From Tachypleus tridentatus (Eukaryota > Arthropoda > Merostomata > Xiphosura > Limulidae): DNA of 64,000 nucleotides. Each line of letters opens with the position of its first letter. Within the stretch, counting starts at the first letter, position 1. A program made the translations under genes and the position numbers. The stretch is from the NCBI RefSeq assembly GCF_004210375.1, contig NC_134825.1:43766348-43830347 (forward strand), read 5' to 3'. Shown in pieces: positions 1 to 64,000 of this stretch. The notes beneath the pieces were generated by a model, which did no database searches, was not told where the DNA came from, and saw nothing but the letters and a program-made list of their open reading frames with translations.

Positions 1-258
1 ACTCCTCGTAACTTAGACACTATTTACATACCGGTTTACTTGCCTCAGTATGAATGGTATTCCACTGTGAGACCTATTTATGTAAATAAGGATCCTTAAT
101 CCCAGCTTGAGCACAGGAATAAGATTCAAAGTTAAAGATGGACTGTTTACTAAATACACAGTCAAACACACTGTTATTTTCATGAGTTGTTGTAAAAAAA
201 AAAAACTACCTATTTTTAATACACAAAGTAACAGCACAATTTCTCTATTTTGGTTTTT

Positions 259-533
259 GCCCGGCATGGCCAAGTGTGTTAAGGCGTTCGACTCGTAATC
301 CGAGGGTCGCAGGTTCAAATCCCAGTCGCACCAAATATGCTCGCCCTCCCAGCCGTGGGGGCGTCATAAATGTGACGGTCAATCCCACTATTCGTTGGTA
401 AAAGAGTAGCCCAAGAGTTGGCGGTGGGTGATGATGACTAGCTGCCTTCCCTCTAGACTTACACTGCTAAATTAGGGACGGCTAGCACAGATAGCCCTTG
501 AGTAGCTTTGGGTGAAATTCAAAACAAAACAAA
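259..533 (+). mobile_element. tRNA-Thr-headed SINE, full length (family 1)
   Basis: This copy serves as the reference for family 1. It has a tRNA-like head with an A box (TGGCCAAGTG-type), an anticodon-loop region reading CTCGTAA (CGT, threonine) and a B box (GGTTCAAATCC). A body of about 170 bp follows with the recurring segments 'gactagctgccttccctcta' and 'gctaaattagggacggctag'. The tail is an A-rich CAAAACAAA stretch. 23 copies or fragments occur in the window, 9 on the plus and 14 on the minus strand. The structure is that of a Pol III-transcribed SINE mobilised by a LINE. This copy has a one-base insertion in the D-loop region (AAGTGTGTTAAGG). Confidence 0.9.
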
Positions 534-694
534 GTGTTTCGGTTTTACGCTGAAAATACAATTACATGAAAACCGTTCACGAACTAGCTGGTTTAGTTCT
601 GTCAGAGACGCTAGAGTTTTCTCCCATAATAAGTAGATTTATATCCAATATTTTCTATACGTGGTGTTTATAAAGTGATTTTTTTTTTTTTCAT

Positions 695-829
695 TTAACA
701 CACCTACGAAAAGTGGGGCCTAATAGGCCCCAGAGCAACTTGAAAGGTTATTAATATTAGGCTAATAATTTTGTATTTAAATGAAATTGCCATTTAAATC
801 CATTAATGAATGGATCAACGAGATTCCCA

Positions 830-864
<35 letters not shown>

Positions 865-919
865 GGGGAACGGGCTTGGAGAAATCAGGACTAGAAACGT
901 CTTTTCGTTGGAGTGTTAA
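695..919 (+). mobile_element. Non-autonomous piggyBac element carrying a 28S rDNA fragment
   Basis: TTAA at 695-698 and 916-919 bounds the element. The left terminus CACACCTACGAAAAG and the reverse complement of the right terminus, CACTCCAACGAAAAG, match at 13 of 15 positions. Positions 715-794 appear identical to 56198-56277 in the coding piggyBac element downstream, including the palindrome GGGGCCTAATAGGCCCC. The element has no transposase. Its middle (806-888) is 28S rRNA sequence. I infer a deletion derivative, mobilised in trans by the 56-kb family, that acquired rDNA. An alternative is that the rDNA entered by recombination after insertion, but both termini are in place, which favours capture within the element. 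Confidence 0.85.
806..888 (+). pseudogene. 28S rRNA gene fragment inside the piggyBac derivative
   Basis: The segment runs from ATGAATGG through 'gagattcccactgtccctat', 'ctatctagcgaaaccacagc' and GGGAACGGGCTTGGAGAAATCAG. I recognise it as the highly conserved eukaryotic 28S region containing the R1/R2 insertion neighbourhood. It is in rRNA sense on the plus strand. By memory it differs from arthropod 28S at two places: GGATCAACGAG where arthropods have GGATTAACGAG, and CCAGGGGAAC for CCAAGGGAAC. It is too short to be functional rRNA and is flanked by transposon sequence on both sides. A 63-codon open frame across it (810-1001) is an rRNA artefact. Confidence 0.88.
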
Positions 920-1057
920 GTTCTGTGTAATGCACTATATTTTAAACTACGTGATAGGTTTGATGTATCTTCAGTATAAAGTAATCAGTAATTTCACGTA
1001 AGTATATGTATTCATAGTAAGTAACTTTGATCAATTTAAATATATATAGTTTGTTTC

Positions 1058-1315
1058 TAAATTTTACGCAAAGCTACACGAGAGCTATCTGTGCTAACCA
1101 TTCGCAATATAGCAATGTAAGACGAGAGGAAAGACTGCTAGCCATCACCAACCACCGTCAACTCTTGGGCTACTCTTTACCAACGAAAACTGGGATTGAT
1201 CGTAACATTATAACTCTCCCATGGATGAAAGAGCAAGCATGTTTGGTGTGAAGGGGTTCGAACCTTCGACTCTCATATTATGAATCGAGTGCCATGACCA
1301 CCTGGCCATGCCGAG
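1058..1315 (-). mobile_element. Family 1 SINE
   Basis: Complete but diverged copy in reverse orientation. The tail is at 1058 and the tRNA-like head ends at the complement of CTCGGCATGGCCAGG near 1315. The anticodon-loop region is mutated. Confidence 0.85.
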
Positions 1316-1711
1316 TACATATACTCCCTGATTTCATTGTATACAGCTAGTAACAATAACCTTGGAAACAAAGTGAGAATGTTCCACTCACTCGGAAAAG
1401 GAACTGTAGGTGCTATGATGTACAAACACTTTAACTAGATTTAGAATAGTTTATTTTTCATGAACTTAAGTGGACTGAATATCTGGAAGAATTATATTAA
1501 TTTTGCAAATTTATTTGGGAAGTTTGAAAACACCTGAACCGAATAAAAAAGTGATATAAGTACAATGTGTCGTTAAAAACAAAATGTTTGATTGGACAAA
1601 CACGGAAGTATTTTCTCTAAAGATAAGTTTTTTATTTTTGTTCTCACTCGAAATTTACCGCTGTTAAAGGTAACATTTTTTTAAAATATCCAAACACCGA
1701 AGTTGGATTTG

Positions 1712-1893
1712 GATTGAGTGTAGCCTAATGGTTATTCTGCTGGACAGCGAATCCAAAAATTCGTGGTTCGCTTCCAGTAACTGCAACATCACGCTCCGTA
1801 ATTTGGGATTGTAATGATGGTCGTATCCCACTTTTTCCGTTAGAGTAACGTAAGAGTTTACAGCAGGTTCTGTTGACGAGCTGCATTCTCTCA
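1712..1893 (+). mobile_element. tRNA-like SINE of a third family
   Basis: The head has an A-box-like TAGCCTAATGGTTA and a B-box-like GGTTCGCTTCC at about 1764-1774, with an unrelated body. The locus near 27966 shares the phrase 'CCAAAAATTC' followed by a degenerate B box and is probably the same family. Boundaries are approximate and no target duplication was identified. Confidence 0.5.
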
Positions 1894-2769
1894 CACTTCA
1901 AACTTATGAACAGACGACACAGGTAGTATTTATGTAATTTTGGATGGCTTGTTTCTGAGACCCTAATAAAACTGACCATGAATAGATGCTGTAAAAAATA
2001 AACAAACTCGGAATGTGTGATTCCGTAAACACATCGTTTTAGTGTCCAGTAGTTTCATATAAGTTTAATCTTATCCTATTTACGTGTTTATACAATAAAG
2101 GGAAAAAACAACGCTATATTTAAATTAACCAATTTATAGGGGGTAGAGTTTAATAAATAGTTTAATATATTAACTTTTTTCCTTAAAGAAAGCGCGTGCA
2201 TAAATTTTGTATCAGTCATGTTTAGAAAGTTTTCAAAATTCATTTTTAAAAGAAGGAAATGTACTTTTACATAAATATCTAATAAGAGAATTATTAAATG
2301 TAAGTTAAAAATTATTAATTTATAGCAGCTCAAAATAAGCCATACTTATTCTGTGATTAATGGTTTTAAATTAAACAGTGAAATTATGAAAGTCTTTCGT
2401 GGATGCAACATCGTTTTCATTACAATATGATGATAAGAATAAATTTTCGGTAAATCACAAGAATATTAAGGTACGTAACTTCGATACTGATACATGAAAG
2501 TATTCTGTGTTAACTTACATGTCTGCAAGTGTTAACAGGTAGTTTAACGTAGTCAAACATTCAATTTAAAGAAGCAAACACTTGGGTGGTTTAGACAAAC
2601 ATGTGAGGGCACAGAAATAAATATTAAGTTAAAACGTTGTTTTTCCCAAATTAGCCAAAGAGATGATGAAGCTTTTTACACATCATCCATGATTATCTAG
2701 GTAAGATTGACAACCAACTATTAAAGCCACGCCTAACTGAATATCTAGGGACGATTTAGAGCTCGCTAT
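1894..2769. other. Gene-free upstream stretch
   Basis: AT-rich unique-looking sequence with no convincing coding potential, no recognised repeat and no tandem structure. The short minus-strand frame at 2088-2333 has low-complexity composition and no recognisable motif. Confidence 0.5.
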
Positions 2770-2963
2770 TGATTTGTTAAGACGCTAAGTGTTCCGCCCA
2801 CTAGCTTCGTTCTAGCCAATCACTAGCAGGAACATTTAACCCCATGTTGTCATTCCCAGTAGGAAAATAACTGTCAGATTCAGTGTAAGCGAATCACTAG
2901 GACTTGTAGTACGTCTCGAGGGGCGAAGCGTTTATACAAAGCGCCGGTAAACAGAGAAAGATT
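2770..2963 (+). promoter_or_regulatory. Candidate Zic promoter and 5' leader
   Basis: The block directly upstream of the Zic start is less AT-rich than its surroundings. It contains CCGCCCA (2794-2800), a CCAAT box in GCCAATCA (2816-2820), and an arthropod-type initiator TTCAGTGT (2879-2886). A TTTATA at 2931-2936 lies downstream of that initiator, so it is not its TATA box. An in-frame TAG at 2907-2909 closes the reading frame above the start codon. The transcription start is inferred, and an additional upstream exon cannot be excluded. Confidence 0.35.
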
Positions 2964-4017
2964 ATGAAACATGGACTCGCTATACGAAATCCGGCATTCC
3001 GCTTTGTAAACGTAGCCGGTTCACGCGTTCTTTCTCGTTCTGACCTTGTATTCGCGCAGGGTGTAAATGGTGTAGCTACGGCCTTTCCCTTGAACTCTTC
3101 GGCAGCAGATTATCACTGCGGCTCGGACATGTTGAACCCCTTCATGGACACAGGCCACATGGGCCCTCTCAAGCTGAGCCCGCCGCACGCTATTTCAGGT
3201 GAACCGACAGGACACCACACACAGGGAAACCATCAGTTTGCAGCTCAGACCAACGGCTACGCTGGACCTCATACTCACCACCATCACCATGGTCATGTTG
3301 GTAGCTATGCTGCACGGGACTTCTTCCTACGAAGGGAACACATGCCGACTTTAGCCAGTAGTCTAGCTACCCACGATGGACTCAGCACTAATGGGTCCGC
3401 GATGTTTGTACCCTCCTCGGCGACGCTGCACGGTGCACATCACACGGGAGACCCTTCTTCCACGCACGTGCTTTTTCCCGGTTTTGAGTACTCTGCTGCC
3501 CACCACACTGGACATATGAACGGTCAAGTCAGACTTTCTTTACCTGGCGCTGACATGTATGGACGTCCAGACACTTTTAACCAAATTGGTGGTCCGAGAT
3601 CTGACCACCTAGCTGGAACCTATGGCGCTATGAACATGGGGCATATGAACATGGGTCCCCATGGTCCTGGAGCTTTCTTTAGGTACATGCGGCAACCAAT
3701 TAAACAAGAAATGACGTGTCTTTGGGTAGATCAGGAACTGCAGAGCCCCAAAAAACCGTGTAACAAAATATTCACTTCCATGCACGAGATAGTGACTCAT
3801 ATTTCGGTGGAACATGTTGGTGGTCCCGAGTGCTCAAATCATGTATGTTTTTGGCAGGACTGTTCTCGAAATGGACGGCCTTTCAAGGCCAAATACAAGC
3901 TGGTCAACCACATACGGGTTCATACGGGAGAGAAGCCTTTTCCCTGTCCTTTCCCAGGATGTGGAAAAGTCTTTGCCAGGAGTGAAAATCTTAAGATTCA
4001 TAAACGAACACACACAG
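2964..4017 (+). CDS. Zic: Zic/odd-paired transcription factor, exon 1 (zinc fingers 1-3)
   Basis: This exon encodes residues 1-351 plus the first base of codon 352 of a GLI/Zic-class nuclear DNA-binding protein. Residues 56-74 ([19 protein letters not shown]) match the conserved Zic N-terminal motif. A His-rich run (104-111) and [10 protein letters not shown] (111-120) follow, as in other Zic proteins. Fingers 1 and 2 form the tandem CWCH2 unit: C252-x-W254, C266, H279, H284, then C295-x-W297, C300, H316, H320. Finger 3 is C328, C333, H346, H350, and the exon ends at HTG. ATG 2964 is the first Met after the in-frame TAG at 2907. Zic proteins pattern the neural tube and mesoderm in vertebrates, and odd-paired controls segmentation in arthropods. 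The first 55 residues do not show a clear ZOC motif. The exon ends at a phase-1 donor, ACACAG|GTAAGA. Confidence 0.96.
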
Positions 4018-7000
4018 GTAAGAAAACAATCACTCTTAAATTTTACTGTTCACTTCTCTAAAAAATACTCGGATCTATAAGTGTTGATTACACTTGTAAA
4101 TATTCACATTTAAATATCTCAGTGCTAAAGTATCAATTTAATCCTTCGCTGCATTCTGCAATGCTGTTTAGCTCTTGTGCGGGACATTATGTTTTGATAG
4201 TTGCTACGACGTCGTTGTTCGTGCTACATAATTTTGAAGCCACTAAAACAGGTTGATTATAATTTTACACTAGAATCATTTGTTTTGCGACGCCATAGTT
4301 ATTTACACTTATGCTGCGCCACGAACTGGTTGCGTGTTTTTAGGCCTACTTCTCTCAGTTACGTAATATATTCATCTGGATATACGTTCATTGCAGTGCA
4401 AACTTTACAAGCATCTGGTATTTGAACATTAATTGTAATAAATCTGCAGACTTTTCCAACATATTAAGCTTTGATTTGTCTGGGAGGGAATCTCGTACAA
4501 GGAAAAGCATATTTTATCCTCTCTTTTTTATTTTTGTTTTCAAGTTTAAGAAGGTAAACAGCTGCAGACGAAAATCATTGAACATCGGAGTACCTTCAGG
4601 ACTTCTGTGATGTCATATTATCTCGTGGTTGGCGTGTTAAAATCACATTATCCAACAACATATAACCATCGAATAAGGTGGGAATTCCCCAAAGATGTAT
4701 TATATGCGTAACCAAGGCAACTGACATTATGTCAGCACATAGGAAAGGAAAGTTATAATATGCAGTAGATTCTGCAACACACTTATACGAACAGATAATA
4801 TGACGTAAAGTCCAACGCACGTAGCAACGAAACAGTTAAAACATGCTACAGTGTAACATGTCTTTTCACTGGAAAGAATCAAAATTCGACTGCTTTATCA
4901 GCTTATTAGACAAAGTATGGATGCTTCCTAATTTGAAGCTGTTATCGTTGATGTGGAGATAATTACGGGGCAGTTTATAAAGTGCAGAGTTGTGCTACCA
5001 TGCGATATTTATGTTGGATAATACCTCATAATATTCTATATAGAATAAACGTTACACACTTGAATTTCCTGTATATCATCTAAAGCTACTGTTTGTAAGA
5101 TAAACTACTAGTTGTTATTATTAGTAAGACAATTTCGCCATTGTTATGACTAAAATGTCTTCTCAGTGTTAGAATTTTTTAATAAATTGTCTATGTTCTT
5201 GAAAATCAACGACTTTCAAACAGATACACGGGGACTGTTTGACGGTTTCGTAGCTACATTCATAGCCAGGTTTACTTGATATTACCGGTGAACAGCGTTG
5301 TTGGTAAAAGCATTCATGCGGGGATAAAACATGGCGACCGTTATGGTGAGCGTACTCAAATACAGGCTGACATAAAACTCGATAATATTCTCAGATATCA
5401 TGACGAATTGATCAGTATTTGATTTTTTATGTATTTTTTAACAATTATGTTGAATATGAAAACATTAATATTAAAGTTAATTTTAAAAATTAATGTTAAC
5501 TTCCAATAAGAATTAGCTACCCACTTGGGTCAAAACTAAAAAATTAACCCTGTATCTTTCTTTAGCTGTAAGCACTACTATCTCCCGGAGTTCAGCCAGC
5601 TTATAAAATATAGGCTATATCCAAATCTATACTAACAAGAAAAAGAACATATTTACACTCAAACCATTATAATAATTAGATATATTAAGCATTCTAACCA
5701 ATACTTTTAATAAAAGAGAAATATAGACAGAACATTATCGTCTTCCTAAGCTGAATTGACATGTTTGTATACATCTGTATTACCGATCTTCCATCTGTAG
5801 TTAAAACACGGTTAAACTATGATAAATATTTATATATCCTGTGAATAACACATTTTTTTTCCTGATAAAGTTATAGATTGTTCAATGAAACCGTTCTGTA
5901 AATGAAGTAATGTTGTTCCAAGTAATCATGCCAGTTTCGACTCTGTCAACTTTCTGCTCTTTAACTAGTTATTTACGACAAATTTTAAGTCCAGTAATAA
6001 AATAGTTTTTATAATATTCTTCTGTCTAGATACCTTTATATTTATTTTTTCTATTAAACATTAATATATTTGAAGTATTTTTTTTCTCTTTTAATTTAAA
6101 CTTGAACTATATTTATTGATACAAGTACAATGTACTCTATTATGCTTGGGATAAATTGTAAGGAAGATTGTTTATGTTTGTTTACATCTTGATCTTGGTT
6201 GAGTCACCAGCTCATTTAAATGTGCTTTATTTTTATTATTTATGATTCTCTTAAGTGATAGTTTTGATGATGATGGGAAAATATTTATTTCCGTTCGTAA
6301 TTTCTTTTTTCATTCTCACATGAAATATTTTAAAAGCAAATTAGTGAAAAGCAGTACAGTTATAAAAGTACTTCAGTGAATGGTTAACATGGTTCGTTCT
6401 CGATGTCATTCAGTTCAGTTCTATCAATTACAAAACTGCTTTCACTTAGTTTTAGTTTCATTTACCTGAACAAGTAGAAGATATATGTGACTTTAACTGT
6501 TGCTAGATGTAATAAAACAAAAGACAATTTTCAAATCACATCAATAATTAGGTACTGCGAGGGCTTATATTACAGAAACACAAGTGCCCCAGACTAGTAG
6601 AATTGGCAAGTAACTAGTAAATGATTGTGAAAGTAGATTCCATTGTCGTTATTAATAGAAATGGTGGAAGTAAATAATGCGCTATTTATTTTGATTTCCC
6701 GAGGGATAACATTAGTTTTAACAAGAGATTTTAATGAGGTTTATTATGTTAGTGTTGGGATTTTAAAATAAACTAGATTTACGAATACATAAGGTTTTAA
6801 GAAAGAGTTCAAACCATAGTTTTATACATCATTATAAAATATAGTATACATGTTATAACTAAGAGTCCGATATACAAAATATTACCCTGTTTAAAGGTTG
6901 GATAGAGAAGTCATATTGACGTTCCTGTCTAAAATGTTACAAAATACGTTTTTCAAAACAAAATTAACAAATCTATTGTTATAATCATCTATACTATCGT

Positions 7001-8584
7001 GACCAACATCATTCATGTTTCTTTACATAGAACTATATTTTATATATTAGGATTCCTTTAGTTTTAATTTCAACTAATATTTCTGGTATTCTAAAGTCTA
7101 ACTCGTGCCTGCCTTTGGCGCCAGAAGAGGCGAGGTTCAACGAACAAGTTAACGTGCTCGTTATTGATTTGTCTGGCTCAAATAACAAAGTGTTAAAACT
7201 ATTGGCTATGTAACTATGATTTTTCCACCTTTCTTAAACTAAAATGTTGAATACTTCTCAAACTACTCTCGTACCAGGAACCGTTGGCTGTCGTATAGGG
7301 TCCACGCTCAATGACGTCTTTAGGTTTTTCAGCGAACAGTTGCAGTTTAATCAAATGCAAAGTTTTCGTTAAATTCTGAATTTTATGAAATAAAACAATT
7401 AAAACTCTTGTCAAAGTTTAAACTTGTTTAGTTCAGGCTTTTCTCTAAGTCGTACACAATTTAATCTAACATTTAAACTTTTAAATTATTTCAAGATATT
7501 CTAAATGAAGTTACTAAGGGTGGTAATGAAACGAAACTTTAATAAGTTTTGTGACCTTGCTTTGTTATGTGATGAAAGAACACTGACGAGGACGTCTGAA
7601 CTTTACTGTGCATAGAAACAAACAAATAAACAAAAAATATAACTTATTCCACCTATGGTTTTTCTCTGATAATGTCACACGTATTTAGAATAAATGCTTA
7701 TACATACAGTTGTGTGGTAAATGGTCACTTATAATGTGATGCCACTAAAATATTGTTTGGCACTTAATCGACTTTCAACTTTTGATAAAAGTTCTATGGT
7801 TATTGTTTACTTACGATTCGATTCAATAATGTATCTAATATATAACTGGTGCTTTATTTATTCTTTACTTATTTCTATTGCAATGTCACAAGCGTAGCTA
7901 ATGAGTTGACGCTTTGGTTATTCTTCACGTGTTTGTGATTTGGTGTCAGTAATAGTCGGTGCTTTTGATTGATGTTTACATACTTATGATGTCAGTATTT
8001 CTTTTGAAAGAAAAGTTTGTATTGTTTATAAAATTATTTAAGCAACTGGTATTTAGTTTTAATAATCACTTTTAAAATAAGTTACTGTTGTGAAGAACGT
8101 TCATTTACAATTTATTTGTTGTTCGAAATAAAATTTGCGTTTTATTGGAAAAGTATTGCTTCCAGCGTTAACAACAACTTATGATCCAATGTCAATTGAA
8201 TTGTGATTGATGTCAAGGTATTATATCTTAAATAGATACCATTGTTTAATATGTCGTTCACATACACTTCTACTAAGTGTCAGCTTTATATTTCTAATAA
8301 TGCCCAAGTTGTTATTGTTTTTTATATCATTAACACTCTTCGTCATTCAGTTTCGTCTATTTTTTTTGAAAGTGTGGTAATCCGGTATCAACGGTTGTGA
8401 ATGAATGAAAGTAATGCCGTTATGGGCGTTTGATACTTCGATGTCAACACTATGTTGTATATACGAAAAGTCCTTATTTTGAATGTGGTTATGTATGTTT
8501 TGATTACTTATCACCCAGTTTGTTTTAAATGTGTCTCACAGCGAGTAGTTTTGGAGCTCAAGGCACTCTGTTTGTTTGTCACAG

Positions 8585-8676
8585 AAATTTCATGCAAAGC
8601 TATACAGACTTAAAGTAAGAAAGCTAATCAATAGCACCCACCGCCAACTCTTGTGTTACTATTCTTGTGGGATTTA
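8585..8676 (-). mobile_element. Family 1 SINE fragment
   Basis: Only the tail and part of the body survive: a reverse-orientation GCAAAGCTA motif followed by CACCCACCGCCAACTCTTG. The tRNA head is absent. Confidence 0.65.
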
Positions 8677-8950
8677 ACTCGTTCATAGCCTAATCGTAGT
8701 GTCAAAATGCAAAGCGCGTTTTTGCACAACAAACAACTTGAATCTTTGGACTCACATCCCGGATATGCTATTCACTGGGCCACACCTAACCCTGGTTATT
8801 TTGTAAAAGATTTGTTATCGGTATATTACAGTAACGTGCTCAGTCTTTCATTCAAGGTGTCAATTATTACCACTGTTTTATACTTTAATTTTTATTTTGC
8901 GTTAAATAACACTGTAACTTTTTAAAATAACATTTTAGAAGGTTAACATT

Positions 8951-9074
8951 TTGTTTTGAGGTTAGGCAGTAAAAGTACACGATGGACTATTTGTGCTGTG
9001 GCCACCATGGGTATCGAAACTCGTTTTATAGGGTTGTAAGTCCGCAGATATACCACTGTGCCACTGTGGTACTA
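8951..9074 (-). mobile_element. Short tRNA-like SINE (family 2)
   Basis: Family 2 is about 110-125 bp. Read on its own strand it has a head containing GCGGACTTACAACGCTAGAAACC, split here as a shorter diagnostic GACTTACAACG-type motif, then a region with GGTGGGCAGAGCACAG and a tail TAGCTTTGTGCTTAA plus an A-rich end. This copy shows the complement of those motifs, including 'gttgtaagtccgcagatata' at 9033-9052 and CCACTGTGGTA at its head end. Confidence 0.7.
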
Positions 9075-10221
9075 CAAGATTAAGAAACACTTTTAAATCA
9101 TGACATTAGCTGTATTTAAGTAAATAAATGTGAATAACATATATATGTGTATATATCGTATATTATAACAAGACTTCTGACGTTGTTAACTTCTAATTTT
9201 CCACACGAAAAGTTTGGAAATAAAACAGTTAACTTCTGTTAATTATCGCTGCTTTTTGAGAGTATTGGAGAAGTTTACTGGAGTATCAGCCTAAATGTTC
9301 ATTGACTGGGTAGCGCATAATCTTCGTGTAAAGTCACGTGCTTATACAGTGAGTAGGCAAACATTTTCTAAAAATAACCTTTGCTGTACAGGAAACAGAC
9401 ATGCGCAAAACACTCGGTGGCTTCGTCTTTTATCTTTCTTGTTTTGTAGTTTTCGTGAATTGAAAATTGAAGTGTAGTTTTAGTATTAAATATTTTTGCC
9501 ATGAAGAATTCACGAGGAACAGATAGACAGATTAATACTGTGGGCTAAACCTTCAGGGAAGAAAGGTAGAATCATTGTAATCATACACTTATACAAGCAA
9601 CAAAAAAGAGAGAAAAGTGTGTTATCAAGTCATTTTAGCATGGTTCTTAAACCTTCCTCGCGCTATCGAGACGCCAACTGCTGTGCTGCATAGCACCCCA
9701 GTGACGGGGTGACAAGGTCTACATACTTGGGTGCAGCCCAGGTGTTACCGGACTGGGGTAGAAAGAATTTTTTAATCCACTGAGAGCTCAGATTGAGATA
9801 GAAACATTGATTACTGCTCGTGTAGACTCCGCATAAGTCGTTTAATTCCGGTAATTTATGAATGCTTTAGGGTATTATACTTCAAGAAGAAACTGTATAT
9901 GTACGTACAGTCACAGCTCATAAATATATTGACTCATACCACATACAAAAAAAAAAGAATGCTTGCCTATCGAGATTCTAGAGTTTCTTGTTTTGATAAT
10001 TCAGCAAACTTTATACTTTATCAAACTTAGCGCTAGAAGTGTATAAAAAATGTCAACTGCGGATATTATCATTACCAGCTATACCAGTTCGATTGCTACA
10101 CGATAAAAACCTTCATGTGATTAATTATTAGTAACATACTAATGTAGCACTAGCTGTTACTTGTGTTTTAATATTTGTCATGTAAGCAATATCAAAGAAC
10201 ATTACAAAACTCATTAAAGTG

Positions 10222-11125
10222 TAAATACTGAGATGATGTCACTAATACTGTTAATACAGAAGTTATGTCACTGACGTTGTTAATAATGAAGTTATGTTAC
10301 ACTGTTAATAAAGTTATGTTACTAATACTGTATATAATGAAGATATGTCATTAACACTGTTCATACAGAAGTGATGTCACTAATACTATTAAACCTAAAG
10401 TTTTATCAGTAACACAGCTAATACTAAAGCTATGTTACTAATATATCTAATACTGAAGCTATATCACAAAAACTGTTAATACTGAAGTTATGACACTAAT
10501 ACTGTTAATACTTAAGGTATGTAACTAACATTATTAATACTAAACTTATGTCCCTAACACTATCAATATTGAAGCTATGTCACTAACACAGCTAATACTG
10601 AAGTTACGTTACTAATAATATTAATACTGAAATTATTCACTAATACTGTTAAGCCTGAAGCTCTGTAGCTAATACTGAAGAGGACCCAGTGTGGCCAAGT
10701 GGTTAAGGCGCTCGACTCGTAATCCGAGAGCCACACTAAACATGCTAGCTCTTTCAGCATTGGGGGCGTTATAATGTGACCATCAATCCCATTATTCATT
10801 GGTAAAAGAGTAGCCCAAGAGTTGGCAGTGTGTGGTGATGACCAGCTGTCTTCCCTCTAGTCTTACACGGCTAGCGTAATTAGCCCTCGTGTAGCTTTGT
10901 GCGAAATTAAAAAAACAAAACAAACACACTGAAATTCTCAGTAATTTTACAAGTTCAGTATTTCTTTTCCTTTCAAATGAAGTGTAAATTCTTTATGACA
11001 ATTAAAAAACAACCTGCTGCGTGAGACAACAAACTAATACTGAAAATAACCAGTAATTTATGTAATACTGAAGTTATGTCACAAAGACTGTTAATACTGA
11101 GTTCATGTCACTAATACATGATATA
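10222..11125. repeat. Degenerate minisatellite, ~30-bp unit, split by a SINE
   Basis: The unit is approximately AATACTGAAGTTATGTCACT plus AACACTGTT, repeated about 15 times from 10222 to 10680. Remnants recur at 11035-11125. The intervening interval is a family 1 SINE and flank, so the array is older than that insertion. Units are strongly diverged. Confidence 0.75.
10683..10926 (+). mobile_element. Family 1 SINE inserted in a minisatellite
   Basis: The copy has the tRNA-like head, but most of the T-arm is missing: CCGAGAG is followed directly by CCACACTAAACATGC. The B box is therefore lost. The body and the A-rich tail are intact. Confidence 0.85.
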
Positions 11126-11265
11126 GAGGTTATAGAACTTGCGCTTACTCTTCATATAATTGAAACTGTCACAACTACTTAGATCGTGGTGAAAATCTGC
11201 TATACAATAAAGTTTTATTCCCAACATACAGTAAAATGTTCTACGGGTATGTTAAGATCATTCGT

Positions 11266-11506
11266 AAATATTGTAGAGTTATTTATTATATATATAAATA
11301 TTGTAGAGGTATTTATTATATATATAAATATTGTAGAGGTATTTATTATATATATAAATATTGTAGAGTTATTTATTATATATATAAATATTGTAGGGTT
11401 ATTTATTATATATATAAATATTGTATAGGTATTTATTGTGTATATAAATATTGTGGAGGTATTTATTGGATATATAAATATTGTGGAGGTATTTATTATA
11501 TATATA
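11266..11506. repeat. 30-bp minisatellite, 8 units
   Basis: The unit is AAATATTGTAGAGGTATTTA followed by TTATATATAT, repeated eight times at exactly 30 bp with a few substitutions (AGAGTT, AGGGTT, TGGAGGT). Because 30 is a multiple of 3, two overlapping open frames with an IYYIYKYCRG-type repeat run through it. These are artefacts of the repeat, not genes. Confidence 0.93.
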
Positions 11507-11894
11507 CTTTTGTGACTATATTAAATTCCTAATTTAAATGATGATGCTTGGAAAGGATGTGATCAGATATTTTTAAAATCACGTACTGTCACAATGTTCT
11601 GCAAAAATATATGGAGTTTCAGGCTTATTTCACAAGTAATCTCTTAAATTATTTGTGATGTAATCTTCTGTTACGTGTGGACAGTTATGTTTGTTTTTTG
11701 TTTTGTTTATGCCGAACTCTTATTTGTCCATTTATATAGCCTGGGTAAACTTAATTCAAATTTTGTTGTTTAGTTTCCTACCAACATACTTCGAATCAGA
11801 ACTATGTCAAAGACACAGATGTAACCCCATCCTCACCTCGTGTGATTCAACTGTAAGCTTGCGTGAAGGTATTACGTTAAATTTCAGAATTCAG

Positions 11895-11960
11895 TCCCCA
11901 CGGTGGGCAGGGTGCAGATGTTCCGTTGTATAGCTTTGTGCTTAAAATCAAGACAAACAA
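11895..11960 (+). mobile_element. Family 2 SINE, 3' fragment
   Basis: CGGTGGGCAGGGTGCAGATG is followed by TATAGCTTTGTGCTTAAAAT and an A-rich tail. The head is missing or unrecognisable. Confidence 0.6.
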
Positions 11961-12095
11961 CGATACATCACAATACGTTCTTTTCTACCGCATTAGATTT
12001 TAACCTCAATTTGGTTAGCAGCTGTGAGAGTATACTTGTATTTGAAATAAAGATTAATTTGTTTAAAACGTCATTCTTATTTCTGAACATACAAA

Positions 12096-12150
12096 TAAGC
12101 GCAGATAGCCCTCGTGTAGCTTTGCGCGAAATTCAAAACAAACCAAAAAA
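12096..12150 (+). mobile_element. Family 1 SINE, 3' tail fragment
   Basis: Only GCGCAGATAGCCCTCGTGTA to the CAAAACAAACC tail is present. This is a 5'-truncated insertion. Confidence 0.75.
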
Positions 12151-12285
12151 AGCAAATATACAAATAATTGATGAATTCATTACACTCCAACTTTTCTCAC
12201 ACTTGATTTTGTTTAAAGAAGTTCGCATCCCTTAAATGTATGTGAAACACATTCGTGTATTTACGTACCTTTTCATAATTTACTA

Positions 12286-12357
12286 ATTAGCCCTTAAACG
12301 GTGGCCATCATCAACTGGTGCTGCTACCTACAACATTCCTGCTATTTAAGGGTTAAT
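12286..12357. mobile_element. Tiny TTAA-flanked inverted-repeat element
   Basis: The left arm ATTAGCCCTTAAACG (12286-12300) is the inverted counterpart of the right arm ATTTAAGGGTTAAT (12344-12357). Read inward from both ends, the arms are TTA(G/A)-CCCTTAAA. The TTAA plus CCCTT arrangement is typical of piggyBac-type MITEs, but at 72 bp the element is tiny and the left TTAA has become TTAG. Confidence 0.4.
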
Positions 12358-12800
12358 GGATGTCACTTTGACCACCTAAAACAACTAAACAATGCTTTTT
12401 TTATTGTGTTTATTTTCTGTTTTAATTAAGAATTATATACTTGTACACAGTTGTATGTATGTATAAGTAACTTTAACCACGTTATAGTTACATAGCTCGT
12501 GAAACACCGCCTAATGGCTCTTTATAACTATAGAAATATCGTTGAGAACTGATTCCTTGTATTTGTTTCATGTCGTTTGTGCAAATAATCACTGTATCGT
12601 TCAACAAAAGATACTACTATACGAGAAAAACTCTTCGAAAATGCATACGAAGTATGAAACATTTTTATGATAAATCTCCTACTGTAATACGTTTCATATT
12701 TCCACCCACACCTCAGCCAGATGAAGAAAACCTGAGTGTTAGATCAATCTGAAAAGTTCGATAACGTCAAAATCTCTCTTTGAAAGTTTGCCTGTTGACT

Positions 12801-13049
12801 TGAAATTTTGCGCAAAGCTACACGAGAGCTATCTGGGCTAGCCGTCCCGAATTTAACAGCGTAAAATTACAGGGAAGGCAGCTAGTCATTACCACTCACC
12901 GCCAACTTTTGTACTACTCTTTTTTCAATTAATATGGGATTGACCGTTACATTATAACAACCCCAACATATTTGGTATGACGAAGATTCGCACTCGCAAT
13001 TCTCAGATTACGAATCGAACACCCGAACCACCTGGCCATGCCGAGCCCA
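12801..13049 (-). mobile_element. Family 1 SINE
   Basis: Near-complete, reverse orientation. The head at 12975-13049 shows a diverged B box (GGATTCGCA-type on the plus strand reads AGATTCGCACTCGCAA). Confidence 0.85.
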
Positions 13050-13606
13050 TTCTTTGAAAGAATACATGTGTGTTTGTAACAATAAAACTCTACCCGAAAC
13101 ACTATGGAGATATTTCGATGAACATTGAGAAGTAGAATATACTATCATCCTTTCATATTCGGGTACGTACAGTGTAAATACGCTACTAGAATTTACTGTA
13201 GTAAATAACGGTGTGCATGCGTCATGTAGAGAAATTTGTATATTTAAGCTTAACAAGCTGTCTTGTTTTCTTAAAGAAAACAAACGGGTGGACATGGGGT
13301 GTTCCATGGAGTTATTTGTTGTTTCTCATCCCGTGTTTTTCTAACCATTTTAGCAAACAATGGATATGTAATATTGTATTTAACTTTTATCTTTAGAACG
13401 TATAATTGTCAATTTGAAAATATCACCATGCAGGTTTATAATTACATCCGAATATTACACGTGGGGTATGTAGTTAATGATATATCACGTTAAAACGCTA
13501 TCAATGCGTATACATGCAGACACAGGTATGAATAGGTTAGCATGATAAAATATCTACATATGATACTCACACAAAGAGAAACTAAAATACTTGCATAACG
13601 CTTTTA

Positions 13607-13729
13607 GTCACGTCCCGTGGTGAGATGGAGGTAAGTTTACATATTTACAGTACTAAAATCCGGGGTTTAATTCCTCGCGGAGGATACAGCGCATAGCCCA
13701 GTGTGGTTTTACTCTAAACAAACAAAATA
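13607..13729 (+). mobile_element. Family 2-like SINE
   Basis: GGGGTTTAATTCCTCGCGGAGGATACAGCGCATAGCCCAGTG is the decayed middle region (B-box-like GGGTTTAATTCC), followed by an ACAAACAAAAT tail. Confidence 0.5.
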
Positions 13730-14401
13730 TTTGAATCAGTTAGGTACTTAAATTTGCCCATAGTTGCCACATCGGTGCTTAATCAAAATATTCACTTTTT
13801 AAGGACGTACTTTTAAGAAAAGATAATTGGAGAGCTAACGAAACACTGCACCTGACTTCGGAATCCCCTTAAAACTAAAAATAAATATGAGATGGATCAC
13901 ATCGGACTCCCTGAGAAGTTACTAAGGTTACTAATTTTAATGAGGGTTCACTAGAGCTCACCCTGTAAAAGTGCAATACATAATTAGATAAATAAAGAAG
14001 TTTGGTTTTCGTCACTCCGCGTTTCGTAATAATTATTATATATTTTTCAGTTGTAAACTTAAAGGGCGTATTGTGAAGAATTCATTGACTTAGTTGTATT
14101 TTGTTGAAGAAGTGGCAGTACTGGTGGTTAAATGTTTTTCAGAGTTTTACAAATGATTTGCTGGACAGCTCTTCTGTGTGAGCTGTTTACCTTAAAAATG
14201 AAATACAACGAACTAAACCACATTTTGCAACGTGTGCAGTCGTTGATTTATAAGTTGTGTCTACCAGAAGAGGTGAATGTATCATAAACATTTCAGTATT
14301 GTAATTTTGCATGTCTGCAGGCAGTAGCTGCCAGTTTTAGGCTTTAAGTTTGAATCGTGTTAGAAGTCTCTACTAATGTGAAATTGGTCAATATGTGTTA
14401 G

Positions 14402-14670
14402 TTTGTTTTTGAATTTCGCGCATAGCTACACGAGGGATGTCTGCGCTAGCCATCCCTAATTTAGCATTGTAAGACTAGAGGGAAGGCAGCTAATCGTCAT
14501 CACCCACCGCCAACTCTTGATCTACTCTTTTACCAACGAATAATGAGATTGACCGTCAAATATAAAGCCCCCACGGCTGAAAGGGCGAGCATGTTTGATG
14601 TGACGGGGATTCGAACCCGCGACCCTAAGATTACAAGTCGAGTGCCTTAACCACCTAGTCATACCGGACC
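14402..14670 (-). mobile_element. Family 1 SINE, well preserved
   Basis: Reverse orientation. The B box reads GGGTTCGAATCCCC on the minus strand (complement at about 14607-14620), and the anticodon region is a CTTGTAATC variant. Confidence 0.9.
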
Positions 14671-15566
14671 TTGGTCAAGATGATAGTTTTCAATTAATCA
14701 CTTTTTTCAAACATATTTCGAGTAAGATTTCCGGACCGAAAAGGGGAATTTTGCAAAACACCGAGGTTCTTGTTGCTGAAAAGGAAATAGCTGTTTATTT
14801 TAACTTTTATATTTCACAAGGCGATAAATCATTTTTAAAAGTTTGTTCTTAGGAAATAGAATCCATAAAATAGGACACTGAAATATGGTTGGGACGTAAT
14901 CTGATTGGGTTGCTACATTTAAAAGTGTAAATATTCTTTTTTGAGGACAACAGTGACAATATGTTTCATATTAATATGCTATAACATTGTCAGATTTTAC
15001 TGAGATTTAATTAAGGCTAAGGGGTGTCATATAGAAATTAATTGTAATAAAAATCATACATTAAAAACAGATACATAGAAATAAACTTATACATAAACAC
15101 TGAGAGACAGATTGATATAGATGGATAGATTACTAAACAAAAGTTAATAAAACTACAATCGTTCGTGATGTAAGGTAACTGGTGTACTAATTGTATGAGA
15201 TTATTTTTTTTTTATAATCCTTATGTGAAGAATGATCAGAATGGGAGCAGAACAAGGTCTTTAGGTCTGTGCTGTGCAGTGTATCAGTTTAGTGTATTAT
15301 TAACTAGCCGTTAAATGCATTAAAGTAGAAACAAGCACGTAATGGTTTTTAATGATAAAGAAGATCGAGTTAAAGTATAATATGTTTGTTGAAAGAACGT
15401 GACCACCCTCTGAACTGATAAGAATTTCATAATCACATGGTGATTTGTATCCTGTGAGAAGGTTTGAAACGATAGAAATATTTCTTATACTATATATTAT
15501 CACACACAAAAAATAAGGTTTTGAGAAAATAAAAATGCATCTTCAAAATCTCTCTTACTAGAATGT

Positions 15567-15679
15567 ATGTTTTCTTATAGCAAAGTCACATCGGGAATCT
15601 GCTGAATCCACCGAGGGTATTCGAACCCCTAATTTTAGTGTTGTAAATCTGTAGGCTTACCGCTATACTAATGGGGTAC
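15567..15679 (-). mobile_element. Family 2-like SINE
   Basis: AGCAAAGTCACATCGGGAATCTGCTG marks the tail side. GGTATTCGAACCCC and TTGTAAATCTGTAGGCTTAC mark the head side, with TACTAATGGGGTA at its end. Confidence 0.6.
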
Positions 15680-16060
15680 TTACTTACCGGGATGAATCTG
15701 AGAAGGCCAAAAAATATTTTTAAACAGAGACAATATACGAAACATTTTTCAGTGGCAAGTTCGTGCTTGGCTTCGTTAAGTAAGTTACAGACGGAGTGTA
15801 TAATGTAAGCATTAATCTCTCTAGTTAGTAGGTTATATTTATATTCTTAGTCATAAGTTATAAGGATAACATTATACATGATTTACATATTTATATCCAC
15901 GTATTTTATATCATAATTATTAATATTCACAGAAATGTTGATACTGACAGACTACACAACGCAAGCATTCGTGGAGGTTTCACAGTCTATGAATTGAAAC
16001 TTAAACTTTAGACTGAACTGTAACTATTGTTACTTACATACTATACAGTACAAGTGTTCG

Positions 16061-16237
16061 TATAAATTTCACAGTGTAAGTATTGATACGAAAAACGAAA
16101 CTGTAAATTTCATACTAACATACTTCGTTGTAAATGTCGATTCTGATATAAATTTCACAGTGTAAGTATTGATACGAAAAACGAAACTGTAAATTTCATA
16201 CTAACATACTTCGTTGTAAATGCTGATTCTGATATAA
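16061..16237. repeat. 86-bp tandem duplication
   Basis: Two nearly identical units start at TATAAATTTCACAGTGTAAG (16061 and 16147). The copies differ at very few positions (for example TGTCGATT versus TGCTGATT), so the duplication is young. Confidence 0.9.
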
Positions 16238-18635
16238 TAAGTTATGTACGGTTCTTAACGACAAGTTTCGTATTATAAATATTGGTACGAATAAGAGGTT
16301 ATTTCACATTAAAAGTATTAGTACTAATAAGTGACTATTGATGAAGAGCTAAGTTTATTCAAAGTCTACTTTTAACAGTTTTCCTTCATAGCAGCTCATG
16401 AACGATTTTGTTTACTTTCATTAGATTAAGAAAATGGTTTAATTTGTTAATTGAACTGTTCTTATTTATTCATTACGTTGCCTTTAGACAGAAATGGGTT
16501 TGTTGTTTTAAATACGGTTAATCGTTCTTTGTGGGTGGAGATTAGCTCCTGTTAATTAAGTTGTTCTAGTGATAGAGTGTTTTTAAACCTTGTTTTAATC
16601 TGATAGTCATATTTAATGGTCAGACAGTTTCAGCAGCATATTGGTCTGTTGGCAAAGAATATTTTAAAAAACAATTTGTTCATCACTCTATTTTTGAACT
16701 CAAGCAGTTCGGTTTGTTCCATTTTTGCTAACTCAGAATAAAAAAAAACGAAAGACTAATTTTTTGTAATAAACCATGGATGAATTAGTTCCGTTCAAGC
16801 TTTGACAGCTACACTTCTCTCATCACTGCGTTTGGAATATAATCTTAAATACACGTGAGAATAATACTGTCACGAGCTCGAATCTCGTGATTTTTATGCG
16901 AGTTTTGTTACTGCTAAACAAATTTGCATGTTTTCAGCCATCTGCTTAAAATATCTGTATTAAAAATACTTCTCAAATGCTATAAGTGGTCTACATATAA
17001 AAGACAGATTGTTAATTTGTAATTTAGTGTCTGAACGAAACGAATTCATCAGTTGACTTACTTTCGTTTGTTATAGTTTTGATCATAGTGTAGTTTCCTA
17101 ACAAGGTAACTTGAGTAAGACATTACTTTTTTTTTCACCTTAAAATTATCGAAGGGATTACATTGGCTTTTTTAATATTATTTTTAAAACTATTTGTGCA
17201 CCACATTGATTGTATGTCCATAATGTTGTTGGGTTTAGGATCGCTAATAATATTATAGCATAACAGACAAAAACAAAATTATTCAAGATAATGGGATAAA
17301 CTTTGACTTAATGCAACATATTGAGGCGTCTTTCTCATTGTGAAATACTAAGTCATCTTTCACGTGAATAATAGACGAACACTAGAGCGAGTAAAATGAG
17401 TTTTAGGGTCAAAGGATGGTAGCTAAAAATATTATTGACACTTCTGAAAATGACTTTTTGTTTTAGTAGTGATGACACTACCAACATTAGCTAATAAAGG
17501 TGAAAACCATTTAGTCACTGATAAAAATGTTTGTGGTAATCTAATGATGAAAGGTATGCTAATGAAGAAATGGAGGTGTATTTGCTTAATATAAAATAAA
17601 ATTATGGGTTTACAACATCAGGCAGTAGCCAAGTGGGAGTAGCTTACATAAGGATGTTTGCAAACAAAAAACCAAAACGCCAGGGCGAAATATATTTGCT
17701 AGAAGAAATAATGACACGACATTGTTTATATCGAATATCTTTTCGAAAGAGATCATCATGGAGGAAAAATTGGTCCATGTTTCATTACCACAGATTTGCT
17801 CTACTTACTTTGGAGCAGTGAGTACGATTATAGTAGCCAAAAAGTTGGCTGTGGGTACTACTGGTTAGCTATCTTTTCTTTACTATATCTGTTTAGAACT
17901 AGAGATTTATAGCGCAGGTATACTTTGTGTGGCTTTGCTGAAATATTCGAAACGACAAACATTAAAATGTACAAAGATGTTAAAGATGGATAAATTGAAG
18001 CAATTGACTTTTCGCAATCTACATTATTATTGGTGTGATGGTAATGAATTTGTTTGAGTATGTGTGCTAGAGGACAGTAATGGACCAAATAGTATAACAA
18101 ACAGATGACTACGTGCTGACTTCTTCAACATATTCGATGCACACTGTTTAATGTTTTTGTTTTGTGGGTTCATCTTAAATCTATAATAGAGGAAAAAAAA
18201 AGGAAAGTCACAGAAAAACCTGTTTACTTGTTTTAGAGCAAGAGCTACATTGGTCTATCTGCTTTATCCAAATAATGGAATTGAATCCAACAACAACATT
18301 TGTGGTAAGCAAGTGCAACGGAATCGGACGCTGGCTTCAAAATTAGATACTGGCGTTGTAAGTTCTACCCTGCAGAAATGAACGAAACGTTCAGCAACAC
18401 GTGTTTTAATTTCAGTTTTCCTACTGATATCATCGTTATGTTCTTATGTAGAATTTTAATAGTCAATAACGTGGGATTTTATTATATAGAAAAAATAAAA
18501 TATTAAAAAATTTAAATAGTGTAACTTAATATTTATAAATACACCGATGTCTAAGGTGATAAAGATCTCGATTAGTAGATTATTGTATGATATGGATATT
18601 AACACTTATCAATAAATTTAATTTCTTAAATTAAT

Positions 18636-18690
18636 AAAGCAGAGAACAACGTTTCGACCGTATTAGGTTATCAGGATAACAACTCGCTCT
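18636..18690. mobile_element. Penelope-like terminal fragment
   Basis: GAACAACGTTTCGACCGTAT and the following GGTTATCAGGATAAC resemble the terminal motif seen at 20340-20390 (GAACAACGTTTCGACCTTCT). It is short and isolated. Confidence 0.4.
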
Positions 18691-18691
18691 T

Positions 18692-18788
18692 TGCTGAAAG
18701 GGCGAGCATGTTTGGTGGGAGGGAGATTCGAACCCACTACCCTCGAATTAGGAGTCGAGTACCTTAACCACCTGGCCATGCCGAGCCT
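18692..18788 (-). mobile_element. Family 1 SINE, head-only fragment
   Basis: Only the tRNA-like head and the first body bases remain. The B box complement is near 18727-18735 and CCTGGCCATGCCGAGCC closes the fragment. Confidence 0.8.
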
Positions 18789-19370
18789 CCATTATAAGTT
18801 ACTATACAAGTTAAATACAAATGGTGAGGCGAAAGTTCATCGCCAAACGTGTATATCTAGGTGATTAAGCTTGCTGTGATGAGAGAAAGATGCCATTGAA
18901 CACGCTTTTTTCAGCTGTGGGCGCAAAATAAAAGTAAAATAAGTTAGTTATTCGGTTTATAGGGCCTGACAGAACCTTTTTGGTGTAGGGTAGTTTTGTC
19001 TTGCTTTCATCTTTTTGATCTGCAGTTCAAAATTAGATAATCTATATCTGAACCCTAAGGGTTACTTTACCTGGCTTTGCCCCACATGCGCATAATGGTT
19101 CAAATTAAATATAAAAGTGAGAAAATCTCGAAAATCTCCTTGATTTACAAATTATAAATGATAAAAATACGTATTAGAGTATTTAAATACGCACATACTA
19201 TTATTAAAATACAATCATAGTATAAACAGTTGTATTTTCCAATAACTCTTACATTTTCCTGCTCATATATGCATTTCGGTGCAATGGTTTGAGCTGCAAA
19301 AAGTAAACAACAAATTTGTTCAATATTTATTACATTTCAAATATAAATATTCATATTTCTTTAGTATTTT

Positions 19371-19480
19371 ATTTGTTTGTTTGTTCTAAAGAATAAAGCT
19401 ACATTTTACGCTATCTGCGCTTTCTTCAATGCAGGTATCAAAACCAAAATTTAGCCTTATAACCCACTGACTTGCCGATG
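19371..19480 (-). mobile_element. Family 2-like SINE, decayed
   Basis: It starts with GTTTGTTTGTTCTAAAGAATAAAGCTAC (the complement of an A-rich tail). It ends with GGTATCAAAACC and ACCCACTGACTTGCCG, a diverged head. Confidence 0.5.
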
Positions 19481-19620
19481 ATTCAAAGAACGCTTCTCCA
19501 TGCGACATTTATCACACTGTGACATTTCTTGCTTCCGGTAGTTCAATATAACTTTATTAAGCAAGAATTAGCATATCGCTCTTGTGCAAATTTTTATTTC
19601 TGCTAAATTTTCCTTACAAC

Positions 19621-19890
19621 TAGGCCAGGTAGTTGGTGCGCTCGACTCGTAATCTAAGGGTCGCGGGTTCGAATCCCCGTCACACCAAATATGCTCGCCC
19701 TTTCAGCCGTTGGGGCGTTATAATGTTACGGTCAATCCCATTATTCTTAGTAAAAGAGTAGCCCAACAGTTGGTGGTGGTTTGGAGATAACTAGCTGCCT
19801 TCCCTCTAGTCTTACATTGCTAAATTAGGGATGGCTAGCGCAGATAGCCCTTGTGTAGCTTTGCGCGAAATTAAAAACAAACAAACAAAC
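19621..19890 (+). mobile_element. Family 1 SINE
   Basis: The first few head bases are altered (TAGGCCAGGTAGTTGGTGCG). The B box GGGTTCGAATCCCC is intact and the tail ends in AAACAAACAAAC. Confidence 0.88.
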
Positions 19891-20287
19891 TTATAATGGT
19901 TATATCTCATTTATGAATTATAGGTTTAAGTTAAGGGCTCGTAGTAAACCCTATAATATTAATTTAGTGCGTTTCACACTGAATATCATTCCGTAAGTCT
20001 TTAGTTATTAATAATAGTCAACATATACTCTTTTTTACAATGTGCGTTTTTGCTTATGACACACATCAAACTAGGTATAGGTTAAAGGCCTTGTTCCTTA
20101 GCCCTCATATTACTGACTTGGAGTGATTTAAACTTTGTCATAAACGTCGAAACTGTGCATCAATAAACTGGAAGCACATTTATAATAAAACTACCATTAA
20201 ATCTGCCTTTGTTACAAAAAACATTTTAACGAGTAAGTTATATTCCCATCATTTACCTTATACAGTAAATAATTTTATTAGTCTTAA

Positions 20288-20780
20288 ATTATACTATACA
20301 CTATATATATAAAAATGGCTCGTTTGGGTTGAGAAAATTTGTTACGTAGAAGAGCGAACAACGTTTCGACCTTCTTCGGTCATCGTCAGGTTCACCTGTT
20401 GGGACTTCTGTAAAGAGGGATATAACATCGAAACTGGCCATTAAGGCTTTATGATTAAGTTGATTAAGATTAGACTTGAAATTAAAAGAGTCTTTGATGA
20501 ATAAGCTGACTGATGTTACATATTTGGAGAATGCCCATGCTATGTATTTACCAAGATTGTAATTAAACGATTCATATGTAAACATTATTGGTCCTAATGG
20601 ACAATTTGGTTTATGAGGTTTGGGGATGCCATATATTTATGTTGTGCATGAGTCGAAGAAGGTTGAAACGTTGTTCGCTCCTCTACGTAAAAATATTTCT
20701 CAATCCAAACAAGCCGTTTTTACATATATATTTTTCTCTACAAGTGGGTTTTCTCGACATCATTGATTATACTATACACT
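20288..20780 (-). mobile_element. Penelope-like retroelement relic with target duplication
   Basis: A 15-bp direct repeat, ATTATACTATACACT, sits at 20288-20302 and 20766-20780. On the minus strand between them, 20602-20633 encodes YGIPKPHKPN, which matches the Penelope RT motif near the RT N-terminus. Further along, 20400-20434 encodes SFDVISLFTEVP, the RT catalytic-core entry motif. The rest of the RT and the GIY-YIG domain are deleted. The ends form inverted arms (about 20309-20389 against 20646-20735) containing AACGTTTCGACCTTCTTCG. Both RT motifs sit in one 5'-deleted or internally deleted copy, so it is non-functional. Confidence 0.85.
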
Positions 20781-22392
20781 GTTAAATTATTATAAATAAA
20801 TTCATGGTTAATACCAAAATTCATTAAAATAAAAATATATTACTGAATGTCCAGAAAACAGAAAATATTTTAATTAGATTGAGTAACAAGAATATTATAA
20901 CTGGCTTCAAAAGACGCTACCTGATTCCACATTCTATGTTCTGTAGAATTTGGGCTATACGAATGAAATTGCCATACTAATGCCAATAGATGGGGAAACA
21001 GAACAACCGCTAAACTACTACCCTGAAGCGCTACAAGGTGGAAGGTGTTAATAGTGTTAACAGCATGAGTGTGAAAGCCAGAGAGATCCTTGCTCTTATC
21101 CTATGACTTGCAGACTCATGCTATTAACATTAAAAAGAAACTGTCATATGACAGAAAAAAATTACTCCAAGAGTATCTTATCTCAAATGTAAATAAGAAA
21201 GCACAACTTTAGGGATGGTCAGAGTTCAAACTGTGGACAGTAATATGATATGACGAATATAATGTGGTTGAAGTATTATTATTATATATACATTTTTCTA
21301 ATTATTGTAAGTCCATAAGAGGCTAATTTAGGAACGTTGTGTTAAAAAAAGGCCCAGTTATAGTGTCTTATGATCAATATAATTATTTATATCATGCTCC
21401 TCCTGATTCTAAAATGCGTTCACACCACAACGGTTACGTTAAGGTTGTCATCACTGCTACCGTTATGACTTTAAAATTTGTAATTGCACTATTATTTACT
21501 TTGTAAGTGTGAACATGACGAAATAAATTGGATCCTAAACTTTGCACTCACTTCATCAAACCTGCACTATTGCAACATTTTGGTAATAGTCGTTGTAAGT
21601 AATTAGTATATAGGTATTTAGACTTAATCATATACATTCATGCTTATTTAAGTTTTAAGGGCAGAAACAGTTCAACTGAATTGCTGTGCGACTGACTACC
21701 AGGTTGCACAAATATTAGTTTTGTTTAACCGATGTATAAATACATTGTTTGAGTTTACAAATGATAAAACTGATAATGCATTTGTGACGTACACACAGAA
21801 CATTTTAACAGCACGTTTCTTTAAGCGCATATAAATAATGGCGACTCACATATAATCTAACAGTATGTACGTATTACATATTGAAGGCACAGTATTACTA
21901 ACTACGAACACAGATCTACTTAACACACAAGTTCCATTACTGTTAGGCCTAAGTTTAGAGCAGAAAACACCAAGATAAACAACATTTGATATGAAACTAT
22001 TTAGTTTGATATTAGTGATGATTTATATGAATTTCTCGCGCTTTGTGGTGTACTAATAATATAAATAAACTAATACGCTACACTGAAAAATACATGTATA
22101 ACTAGAACTAAAATGCCCCTTTTGAGTACTTAAAAATGTATATCTAGTCTGCACATCCATTAGTCAAATTTTAGAAGTTTGACTTTTACGTAGTATCTGT
22201 TGAATTCGTGCTATTTCGTTTTTTTATATACTAAAACTCCCTGGTTTGGCTGTACACAACGTAATACACTGAAACTTTCACACTTTTTACCTTTACATTC
22301 ATTTACCTTACCATAGCAATTTTACTGCGTAAAAAATACTATGTATTTATTTCAAGTAATTTGTTTCTTTCTTACGATTTTGTCAATGTTTG

Positions 22393-22667
22393 CTTTGTTT
22401 TGAATTTACGCGCAAAGCTACTTGAGGGCTATCTGCGCTAGCCGTCCCTAATTTAGCAGTGTAAGACTAGAGAGAAGGCAGCTAGTCATCAGCACTCACC
22501 ACCAACTCTTGGGCTACTCTTTTGCCAACTAATAGTGAGATTTACCGCCACATTATAACGCCTCCACGACTGAAAGGGCGATTATGTTTGGTGTGACTAA
22601 AATTCGAACCTGCAACCCTCGGATTACGAGCCGAGTGCCTTAATTATCTGGCCATGCAGGCCGGGCC
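22393..22667 (-). mobile_element. Family 1 SINE
   Basis: Full length, reverse orientation. The B box is decayed (AAAATTCGAACCTGC on the plus strand) and the head retains GATTACGAGCCGAG. Confidence 0.88.
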
Positions 22668-23030
22668 TTTAATCAATGTTCGAGTGAAGCTATGTTTTGT
22701 TTTAAATTAACAGCAGTTTTACGCACTAAAACGTGAAACTGTCGAAAAAAAAACAACTCGTAATAGCAGGAAACAAAAGTTGCATTAATGTGTACTAACG
22801 TTCTAGAGTGACTGTTATTTTTGGTCGCAGACAAAACTAAGTAACAAAGAACGAGTGACTAATAGGTGTTAATTTCCTTGAAATTGAAACGTAGTTTTTA
22901 ACTTCGTATTTTATCACTTCTTTCACATCTTGACCAGGCAAAAGTTTCTTTATAGAAATATTAAGAATCTGTAAGTAAAATGAAAACAAGTACTAATATG
23001 TTATAATATATCAACCACACCACGTTTGTC

Positions 23031-23062
23031 GTATTGTGCCGAAAAGGCCTTTCGCACAATAC
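23031..23062. repeat. 32-bp near-perfect palindrome
   Basis: The arms GTATTGTGC and GCACAATAC flank a core GAAAAGGCCTTTC, with a single unpaired C on the left. Related phrases (ATATGTTATAATA...CCACAC) recur about 370 bp downstream at 23387-23407, suggesting a diverged duplicated unit. Confidence 0.7.
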
Positions 23063-23755
23063 CAGGATTCATCCGGCTGGCTAGAATACGATAGACACAG
23101 TAATGGACTGGACGACCATTAGATTGATACTTTTCATAAATAACAACTGTTTGGGTACGAATCAGACTAGTCAAGTGAATTGTATCAAATTTATTTAAAT
23201 TATTTATAAATCAGGTTTCTAAGTAGGAGTTGACAACAGAACATCATTTATTTTATATTAATTAACTTTACTTTCACTCGAACCAGCAAGGTAGTTTACT
23301 TGCTCTCAGAATGAGTTATGTAATCACACCATCAAATGGGAGAAAACTACGTTAGTGATTCTATAAAACCAAGAGGAATATGTTATAATACGTCAGCCAC
23401 ACTGCATTTTCAATATCCAGTGAGTGCCCAATACCAGGGTCCACATGGCCAGCTGAGGTACGTTAGGTATTGTACTGATCTACGCGCTATGCATATTATC
23501 AGTTTCATGAATATCAACCGTAATTATTACGAAATTTACGTTGAATACGACAGATATTAAGAACTAAGTTAAGTCATGTGAGACGAAAATGGATGAAAAC
23601 CACAGAATAGATTTTGACAAAACTATATCATAATTATATTGAACTAAAACTGTCTAACTACAAATGGTGAAAAAAATACGTTGTCGTATTCTAGCCATTT
23701 ATCTTTAAATACTTTCATATATAACTTCATTTACAACCTTTCTATCACGGTGCCC

Positions 23756-23870
23756 TCTCCCCAGTGGCTCACTGGTGATCTCGAAAGCCTATAACATTAA
23801 ACTTTGGGGCGCAATCCTCAATATGGACATAGCATTGAGAGCCCGCTGTGCACAACAAACACACAACAAA
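23756..23870 (+). mobile_element. Family 2-like SINE, decayed
   Basis: CCCAGTGGCTCACTGG is the head and AACTTTGGGGCGCAATCCTC is in the middle. ACAACAAACACACAACAAAA is the tail. Confidence 0.45.
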
Positions 23871-24367
23871 ATTCTATTAGAATAAGTTTACGTTTTAAAT
23901 GTTACAAAATGCAAACTTGGAGAGAAACATTTTGAAACAATCGAGAGCTATTCTTCTTATTAGATGAACAAATTTTGAATTTCAAAATTCGAAAGTATAG
24001 ATGATGATCCGTAGCCAATTTTTCACTTTAGAAGCAAAATAATTTGAGGATTAGATTTTAGAAAATCGTGTAACTTCAAAGGAATCATTTCTAAATATAA
24101 ATTAAATATTTTCAGAAGTAGTTTCACGGTTCAAACACTTTCCACTGAAACAACTTGTCTTAGAGAGAGAAAACGTATATAAATATACAGAAACTCCAAG
24201 GTAACCAATATATTGAAACCCTTAGCTGCCAATGTTGTTCGTTTCATCCTTAAGAGGCATAATTCATTCAGTATCCAAGTGTGACGAACTCGAAGAATCA
24301 TCGCCACAAGAGAATATTTACGAAATAAATAACAACATAGACACAGTACATGTCTGTTTGCTCGTGA

Positions 24368-24555
24368 GATGAACAAGGGCAAATTATCTCTATAATTCCT
24401 GGTATACCTCAGTAGATCAAGTACACATCTATTAGATCAGGAGTGAACAAGATCAAATTATTTCTATAATTCCTGGTATACCTTAATAGGTCAAGTACAC
24501 ATCTATTAGATCAGGAGTGAAGAAAATTAATTATCTCTATAATTATTGATATACC
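24368..24555. repeat. ~74-bp tandem repeat, 2.5 units
   Basis: Units share CTATAATTCCTGGTATACC and CAAGTACACATCTATTAGAT at a period of about 74 bp. The third unit is partial and diverged. Confidence 0.85.
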
Positions 24556-25047
24556 TCATTTAGACGCAGAAACTCCCCAGCTTTCGAGCAATACTCATTT
24601 GCACAAATGTTTAACTCAGTAATTTAACATTTCTTTAAGCAACTTTTCACTGGACTTCCCATGTTTTAATATTGTATGCGCATAATTCATGTGTTACTTG
24701 ATGATTAAAACAGCAAATAAAATAGTTGGAAATAAATCTTTGATCTCGTTAGAAATAATTAGTAAATAAGAAAGTAATTTACAGTTTAAGAAGAATATTT
24801 ACAAGAGTTTGTTCTGATTATAGTTCTTATTTCAATTACAATAGACTCCTTAAGCTTCAAAGTCTGTTCATCTTTTGAAAACAAAATCACGAATTCTCGC
24901 AATTTGTGATAATTATATTCTATAATGAACTTAGTTTAGTTCCGTGCTATAAAATGAATCTAAAACAGTTTATTATCGCTACTGTTATTGTACCTTATTA
25001 AGTTTCATATGCCATTGTTCTGTTTTTGAGGATTCAAAATGCTTTGT

Positions 25048-25153
25048 CCCTCCCCCAGTTACAAGGCGGACTTACAACGCTAGAAACCTGGTTTCAATGG
25101 TGGGCAGAGCACAGATAGCCAATTGTATAGCTTTGTGCTTAATTTTAAAGAAA
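25048..25153 (+). mobile_element. Family 2 SINE, well preserved
   Basis: GCGGACTTACAACGCTAGAA, GGTGGGCAGAGCACAGATAG and TATAGCTTTGTGCTTAATTT occur in order. This is the clearest copy of the family in the window. Confidence 0.75.
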
Positions 25154-26006
25154 CAGAAGCATAATTTGGTTTTGTCACAAGGTAATAAACTGTGGGAACA
25201 AAAGAATATTTCGTATTTAATAACTCCTTAATAGACTCGGTCGGTGTACGTTCGATCAGGTCATAAAGTAATAAATTGTTACTGTATATGGGTGATTCAC
25301 CCTCCTTAACTCTTACAGTATTTCAAACAACACAGTACAAGTTTGATTTGCTGTATTAAATAACAAAATAATAATAACTTGCGTCACGTTAAATTTCCAA
25401 CTAAGTTTAACAAAACATAAAACTGAAATGTGCATATTTAAACTAAATTCGGAAACTTCAAAAAGACAAGTACTGTATCTTCTATTTTACTGTATTTTCT
25501 TATCACATAAAATTATTTACAAACTGTAACTTACATTATTAATGCTGATTTTGAGTACCAGAAGTTGTTTCCAGAAACAAGAGTTACAGTTACACGTGAC
25601 CAATGTGTTTCCGCTTGTTTGTGCAAAGAAAGAAACAAACGTTGCTTATTTATCTCTTCGAAATATAACACAAGAACGATCTGAAATTGAATACATTTTT
25701 TCTCCATGTGCACGTAATACTATATATTTATATATATACAGACATAAAGGACAAGACATAAAGCTAACTTTGTATACTGTTTTTGTAATTTTAATTCTTT
25801 TAGGTTTATTTTAAAACACTTTCTCCCGACTCTACTATAATTCAAAATATCTTCACAACTTGCAACCATCAAGTTTTTTCACTTCTCACCACATGCTACA
25901 TCGTAGAGAGAAATCTCACACTTTTTGCTTTTAACAAATTCAATAAAAAGAACTGACTAAAATCGTTGATATAAATTACAAATTTTCCATGTAAAATACA
26001 TATCTT

Positions 26007-26104
26007 TTGTTTGTTTGTTCATGTGTTCTCTGCCCATCGCGGTGAACGAAACGCGATTTTAGCGTTGCAAGCCCTCAGACTTACCGCTGGGTCACTGGAA
26101 GGTG
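26007..26104 (-). mobile_element. Family 2 SINE
   Basis: TCTCTGCCCATCGCGGTGAA and TAGCGTTGCAAGCCCTCAGA are the complements of the family 2 middle and head. The head end is CTGGGTCACTGG. Confidence 0.65.
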
Positions 26105-26370
26105 AAAATACATAAGGGATCAGAGCATTAATTAATGGAAGTAATTGCAATATTGATAATATTTTATTCACTTTTTCCCGCACTGCTTATGTTATTGTTG
26201 ATTTTTATACCAACAAAGACATGATACCAAATCATTTAGAAAAATAAATGTGTAGAAAAAAAGGCCATGGAGTCTAAGCCCACCAGTGATTTTAAGGTGA
26301 ATTTCATTTCTTATGATAGAAACGTTAACCCTAAAGGTAAAAGAGAAAGATATGATCACTAACCGTCTAG

Positions 26371-26651
26371 GGCTCGGCATGGCCAGGTGGTTAAGGCACT
26401 CGACTCGCAATCCGAGGGTCGCGGTTCGAATCTCCGTCACACAAAACATGCTAGCCCTTTCAGCCGTGGGAGCGTTATAATGTGACGGTCAATCTCATTA
26501 TTCGTCGGTAAAAGAGTAGCCTTAGAGTTGGCAGTAGGTGGTGATGACTAGCTGCCTTCCCTCTAGTCTTCCACTGCTAAATTAGGGATGGCTAGTGCAG
26601 ATAGCCCTCGTGTAGCTTTGCGCGAAATTCAAAACAAACAAACAAACAAAC
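26371..26651 (+). mobile_element. Family 1 SINE, well preserved
   Basis: Runs from GGCTCGGCATGGCCAGGTGG to a tail of four AAAC repeats. There is one small deletion in the T arm (GTCGCGGTTCGAATC). The spurious 85-codon minus-strand frame here is antisense to the SINE. Confidence 0.92.
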
Positions 26652-27225
26652 CTGACGATCCCAGAGTGTGAGTTACAAGTGAATGGTGCCAATTCAGAAT
26701 TTTTTAATGTTAAATTACATTTTTATTCTGCAGTATAAGAAATAAACGGATGATTTCAAGTATTTGCATTCTGTGTTTGCTTTCATACTTGGTCCCATTT
26801 TTTTATCGATCTTATATAATTTATTGCACCGTCACTAAGCATATTAATTTTACTACACTTTACTACACGCATTGAAGTACGGCTGTGATAACAGTTGTGG
26901 TTTTACCTCTAAAGTTTATTACTTTGGTTGATGTATGAATTTCATTAGGAAAAAAAGGTAATAGATTTATGTATTGTGAAGTTTTGAAACTCGTGTAGTA
27001 TCTCTGAAATAGTGTGATATATTATGTATTGTAGTGCTGTAGTGCCAGGTGTTGAATTCATTTTAATTTCAACAAAGTAATATATAATTCCAGAACACCT
27101 TCTATGGGATATAATATATGCGCATTGTTCTATTTTTATAACTGCCAGTTTGTGTTCAGGTGACTAATTATATTTGCTGTAAAATTATTGTCTTTTTCTA
27201 TTACATTTGATGCTTGGTTTCTTTG

Positions 27226-27443
27226 ATTTGTTTTGGATTTCGCGCAAAGCTACACGAGGGTTATCTGCTCTAGCCGTCCCTAATTTACCAGTGTAACACT
27301 AGAGGGAAGGTAGGTAGTCCTCACCACCAACCGCCAACTCTTGGGCTACTCTTTTACCAACGAATAGTGGGATTGACTGTAACATTATAACGCCCCCACG
27401 GATTACGAGTCGGATGCCTTAACCACCTGGCCATGCCAGGGCC
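27226..27443 (-). mobile_element. Family 1 SINE with internal deletion of the B box
   Basis: The body (CGCCCCCACGG) runs directly into the head anticodon region (ATTACGAGTCGG). About 50 bp is missing, including the T arm and B box. Both edges of the missing piece have CGG, so a microhomology-mediated deletion is likely. Confidence 0.85.
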
Positions 27444-27965
27444 CATTTGATGATAATATGATTCAATGCTTTTTTTTATAAAAATATGTCTTATACATTT
27501 CATTATTTATTTTTACATTCAGTTTGTATATTCATCAAAACTCCACATAAGTGTATTCAACATTTACACACTTTGAAGTTACCATTCATAAAACATTAGC
27601 AATGTTGATTATAATTTACATTTGCACCCTTCTCCAGCTTCAGATGAAAACATTTAGCTAAATTTAAGTTACATAAAATGGTGTGAAGAATACATATTAG
27701 GGAAACTTGAAACAGAAATAAAAGATTGGAATACGTTTAACAAGTATAAATAAATATACTTTTCAGTATTTCATAAATTAGATTATTTAAACAAAATCCA
27801 CGATGTATTATGTAGTACGCTTTTGTTTATGAAAACAAAATAGGACGAAATTTTGTAAGCTGCGAACACTTTCGTTTTTCATTGGAAGAAATGCAGATAA
27901 TAAGAATAACTCGCCTAATTTATGTTTACATCTTGTGTGATTAGTCCATAAGATTGTAAGGGTTT

Positions 27966-28150
27966 AACATAGTCTGGTGGTTAGTATGACGGGGTGAGGA
28001 CCCAAAAATTCACGGTTTGAGGCGATATATACCATCGAACAAAGTAAGTTTCATTATTTGGTTAACAGTAGACATAAACTGCTAGTGTTTCTGACTGGTT
28101 GCTCTTCCTCTGAACAGATGACTAAAATTAAAGATGGCCATACCTGCACC
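27966..28150 (+). mobile_element. tRNA-like SINE of a third family, decayed
   Basis: CATAGTCTGGTGGTTAGTAT resembles an A box and ATTCACGGTTTGAGG a decayed B box. The body is unlike families 1 and 2. It may be related to the locus near 1712. Confidence 0.45.
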
Positions 28151-28873
28151 TAAGGCATTTTTTACCTGAACTAAGTATCGCATAAGAAGTAATTCGAATT
28201 CAAATTACTACAAGATTACGGTTTAAAAGGATATACGTTTCAATATATTAAAATGTAACTTATTACTGTAGGTCATGAAGCAATGTGCTCAATACGAACA
28301 ACTACAATGTGCTAATTTATCATGTTCACTGTAATGATCTAAAACATACTTAAAATTGTTTAACGTTCAAACATGCAATAAAAAGGTTTTAAAACAAAAT
28401 ACGCGTTTATTTAAGTCACAAAACCAGTTTATAGTGCAAAATTATTCCAAACAAACTTGTATTTGTGTAAGTATTCAAATTGTTTATATATATTTTATGT
28501 GTATATATATATAAACACATGTAATGTATGTTTCTGTATGTATTTATATATGTCTCTGAGTGTGTGCATGTGATGTGCGTTTCTAATTCTTTAATACTTT
28601 TTATTAATAAAACAACTAATTTTTAATATAACTTTTTTATTTTGGGTGCTGTAAAATATTTATCCAAGTCTAATGTTTTATAAATGGTAGACAGTTACTA
28701 AGTATAAACTTTTAATTTATCTGTGCTAAAGTCATTTGATAAAGTAGTCAACGTAAGTGTGTGTCTGAAATAAACTGTACATATGATTTTATTAATTTTT
28801 ACCGTTTTGTTGTTTAGTTGTAAAAAAAACAAAATACTGGTAACAAACGTACAAATCAAATAGAATGAAGAAA

Positions 28874-29450
28874 AATAAGACTTACTCACAGTTGTTTTTT
28901 CTTATTAAAATAAGACTTACAGTTGTTTTTTTTATTAAAATAAGACTTACTCACAGTTGTGTTTTTTATTAAAATAAGACTTACTCATAGTTGTTTTTTC
29001 TTATTAAAATAAGACTTACTCACAGTTGTTTTTTTTATTAAAATAAGACTTACTCACAGTTGTTTTTTTATTAAAATAAGACTTACTCACAGTTGTTTTT
29101 CTTATTAAAATAAGACTTACTCACAGTTGTTTTTTTTATTAAAATAAGACTTACTCACAGTTGTTTTTTCTTATTAAAATAAGACTTACTCACAGTTGTT
29201 TTTCTTATTAAAATAAGACTTACTCACAGTTGTTTTTTTTATTAAAATAAGACTTACTCACAGTTGTTTTTTTTTATTAAAATAAGACTTACTCACAGTT
29301 GTTTTTTTTATTAAAATAAGACTTACTCACAGTTGTTTTTTTATTAAAATAAGACTTACTCACAGTTGTTTTTTCTTATTAAAATAAGACTTACTCACAG
29401 TTGTTTTTTCTTATTAAAATAAGACTTACTCACAGTTGTTTTTTTATTAA
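28874..29450. repeat. 17-unit minisatellite with splice-acceptor-like units
   Basis: The 32-36-bp unit reads ATAAGACTTACTCACAG, then TTG and a T run of 5-9 bases, then (C)TTATTAAA. Seventeen ACTTAC motifs can be counted, and unit 2 lacks the internal CTCAC. Variation is mostly in T-run length. In the direction of Zic transcription each unit supplies a pyrimidine tract, branch-point-like CTTAC/CTCAC and a CAG. On the other strand GTGAGTAAGT resembles a strong 5' splice site. Confidence 0.95.
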
Positions 29451-29904
29451 GCACAAAGGTACACGTGGTCTGTAGGCTCATATTGTTTGGCAAATTTTCA
29501 GGAGACAAATTTTTAATATGTCTGCCTAACTACGAACGTATTTTAAACAATAATACCTATAGATTATTATAAAGAAATGGGAGGTGGATACAACATGTCT
29601 GTACGAGCGTGTCGGTGATGTTGACATTTATATTTTTAATTAAAAAGTTAATTTTATAAATTTATCCCCCAGTGCGATTATATAATACCTTTAAAATATT
29701 ACTTGTAATTTTTTCCACTAGAAATACTTATATTTTAGTATTATTTCTAGTATGGAAATATCATATTATTTACATTTTTATAACTTATAACTGTAGGGTT
29801 TCGAGTGAGAGAGCCCGTCGTTATGACGTATTCATGGAAAGAGAATCCCTATTGTTCGATCGGTTATATTAATTTTTAATAGGGGGTTGCAGGATGTTTT
29901 TCGG

Positions 29905-30130
29905 CTTGATTTGCTTTGAAATTCGAGCACAGCCACGCGAGGGCTACATGCGTTAACTATCCCTAATTTAGCCCTGATAGACTATCCAATTTACCAACGA
30001 ACAGTGCGATTGACTGTTATTTATAACGCTTCCATAACTGAAATGGCGACCGTGTTCGTTGAAGAGGTTTCTAACTCGCGTGCCATCCACAAATTGAGAG
30101 TCGAGTGCCTCAACCACTAGAACATACCAG
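29905..30130 (-). mobile_element. Family 1 SINE, old and diverged
   Basis: Recognisable from AGCCACGCGAGGGCTA, CTATCCCTAATTTAGC and the GTCGAGTGCCTCAACCAC head. Part of the body (the gaaggcagctagtc region) is deleted. Confidence 0.75.
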
Positions 30131-30309
30131 CTATATTTTTTTTCGGCAATTATAACTCCAGATCTTACTGTCAGGTTCTAAAATGTTAATGACAAACTTG
30201 ATAGAGCGGAAGCGCGAGTTTCTGGCAAGCTTTACACCTGCCTAGTGGCAGATTTCTTTTTAACGCTCAAGAAATAAAATATTTAAAAAACGAAATTATT
30301 TTCGACTAA

Positions 30310-30580
30310 CTTGGAAAACTCCACTGATATAAGTATTTATATTAAATACATTTGTGTTCTTTTAAACAGCTTCACAAATATCTGTTTTACGGTTAACTGA
30401 AGTTGAAAAGCTCCACTTATATGTGTATTTATATTTAGTACACTTGTGTTTTTAAGCAGCTTCACAAACCTATGTGCTACAGTTAATCGAACTTGAAACT
30501 CTTCACTGATATATGTATTTACGTTAAGTACATTTGTGTTATTTTAAACAGCTTCACAAAAATCTGTTTTACAGTTAAAT
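30310..30580. repeat. ~90-bp degenerate tandem repeat, 3 units
   Basis: Units begin at about 30311, 30401 and 30491. They share TTGAAAAGCTCCACT, ACATTTGTGTT, AACAGCTTCACAAA and CTGTTTTACAGTTAA-type segments. Confidence 0.85.
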
Positions 30581-31157
30581 GCATTTACGTATATTCACGT
30601 GCATTATATTAATGGTAAACTACAACAAAAATTAATTTTCTGTCGATATTAACATTCACATTTTAAAGTAGTACATACAATAAGAAAAATCATTTTGCCT
30701 GAAATTGTCTCGGGATTGTTGACGGAACATTATACTTCGTCAAATACATATTTTCAATATTATAACAACTAAGCTTAATCTATTTATTGAGTATATTGAT
30801 AAATGTGTCGTGTATTTCTGAGGTGTGATTTTTCTGTGAATTCAGTAAATAAACATTTTCTTTAAAAATTTACAACATTTATAGTGCAACAAATAATCAT
30901 AAGACATTTTTTTGCAATCAAATATATTATTAAATATATCAGTATTTGTGAAAAAACCTAACTTGTCAAAAATTACGAGATGTTGTAATGTAACTACAGT
31001 TGAGTGTTACAAATAACTACCAATACCTTTAACAGCATTTCGGTTTTATAAATTACACTTTCGGAAAATGAAACACGTGTAAGTAGAATATTATATTGTA
31101 TAATTATTACCACAGTATTCTTTCTTAGTTTTTCATATGATCAGCAAAATATTCGTT

Positions 31158-31410
31158 AAATGATGTACTTGCGAGTTTAAATATGTTCTAAGTGTATTTT
31201 AACGCAACCTGGATATTTAACTAAATATAAGAAGTAATTAACCCTTCAGTTATACTGAGACAAGTACTTGAATACTGTAACTGCAAATGATGTATTTGCG
31301 AGTTTAAATATGTTCTAAGTGTACTTTAACGCAACCTGGATATTTGACTAAATATAAGATGTAAGTAACCCTTCAGTTATATTAAGACTAGTACTTGAAT
31401 ACTGTAACCT
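31158..31410. repeat. 127-bp tandem duplication
   Basis: Two copies start at AAATGATGTA(C/T)TTGCGAG (31158 and 31285). They stay similar through CTTGAATACTGTAAC, with about ten differences. Confidence 0.9.
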
Positions 31411-32160
31411 TCTAATTATCTCAAGGTAAACAAATACCTTAATTGTACTTAACTGTCAGTCATCTCAAGATAAACTTCATAAAATTGAAGGTTAAATTCA
31501 TACCAATCCTGAAAGGTTATACTTTAGGAATTCTGTAGTTTAGAAACATGAATTAGTCTATATTGCTACTGTTAAATTTAAATTTAAACGAATCAAAACT
31601 TATTTTAGCTTAAACACCTCGATTCGCTATTCTTGAAAATTAGGCTAAATATTTCCTCGGTCTTTGGATCATTGTCCTTGTCGTGAATTAGAATTAAATT
31701 TAGAATTAGTAATAACATTTACACTTAAATCAAAGCTAATTCCAAATTACAAAAGTAGTAGAGGCTCTTAGGCCGATTTAACGCCACACGAGCAGTGGAA
31801 GAAATGAGTTACAATATAAACTATGCATGAGTTGTTACCAGTGAAAACTGCAGTTTGAGTGGCATCACTGGTAATTTAACACGTCTTCCATTAAAACCAA
31901 GTACTATCTTCCCTTCACGCAATGAGAATAATCAGGAAGAAAGAGTAATAAAGTTTAAAATATAACAACGAAAAAGTTTGTTTATAGCGTTGTTAATACG
32001 CAGATATAGCGTTGTGTCACTGGGAGGAGAAAAAAAAAAGGTTTATTTAATTTGTTTTTCAAATATGGTAAAGCATGAACACTTAGAAAGTGCGATTTTT
32101 GGTGTGGTCCTTAGCTATTTTTTTCACGTTAGAAGGAGCGGAAAAAGTAAAAATATAACA

Positions 32161-32430
32161 TGTTTAATGAACTGATAACAACTTGAAGATAAGATTAAAA
32201 AACATCTTTTGGAACTTGAACATGGCTATTTCATACAAAACTGTTTCATATAGCATGTTTAATAACTTGAAAATAAGATTTTAAAATATCCTTTGGAACT
32301 TTAACATGGCTATTTCAGACAAAACTCTTTCATATAGCATATTTAATAACCTGATAATAACTTGAAGATAAGATTTTAAAATATTCTTTGGAATTTGAAC
32401 GTTGCTATTTCAGACAAAACTCTTTCACGT
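32161..32430. repeat. ~90-bp tandem repeat, 3 units
   Basis: Units share AACTTGAAGATAAGATT, CTTTGGAACTTGAACATGGC and TTTCATATAGCATGTTTAAT. Confidence 0.88.
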
Positions 32431-32879
32431 CTCCAGTAAAGAGCGAAGATCATCTAAAAGAATTATTCTTGTGCTGACCTGATATCTTGTACTTCAGAAT
32501 GATTTACAAGTGCATAAAGAAACGAGTTGTGATTTCCATCAAAACATTAATTAAATATCTCATTTAAATTATCTCAAACATATGTATTGCTAAACATTTT
32601 TAATTTTAATGTGTACGTTAGTCTGCGAAAAATTTTCAATCTACTTTTTTAGGACACTTAAATAAGAAGCGGACACTTTCAAGATACAGCTACCTATAAT
32701 CCGCCGTTACATGAATGGAGTGAACTGGTCCACGGCTATTTTAATCAACCATTGTTGCATGTTTAATCACCCTCGATGTCTATAACAAGCTTAGAATATC
32801 AACCATCACATTCAGGTCACGTTACAGATGCGGTCGTATAAGGTTTACAGCATCTGCTTCAATACACATCTTTGGCTTG

Positions 32880-33140
32880 AAAAATAGCTTCTTGAAAAGA
32901 CAGGGAATATGCTGATTATGTTGGGAGGGGGATAAGATGACTGACTGAAAGGGGAAAGGTTAGTGGCGGGTCAACCGTTGTCATCAAGAGCAGTACAACT
33001 CCAGTTTTACCGTTTACCATGTATCCCTTAGGGGAACAAAGAAGGGGTGGTTGATAAGATTGATTGCACTTAAGGGATTGTGAATACTTGAGCATTATAG
33101 TTTCTGTGCCTAATCCAATTGATTCCGGGTGAGTGGACAT
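32880..33140. promoter_or_regulatory. Candidate intronic regulatory block
   Basis: A moderately GC-enriched, non-repetitive block in the last 2 kb of the intron. It contains AGGGGTGGTTG (about 33043-33053), close to the GLI/Zic site TGGGTGGTC, and an NK2-type GCACTTAAG (about 33066-33074). Motif presence alone is weak evidence, and no conservation could be tested. Confidence 0.2.
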
Positions 33141-34130
33141 TTATGAGTAGCGAAAGTCAAAACAATTACACATACTCACTGCACCATTACATATTCCATG
33201 CATTTGATAATATTTTACACATAATAGGTCAGCTAACCGTCAGTGTTTTTTACTCTAATAAATTTTCGCGTCACATGATGAATAAATTCAACATAGCTAC
33301 GGTTGTTATTGAAGTTTGTCAGCAGTAATCAAGCAGAAAACGTGTAAACTTAATCATTGACCTTTGAAACGACAACCTATAAATATTTTTAACTAACCAC
33401 ACTATGGCAGTTTTAAAAATTATCAGTTAAAGATATGTTTCTACTTATAAAACTCGAAACTCAATCGAAACTATACTCACTGTCGCACTTTAAAGTTAAT
33501 TACGTCTACATCCTTACAGGTTTGAAAAATTAAGATATCTAGAGTTTGAGATTTAATACGTATAGATATATAGATACATATAGATATATATATATATATA
33601 CATGTGTGTCGAAACAAATGTCACAAATTACTGATTCACATGATTCTTTAATAGAGCATATATATTTATTGAACCAGCATTGTAGAAACTATTTCAAAAG
33701 ATTTTCAGTACAAAATATTTTTGTAGTTTTCTAAATCACCTACGTTCACAGGCCGTTATTTTTAAAATAAACAAATGAAATAATTTTAGAATTATCTACC
33801 TTATCCATTACCACTACTCTCGCAAAATGTTGGTTTGTCCATTCTAACACCAAGAATGTAGGTAGGTTGGTATGTATGGATTTGTTTAAACTAAGTACGT
33901 TAGATTCACCACTGAGAAATAAATATTAACTCTTTACTTATAAAAATAAGAGTGCATTGTTTTATCACCTTAATAACGTTGCATGAAATGCCAGTGTTAT
34001 TTTGACTAGTCTAAGACTTAATCGAGAAAATATTGTTTTAAAAATCAACACATTTCTCCAGCTTTGCGTTGATGTTTTCACACAGGCCTATAATTGTAGG
34101 TCGTTTGATAATAATTTGATTGTTTTGTAT

Positions 34131-34404
34131 GTTTGTTTGTTTTCCATTTCGCGCATAGCTACACGAGGGTTATCTGCGCTAGCCGTCCACAATTTAGCAG
34201 TGTATAACTAGAGGGAAGGCAGCTAGTTATCACCACCCACCGCCAGCCCTTGGGCTACTCTTTTATCAACGACTAGTGGGATTGACCGTCACATTATAAC
34301 GCCTCCACGGCTGAAAGGGCGAGCAAGTCTGGTGTGACGGGGATTCGAACCCGCGACCCTTAGATTAAGAATCAAGCGCCCTATCCACCTGGCCATGCCG
34401 GATC
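34131..34404 (-). mobile_element. Family 1 SINE just upstream of Zic exon 2
   Basis: Full length in reverse orientation, ending 297 bp before the exon 2 acceptor. The B box complement GATTCGAACCC is intact. The anticodon loop has decayed (TTAAGAATC). Confidence 0.92.
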
Positions 34405-34700
34405 CCTAGAGGTTTGAGCTTGAACACATAGTTCAGACTAAACTAGATAATGCGAGTGTTGCCACTCCATAAAAAGGTGCCACGAGTTATACTTATGTCT
34501 AACAGACCTTTTAATGTATTATCAGTATCATAAAAAATGTGGCAAATTTACTACTTAGTTAAATCGAAATACAATGTTGAAATTATTGATTCTTAAAAGA
34601 GTAAGGGAAGTTAAACAAATCTGGTTAACTGTGTTTCTTGATCATATGTATATATATATTTGTGTGGTTTATTAACACATTCTTATTTTCTTTTGTATAG

Positions 34701-35230
34701 GGGAGAAACCCTTTAAGTGTGATTTCGAGGGTTGTGATCGAAGGTTTGCTAACAGCTCCGATCGGAAGAAGCACTCTCACGTACACACAAGTGACAAACC
34801 ATACAACTGTAAGATCCGAGGCTGCGACAAAAGTTACACTCACCCAAGTTCGCTACGAAAGCACATGAAGGTGCATGGGAAGTCTTCGCCGCCACCTGGT
34901 ACAGCGCCGGATTCCACAGGCAGTAACAGCTCTATGTCCGACTATGACAGCGACACCCAAGTGTGCGCTGCAACAAACGGGAACAACGTTAACAGCAATG
35001 CACTAGTTGGTTCACAGCCTACAGCCTCGGTGCTGGGTTCAGGTCTACACGGTCACACGACGCTACCCCTCGCTGCAAACCCCGGGCTTGGAGGGAGTGG
35101 AGGCCACCCGACTAACCTAAGTGAATGGTACGTGTGTCATTCTGTAGCAGGTATGCCTACTCCCCCTAGCAATGAACACTCACCCGTGGTTGGAATGACT
35201 CACCATCTTCATGGATCTCCCCCTTACTGA
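34701..35230 (+). CDS. Zic: Zic/odd-paired transcription factor, exon 2 (zinc fingers 4-5, C-terminus)
   Basis: Starting with GG after TTTTGTATAG, this exon completes G352 and continues [11 protein letters not shown]. Finger 4 has C358, C363, H376, H380 and finger 5 has C388, C393, H406, H410. The linkers are HTSDKPYNC and [12 protein letters not shown]. Fingers 4-5 also serve in nuclear import in known Zic proteins. A Ser/Gly/Asn-rich tail follows. The conserved C-terminal LSEWYVCH (about 496-503) matches the Zic LxEWYVC motif, and the protein ends HGSPPY. The complete product is 527 residues, longer than vertebrate Zic1 and shorter than Drosophila odd-paired. There are no frame lesions. The gene is expected to act as a sequence-specific activator or GLI partner. 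Horseshoe crabs carry duplicated genomes, so other Zic paralogues likely exist elsewhere. Confidence 0.96.
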
Positions 35231-35750
35231 CCCAGTTACTACTCACTTCGGACAAAAATGTATAGAGACAGTAAACTAAATCAATTGTTGCTTGAGTTCT
35301 AACGGACCAACGAACACGAACAACTGTGTAGAAATTAAGCAGTCTCCCTGAACTGAAGAATCGTATTCCAGTTGTTTCAGAGAGAGTCACAAATGTTAAG
35401 CTTATCCTATACTGTTTTTTTCTGTTGTTGTTGTTTGTTTGTTTTAATTCGGACCTCATTTTAACTAAGAATTGCCTTTGGTCATGTGAACCATAAAGAA
35501 GTATTGTACAGAAAATGTAATTGTGATTAAACAATGAACAACGTTCATGTACGATTTTTAAAAGTTCCGATTTAGTGTTCTAGCACGTGAACATAATGTT
35601 TCATCAAAGTGATTTATAAAGAAAAAAATATAATTAATATCCACTAATATTTGAATATTCCATAATTCCTTCTGTTATAGCTTTTCGTATCAGCAGTTTT
35701 ATTTTATTTTAGCAACAACCAAGTAATAAAAACTCATCAATAATAAAAAA
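35231..35750 (+). other. Putative Zic 3' untranslated region
   Basis: The sequence after TGA (35228-35230) is open only in short frames. Candidate polyadenylation signals are ATTAAA (35526-35531), AATAAA (35725-35730) and AATAAA (35742-35747). A 122-codon minus-strand frame (35166-35534) overlaps the exon end antisense and shows no recognisable domain. Confidence 0.45.
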
Positions 35751-38519
35751 CAAATTCTTACTTTAGTTCGGTACTTTTTTGTATGTGAAAAGTACGTGGT
35801 AAACATTAAGTTCATAAAACTATATCAGCATTAATATACGTATCGCATTGAGGTTTTAATTACTTTTAGTGCATCCTTGTTGTTTATTTTTGATAATTAG
35901 TCCACCCATTGACAAATCATGTAATTATATTAAAATCAAAAAGCATAAAAAATGACTTCTTTTTTTCAGTTAATAAAACGATTCTGTAACTACTTTTAGT
36001 TTTATCTTTAGCAGTTTGCTGTAACTTAATTTGGAACAGAATCTCAAAAAATTGTGAAAAGGTCGTATAAATGACAAATCAACTAACAATAACATCACAA
36101 ATTCGAGATTTTTTTTTCTCATGTGCCCTTCTCAAAATATAAGCGAATAACATAACAGAGAACATGAAAGTGTGTTATTATACGTTACATTTTAAATATG
36201 CCAAAATAGTTTTGTGAATTGGCTTTTCAATTTTTGACTTTCTAGTTTTTATTTCGCAACAGCCCACACTACTGATCTCTATGTATTATTAGGGTGTATA
36301 GTATTTTATTTATGTTTTATTATGGAAATTTTTCGTTTCATTGTTTTGATGTCGTGTTCAGTGCCATAAAATCGCCAGATTCTGACTGAGGTTAATTAAA
36401 ACCAGTTTACACCTTGCAGTGTAAGGAAAGCTAAGGCAGACTTACAGTTTGATGTGATTTTTTGAAAACTAGATGCAATATTTCTAAATACAACCTTCTA
36501 TATGTTCCTTTCTATAGAAGTGTTTACACTGGATTACCAACCGTGGATGAATGAAAGTTTAATGACCTCCGGGAGCAAACAGGTGGTTCCAAGTAGCCCG
36601 TTGTAGATGGGAAACAATCATGCTGTTTTGGACTGAACTGGTAAAGGTTTTTGCACCATATTAAGGGTGTAACCATTGTTAACTAAGGGCCAATTTGAAC
36701 GCTTACGGATCTCCAAGAAGCATCAGGTAATACCGTCTGTTTTCGAATTGCATACTCCAACGGGAACGCGAATAAACGTGCATATAAGGCATCTTATCTA
36801 TGGCCGTGATCTGTTTACCGATTGTGTCAGTAGCATCACACAAAGACAGCAGTTTACTAAAGCAGTAGTTTTCAAGCACAATATTTTTATCCTGCCCATT
36901 ACACTTGTTCAGATACGTTTAGAAACAACAGTGAAAAGGTCATACGTATACCTTAGCTTGCAGTTTTATTCTACAATAATAAACATAGCTTACTGCCATG
37001 TACCCTTCTACATTGTTAACAAATTATCAAACTTTCCTAGTAATAGATATAGCTGTAGGTATGTGTAATTAGTCTATTTCTTAACATTACTTAGAGAGAC
37101 AATAATTACGAGTTTTTGTACTGTATAATGTGTAAAGAATAGCATCAGTATCGAAGCAGTTACTAAGCACTTCAAATCATAACTGAACTTACTATAAAAA
37201 AAGGTTAAAATCATGACTGTAGAAATATTTAACTATTCTGCTAGTTCATTTAATTTTCGTTATCAAGCTATAAAAGAATAATATTTCAGTTTAAACTCAA
37301 AATGCAGTTTCGGTTGTGACCTTCAAAACCTAGACACGACTATCATACGATGGTTAAACAGCCGTGTTAAACAGTCCACTTTAGTTATTATGAAACTCAA
37401 AAGCAATAAAAAGATACAAACACTCTGTTAACATGAGCAGCTCATAACGGATAACCATAAATATCTTGACCACATTTTAAAATTTTATGTGGGTATTACA
37501 TTACATTCGTGTTTAGCACATAACAACAGTAAATTTACATATGATAAACACTAAAAATACTATATAATTTTCTTATGGAGATGTTTAAAAAACAGCCTGA
37601 CTCCAATGCATTTATCACTTTAAAAAAAATCTAATTTATCACGTATTATAAGACTCACTTTTATAGATGTATCTCGCCTGGCTTTAGAGAGACAATACAT
37701 TAGAAATACACTGGCACTTTGGATGTGTACAAGTGTTAACAACGACGATTATGTCAAATAAAATATGGTTCACTGACATCGAAAATTGCTGGTATTATAT
37801 GAAAGGCCTCGTCAGCCCAGTATATACCAGATATATTGTGGTCAACATCTTATTATACATTCTTTACTTTCACTCAGAAGTTATTATTAATACGTACGTA
37901 TTATCTTATCTCGAGCTGCAAGTTTCCGGCTGAACTAAAGATAGTTCCACTTAGTTTACATTTGGCCACCAGATGGCTAAGTGTTTAAAAAGGGCGGAGG
38001 TATAAATCTCCCCGTCTGTGTTTTTATTGTATGTAGACAGAAAGATGATAAAGCTTTCATCAGTGGCGAACAAACACACATCGAAAGTCATTAATCTCTT
38101 AAAACAAATCACACCCATGAGTTCACACGTTGAAACACCACACACGCCTTAGCTGGATGTTATTTATTGTCTCTTCAGATCTCTGTTTATCTGGCTTTTC
38201 GGTCGTTCCTTTATCTTGCTAACGTCATCAAGAAGCGCCTTATTCTCCAGTTAGACTTCAGACTCCAAATAAATAAGAAGAAGGGAAAAGGATTGTAATG
38301 ACGTTTGTATTTTTGTAATTGCATGTATCGCTTTGATTGGCGTGGGTTAAAAAAGGAAACTTGTTTGCAGTTGGATCGAAATTTGTGCATCGTAGTGTAA
38401 ACAAATTTCTTGTAATTAGATGGAAAAATCTTTGAACAGCATCACTTAGTAGCAAACCACTATAAATACAAAGTTGTCTTAAGTTGTAAGATGTTTTACG
38501 CAATTATAAAATGTTAATG
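35751..38519. other. Gene-free downstream stretch
   Basis: AT-rich and mostly unique. A 130-codon plus-strand open frame at 36676-37068 starts in a slightly GC-richer patch (36540-36880). It has no motif I recognise, becomes low-complexity toward its end, and lies too far from a plausible promoter to call. Otherwise nothing is supported here. Confidence 0.4.
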
Positions 38520-38539
38520 AAAGTACGAGAGTTCTTGAG

Positions 38540-39015
38540 CTCTAGCAAATTAAAGAGCAAGGTTCACGCGGAATTTGGCGTGAGAATAAATGCACGCGTG
38601 TAGGAGGGCACATCCTCACGTGCGAAGGTTTCAGATTTGTAGTACAAGTGGTGTGCGTTTTCACTGGCCTGCTATAAATCGTTCAAAAGTGCTCGGCGCG
38701 AAATAGCGCGTTCCCTCTTTTCGCCGAGGAATTCGGGGTTATATTTTATGGCGCGCGGAAACGGAACTTCACTGTCGCTATAAATTGATAGTCGTCTAAT
38801 TAGGCATCGTTGTACACCACAGAGAACGAATCCAATTCATTAGCGTTATCAGAGAGGCTAATTGTCTCAGGTTTTTCGGTGTGAGAATCGTTAGCTCACG
38901 ATGCAACAACACGGCTACTTATTTTCATTCTTAACTAATGATGGCGTCAATTAGGCAGGCCCTAATGTTGTAGTCCATTGTGACTTAACATATAAGCCTC
39001 TGTGACCGGTCACTT
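38540..39015. promoter_or_regulatory. Candidate cis-regulatory element
   Basis: A non-repetitive block with visibly higher GC and CpG (GCTCGGCGCG, TGGCGCGCGG) than the AT-rich surroundings. Candidate sites are: E-box CACGTG (38617-38622); TTTTATGG (Caudal/AbdB-like, about 38744-38751); TCTAATTAGG (38795-38804); GCTAATTGTC (about 38858-38867); TCAATTAGG (38947-38955) followed by CCCTAATG (38960-38967); a SOX-like CCATTGTGA (about 38975-38983); and the perfect palindrome GTGACCGGTCAC (39002-39013). No open frame fits a coding exon. It lies 3.3 kb beyond the Zic stop, a reasonable location for a developmental enhancer. A promoter or first exon of a neighbouring gene is an alternative. Confidence 0.4.
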
Positions 39016-39385
39016 CAGTGAAATTGTTCTTCTGAAACATCAAGTCCAAGTCTTGCGACCTTTACTCTTATTAACGTTACAGCCTATTATTGCTACTGGG
39101 AGGTATTTTTCAATGCTGTATGATATTTACTCTATAACTTACAGAAACTCTGGCACGTATTTCAGATACACCAGTGCGACAGTTTAGATCATTTAAGCCT
39201 GAATTGTTGTGTTCTAGTGTTCACATAAAAACTGGAAAAAGCTACAGAAAGTGTTGTGTGTGGGAGGGGACAGGTAAAGAGAAGAGCTAAATGAATCAAT
39301 AATTTTTTTTCTCATCTTCTATAGGTAATTGATTCTTTACTACATGTATTTAAATAACATGAAATTTCTCGGGCATAAACAACTT

Positions 39386-39645
39386 TTGTTTTTGAATTTC
39401 GCGCAAAGCTACACGACGGCTATATGTGCTAGCCGTCCATAATTTAGCAGTGTAAGACTAGAAGGAAGGCAGCTAGTCATCACCATCCACCGCCAACTCT
39501 TGGGCTACTCTTTTACCAACAACTAGTGGGATTGACCGTAACATTATAACGTTCCCACGGCTGCAAGGGCGAGCATGTTTGGTGCGACCGGTATTCGAGT
39601 CCGCGACTCTCAGATTACGAGTCGAACGCCTTAACTTACCTGGGC
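39386..39645 (-). mobile_element. Family 1 SINE
   Basis: Reverse orientation, full body. The head end is truncated or altered (CCTTAACTTACCTGGGCAAA instead of CCACCTGGCCATGCC). Confidence 0.88.
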
Positions 39646-39659
39646 AAATAATTTTTGTA

Positions 39660-40740
39660 GTCACAGTTATTGAAATTTATACCATTCTCTTTTAAAACAC
39701 TGCTGAGGACAACGTTGGGGAATATTTAAGGAGAATATATGTGATAAAGTCTGAGGGGCCATCATGTGACCTCCTGTTTCGGGGCCATAAGTCTGTCTAT
39801 TTAATATTTATAATTTATCGAATTAGTAACAATATGTATTATACTCATCGTTTCAGACTGGACATTGATTTATAATTACACTGATCCGTATAAATATTCT
39901 GCTAACACTGGAGGTAAAGTATGTATATTACTTAGTTCATAATACATATATATTGTTGTTTTTTCACTCAGTCCTATCGCTTTTAATTTTGAAGAAAGCT
40001 CACAGAGGACTGTATATATTAAATAATTGGTTTTGAAATACTTGCCTTCCATCTTTAAAAAATCACATGAGGGTGGAGAAAACACGATTTAATTTTTAAT
40101 TATGAGAAAACAGATAGTGACATCAATTGAAGGAAAACTGTGCCATATCTTTCCTTTTATCCTTCGGACGGGTGCGTGTGTGCCTAATTAACATTTCACT
40201 GACTTGTGTATTTTTTATTTGTGGTTGTGTACTATAAGTGTGGTGCCAGAGTTTATCAACTTCTTTGCTAACTGAGCGGGTCCAGGATGTATATGTTGCA
40301 TGGTGTGTTTAGTTTAATATGAATATTACTGTACGGGTGACTGTTCATGATAATGTCTCCTCAAGTCATCGTATGCCTACATACAGACTTCCAAGTTTGT
40401 GCACCTAATCTTTTTCGTTTTTAACCTTAAAATGTCTTGTTTCAAGACCTGGAATTTTCGTAGTTCACAAGAATGGCTGTCATTCATAACAATACTTTGA
40501 AATTTGGTTCGGTGAAGGTTTCTTAACAATCACTATTGCCTTAAGTATGATATACTGACATTACTGTTAATATGACGATACTCTGTAAATAAAATATCTT
40601 TGAAGAAAGCTTCTCTTTACAAAATGACAATTTTGTTGATTTATTCGCTTGTGCAGTGTAATAAATGGTGTACATTTTTTAAATAAAGCCGCTTCAATAA
40701 AGAATCGTATTTTCCTTGCTTCTTTAGTGACTTAGTTTCA
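39660..40740. other. Gene-free stretch
   Basis: AT-rich unique-looking sequence. Short frames only, with no repeat or motif recognised. Confidence 0.45.
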
Positions 40741-40744
40741 AATG

Positions 40745-41010
40745 TGCACGTACACACACACACGTGAACACATGAGCATCTCTCACGTATGTGCACATAA
40801 GCATGCCACCTGCACGCACATAAACATCTGTCGCGTACACGCAACAAAACTGTCATTTACATGCACTAAGACTGTCACGTACACACATACATGAATATGT
40901 GTGACGTTCATGCACTAAGACTGTCACATACACACATACATGAATATCTGTGACGTTCATGCACTAAGACTGTCACATACACACATACATAAATATCTGT
41001 GACTGTTTAT
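40745..41010. repeat. 49-bp tandem repeat with a degenerate CA-rich lead-in
   Basis: Three units with a 49-bp period start at ATGCACTAAGACTGTCAC (40861, 40910 and 40959). Before them, 40745-40860 holds older, diverged units of the same theme (CACGTACACACACACACGTG, TCACGTATGTGCACATAAGC). The theme continues faintly to about 41075. Confidence 0.88.
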
Positions 41011-41079
41011 GTGATAATATTAGTGCATCTACTGACAATCTTAGTGCATGAGCGTCCTTTCGCGTTCACGCGTTAAAAG

Positions 41080-41680
41080 TGTTACTGTTCAGACTTCTTT
41101 ATTTTTGTTGAGTTATTATTTGGAGGACAAAACTTCAGGTATTTTATAAAATACCTTTGGAATTATAAAACGGTTCACATGTATAAACATGTAAATTGTG
41201 CAAGGTAATTAGAGGGGAACGAAACTAATAATGTTACAGACATGACATAGTAAAATCACTTTTATAACACAGTGTCGATTACATATCATCAGATTTCTGA
41301 TTTACATAAAAGTAAATTAGAAGGGAGATAAAGGTACTGGACATTATTTTATAAGAGTATTATTACTTTGTAGTAACTAAAACATTATAAATTTGAACTA
41401 TCCTTACATCATTTAACTTGTGAAACTTTGCTTTATTTTTTAAGATTCATGAAAGCTAATTTAATACATCGTGTGCACCAGATTTCGTTTGGGGAAACTT
41501 TACATATAACCTCAGTATAATGCGTGCGATCTCTCTAGGAACAGTCGGAGCACTTTATGCCACTCCACAAGTGAATTTTTTCAAACTTCTATGTTGTATG
41601 CCTTAAGCACTCGTAACCTGTACTTCTATTGACATATAAACACACTATATATTACATAGCGTACATACAACTCCCCTTTA
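41080..41680. other. Gene-free stretch
   Basis: AT-rich, no supported feature. Confidence 0.45.
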
Positions 41681-41686
41681 CAACAA

Positions 41687-41957
41687 GTTTGTTTGTTTGA
41701 TTTTGAATTTCGCGCAAAGCTACACGAGGGTTATCTGCGCTAGCCATCCCTAATTTAACAGTGTCAGACTAGAGAAAAGGCAGCTAGTCATCACCACCAA
41801 CTCTTGGGCTACTCTTTTACCAATGAATAGTTGGATTAACTATCACGTTATGATGTCCCCGCAGCTGAAAGGGCTAGTATGTTTGGTGTGAGTGGGATTC
41901 GAACCCGCAACCCTCGTTTTACGAGTTGAGTGCCTTAACAACCTGGAAATGCCGAAC
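41687..41957 (-). mobile_element. Family 1 SINE
   Basis: Full length, reverse. GGGATTCGAACCCGC (the B box complement) is intact and the end is diverged (AACAACCTGGAAATGCCG). Confidence 0.9.
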
Positions 41958-42389
41958 CTTTTACATCAAAAGTCGTACAGTCAAAAATAACCAATCGTTG
42001 TATCTTGATATAATTTTTTAACAGAAAGATGGACTAAACAGTTCAAAACTAATTTATATCGATAGGACTTAGATCACGTAGGTGTTAACTCTAATATTTT
42101 TGGAAATCCTCGAAAAATCACCAAACTGCTGAAAAAACGTTTCAGTATACATAAAATGTGTTAAACATATGGTACCAGGTGAAACGGCTTAAGAGGTTCA
42201 CTGTTAATATACTGTAGAGGTTTCAGCATACTTCAACTACATCTGGTTTCTTAGAAGTTATCTAAAAATACATTATCTATGTTTACGTACATCCCGACAT
42301 CTTTTGGAATACTGAAATTAGGCTTTTTTGGTGTTTTTTTTTATTTGTTACGGAAATTTCATTACGACACCATGGATTTCGATTATTTG

Positions 42390-42500
42390 ATTGTAAAAAC
42401 AAAGCTACACAACAGGATATCTGTGATATTCTTACCATGGGTATCGAAATCCGATTTTTAGCATCGTAGCATGCCAACTTACCGCTGAGCCAGTAGGGGA
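42390..42500 (-). mobile_element. Family 2 SINE
   Basis: AAACAAAGCTACACAACAGG and ACCATGGGTATCGAAATCCG are followed by GTAGCATGCCAACTTACCGC and a GAGCCAGTAGGGG head end. Confidence 0.7.
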
Positions 42501-42859
42501 TTCAGTGATTTAAAGCAGAAAGTCCGTCAGTACTATAACCAGGCGTTGAGGCAAAACTCTGTTCATTTCCTCCAATTAAAACTTTTCTTTCACTGTTTCA
42601 AAATATTATCATTCCGATTTCAATATTCCAAATTTAAAATACTCTTTTAATTCTGAATCCTGGAAAAGCTGTCCCACCTATCGCTATTTATAACGATAAA
42701 TTTATTAGGATATTATTAAAATCTTGTATTTTCTCCTAACTATTTTTATTTAGTTATTGTATCACAAATCCAAGAAAAAAAATTATAAACAATAGTGTAT
42801 GATAGATAAACCAGTACAGAAATAAGTTTAAATACCTGAAGCAATTAGTAAAAAAAATG

Positions 42860-43113
42860 TAGCAAAGCTACATGAGGGCTATCTCCGTTAGCCGTCCCTA
42901 ATTTAGCAGTGTAAGACTAGAGGGAAGGCAGCTAATCACCATCACCCACCGCCAACTCTTGGGCTACCCTTTTACCGAAGAATAGTGGGATTAACTGTCA
43001 CATTATAACGCTCACACGGCTAAAAGGGCGAGTATGTTTGGTGTGACGGGGATTCGAATCTGCGACCCTCGGATTACGAGTCGAGTGCCTAAACCAACTG
43101 GCCATGCCATGCT
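42860..43113 (-). mobile_element. Family 1 SINE, well preserved
   Basis: Reverse. It lacks only the extreme tail. The B box complement GGGGATTCGAATCTGCG and GGATTACGAGTCGAGTGCCT are present. Confidence 0.92.
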
Positions 43114-43119
43114 CTACTT

Positions 43120-44140
43120 AGTACTGAAAAACTAAATAAGAAGTCGTACAAGCAATGAATCATATAGTAAACGTTTAAAACATTAAAATATTTGGAAGAG
43201 ATGTTTGCTACGCTTTTAGTTTAAAGAAGATACACAACTGTTGTTGTTATTTTTTAAAATTACCGACAAATGTTAATCTTCCGTAGACAACGTATCTCAC
43301 ATTTATATTTCTTAAGGGTTATGGTTGTGGAGAATAGGATTACATTTGGGTTAAGATTCCTTAAATGTACTTTTTATAGACAATTAGAGTATCTCATTTT
43401 ACCACCAAGTTTGCCGATGTCAAGATGGTTTACCCACAGTGCTTTGTTTCAACCTCAATTTGTTGAATAAATAATATCAGCAAAAAAATATATATATTAA
43501 AAGGTATCAAAGATACCGTACACTGAACAAATAAAACAGCATAGGCGTTTTTTATAGCGCAAGTTTATTGACAAATAACAGTACAAACAATGACTTATGA
43601 AACCTCAAGGTCATCAATGAATTTTCAAAGGAACAATGAGCAAAATTATTTATAAATCCGCATAATCATTATATGTTTTAGTTTAATACTGATTTTAATA
43701 ATGAACTTAGAAATTCTGTATAAAAGTTTGTTAGCATCCTTTAGTGGTAATACCTTATCTATTGTGCATTTCGGCAGACCTATTAATGATACGTTTTTAT
43801 ATTTATAAGCCAGATTTCTTTGGGGTTTAATAACCTAGGAATTGCAAATTCATCTCCGAAGCTCGTGAGAATAAATATCATCTACCTTTACAGTTTTGGA
43901 AAATTCAGCCCATAAAAATTTTGTCAACACAACCATCTATGTCTGATTTACTTTTGTCTATGTTACTAACTGATTATAAACACATAAAACACAACACAAA
44001 TACATAGTAATGTACTGAAAAATATCAACATAATTTGCAACTCATAATAAGCCTGAAATTTCAGTACACGATATTCAAGTATTATACTGTGAAAAATGTT
44101 TTTTAATGATGTGTATACACCTTTATGTCTGTGTGTCGAA
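43120..44140. other. Gene-free stretch
   Basis: AT-rich with short open frames only. A small palindrome GGTATCAAAGATACC lies near 43503. Confidence 0.4.
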
Positions 44141-44149
44141 ACTATTTGA

Positions 44150-44419
44150 CCCCTCATGGTCAGGTGATTAGGGCGATCGACTCGTAATCTGAGAGTCGCA
44201 GGTTCGAATCTCTGTCACTCTAAATATGCTCGTTCTTTCAGCCGTGTGGGCGTTATAATGTGATGGTCAATCCCACTATTCGTTGGTAAAAGAGTAGCCC
44301 AACAGTTGGCCGTGGATGGTGATGACTAGCTGCCGTCTTTCTAATCTTCTACTGCTAAATTAGGGACGGCTAGCGCAGACAGCTTTTAGGTAGCTTTGCG
44401 CAAAATTCAAAAACAAACA
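44150..44419 (+). mobile_element. Family 1 SINE
   Basis: Full length. The D-arm is mutated (TGGTCAGGTGATTAGGGCGA) and the B box reads AGGTTCGAATCTC. Confidence 0.9.
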
Positions 44420-44724
44420 TAATTTTTACAATATTATATTGTTTTCTCTTTTATAAAACTAAAACTTAAATCAACAATACTTGAGCTTTATTTAAAATTA
44501 AAACAAGCTTAAAATATTCTCTTTTGAGGTAACCAGAATGTTTGGCCATCACACATCTAACAAAACCTAGGCATTGCTCTCGAATAGTATCTTTAAGAAC
44601 ACTTGTTCTATTCAAACGTTTAAATTCTACTCTTATATACTGTCTGTTCCTGTGTCTAAGTGCAGTAACAATCATTGAGCCTACAAGAAATTTGCAACTG
44701 CACATTCAATAAGGTTTAACGGGC

Positions 44725-44855
44725 AAAACAATTAGGCAGACGGAAGCCCCACCGGGTCTTGTAAACCATCGATCGCCGGAGACAAGGTGGAAGTGGGCGA
44801 GAACGTCCAGCCTTCTAACGATGATTTACACCCACCTGTCACCGCAGCCATATTT
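44725..44855. promoter_or_regulatory. Small GC-rich island, function unknown
   Basis: GC rises sharply here relative to the flanks, in sequence such as GGAAGCCCCACCGGGTCTTG, CGATCGCCGGAGACAAGGTGG and CCACCTGTCACCGCAGCC. It contains a Forkhead-like TTGTAAACCA and an E-box CACCTG. No repeat family or exon was recognised. It may be a conserved element or part of an unknown repeat. Confidence 0.25.
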
Positions 44856-45339
44856 GTTCAGCTAACTTCAATAAATTTTAGAGCGAGTTGATAGTTCAAA
44901 CCACGGTGCGACTTCTCCCGAGAACCATCAGCTCGGTAATTTGGTGCTTCGTAATGGTAGTCGAACCACCCGTATGGTTAGAGCCTGCAATCAGGTGAGT
45001 CACGAACACACTTTCAATTACAACTATGCAAACTCTCGTCTTTATCCGTTTATTTAAATTTTTATTTGCGATTGTAAGAGATATTTCTAAAATTACAACT
45101 AATGACATCTATAAACATAGCTCTATTGTCATTAAATTGCTTTTTAATTAGATCGTTTTACACGGAGTTTACGACCTCTTAAAAGAATGTAACAAAATAC
45201 ACTTCATAATTCTGTTACATAAAATAATTTACACAGACGTCCTCATAAGTAAATTCTGCAATTCAACAACAATTTATAAAATGGGTTTCACACACAAACA
45301 AGTATTTTTATTTTTTAGTATTTCAAATATGTTCTTTTG

Positions 45340-45447
45340 ATTGTTTGTTTTAGAGCAAAGTCACATTGCAGCGCTCACAGTAGAAAATTGATCTTCGGAT
45401 TTAAGCGCTGTAAATTAGTAAACTAACCGTTTTTCCACTAGAGAACA
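45340..45447 (-). mobile_element. Family 2-like SINE
   Basis: TTGTTTGTTTTAGAGCAAAG is the complement of the tail. TTAAGCGCTGTAAATTAGTA is in the head and TTTTCCACTAGAGA at the end. Strongly diverged. Confidence 0.5.
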
Positions 45448-45655
45448 GTTATTTCATTCTACACGTATTTTCAGTTTTTCACACTATTAAATTTAACGAT
45501 GTCACTTGAAAAAAAGTAATAGAACGTCTACTTATAAAAAAACTAATTTTGGGATTTTATTTAAAAAATAAGGTTATTTTGAATAACCAGCATAAAAACA
45601 ACAAAATCTTCAAATACGTTTCACAGCACTGTAGTGTAAACAATGTTTTTTTCTC

Positions 45656-45696
45656 TTATATTATATTATAATATATTATATTATATTGTATTGTAT
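45656..45696. repeat. AT-rich microsatellite
   Basis: A TATTA/TATAT pentamer-like simple repeat with TATTG variants at its right end. Confidence 0.85.
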
Positions 45697-45976
45697 GAAA
45701 TAACTACGCCAGACTTCCGATATATATATATTTATTTTACTTATTGGCACTATTCTTTACATTGATAATGGTTTGTGAAAACTGAAATTTGAAAGTTCCG
45801 GTGATATGAAAAATCAAAAGCTGTTATAGAAAGCTAAATGTCTAGGTAAACATATAAATAAATGTTATTTCATACCTTTTTCCAGAGGTGAAGTGCTAAT
45901 ACAGAGAAATGTGAAATTACAACCTTTGTTAGAAGGTGTGGCTGAGGGTGTGAATTACACACCGTTGAGGTGTAAT

Positions 45977-46096
45977 GTTTGTTTGTAATTAAGCACAAAG
46001 CTACGTAAAGGACTATCTGTGCTCTACCCCAGAGGTATTAAAACCTGGTTTCTAGCGTTGTAAGTCCGCAGACATACCGCTGTGCCACTGTGGTGG
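45977..46096 (-). mobile_element. Family 2 SINE, well preserved
   Basis: The complement of the tail is GTTTGTTTGTAATTAAGCAC. It is followed by GGACTATCTGTGCTCTACCC, TAGCGTTGTAAGTCCGCAGA and the head end CTGTGCCACTGTGGTGG. Confidence 0.8.
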
Positions 46097-46099
46097 TGA

Positions 46100-48930
46100 G
46101 GGGATGAAGTGTAATAACTGTAAATATTATGGTATTGAAAATCACGACATCAGATCTCACGCCCTCATCAAATGCACTTAAAGTACTTAAGAAAAGCAAT
46201 GTTTACTTTTGTGCAAGATAAGTTTATGTGATATATTCAGCTATATAGTTAGCTGTGGTTGTATCTATTTTGACAAAGTGTAAAGTTATGAAATATCGTT
46301 TAAATTTCCGGCTACAAGTTCTATCAAAAAGATGTCAAATGGCTGTCACAACTATTAACCCTACTCCTACCAATCATTGTTAGAATAATACATGTTCGGG
46401 AATTGTTACATTTATTGGAAGACCTTCACTGATTTTGTAAACAAATAACTAAAAGTGTATCCATCATATATATAATGCAGTTAGTTATGTTAAACTTACG
46501 GCACATCTATACGTAAAGTGTTGGAGGACAGTCATTTTAGATAGCAAGAGAAATCCATCCTTTTCTGCAATTTTCTATTTAATATAGCCTGCTCAGCAAC
46601 ATGTCTGTGGACAAGCAACGCTAGAAACCGTGGTGGGCAGAGCATTGATAACCCATTGTGTAGCTTTGTACTTAACTTAAGCCAATGTAGCCATACATTC
46701 AGTCACAAATAAAATGCTTATATGTCTCCAAACTATTGCCAGTCTGTATGGACGTTTACAGTGTACTAGGACGAGCCGTTAGTTGCATAATTGTACATGT
46801 CTAAATATTGAAGAGTGAATAACTGATTGTTTTGTCACAATAAAGTGTTGAAAATAATTCTTGTGGTAAACATATGGATATCTAATCCATATTTGTAATT
46901 ATTATATGTTGCCGTCTAAGTTGTGTTCCAGATAATATAGAATATAACTGCTTGTAACAGTGGATGAACTGTTTAGAACTTCCAATATGACTGAGTTTAA
47001 AATTTACTTCACGTGATATTATCGTGTAATGAAAACCTTATATACGGATTTCCATTGTTTTACTGTTACCAATAAGACTAGTACTACAGAAAACTTTGGA
47101 TTTGACTATAAGTTGATCCATTAATATGAATTCAAGTTGGTAAAAGGTAATCTGATAACAAAATTATACTTTAATGGTAATGTAATTATGAGCATTAACG
47201 TGACTTTATAACCTACAAGATATAGAGCATTCTTTATGGTTCTTATACATTATAATACGTTTCCAGTTGTTCACAGTTTTTAAACTAATTTCTAACTAGA
47301 GTCAGGTTTCATGTAGACGTATAATATAATATTTGAATTCATAATGTAAGCTGACTGCGAAATATAATCTTACCTTTAAGATATTAACGTTACAATTAAG
47401 TTATTTGTCCTTGTCGTAGATTAACACGTTGTTGCTACCGATTTGTTCAAACTCACGTTTTTATATCGACTTGATACTGCTAACTGGTTGAAATGCTTAA
47501 TCTTCATACAAATTTTTAGAATTTTAACATGCTAATCTAATCAGCTCGTTCATACGTGATATTTTCAAGCAGACCTTTGATATGTTAACAAACATACTTA
47601 TGTTATTAACTGTTTCAAGTGCTTACATCTGTAGCTTCTCGTTACATTCCGGTGTGTTAGCACAGAGCTATTGTTACCTGGTTCGGGTACTCATATTTGT
47701 AAGTCTCGTTAAATTCTGGTATTTTGACCTACTGATGCAGATAACTGGTTCATGTGCTTAATTTCCTTAGTAAATTCTGGTGTTGTAGCTATAACTGTTT
47801 GTTTCTAGTTCTCCAGTTGAAACTACTTTCCTTTCAGCATCAACTGAATTAACTATCTTTCACAAACACAGCCACAATTAAAACGTACAAAGCAATGCAC
47901 TCAGAAGTTTAACATGCACTGAAATCACATTGGCCGTGTGGAAATGTCAGGCCAAGGCTTAAAATATCACTGAAAACACAGGTAATATAAATTTGGTTGC
48001 AGCTAAGCTGAGTATGATGATTTTAAACAATATATAATGGACTACTAAAGACAAACAACATATATAAATATATAACAATTTTGACATTTTTAAACTAAAT
48101 CTATTGAAGATTTATAATGTTTATTATCAAGAATATTACAACTTATCCTGTACAACTTTATTATTATATTGACCGATTAGTAACTGCAGATATACAAAAT
48201 CCACAACAGTAAAATATAAAAAAAGATCTGATTAAATGAATATTTACATCAGTGAAACTACTATTGGAAATAGAACTGAAGAACACCACGCGTACTATAT
48301 AAACGTACAATAAATAGTTTTATATAATTCAAAGAGAAGTAGGTATTATAGTCGATAAATGCATGTTAAAATGTTGAAAAAGAACTATGTACTTTTAAAT
48401 GAGTAAGTATCACACAGAAACAATGAAAACGTTACATCAGAACTTAAATATAAATCATGAATCAGTTGTTCAAACATAGCACACGCAATTAATTTATCAT
48501 AACTAATGAACATCACAGATTAAAATAAATGTTTGATATGTATATAAGCTTAACAAGAGAATTACATATTTCTATATAAAGTAAATATAGAACTTTAGTG
48601 GACGTAAAATCAAGATTACATACAATTAACTAATACATTATTAAACAAATGGTTAAAGATCGAATTTCTTTAAGTTTTGAAATGTACCTGTATCTCTGTA
48701 CTTCCTGACAAAGTATCTACTACATTATCCGTCGTCTTTAGTAGTGGAAGTGGTGAAGTCTGGAACAAGAGATGGAATATTTATAGTAATTCACGTGCCA
48801 TTCATATTATAAGAAACAAAAAATTAGTCTTTAGTCTCTGGCAGTTTAATTGGTAAAAAATCCAGTCTTCAACATTAATGAAAAGGATTGACACGTGCCA
48901 AAATAACGATAGTGCTAATGAAAATGGAAA
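46100..48930. other. Gene-free stretch with a weak degenerate repeat
   Basis: Apart from a family 2 SINE at 46591-46681, this is AT-rich sequence without coding potential. At about 47465-47830 loosely repeated phrases (CTGGTT-x-ATGCTTAAT, TTC(C/T)GGTGT(G/T)TTAGC) suggest a very old tandem repeat. I could not define a period. Confidence 0.4.
46591..46681 (+). mobile_element. Family 2 SINE
   Basis: CTGTGGACAAGCAACGCTAG, CGTGGTGGGCAGAGCATTGA and TGTGTAGCTTTGTACTTAAC occur in order. Confidence 0.65.
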
Positions 48931-48941
48931 ATAGTTAGTAG

Positions 48942-49025
48942 CAGTTCATGCAGGCTTGCCTACTGTACCAGCTTATGCAGGCTTGCCAACTGTATCAGTT
49001 CATGCAGGCTTGCCTACTGTACTAG
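48942..49025. repeat. 28-bp tandem repeat, 3 units
   Basis: The unit is CAGTTCATGCAGGCTTGCCT followed by ACTGTAC, with minor substitutions. Confidence 0.9.
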
Positions 49026-49429
49026 TTAACCTACTTTACGGTAGCTACGTTTCCAAGATCCTGATTTGTAACCAACAAGATTTACTTCCTTTTAATTACT
49101 CTCATTTCGTGAAATAAAGATCAATTCCGTTAACGTTAATAGAGACATGGCCAGCATTATCTTGTGCACCTATAATACCACCAATCACGAACTTGGATCG
49201 GTGATATCATAGCTAAATCAACTATTCCATGAATTCAAGCAGATTCTTCTAGTCGTTCTTCGACTGCACGCATCCCAGGATCCGTTAGTTTAAAACAGGT
49301 TAATATATAGCACAATACTAGAACTAGTCCATTATCATGGCGACAGACATTATTATCACTAGTCTTCTGTAACAGAAATATGTATCTCGATACCTAGTTT
49401 TCAAATCTTATCTCTAGTGTTTGTATGGC

Positions 49430-49990
49430 TACAATGAAGGCCCATCCTCTTCGTTGATTTTTTCATACATTATAAACTGAGGTACGTATGATGATTTATT
49501 AAACTTCTTTTGATCAACTTAGAAACTTGACAATTCCACTGGTTGTGTATTCAACAGGGTGCTGTATTATAGTCTCTGTCACTAGCCTCCATTTTTCTAG
49601 CTTTCATGTGTGGTTATCATCTCACAGTATGTAGCTACAGACGTTACTCTAAATGAGTTTAACCAGAGGTGTCAAATCTACATATCTCATTGGTAATACA
49701 TGGCTTCACTGGGAAGGTCTTTGAGGCAACTTTTAACCAGGATGTCCTCCCAATATACACAGATTATATTTTCAATGTAAATGTCACAGGTCATCTGCTA
49801 GAGGGACTAGATTATCTACACTTCCTCTGCTGTAGGTTATAAACGTGGCTCAGTATATGGTCTCACACTCAATACCTTCAAATCATTTAGTTGGTCTTTC
49901 TTAAGGCCCTTAATTAGATTGAGCACAGTAATGTGTAATTTGGACTAAAACCTAAGCATGCTAGGTACCTGTGTTAAGAATTGCTCAAGA
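49430..49990 (-). mobile_element. Possible decayed Gypsy-like pol relic
   Basis: Read on the minus strand in shifting frames, the segment complementary to about 49815-49865 resembles the proline-rich entry of Gypsy RT (a PYxxPRLxPTAEE-like string). The segment complementary to about 49745-49790 resembles the core strand CLVYLDDILV (here CVYWEDILV), with the catalytic YLDD altered. Many stops and shifts interrupt it, so it cannot encode a product. The resemblance is weak and could be chance. 49030-50680 as a whole has the less AT-rich texture of an old element. Confidence 0.3.
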
Positions 49991-51370
49991 TTTTTTGAAA
50001 TAATTTCTTAGATATTTGGCATATTGATCGACTTCATCTAGCTGAAAATTGATTGCGGCAATGAAACAAACTAACCAAGGTCCATCCTTTCTCCCTATTA
50101 TTAACACATGATATTAATCAAACTCCATTGCTCTCAGCTGCATTTGTATGTTGAGACATCCATCCAGTGTCCATCCAAAATAAATGAAGTTAGGAAGTTA
50201 TAAGTTCATTGCAGGAAATGGAATATAACAGGAAAAGATCATGTCCAAGATTGAACAAATAGTAGTCCAGCCAAGCTCCATTTATTCTTGAAACCTTCTG
50301 TTCTGTTCAACACAGACTTGCCTACACACTGCCAATCATTTCTTCCTGTAAGATGTACAGGTAGCCTAGCCAAGCTACAGTTCACTTATGGATATCATAT
50401 GTATAACCTGAAACATAATAATTTCCTACCATGTTCCATTGCCTTGAATGAACGTGTTACCTCCATACCTCATTGATTCTTGAGTCTATCTGCAATGTTC
50501 AACATAAAATTGCTTACTCATTGGAAGCATTTAGTCACAGAGTCAAGAGAAGGACTTCCCAGATGGGATCATCATAGCATATACTTTATTGTAGCTCATC
50601 ACAAGTTGCTTTCTATGACAATCTTCAAAGTGAAACCAGGACCAACTTATATTTTAATCAGTGGTATAGGATAATGAAATGTTTTTTATGTTAATACTAA
50701 AATGATAAAATAGTGACAAAATCTGAAGTAAACTGCCTCTGATTGGGAGATATATTAACGATAGCCGGTGTTACAAGTATTTTCATAACATAAAGAGAGT
50801 TATATTTTAACCATTTAACGTAATATCTAAGTAAAGTTAGTGTAATTTTCAAAACTGCCATTGGAGTTCAACAAGTATTTCAAAACAAAAACATTTTCAT
50901 AACGAATCATAGTATTAATTAACCAATTAAGTACTGTAGTAGTACTCTGGTTAACTATTCCAACAATAACGCTACAGTATTAAAAAGTTTTAAATATGTT
51001 AATCACAGACATGCTAGTTCTTATGAAAGAGCTGGCAATTAAAATGAAGGAAAATTTTGAAATTCATGTAGACATGCAAAACATGAATTATAGGAAAGTA
51101 AAACTGAGCAACTCGTGGTATCTTTATCTGAATCAAAATTTTGCAAAACTGTGAAAATATGGGGCGATGAAGACGAAAATTCAATGTTCGGGTACATAAC
51201 GTTATACCACACAACATATACAGACTTCACTTAACTTTCACATACCTTGACAGCCTTCACACCAGAAACAGTTCTACAGGGGCTACACTACATAAAACAA
51301 CTTTTGGATCAATGATAAATTTATTTGTTTGTTTGTAAATACATTAAAAGAAGTTATACGAAAATCAAAA
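49991..51370. other. Unassigned stretch, possibly an old retroelement in part
   Basis: To about 50680 composition resembles the adjacent possible pol relic. Short plus-strand frames (50288-50476, 50480-50674) carry no recognised motif. 50680-51370 is AT-rich with nothing supported. Confidence 0.3.
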
Positions 51371-51376
51371 TTAAGA

Positions 51377-51624
51377 GTGAAATCGTTCTTTCTTAAGGGT
51401 CATTACCCCAGGTACAGTAAACTAAATGAAATCATTATTTCTTAAGGGTCGTTACCCCAGATACAGTAAACTAAATGAAATCATTATTTCTTAAGGGTCG
51501 TTACCCCAGATACAGTAAACTAAATGAAATCGTTATTTCTTAAGGGTCATTACCCCAGATACAGTAAACTAAATGAAATCGTTATTTCTTAAGGGTCATT
51601 ACCCCAGATACAGTAAACTAAATG
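51377..51624. repeat. 49-bp minisatellite, 5 units
   Basis: The unit is AAATGAAATCGTTATTTCTT followed by AAGGGTCATTACCCCAGATA and CAGTAAACT. Variation is limited to ATC(G/A)TT and GGTC(A/G)TT, so copies are young. Confidence 0.95.
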
Positions 51625-51947
51625 CATTTCAATAAAGCGGTCAGCATCTGTAAATTAAAGCACATTTTACACCCACAACTATATTCATAGCATCAATACA
51701 GGACATAATAACGTTAACTTTCATATCTCTGGAACAAAGAAGCTAAACATGAATCCAATTTATAGCATCTATTACGTTTACCGTTCTTAAACTACTTCAA
51801 CTAAGTATTCTTTTAACCTTTCAACATTGAAGATAAAACAACTTCAAAACAGGTCGGTTATATACTACTCTTACTATATTGACGCTCTCAGCAGAATGGA
51901 GGTATGTTTATAGATTTATACTGATAGAAATCGGGTTCATATATCTG

Positions 51948-52008
51948 TACTGTGCAGTGGATGGATGGCGCTTTGTGTAGCTTTGTGCTTAATAACAAAC
52001 AACAACAA
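51948..52008 (+). mobile_element. Family 2 SINE, 3' fragment
   Basis: TGTGTAGCTTTGTGCTTAAT and the tail AACAAACAACAACAAC follow a decayed middle. Confidence 0.6.
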
Positions 52009-52009
52009 C

Positions 52010-53340
52010 ATATACTATACTAAAGTTACAACAATCTTTTCTAGAAACTAATACAATCTTTAATGTTTTATCACACCAAAATCTACAAAGAATATTCTGA
52101 ACCATTAACACACTAAGATCCACAATAACATAACATGATATAGGTACGGATAACGCAGAATAAAAATTTAAAACACAACGATATAAATACAATAATATAC
52201 ACTTCAAAGTAAGGATACACAAGTAAAACACGCAGTTCAAGAAATACAGCAAATCTGGTTTCCTCTGCAAAAACTGTTAAAATGGGGTAAGTAAATATTA
52301 CGTTTATAGAAACAGTGGGAGAAGGTAGCAAATAGTTTCTATGTACGTCTTTATGTGAGCAAAGAAATCTTTTTAATTTAAAACTAAAAAAAAAACTTTG
52401 CAAAACAGAGGAGAAAGAATATATTAAATCTTAAACTGGCATCAAAAAATATAATGTTTTCTTTCTCCATAGGTATTAGCAAGTTTCACGCCACATGTAG
52501 CAACACAGCATAAAACTCAATGAAATAAATAATACTTTAGTGCTCAGAATTAATTATTCATTTTTTACGTCTCCACGACTTTTACTCATATTTCTATTTA
52601 GAACTTTGTTTACTCCTTCTAAAACCTTCACACATCAGTGTTTTTTTAACATTTCAGCAACTTCTTTTACAATCCCTATTTTCTTGAAGTATTTCATCCA
52701 AGATTTCATTACTATACCTGCTACACCTTTCGTAGGTATTCATCTTTAATTATTTCACACATGGACGTACAGATGTAGACAAAAATGTGCCCTTTCCCGA
52801 AAATGTTGTTAATGTATTATATCTTTTATCAAATATCAGTAAAATATGCAAACCTATATACTCTTTTTTTCAGAATGCACTCAACAAATTATCTTCAAAT
52901 ATAATCGCAAATCTTAACTTTAACACTGGTTTTGCATAAATACCTACACTTTTCACAATTTTAGTTACATTTTCTCATAAAAAGTTTTGTGCACCTGTTA
53001 CAGTTTCTTAGATTTTCTTATTCCGGTTAGGCTGTCTTAACCCACACATTTGAAGTAATTTCCACCGCAGGCTTTATCTATAATGTACAACATTGCCCAA
53101 CATTAGTACACGTAAACTTTTGTTCCATTTCGTAGATAATGTGAAACCTGCGCAAAGCCTTTACGATTCCTGATGGTAGTATCTGAATATGCATAAACTA
53201 TGTTCAAAGTCAACCATGTTCAAGTCGTTTTACCTTCTATACTTTCATGTACAGCCTTCTTTATTTATTGTACAATTAAATAATCTAATATCCGGTTTCT
53301 TATTTTCTCTTCAGTGAAGCTAATCTGCTACCACTTGGGC
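52010..53340. other. Gene-free stretch
   Basis: Several 60-95-codon frames on both strands show no recognisable domain. The complement of 52600-52750 has Lys/Val-rich coding-like texture on the minus strand and might be an unknown transposon relic. No motif supports a name. Confidence 0.35.
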
Positions 53341-53344
53341 TAAG

Positions 53345-53540
53345 AATTTTAGGATCACGGGTTCGAATCCCGATCACACAAAACATGCTCGCCCTTTCAG
53401 CCGTGGGGGCTTTATAATGTGATAGTTAATTCTACTATTCACTTGAAAAAAGAGTAACCTCTAATATTTCACTGTTAAATTAGGGACAATTAGCACACAT
53501 AGTCGTCGTGTAGTTTTGAGCGAAATTCAAAAAATCAAAC
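53345..53540 (+). mobile_element. Family 1 SINE, partial
   Basis: It starts around the anticodon or T arm (GGATCACGGGTTCGAATCCC). The body has a deletion between AAAAGAGTAACC and CTCTAATATTTCACTG. Tail present. Confidence 0.82.
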
Positions 53541-53544
53541 ATCT

Positions 53545-54815
53545 TAACTAACCTGTCTCATATTTCTTAATTTACTCAAATTAATCGAATAGCGTTTTTT
53601 AATTACTGTCACAGATAACCTAACCCGTTTCACTTGTTTCCTAGTCCGTCAAATGCAATTAATAACGTCTTTATTTTTATTTCATTCATAGATAAAATTA
53701 CCGAATATTGTTTCTTATTCTTCTCACAACTAAACCAGCCTAAAATATGTCATTATAACTATTTAAATCATAGCCTGACAATGAATAGCTCCATTCAGAC
53801 CATACGCAAGTATGAGTGTTCACATTAAAGATGGTTAGGTACTTACTGTCTGTGATATGTTTTCAACCAATAAATGGAAAACAGTTTTTACAGCCTTATC
53901 TGCAGTAGACTGTTATATTTGACTATGAATAAATGTAGTTTTCTTTTCCTTATTTAAAACGACCTGACAAATTGGGAATATGTTTAATAGACATATCAGG
54001 AAATTCGTGTAATATTCAATAAAATGAATAAACTATCTCTTGCTTTATTGAGATCTTGTTGGGTCGGGTTTGATGCTCCACCTATTCCACCCATCTCCAC
54101 TTGTAATTTAGTAACAGTGTTAGATACTAAACATTATATAACTGAGTACGTTGTTGTCAGTGTCATGATTACAATACTCCTATTAGGGCCATGTCCGTTT
54201 ATGTTCAACGTTTACCATTTGCTTCACATGGTATGTTATGAGTTTCACATATCATAAACAGTCCTACATAATCCAGTGCTTACTCATTTTGTAATACATC
54301 TGGTATGTATTGATATAAGTACCCTTTTTAGTACATAACATGCACACTACACAAATGATGTTAAGTAAGTCTAGTAGTAGATGGCTGATTGTTATGTTTA
54401 CAGTACATATTTAATGTTAAGACTCATTTTTATCATATATGATATAGCGATCAAGTGAACATAAAAAATAATTTGTACGTAAGTTTTTTTCCAGAAGTAA
54501 GTGAATGATCTGTTTAGAAGTGTGTCATAGAGTGGTTGTATATTTGTGTAGTTATGTAAGACATGTGAGCTTGTTGTTTGTGAGACTTTATACGTACTAG
54601 TGAGAACTACATTTTGTAATGTTTATAGTTTAGTTTTGGTTTGTTCTTTGTGCTACGTTAATCCATGTCGAGTGGACATATTCGACTATCGGCCATTAAT
54701 TCTGTTTGTAGATTTTTATTATGTTTTCGAGTGATGTACCTGTATTCTTTCCAGATAGACCTCTAACCTGATTCTCTCGTTTTGTTTGTAATTTCGTTTA
54801 TGTGTGTTAACTATG
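53545..54815. other. Gene-free stretch
   Basis: AT-rich. Frames at 53634-53828 and 54024-54257 show no known motif. The right portion may be the 3' part of the LINE relic that follows. Confidence 0.35.
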
Positions 54816-54819
54816 TTAA

Positions 54820-55710
54820 ATTTGTATCATAGGCGAGGTCTAATAATTTTGTCGATACAGCAGTTTGGAGGTCGTTCCATGGAAATAAATTTCGGGATTG
54901 TTTTTAAAGAGCTTTTTAATTTTGTAAGTACTTGTGTTTCTGGTATACAAATACTTATTGTTATATTTTGACAAGTTGTAAGCTTGTGACTGTTATGGAC
55001 ATATAACAATAATTTGTGCCGGTCAGGGGTACGCCGTTCATATATATGATGAAGAGTATGAGAATTATTACCTCTCCTTGTGGGCCTCCTCCCTCAGGAG
55101 TAAATAAAGTAATATCAGCAGGTACTCTCAAAATTTACCCGAAATTTTAGATTATCTAGGAAGTTTAACAGCCAGCAAATAATACCTCACGACAGCTCCA
55201 TCTATAACATCCGGAACCTTATACCTACATGTAACATTATATCAAAAGCCTTCTCTATATCAGACAGACGGACAATCGCAACATCGTTTTTTTATTAAAA
55301 CTATCTATCTATTACGGTTTCAGTTAATCGAATTAAATGATCAACGGTTTGTCAAATTTCCTGAAACTGTTTTGCACTCCTGGTAACTTTGAATTTATTT
55401 CCAAATATATATTTAATCTTTTATTTATTAATCTTTCTAAAGCAACTGGTCAGACAGATTGGTCTGATTTCCCTTCCTGTAAGAACACCATGCCATGCCA
55501 TGACAACCTGATATGAAGTGAACAGATGGTCGTTTTGCATTTTGTTTTCCTGTATACCTAAAATAAAATAGTAACAGTTCTCTCCATAATTCTAAACTTA
55601 TTTCATTTTCATTAACTTTGCCAAACTTGTGTTTCTTTTTAATGACAAGATTGACAGGAAAGTTTTGTATTTTAGCTAGACTTAAAAAAAACTTAACTGT
55701 TCTGCTCAAA
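54820..55710 (-). pseudogene. Jockey-like non-LTR retrotransposon RT relic
   Basis: On the minus strand, with frame changes, RT motifs occur in the expected order. The complement of about 55395-55440 gives LINKRLNIYLE. The complement of about 55325-55360 gives FRKF followed by DHLIRLTETVID. The complement of 55241-55261 gives DIEKAFD, with the first catalytic region. The complement of about 55040-55100 gives TPEGGGPQGEVIILILFIIY, matching the RT motif usually written AGVPQGS, followed by a Y-x-N-x-xP motif. This order and spacing is that of LINE reverse transcriptase, closest in my judgement to the Jockey clade. Several stops and frameshifts make it inactive. Its endonuclease domain is absent. 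Confidence 0.8.
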
Positions 55711-55900
55711 ATCTAAGAATGTAGAAAAATAATGTTTAATATTCAAAGAAACATATTCAATAAACGAATAAATAATGGTTATTTTACATTGTAATATTAT
55801 CATTTACGCCAAAAGGATTACGGATACAATTACACGGAAGCAACTAATACGGAAATATAACCATAACCAAAATATAACCATTCTGGCATTCCATTTGTAG

Positions 55901-56165
55901 GCCCGGCATGGCCAAGTGATTAGTAACTCGACTTGTAATCCGCGGATTCGAATTCTAGTCACACCAAACATAATCGCCCTTTCAGTCGTGGAGGCGTTAT
56001 AATGTGGCGGTAAATCTCACTATTAGTTGGCAAAAGAGTAGCCCAAGAGTTGGCGGTGGGTGCTGATGACTAGCTGCCTTCCCTTTAGTCTTACACTGCT
56101 AAATTAGGGACGGCTAGAGCAGATAGCCCTCGAAGAACTTTGCGCGAAATTCAAAACAAACCAAA
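55901..56165 (+). mobile_element. Family 1 SINE adjacent to the piggyBac element
   Basis: Full length from GCCCGGCATGGCCAAGTGAT to the CAAAACAAACC tail. The T arm is shortened (CCGCGGATTCGAATTCTAG). It ends 12 bp before the TTAA of the next element. Confidence 0.9.
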
Positions 56166-56177
56166 CTATTCCATTCA

Positions 56178-58406
56178 TTAACACTTTTACGAAAATTGGG
56201 GCCTAATAGGCCCCAGAGCAACTTGAAAGGTTATTAATATTAGGCTAATAATTTTGTATTTAAATGAAATTGCCATTAACTGACCCTATCCCCTTTATAT
56301 TTTAAGGAGCAATAATATTTTGACTTTTCAGACATTTGCGAAATAATATTTAAAAAAAAATTTTAAACATCCACTAAGGGTATTTTGGGGCCTATTAGGC
56401 CCCAGATCAAAAAACATAAAAATGACTTTATTTATTTCCTGAATAATTCTAGAACAGGCCTGGGCAATCGAAAAAAGCAAATTATAGTAAAAATATATTA
56501 ATTTTACAACTTCTTTTCAAAAGATGGATATTTAGGATAATAACTCTACTCCAACAATAATTTTAGACGATCCTGATTATTGCCTAGTTTGCCCACGCCT
56601 GTTCTAGAACATTCTAGAAACTTTACAGAAGTATTTAGAATAATCTAGAATATTCTAGAAGAATCCACAAATCCTATATATATAGGAGCTGAAATCTTCA
56701 AACCGTGTCAAAAATGATATCTCTTGATGAAGCTGTACATTTACTGACAAAACCATCCGACGATGAAAGTGAACATGATAATGTCGAAGACTACTCTGAA
56801 AGTTGTGATGATGATCCTTCTGAAGCCGAAAATGATGAACAAATCGCGCCGTACCCTTCTGAAAGTGAAGAAAGTGATCAAGAAGATCTTACTACGATGC
56901 CAGTGAACGAACTTTTATTCAAAGATAAGAATTTTCTTTATTCAACAACACCTTCAAGGATCAACAGGAGAACCGCAGCTCTCAATATATTCAATGGGAA
57001 CCCAGGCATTACAAGGCAAGCTGCTCCAAGAGTCTCTACACCATTCGAAACATTCAAAATTTTTATTTCTGATAATATGATGGAACAGATCATTCACTCA
57101 ACAAACACCGTCATGAAAGAACCAATTTTTGAAGAAGACCTCTGGAAATGGATCGCAGCTAATCTTTTCCTTGGAATAAGCAAATCCAAAAATGCATCGA
57201 TAGACGAAATGTTTTCAACCGAATTCGGTTTGCCATTTTTGCGAAAACTAATTACACAAGACAAATTAAAAAAATGTGCTCAAAAAATCAGATTTGACAT
57301 CCACTCTCAAAGAAATAGAGAAATCAAAGATGCCGCCATCTCTGGAGTCTGGAATTTTTTCATTTAAAATTGCAAAAACAGTTACAACCCAAGCGAATAC
57401 CTGACAGTGGATGAACAACTATGTAACTTCAAAGGAAGAGTTGGCTTCAGAACATACATTCCGACAAAGCCAGGCAAATACGGAATAAAGATTTGGTGCC
57501 TAACAGATGCAAAGGCAAGTTACCTCCTCAACGCTCAAATTTATACTGGAAAGGCTGGAAATACGACAGAAACAAATCAAGGAAAAAGAATAGTTAGAGA
57601 ATTGAGTCAGCCATTTCTTGGAAAAGGAAGGACAATAATGACAGATAATTTCTTCACAACAATGACACTTGCCAAGTACCTACGAACAAAAAGAACAGGA
57701 CTTGTTGGAACCATACGGAAATCAAGAACCTTCCTGCCTCCTGAAATAAGTGCAAAATCTAGAGAGTTATCACCAAAGTTTTTTTACCATGACGACATCA
57801 CTCTTCTCAGGCACTCAGACAAACCAGGAAAATATGTGCTACTACTGAGTTCTCAGCATCAGTCTGGTGAAGTAGAAGAGAATGGAAAGCCCGAAATCGT
57901 CAATCTTTACACTGCAACGAAGGCAGGTGTCGACACTCTCGATCAACTGGTGAGATATTATACAACAAAGAGGCGATCAAAGCGCTGGTCAGTCTGCATA
58001 TTCTATAACATTCTAGATCTTGCTGCGTACAATGCTTTCGTTCTATACTCGACAAAACATCCAGAATTTCTTCGTCAACATAAATCAAGAGCCAGAAGAG
58101 AATTTATACGGCAATTGGTGCTTGAAATCAAAGAAATTTACTGCAAAGATAATGACAAAACAACCTCATGTGAACCGCCTGCAAAGAGGGCAAAAAGAGG
58201 ACGATGCCATTTGTGCGGCAGATCAAAAGATAGACAGTCGAAAATTGTTTGCTCAAATTGTAAAAAAATGTTTGTCAGAGCCATTCTAAAGTTCTTTGTA
58301 ATGAATGTTGCTAAATCACTGTGTTTCTATTGGAAAAATATATGGGGCCTGATAGGCTCCAAAATCACTTTGGTGGATGTAAATATTTTTTTCGTAGGAG
58401 TGTTAA
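56178..58406 (+). mobile_element. piggyBac element with TTAA ends
   Basis: TTAA at 56178-56181 and 58403-58406 is the expected piggyBac target duplication. The left end CACTTTTACGAAAA and the reverse complement of the right end, CACTCCTACGAAAA, match at 12 of 14. Behind the left end lies the palindrome GGGGCCTAATAGGCCCC (56198-56214). A second, GGGGCCTATTAGGCCCC, is at 56387-56403, and a diverged third is at 58344-58360 inside the right end. The block 56367-56403 is an inverted match to 58344-58380. The transposase occupies most of the interior. Near-identity with the small element at 695-919 suggests recent family activity. Confidence 0.93.
56714..58314 (+). pseudogene. piggyBac transposase (DDE_Tnp_1_7), two lesions
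   Basis: The product is a cut-and-paste transposase that excises at TTAA. I start at ATG 56714 because the GTG at 56705 is weaker. An acidic Ser/Glu/Asp-rich N-terminus (about residues 15-60) leads into the DDE domain. The catalytic aspartates are D233 in LTVDEQL (57410), D311 in IMTDNFFTT (57644) and D407 in GVDTLDQL (57932). Their spacing of 78 and 96 is very close to the canonical 78 and 101. The C-terminus has the Cys-rich zinc domain, starting CHLCGRSKDRQSKIVCSNC. Lesion one is an in-frame TAA at 57365-57367 (codon 218). Lesion two is a shift at the A-run 58262-58268, after which the expected ending VCQSHSKVLCNECC is in another frame and stops at 58312-58314. The unshifted frame runs on to 58414. 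Confidence 0.92.
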
Positions 58407-58419
58407 AACTGTGATAGTA

Positions 58420-59200
58420 ACACTTCATTTTTCTAGCGACTTTGATAGTCATGACACTGGTATATCCGAAGGTGAAAGAAAGAAATATTAATGATGTAAA
58501 AAAATGTAACGCTACGGAAAAGTACCGTCGACGCGTTTATACGAACCTTTTATAAAGTTTCGTATCTCAGCGGAAAATACTCTGCTCTCTTTAAGATGGT
58601 CCGTAACACATTCGTAACGCTGTTTGCTTCAGTCGGAATAAAAAAAAAGGAAGTATTCGTGGTTTCTACTTGTTTAACTCACCCACTTTTACATTTCAAG
58701 TTTACCGGGTTTTTCTTTCTATATAACTTGCTATTATTTTTAAAATCATTCTTCTATGTGCTTGCCCCTCTATTCTAAGTTGACTGTTTCGATCAGCTAT
58801 CACTAGTGTTTATTTTGACAAGCAAAAAATATAATTTACTTCTGTTACATTACATGTTAAGATATGTAAAGTTAACATTTCATAAAACATATTATATATA
58901 TATATATAGTAGATATTTTATACAATAACGAGTCCTGTTAGGCAAACTGCAATAACTTGTTTCTATATTTTAAAATGTTACTTGCTTTTCGTGCTAAATG
59001 TTCAGATCTTTAAAAAAATTCATGTGTTGTTTATTAAGTTCAACTATTTGTTAAAATAAAAGAAATATATTTTATCTTAACTAAAGCCCGAAGTCAGCTC
59101 AAGCATTCTGATTTATATATTAAAAATGAACAACAAAATAAGCGATAAAAATACTAATATTTCTTACTACTGTTTGAAATGTATACTTTTTCTGAATATA
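58420..59200. other. Gene-free stretch
   Basis: AT-rich. An (AT)n run lies near 58890-58908. No gene or repeat family recognised. Confidence 0.45.
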
Positions 59201-59201
59201 T

Positions 59202-59380
59202 AACAAAGCTACTGAGGTTATCACCCATCGTCCTTAATTTTCAGCTGCTGACTGCAGGGAAGGCAACCGACAGGCAGTAACCACCGCTAACTTTTGGGCT
59301 ACTGTTTTACCAACGACTTGCAAGATTAATCATAGTATTATAACCAGCTCGTGGCTCAAAGAGCAAACATGTTCGGCATC
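59202..59380 (-). mobile_element. Family 1 SINE, old fragment
   Basis: Body only: ACAAAGCTACTGAGGTTATC, GCAGGGAAGGCAACCGACAG and CTTTTGGGCTACTGTTTTAC. The head is missing beyond GAGCAAACATGTTCGGC. Confidence 0.7.
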
Positions 59381-59489
59381 GGATAAGCAGTGTGAAAACT
59401 TTGGCTATCATACATGGAACAAAATCAGATCTTAACCATACCTCCAGCTGTTGTTAAACCTAACTTTAGGGTAAAGTATATATAGCAGG

Positions 59490-60288
59490 TGTAACAGATT
59501 TATTGTTACACTTTTATTTTAATATCTACGTTTGTTTCACATTAACGTATATGTATTGCGCAAGTTCCATCTGTTCTCTAACTGTGTAGAAGATTCTCGA
59601 ATGTAACAATCAACGACAAATGTAAACACTAATATACCTTCGAATATGGTGACCAAATGAATTTGTCATAAACTCACCTAATGAGTATAAAAGCTAACCA
59701 TCGCAAGACACCGAGAAACAGTTTAGTATTGCTAGTTTGCAACAGTCAGTGTACTATAAAACTTCGAAGTTATACTTTTGACAAACGCTTAACCGGAACA
59801 CTAAACATTTTTTACCAGGAACGTTTATAGATTTCGAACATCGCGAGCCGTTTAAATTTAGTGAATTAACTTCGGACGTTAGTATTTCTGTGAGGATATG
59901 AGATATCTTTATCGGTAAAAATTCACCTTGTAAGCGGTGTGAGCCCAGCCAAGAATAAACGGCCAGCTAGATTTAGCGAAGCGTACAATATCAACTCAGA
60001 ACTAATTCGCTCGTCATGGACATGAACCGTCGATAAAATATTCAGTTCCAGACTTGATAGAAGACTGAATATCGTTTGTATATAAACCATTGTTTGTAAC
60101 AACCATTATTATAAATTGTATTATTGTTTGAATATTAAAATATATTTGTGTTAAAAAATAATACTATGTGTATTAACCTTGTTGGCAAATATAATAAATT
60201 TGATACCTATCGACATTCATTCAACTTCTTCTAAATTCAGTTTCAAATTTCCGATTATTAGAAATCGTAATGAATAACGCACGTAACA
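59490..60288 (+). mobile_element. Candidate solo LTR of a Gypsy-type retrotransposon
   Basis: The segment starts TGTAACAG and ends CGTAACA. It contains a TATA box (GTATAAAAG, 59685-59693) and an initiator-like CAGTCAGTGT about 55 bp later, with AATAAA-type signals beyond. Immediately after the end comes CGGAGCCTCGTCCTAGAT, matching 13 of 18 positions of the tRNA-Pro primer-binding site known from retroelements (TGGGGGCTCGTCCGGGAT). No gag or pol follows. I did not find a second LTR or a clear target duplication, so boundaries are inferred. Confidence 0.5.
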
Positions 60289-60309
60289 TATCGGAGCCTC
60301 GTCCTAGAT

Positions 60310-61610
60310 AAATCATAACACGTACACAGACATAACTTTATCACTAACTGGTGTAATAATTATATACATGTATGTATATATTATTAGATTTATTGACGTC
60401 AATTATTTGCACAAATTTTAATCTATCACTAGGTACAAATTTAAATAAGAAAAAAATTCAAGGTGAAAACGTCATTCTCACTCTAGTTCTAGCTTTAGCA
60501 ACAAAGAAAGCGTCAAAGACATAATATGCAGTTGAAAATGAGCTCTATTTTTCTCTAACAAAAAATTATGCACACAAACGATTTTTGGTATCACTGAAGT
60601 AGAAAATCCGTTGTATCCAAGTTTGTAATTCTAGATGGTATTCACTTTGTGTATTCGAGAAATGGCGGAGTGTTTAGGACCTGTTGACCTTCAACGAAGC
60701 AGCTCTTTGAGTTGACTGTTTTGACGCCTGCGCATTGAAAGCCTGCCTACCTGCACTGCAGGAGGAGTGAGGGGAAGCAAGGCAGTCGTTCAGACTCTCT
60801 GATGGCATTCAGTACCCTCCCCTTCCCATAGGAATGATATTTGTCACGAACTAAGAAGACACTCAGTGACAGGACTAAGGGCCCATCCATATAGTCATGT
60901 TTGGCCAAGTGAGTCTTGTATTTACCCTTTTTCATATAAGTATGCGTCAACATTCTGATAGCTGTTGAGGAGACATTAAAGGGTTCTCTTAAAATTACAG
61001 GAGTCGCTTTGCAGAGTACTACGATGAAATGTTGGAGTGTGTCAGTGTTTTTGCATGTGCTAAAGATGACAACCACTACATATGTATCTTTTATCGGCAA
61101 TTCCATCTATATTCTCTTTTCCCACAGAATTTTAGTCTCGAGAAGCGTTCCAAGTGCTTGAGCCTGTGATAACTCGTGACGCTCTAGTTTGATATCTCTT
61201 TAAAGTGAAACACTAGTCATTATCCGATTAATCCGTTGGAAATAATAAAAAACTATTTCATTAACTGTTACAATCTCTACTCAGCTAACATACAGTCCAA
61301 GCAGAGTAAGTTCAACCAGTGTCGTAAAAATTTCGACCTACTGCACACCAATTGACAACTCTAGCAAAAATGTAGCTTTTCGTTTTTACAAAATTACTCA
61401 TTTAAAAGTAAGAGAAACTGCTTAAAAACCGACAGTTTTTGTTATATATATCTTTTGTGTACTTCAGCATTGATAACGATTCATTGAGTTTGTGGGTCTT
61501 AAACCAGCTTCCCAGTTATCAAAGTAAATTTTATGATCGTCGATGATTTAAAATTCCTTGTTTAATAGAACTAAAAAATAGTATATCTTCTTGATGTTGT
61601 ATGAAATAAA
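60310..61610. other. Unassigned stretch with a 119-codon minus-strand frame
   Basis: 60640-61150 is less AT-rich than its surroundings and carries a 119-codon open frame on the minus strand (60747-61106). The translation has no domain I recognise, no signal peptide and no splice context I can defend. It could be an exon, a transposon remnant or chance. The rest of the stretch is AT-rich and empty. Confidence 0.3.
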
Positions 61611-61617
61611 TTAACTC

Positions 61618-61699
61618 TGAAGGCTTACAACGCTGAGAAACGGGTTTCGATTCAGCACAGACAACCCACTGTTCATCGCTGCGTTTAACAACAAACAAA
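61618..61699 (+). mobile_element. Family 2 SINE
   Basis: AGGCTTACAACGCTGAGAAACGGGTTTCGATT is the head. CAGCACAGACAACCCACTG and an AACAACAAACAAA tail follow. Confidence 0.65.
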
Positions 61700-62510
61700 T
61701 GCATAAATATAGCCTTTGTTAAAATGCAGTCGCACGCAATGATTTCTGATGATAATATTAAATGATATCATAACATTTATATAAAACAAGGTACTCAGCT
61801 ATCTCTGACACATTCTAAATGTTGCCAAATGCTCCCATACCACTTTTTTACCAAATATGAATATTTAAAGAAGAGAATAATATGAATGGGAATCATCGTT
61901 AAGACTATAATCTCTTCTTTAGAAATTCGAAAAGGGTTAGAAAATTGTCTTTAGTTGAAACTGGAGAAATTTAAGCTAAAAACACGTTTTTAGATAAATC
62001 TGTTACACTATTAGAAAAAGTTATATACAGCATATGAAAACTCAAGTAAATTAACTTTCGTTTTCTGGGAAGGTTGAGATTGTGTTAGAATTACTAACAC
62101 GTGAAAGACAAGCATTTATTTGTCCCACATATACAAGAAATCACGATGACCAGATTTATAATGAGACTGATAAACGATATGAAGCCAGATAACACAGTAT
62201 TTTGAAGAACATAATTTTCATTGTTCTCCATAAAAACAGAATACCTTACGTAACAAAATGATTACGTACATCAATACATTACGAAACTACACTGCAAAAC
62301 AGTTAGAGTTAACATAGTAAAGGCTACGGTTATCAGTAAGAACCATTCTAATCAAAAACCTATTGCAATGAAATTAGGCAAATTTTTGGTATCATTAAGA
62401 AGACAGTAAATAATGATTTGAATTTAATGAAAACTCCTAAGTTACCAGCCATATCTCGAAATCATTGGTTGTTTTCACAAGAAAGATGGCAGAAACCGAA
62501 ATCACTATAT
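61700..62510. other. Gene-free stretch
   Basis: AT-rich unique-looking sequence with no supported feature. Confidence 0.45.
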
Positions 62511-62640
62511 TCCCCCCCCCAATGGCACAGCAATATATCTGCGGGCTCAAAACGCTAGAAACCTGGTTTCGATACCCGTGTTGCGGAATGAGCTATCTAT
62601 GCTCTGCTCAAATGTTTAAAATTAAGCAAAAACCATATTC
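62511..62640 (+). mobile_element. Family 2 SINE
   Basis: A C9 run and CAATGGCACAGCAATATATC precede GCGGGCTCAAAACGCTAGAA and CTGGTTTCGATACCCG. The tail is AAAATTAAGCAAAAACC. The 84-codon open frame spanning this locus (62465-62719) is a SINE read-through. Confidence 0.75.
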
Positions 62641-62728
62641 CGTTTTACCCAATTTCAAGTTCTCTGATGCAGCTCTAATGGACTTTGTTGCTTTTGGTCT
62701 GCTTAAACAGGCTTTCTGAACATAAACC

Positions 62729-62954
62729 TGACGGCATGGCCAAGCGTGTTAAGGCGTTCGACTCGTAATCCGAGGGACGCAGGTTCGAATCCCGGTCTCA
62801 CCAAAACATGCTCGCTCTTTCAGCCGTGGGGGCGTTATAATGTTACGGTCAGTTGGTAAAGAGTAGCCCAGAGTTGGTGGTGGATGGTGATGACTAGCTG
62901 CCTTTCCTCTTGTATCATTTTGAACTCACAGCGCGAAATTCAAAACAAACAAAC
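62729..62954 (+). mobile_element. Family 1 SINE
   Basis: The head is intact with the same AAGCGTGTTAAGG insertion as the copy at 259, and the B box GGTTCGAATCCC is present. The body is shortened, missing most of the segment from TCTAGTCTTACACTG to GTAGCTTTG. Confidence 0.88.
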
Positions 62955-62960
62955 ATAAAA

Positions 62961-63040
62961 AACGAGGAGTTTGATTCCACTCGGTAGACACAACAGATAG
63001 CTCAATGTGGCTTTGCTGTAAGAAAACACACACACATACA
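62961..63040 (+). mobile_element. Family 2-like SINE with CA-repeat tail
   Basis: GAGTTTGATTCCACTCGGTAGACAC is followed by CAGATAGCTCAATGTGGCTT and a TAAGAAAACACACACACA tail. It is the same subtype as 63269-63378. Confidence 0.65.
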
Positions 63041-63268
63041 CGTATTCAAGCCGAAACTTATAATATTTAATGTCTTACTTTTAGTTTCAAGTATCCGATG
63101 TTAGTTGAAAATCTATGAAAATAACGCTTTATTTTCAGCAAAGGTGCTTTGGTGTTAAAGGTGTTCCATGATTTACCAAAAGGTTCTCTCCTTATCAGTA
63201 AAAGTGTTAACACCCATATCACCCGTTCTGAGATACATTTTTATTTCAAGCGGGTTTCTCGTCATTAA

Positions 63269-63378
63269 GAAGTCTACGGACTTACAACGCTAGAATCAGG
63301 GGTTCGATTCCCCTCGGTGGACTCAGCAGATAGCTCGATGTGGCTTTGCTATAAGAAAACACACACACACACACACAA
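63269..63378 (+). mobile_element. Family 2-like SINE with CA-repeat tail, preserved
   Basis: ACGGACTTACAACGCTAGAA and the B box GGGGTTCGATTCCCC are followed by CAGCAGATAGCTCGATGTGG and a TAAGAAAACAC(AC)n tail. The ends of the CA microsatellite coincide with the SINE tail. Confidence 0.78.
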
Positions 63379-63504
63379 AACTATAACAGTGAAGGTACAG
63401 TGTGACTGCTCCAGTTTATGTTAGTTGAATTCTGCCTGAAACTACTCGAGAAGAGTCTGTACTAACCGAGTTTAATATTGAAGTTTCGATCAAAGGTTGT
63501 AACG

Positions 63505-63616
63505 GTTTTCAAACGAGACTCAAATTTCAAACGCTTCCGAATCCACTATTCTTCTTTTTGGGGACTGATTAGCGAACTTTTGGAAAACGCTCGAGATTTG
63601 AGCCTCGTTTGAAAAC
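63505..63616. repeat. Long imperfect hairpin
   Basis: The left arm GTTTTCAAACGAGACTCAAATTTC (63505-63528, written here in parts as GTTTTCAAACGAG and CTCAAATTTC) pairs with 63593-63616, with two mismatches over 24 bp and a 64-bp loop. It could be a MITE, a TIR pair or a transcribed hairpin. Confidence 0.75.
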
Positions 63617-63629
63617 TATTGATTTTGAA

Positions 63630-63684
63630 GTGAAAGACTAGAGGGAAGGCAGCTACTCAAAAACACCCAACACAAACTCTTGGA
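63630..63684 (-). mobile_element. Family 1 SINE fragment
   Basis: AGACTAGAGGGAAGGCAGCT followed by a decayed CACCCAACACAAACTCTTGG. Only the body survives. Confidence 0.65.
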
Positions 63685-63698
63685 ATAAGTTAAGTAAA

Positions 63699-63715
63699 TA
63701 TATATATATATATAT
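63699..63715. repeat. (TA)n microsatellite
   Basis: A short pure TA run. Confidence 0.9.
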
Positions 63716-64000
63716 TAGTAAGTTTAAAAACTTTGATGTGTTACGTTCATGTAAAATCGGATAACTATCTACCGAAAGTTCTATATTTACCCATGTAAAT
63801 ATATACTTGAAACAAAACACAAGAATTAAATAATCAACTACAGTTCCAAGTTTAACACAGAATCTGAAGAGTACTAGGTGATTATAGTCTCTGTTTGGAA
63901 AGTTACGTGGAAGTTTTAGAGTTTGGATACAAGTAGCTTCTAGTTAAGTAAAAGGATTCGACTTTAGGTGGTTAAAATCTCTGTTACATTGAGGGGATAA

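Follow-up and report, generated by a model that had tools for sequence, protein, structure and literature searches.

A non-autonomous piggyBac-type element with a built-in fragment of the 28S rRNA gene in Tachypleus tridentatus

Non-autonomous elements that carry fixed host sequence include the Pack-MULEs and the Cassandra TRIM with its 5S RNA; these belong to other superfamilies and hold other gene pieces than the element described here. The nearest precedent is Pokey of Daphnia, a family of the piggyBac superfamily with rDNA-derived repeats. Pokey inserts at one 28S site, and rDNA spacer repeats are found in the autonomous element, while its MITEs mPok1 and mPok2 are without them (PMC3849761). 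For metazoan piggyBac MITEs in general, copy numbers of 50 to 20,000 are given (PMC4912750). A different route is represented by SINE28, a mammalian retroposon whose source is the large-subunit rRNA gene at its 3' end (PMC8010984).

Here, we describe a non-autonomous piggyBac-type element with a built-in 28S fragment, referred to below as the 28S-MITE. The 28S-MITE is like other animal piggyBac MITEs in its TTAA targets, its short terminal inverted repeats, its coding-piggyBac ends and its copy number of about 2,000, which is ordinary for such elements; the fixed 28S core is where it is unlike them. Searches of one open-access library listed no MITE with a 28S core. The rDNA-derived segment stems from 28S coding sequence and is located inside a MITE, whereas in Pokey the pieces are spacer (IGS/ITS2) repeats located in the autonomous element. 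The roughly 2,000 copies compare with the 90 to 110 mPok copies given for D. pulex (PMC3849761). We observed no insertion at a 28S site among the short flanks of 32 miniature and 30 coding copies, in an assembly in which a whole 28S gene was not found. Like SINE28, the element is a dispersed repeat with sequence from the gene for the large-subunit rRNA. However, the 28S segment of the present element terminates around model position 2388 of 3401, short of the 3' end, and its copies are bounded by inverted repeats with TTAA, without the signs of retroposition (a 3' tail and a variable target duplication).

The window that was analysed is a stretch of 64,000 nucleotides (C1:43766348-43830347), and the genome searched comprised 2,167,478,450 bases in 205 contigs. 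An arginine-kinase exon of this genome (L148) matched best the PDB entries 1bg0, 1p50, 1m15 and their kin, which are Limulus structures, as would be expected of a horseshoe crab. In the window, the 28S-MITE occupies 225 bp of the forward strand (695..919), as identified by TTAA at both ends (695-698 and 916-919) and by whole-genome family counts; all of its parts are given below on the same strand. The left terminal inverted repeat (695..713) and the right one (901..919), TTAA included in each, agree in the window copy at 13 of 15 positions, or at 17 of 19 if the alignment is extended, and in the family consensus at 19 of 19. The left arm (695..794) is common to the 28S-MITE and the coding piggyBac and includes a subterminal palindrome, TGGGGCCTAATAGGCCCCA (714..732), which sequence comparison also revealed in the coding piggyBac. 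On reading the sequence, an 11-letter filler, TAAATCCATTA (795..805), was seen to lead from the left arm to the 28S; it may be in part an inverted copy of the initial 28S bases. The 28S rRNA gene core follows (83 bp, 806..888). Its consensus shares 82 of 83 letters with host 28S and reads CCAGGGG at the place of the CCAAGGG of host 28S. Between the core and the right terminal inverted repeat lies a non-28S tag, GACTAGAAACGT (889..900), and the GACTAGAAACG part of this tag is also found after dispersed 28S fragments elsewhere. The window copy departs from the family consensus by three substitutions (at 702, 816 and 909), that at 816 being an additional change within the 28S core. The initial annotation had correctly noted the TTAA at both ends, the 13/15 inverted repeats and the approximately 83 bp of 28S sequence, whereas the 80-bp left end that it took to be identical to the coding piggyBac proved to be 96% identical over 100 bp (695..794 against 56178-56277). 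Folding of the window copy as DNA gave a z-score of -3.96, which is expected since the element ends are inverted repeats. A search of the whole window with Rfam at gathering scores returned no match, and the 28S core alone reached 20.9 bits, under the cut-off of 50.

The coding piggyBac copy of the window measures 2,229 bp and has TTAA at both ends (56178..58406, forward strand), with its frame broken in two. The first transposase open reading frame encodes 220 amino acids (56705..57367, forward strand; Pfam DDE_Tnp_1_7, E 1.2e-06) and the second 335 (57407..58414, forward strand; DDE_Tnp_1_7, E 1.9e-46), the stop codon of the latter lying just outside the element end at 58406. We take the DDE_Tnp_1_7 domain to be the mark of piggyBac transposases. 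At least 35 full or near-full coding copies were found, the window copy included, and the others were 94-98% identical (40 of 298 candidates scored). In 30 coding copies that were cut out, TTAA was present at both ends in 28, the right end was ATATTTTTTTCGTAGGAGTGTTAA in 20, and an open reading frame of at least 500 amino acids was found in only 4. One commonest left end, with AAAATT, was shared by 20 of these 30 copies. The left end of the 28S-MITE reads AAAAGT, and since at least 4 of the 30 coding copies also have AAAAGT, this difference says little about descent. The coding copy of the window is presumed to be a relative of the transposase source.

The extent of the family was estimated with sequence patterns. 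The left 28S junction, probed with a 48-bp pattern spanning it, had 1,979 matches in the genome, and a 31-bp pattern of the right end, with 3 mismatches allowed, had 1,943; the reversed-pattern control gave 0 in both cases. When eight of the right-end matches were opened, all eight were elements of 223-225 bp with these ends and this 28S core between them. A DNA similarity search with the element, in which common words were skipped, yielded at least 25 matches, and the copy number rests on the pattern counts. We then pooled and scanned 44 loci, 31 of which provided 32 full-length copies. Five of the 13 loci left out still had the 28S core (the partial L021, L022 and L023; L101, with additional bases close to the left end; and L096, incomplete in the extracted sequence), and eight were without it (the sister or fold-back loci L024, L085, L087, L090, L092 and L094, and the coding L088 and L093). 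All 32 full-length copies had a single common architecture. Thirty-one were 222-226 bp long and one was 191 bp, TTAA was found at start and end in 31 of 32, and the flank pairs differed in 32 of 32; the copies thus occupy independent TTAA sites. No R1 or R2 insertion was seen in the 32 full-length copies, the choice of which biases against such insertions.

Divergence from the consensus among these 32 copies was 1.2% on average (median 0.9%), a low estimate because the opened copies were drawn from lists ranked by match quality, which favour well-preserved copies; they came from the best 100 matches of each list (1,943; 1,979; 2,980) and mostly from one chromosome. Per site, divergence was 1.1% in the 28S core, 1.0% in the left arm and 2.0% in the right end. 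As in piggyBac MITEs, there was no coding capacity, the consensus was 225 bp long and the approximately 2,000 copies were uniform. A large MITE family, present at about 2,000 sites, has the 28S core fixed within it, in agreement with the initial proposal of a non-autonomous piggyBac-type element that scatters 28S sequence. That proposal had called for a genome search for copies with the same ends and core, and the eight opened matches and the 32 full-length copies are indeed co-linear; a 28S segment confined to one locus, or ends that are not co-linear in other copies, would not agree with the 1,979 junctions and 1,943 right ends.

A pattern for the left end had 2,980 matches in the genome, approximately 1,000 above the count of the 28S junction. 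Among the elements with this left end, those with 28S are the most numerous (1,979 of 2,980). Ten left-end places, close to which neither a right end nor a junction was among the matches listed, were opened: three were 28S-MITEs, two were coding copies and five had the left arm without 28S. Two of the five, L090 (162 bp) and L094 (167 bp), are complete fold-back elements that terminate, like the 28S-MITE, in an inverted copy of the left end. L087 measures 129 bp, and at L085 and L092 a matching right end was not seen. Another locus, L024, holds a fold-back sister MITE from the piggyBac left end, also without 28S. The consensus right end of the 28S-MITE is an exact 19-bp inverted copy of its left end, like that of the fold-back elements. 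This suggests that the 28S-MITE descended from a fold-back MITE and not directly from a coding copy, a conclusion drawn from distinguishing ends that differ by few letters and from coding copies that are non-uniform.

We further investigated 28S sequence outside the MITE family. The 28S stretch of L082, a partial copy scoring 234.5 bits to Rfam LSU_rRNA_eukarya, served as "host 28S", since a whole 28S gene was not found; a pattern for the D3 region had six genome matches, and neither of the two that were opened was a whole 28S gene. A 62-bp 28S pattern across the R2 target had 180 matches distributed over the chromosomes (control, 0), among them those at L067-L082, L105-L144 and L025-L028, and 57 fragments at 56 of the 180 places were examined. 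With the R2 point set where we take it to lie in host 28S, the 5' edge fell 17 to 23 bp upstream of that point in 35 of 57 fragments, and in 44 of 57 the 3' edge was located 114 to 130 bp past it; edges inside the 62-bp pattern are invisible in these figures, the pattern being present in all fragments, and three 5' edges coincide with the limit of the reference. Those dispersed fragments that were compared with the Rfam model terminate at its position 2388 of 3401. Some of the places examined depend on one another, since flanks are shared within L070/L132/L133, L073/L074, L111-L113 and L130/L131. At L070, L132 and L133, the shared flanks surround a 28S fragment, and this fragment may have been copied within another repeat or a duplication. 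A 17-bp direct repeat was observed at the fragment edges of L077. Among the flanks of dispersed fragments (52 on each side), 31% on the right and 21% on the left had hairpin stem scores of at least 7, compared to 8% of 1,000 random window stretches; the flanks and the random stretches were unmatched in base composition, and we base no conclusion on this difference. An upstream 28S pattern had 74 genome matches, contrary to what would be expected if the R2 region alone were dispersed, and a downstream pattern, whose last letters may not fit host 28S, had one. Since several 28S stretches are scattered, and to different extents, these counts are not readable as one clean unit.

Some of the dispersed fragments end in AATCAG and continue into GACTAGAAACG, and the 28S-MITE has exactly the same joint; the GACTAGAAACG tag is not part of host 28S. 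The joint between 28S and tag, together with a TGGACC continuation that is not in the 28S-MITE, was found at 18 scattered sites (9 exact; control, 0), six of which were read. In three of these six (L123, L127 and L147), the 28S fragment is followed by a tail of the form GACTAGAAACGTGGACC(N4)GGTCC or near it, for which Rfam returned no second match; the tails of L123 and L147 are alike for approximately 45 bases and then diverge. At L147, the 28S starts at the same base as in the 28S-MITE. L117 combines the MITE right end and the MITE-specific CCAGGGG with a longer 28S that extends beyond the R2 point by 17 bp on the upstream side, and the MITE left arm is missing; this locus could be a remnant of the capture event or a recombinant that arose afterwards. 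The tagged fragments could also have obtained the tag from another cause, or some of them could stem from MITE relics.

Taken with the fold-back sisters, the shared joint makes us fairly confident that a fold-back piggyBac MITE captured a dispersed, tagged 28S fragment and was then amplified. In a first step, the coding piggyBac family would have given rise to fold-back MITEs with its left end on both sides, and this is supported by the presence of fold-back sisters of such make-up. One fold-back MITE would then have gained a dispersed 28S fragment with its GACTAGAAACG tag, most of the right arm being lost. The left joint of the core, with filler and a short shared sequence, has the look of error-prone end joining, and the filler both mirrors the initial 28S bases and resembles the fold-back centre. 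Finally, the 225-bp composite would have reached its approximately 2,000 TTAA sites, probably with the help of the coding-family transposase acting in trans; a dependence of the 28S-MITE on this transposase is suggested by the shared ends and the TTAA targets, while the scarcity of long reading frames (4 of 30 coding copies) weighs against it. As far as the data go, the 28S core would be a passenger, since its rate of divergence is close to that of the left arm. We infer both this order of events and the absence of a function of the core.

As to where the captured piece came from, we tentatively suggest, as a possibility and not as the expected answer, that some process scatters a defined 28S piece of about 140 bp round the R2 target, the edges of which cluster on both sides and which in some cases is followed by a short non-28S tail, as though this piece were itself mobile (for example, via R2-type or other reverse transcription), and that the piggyBac MITE captured this unit and served as its amplifier. 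If so, the approximately 2,000 copies might be a landing field or a decoy for rDNA-specific retrotransposons, the multiplied 28S stretch being one that we take to contain the R1 target.

Alternatively, the piggyBac family might have entered the 28S gene of the rDNA array itself, and a faulty excision or gap repair might have left the 28S piece behind. The 82/83 identity of the core to host 28S would fit such a direct capture, as would the occurrence of TTAA in host 28S, at the R2 point as well as inside the stretch that was captured. Pokey, a piggyBac family, also resides in 28S (PMC3849761). However, GACTAGAAACG is foreign to host 28S and recurs after dispersed fragments outside any MITE, and no 28S-like flank was observed at the 32 MITE copies (flanks of up to 12 bp) or at the 30 coding copies (6-bp flanks) of an assembly in which a whole 28S gene was not found. 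We consider a direct capture unlikely. The initial annotation had proposed that the family contacted rDNA and packaged a piece of it; the packaged 28S piece is confirmed, whereas the recurrence of the tag on dispersed fragments speaks against the direct contact.

A second alternative, which we regard as improbable, is that the 28S core is maintained by selection, perhaps through an enhancement of transposition or through its own transcription, and is not a passenger. Conservation of the core is no better than that of the left arm (1.1% versus 1.0% divergence), and while the predominance of the 28S form (1,979 of 2,980 left ends) would be consistent with selection, one luckily successful composite would yield equal counts. 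An assembly artefact or a lone chance insertion of rDNA is ruled out by nearly 2,000 co-linear copies, those opened lying at independent sites on several chromosomes.

Whether or not the fold-back capture took the course proposed above, a conserved segment of an rRNA gene is now fixed in a successful DNA transposon family and multiplied about 2,000-fold, with consequences for counting, masking or probing 28S sequence in this genome. The scattered rDNA copies provide a test case for recombination with the array, for the attraction of rDNA-specific retrotransposons and for small RNAs directed at 28S. The dispersed fragments, possibly of more interest than the MITE, share edges and raise the question of how pieces of rDNA exit the array.

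Two minor observations concern the surroundings of these sequences. At C13:112849732-112850015, four matches of the upstream 28S pattern are spaced by 80 bp, which suggests that a 28S piece is repeated there in a short tandem array. In the window, tRNA-like stretches flank the 28S-MITE on both sides, at 267-326 on the forward strand and at 1250-1308 on the reverse strand; with Rfam tRNA scores of 19.4 and 19.9 bits, respectively, both under the cut-off, they are probably tRNA-derived SINEs.
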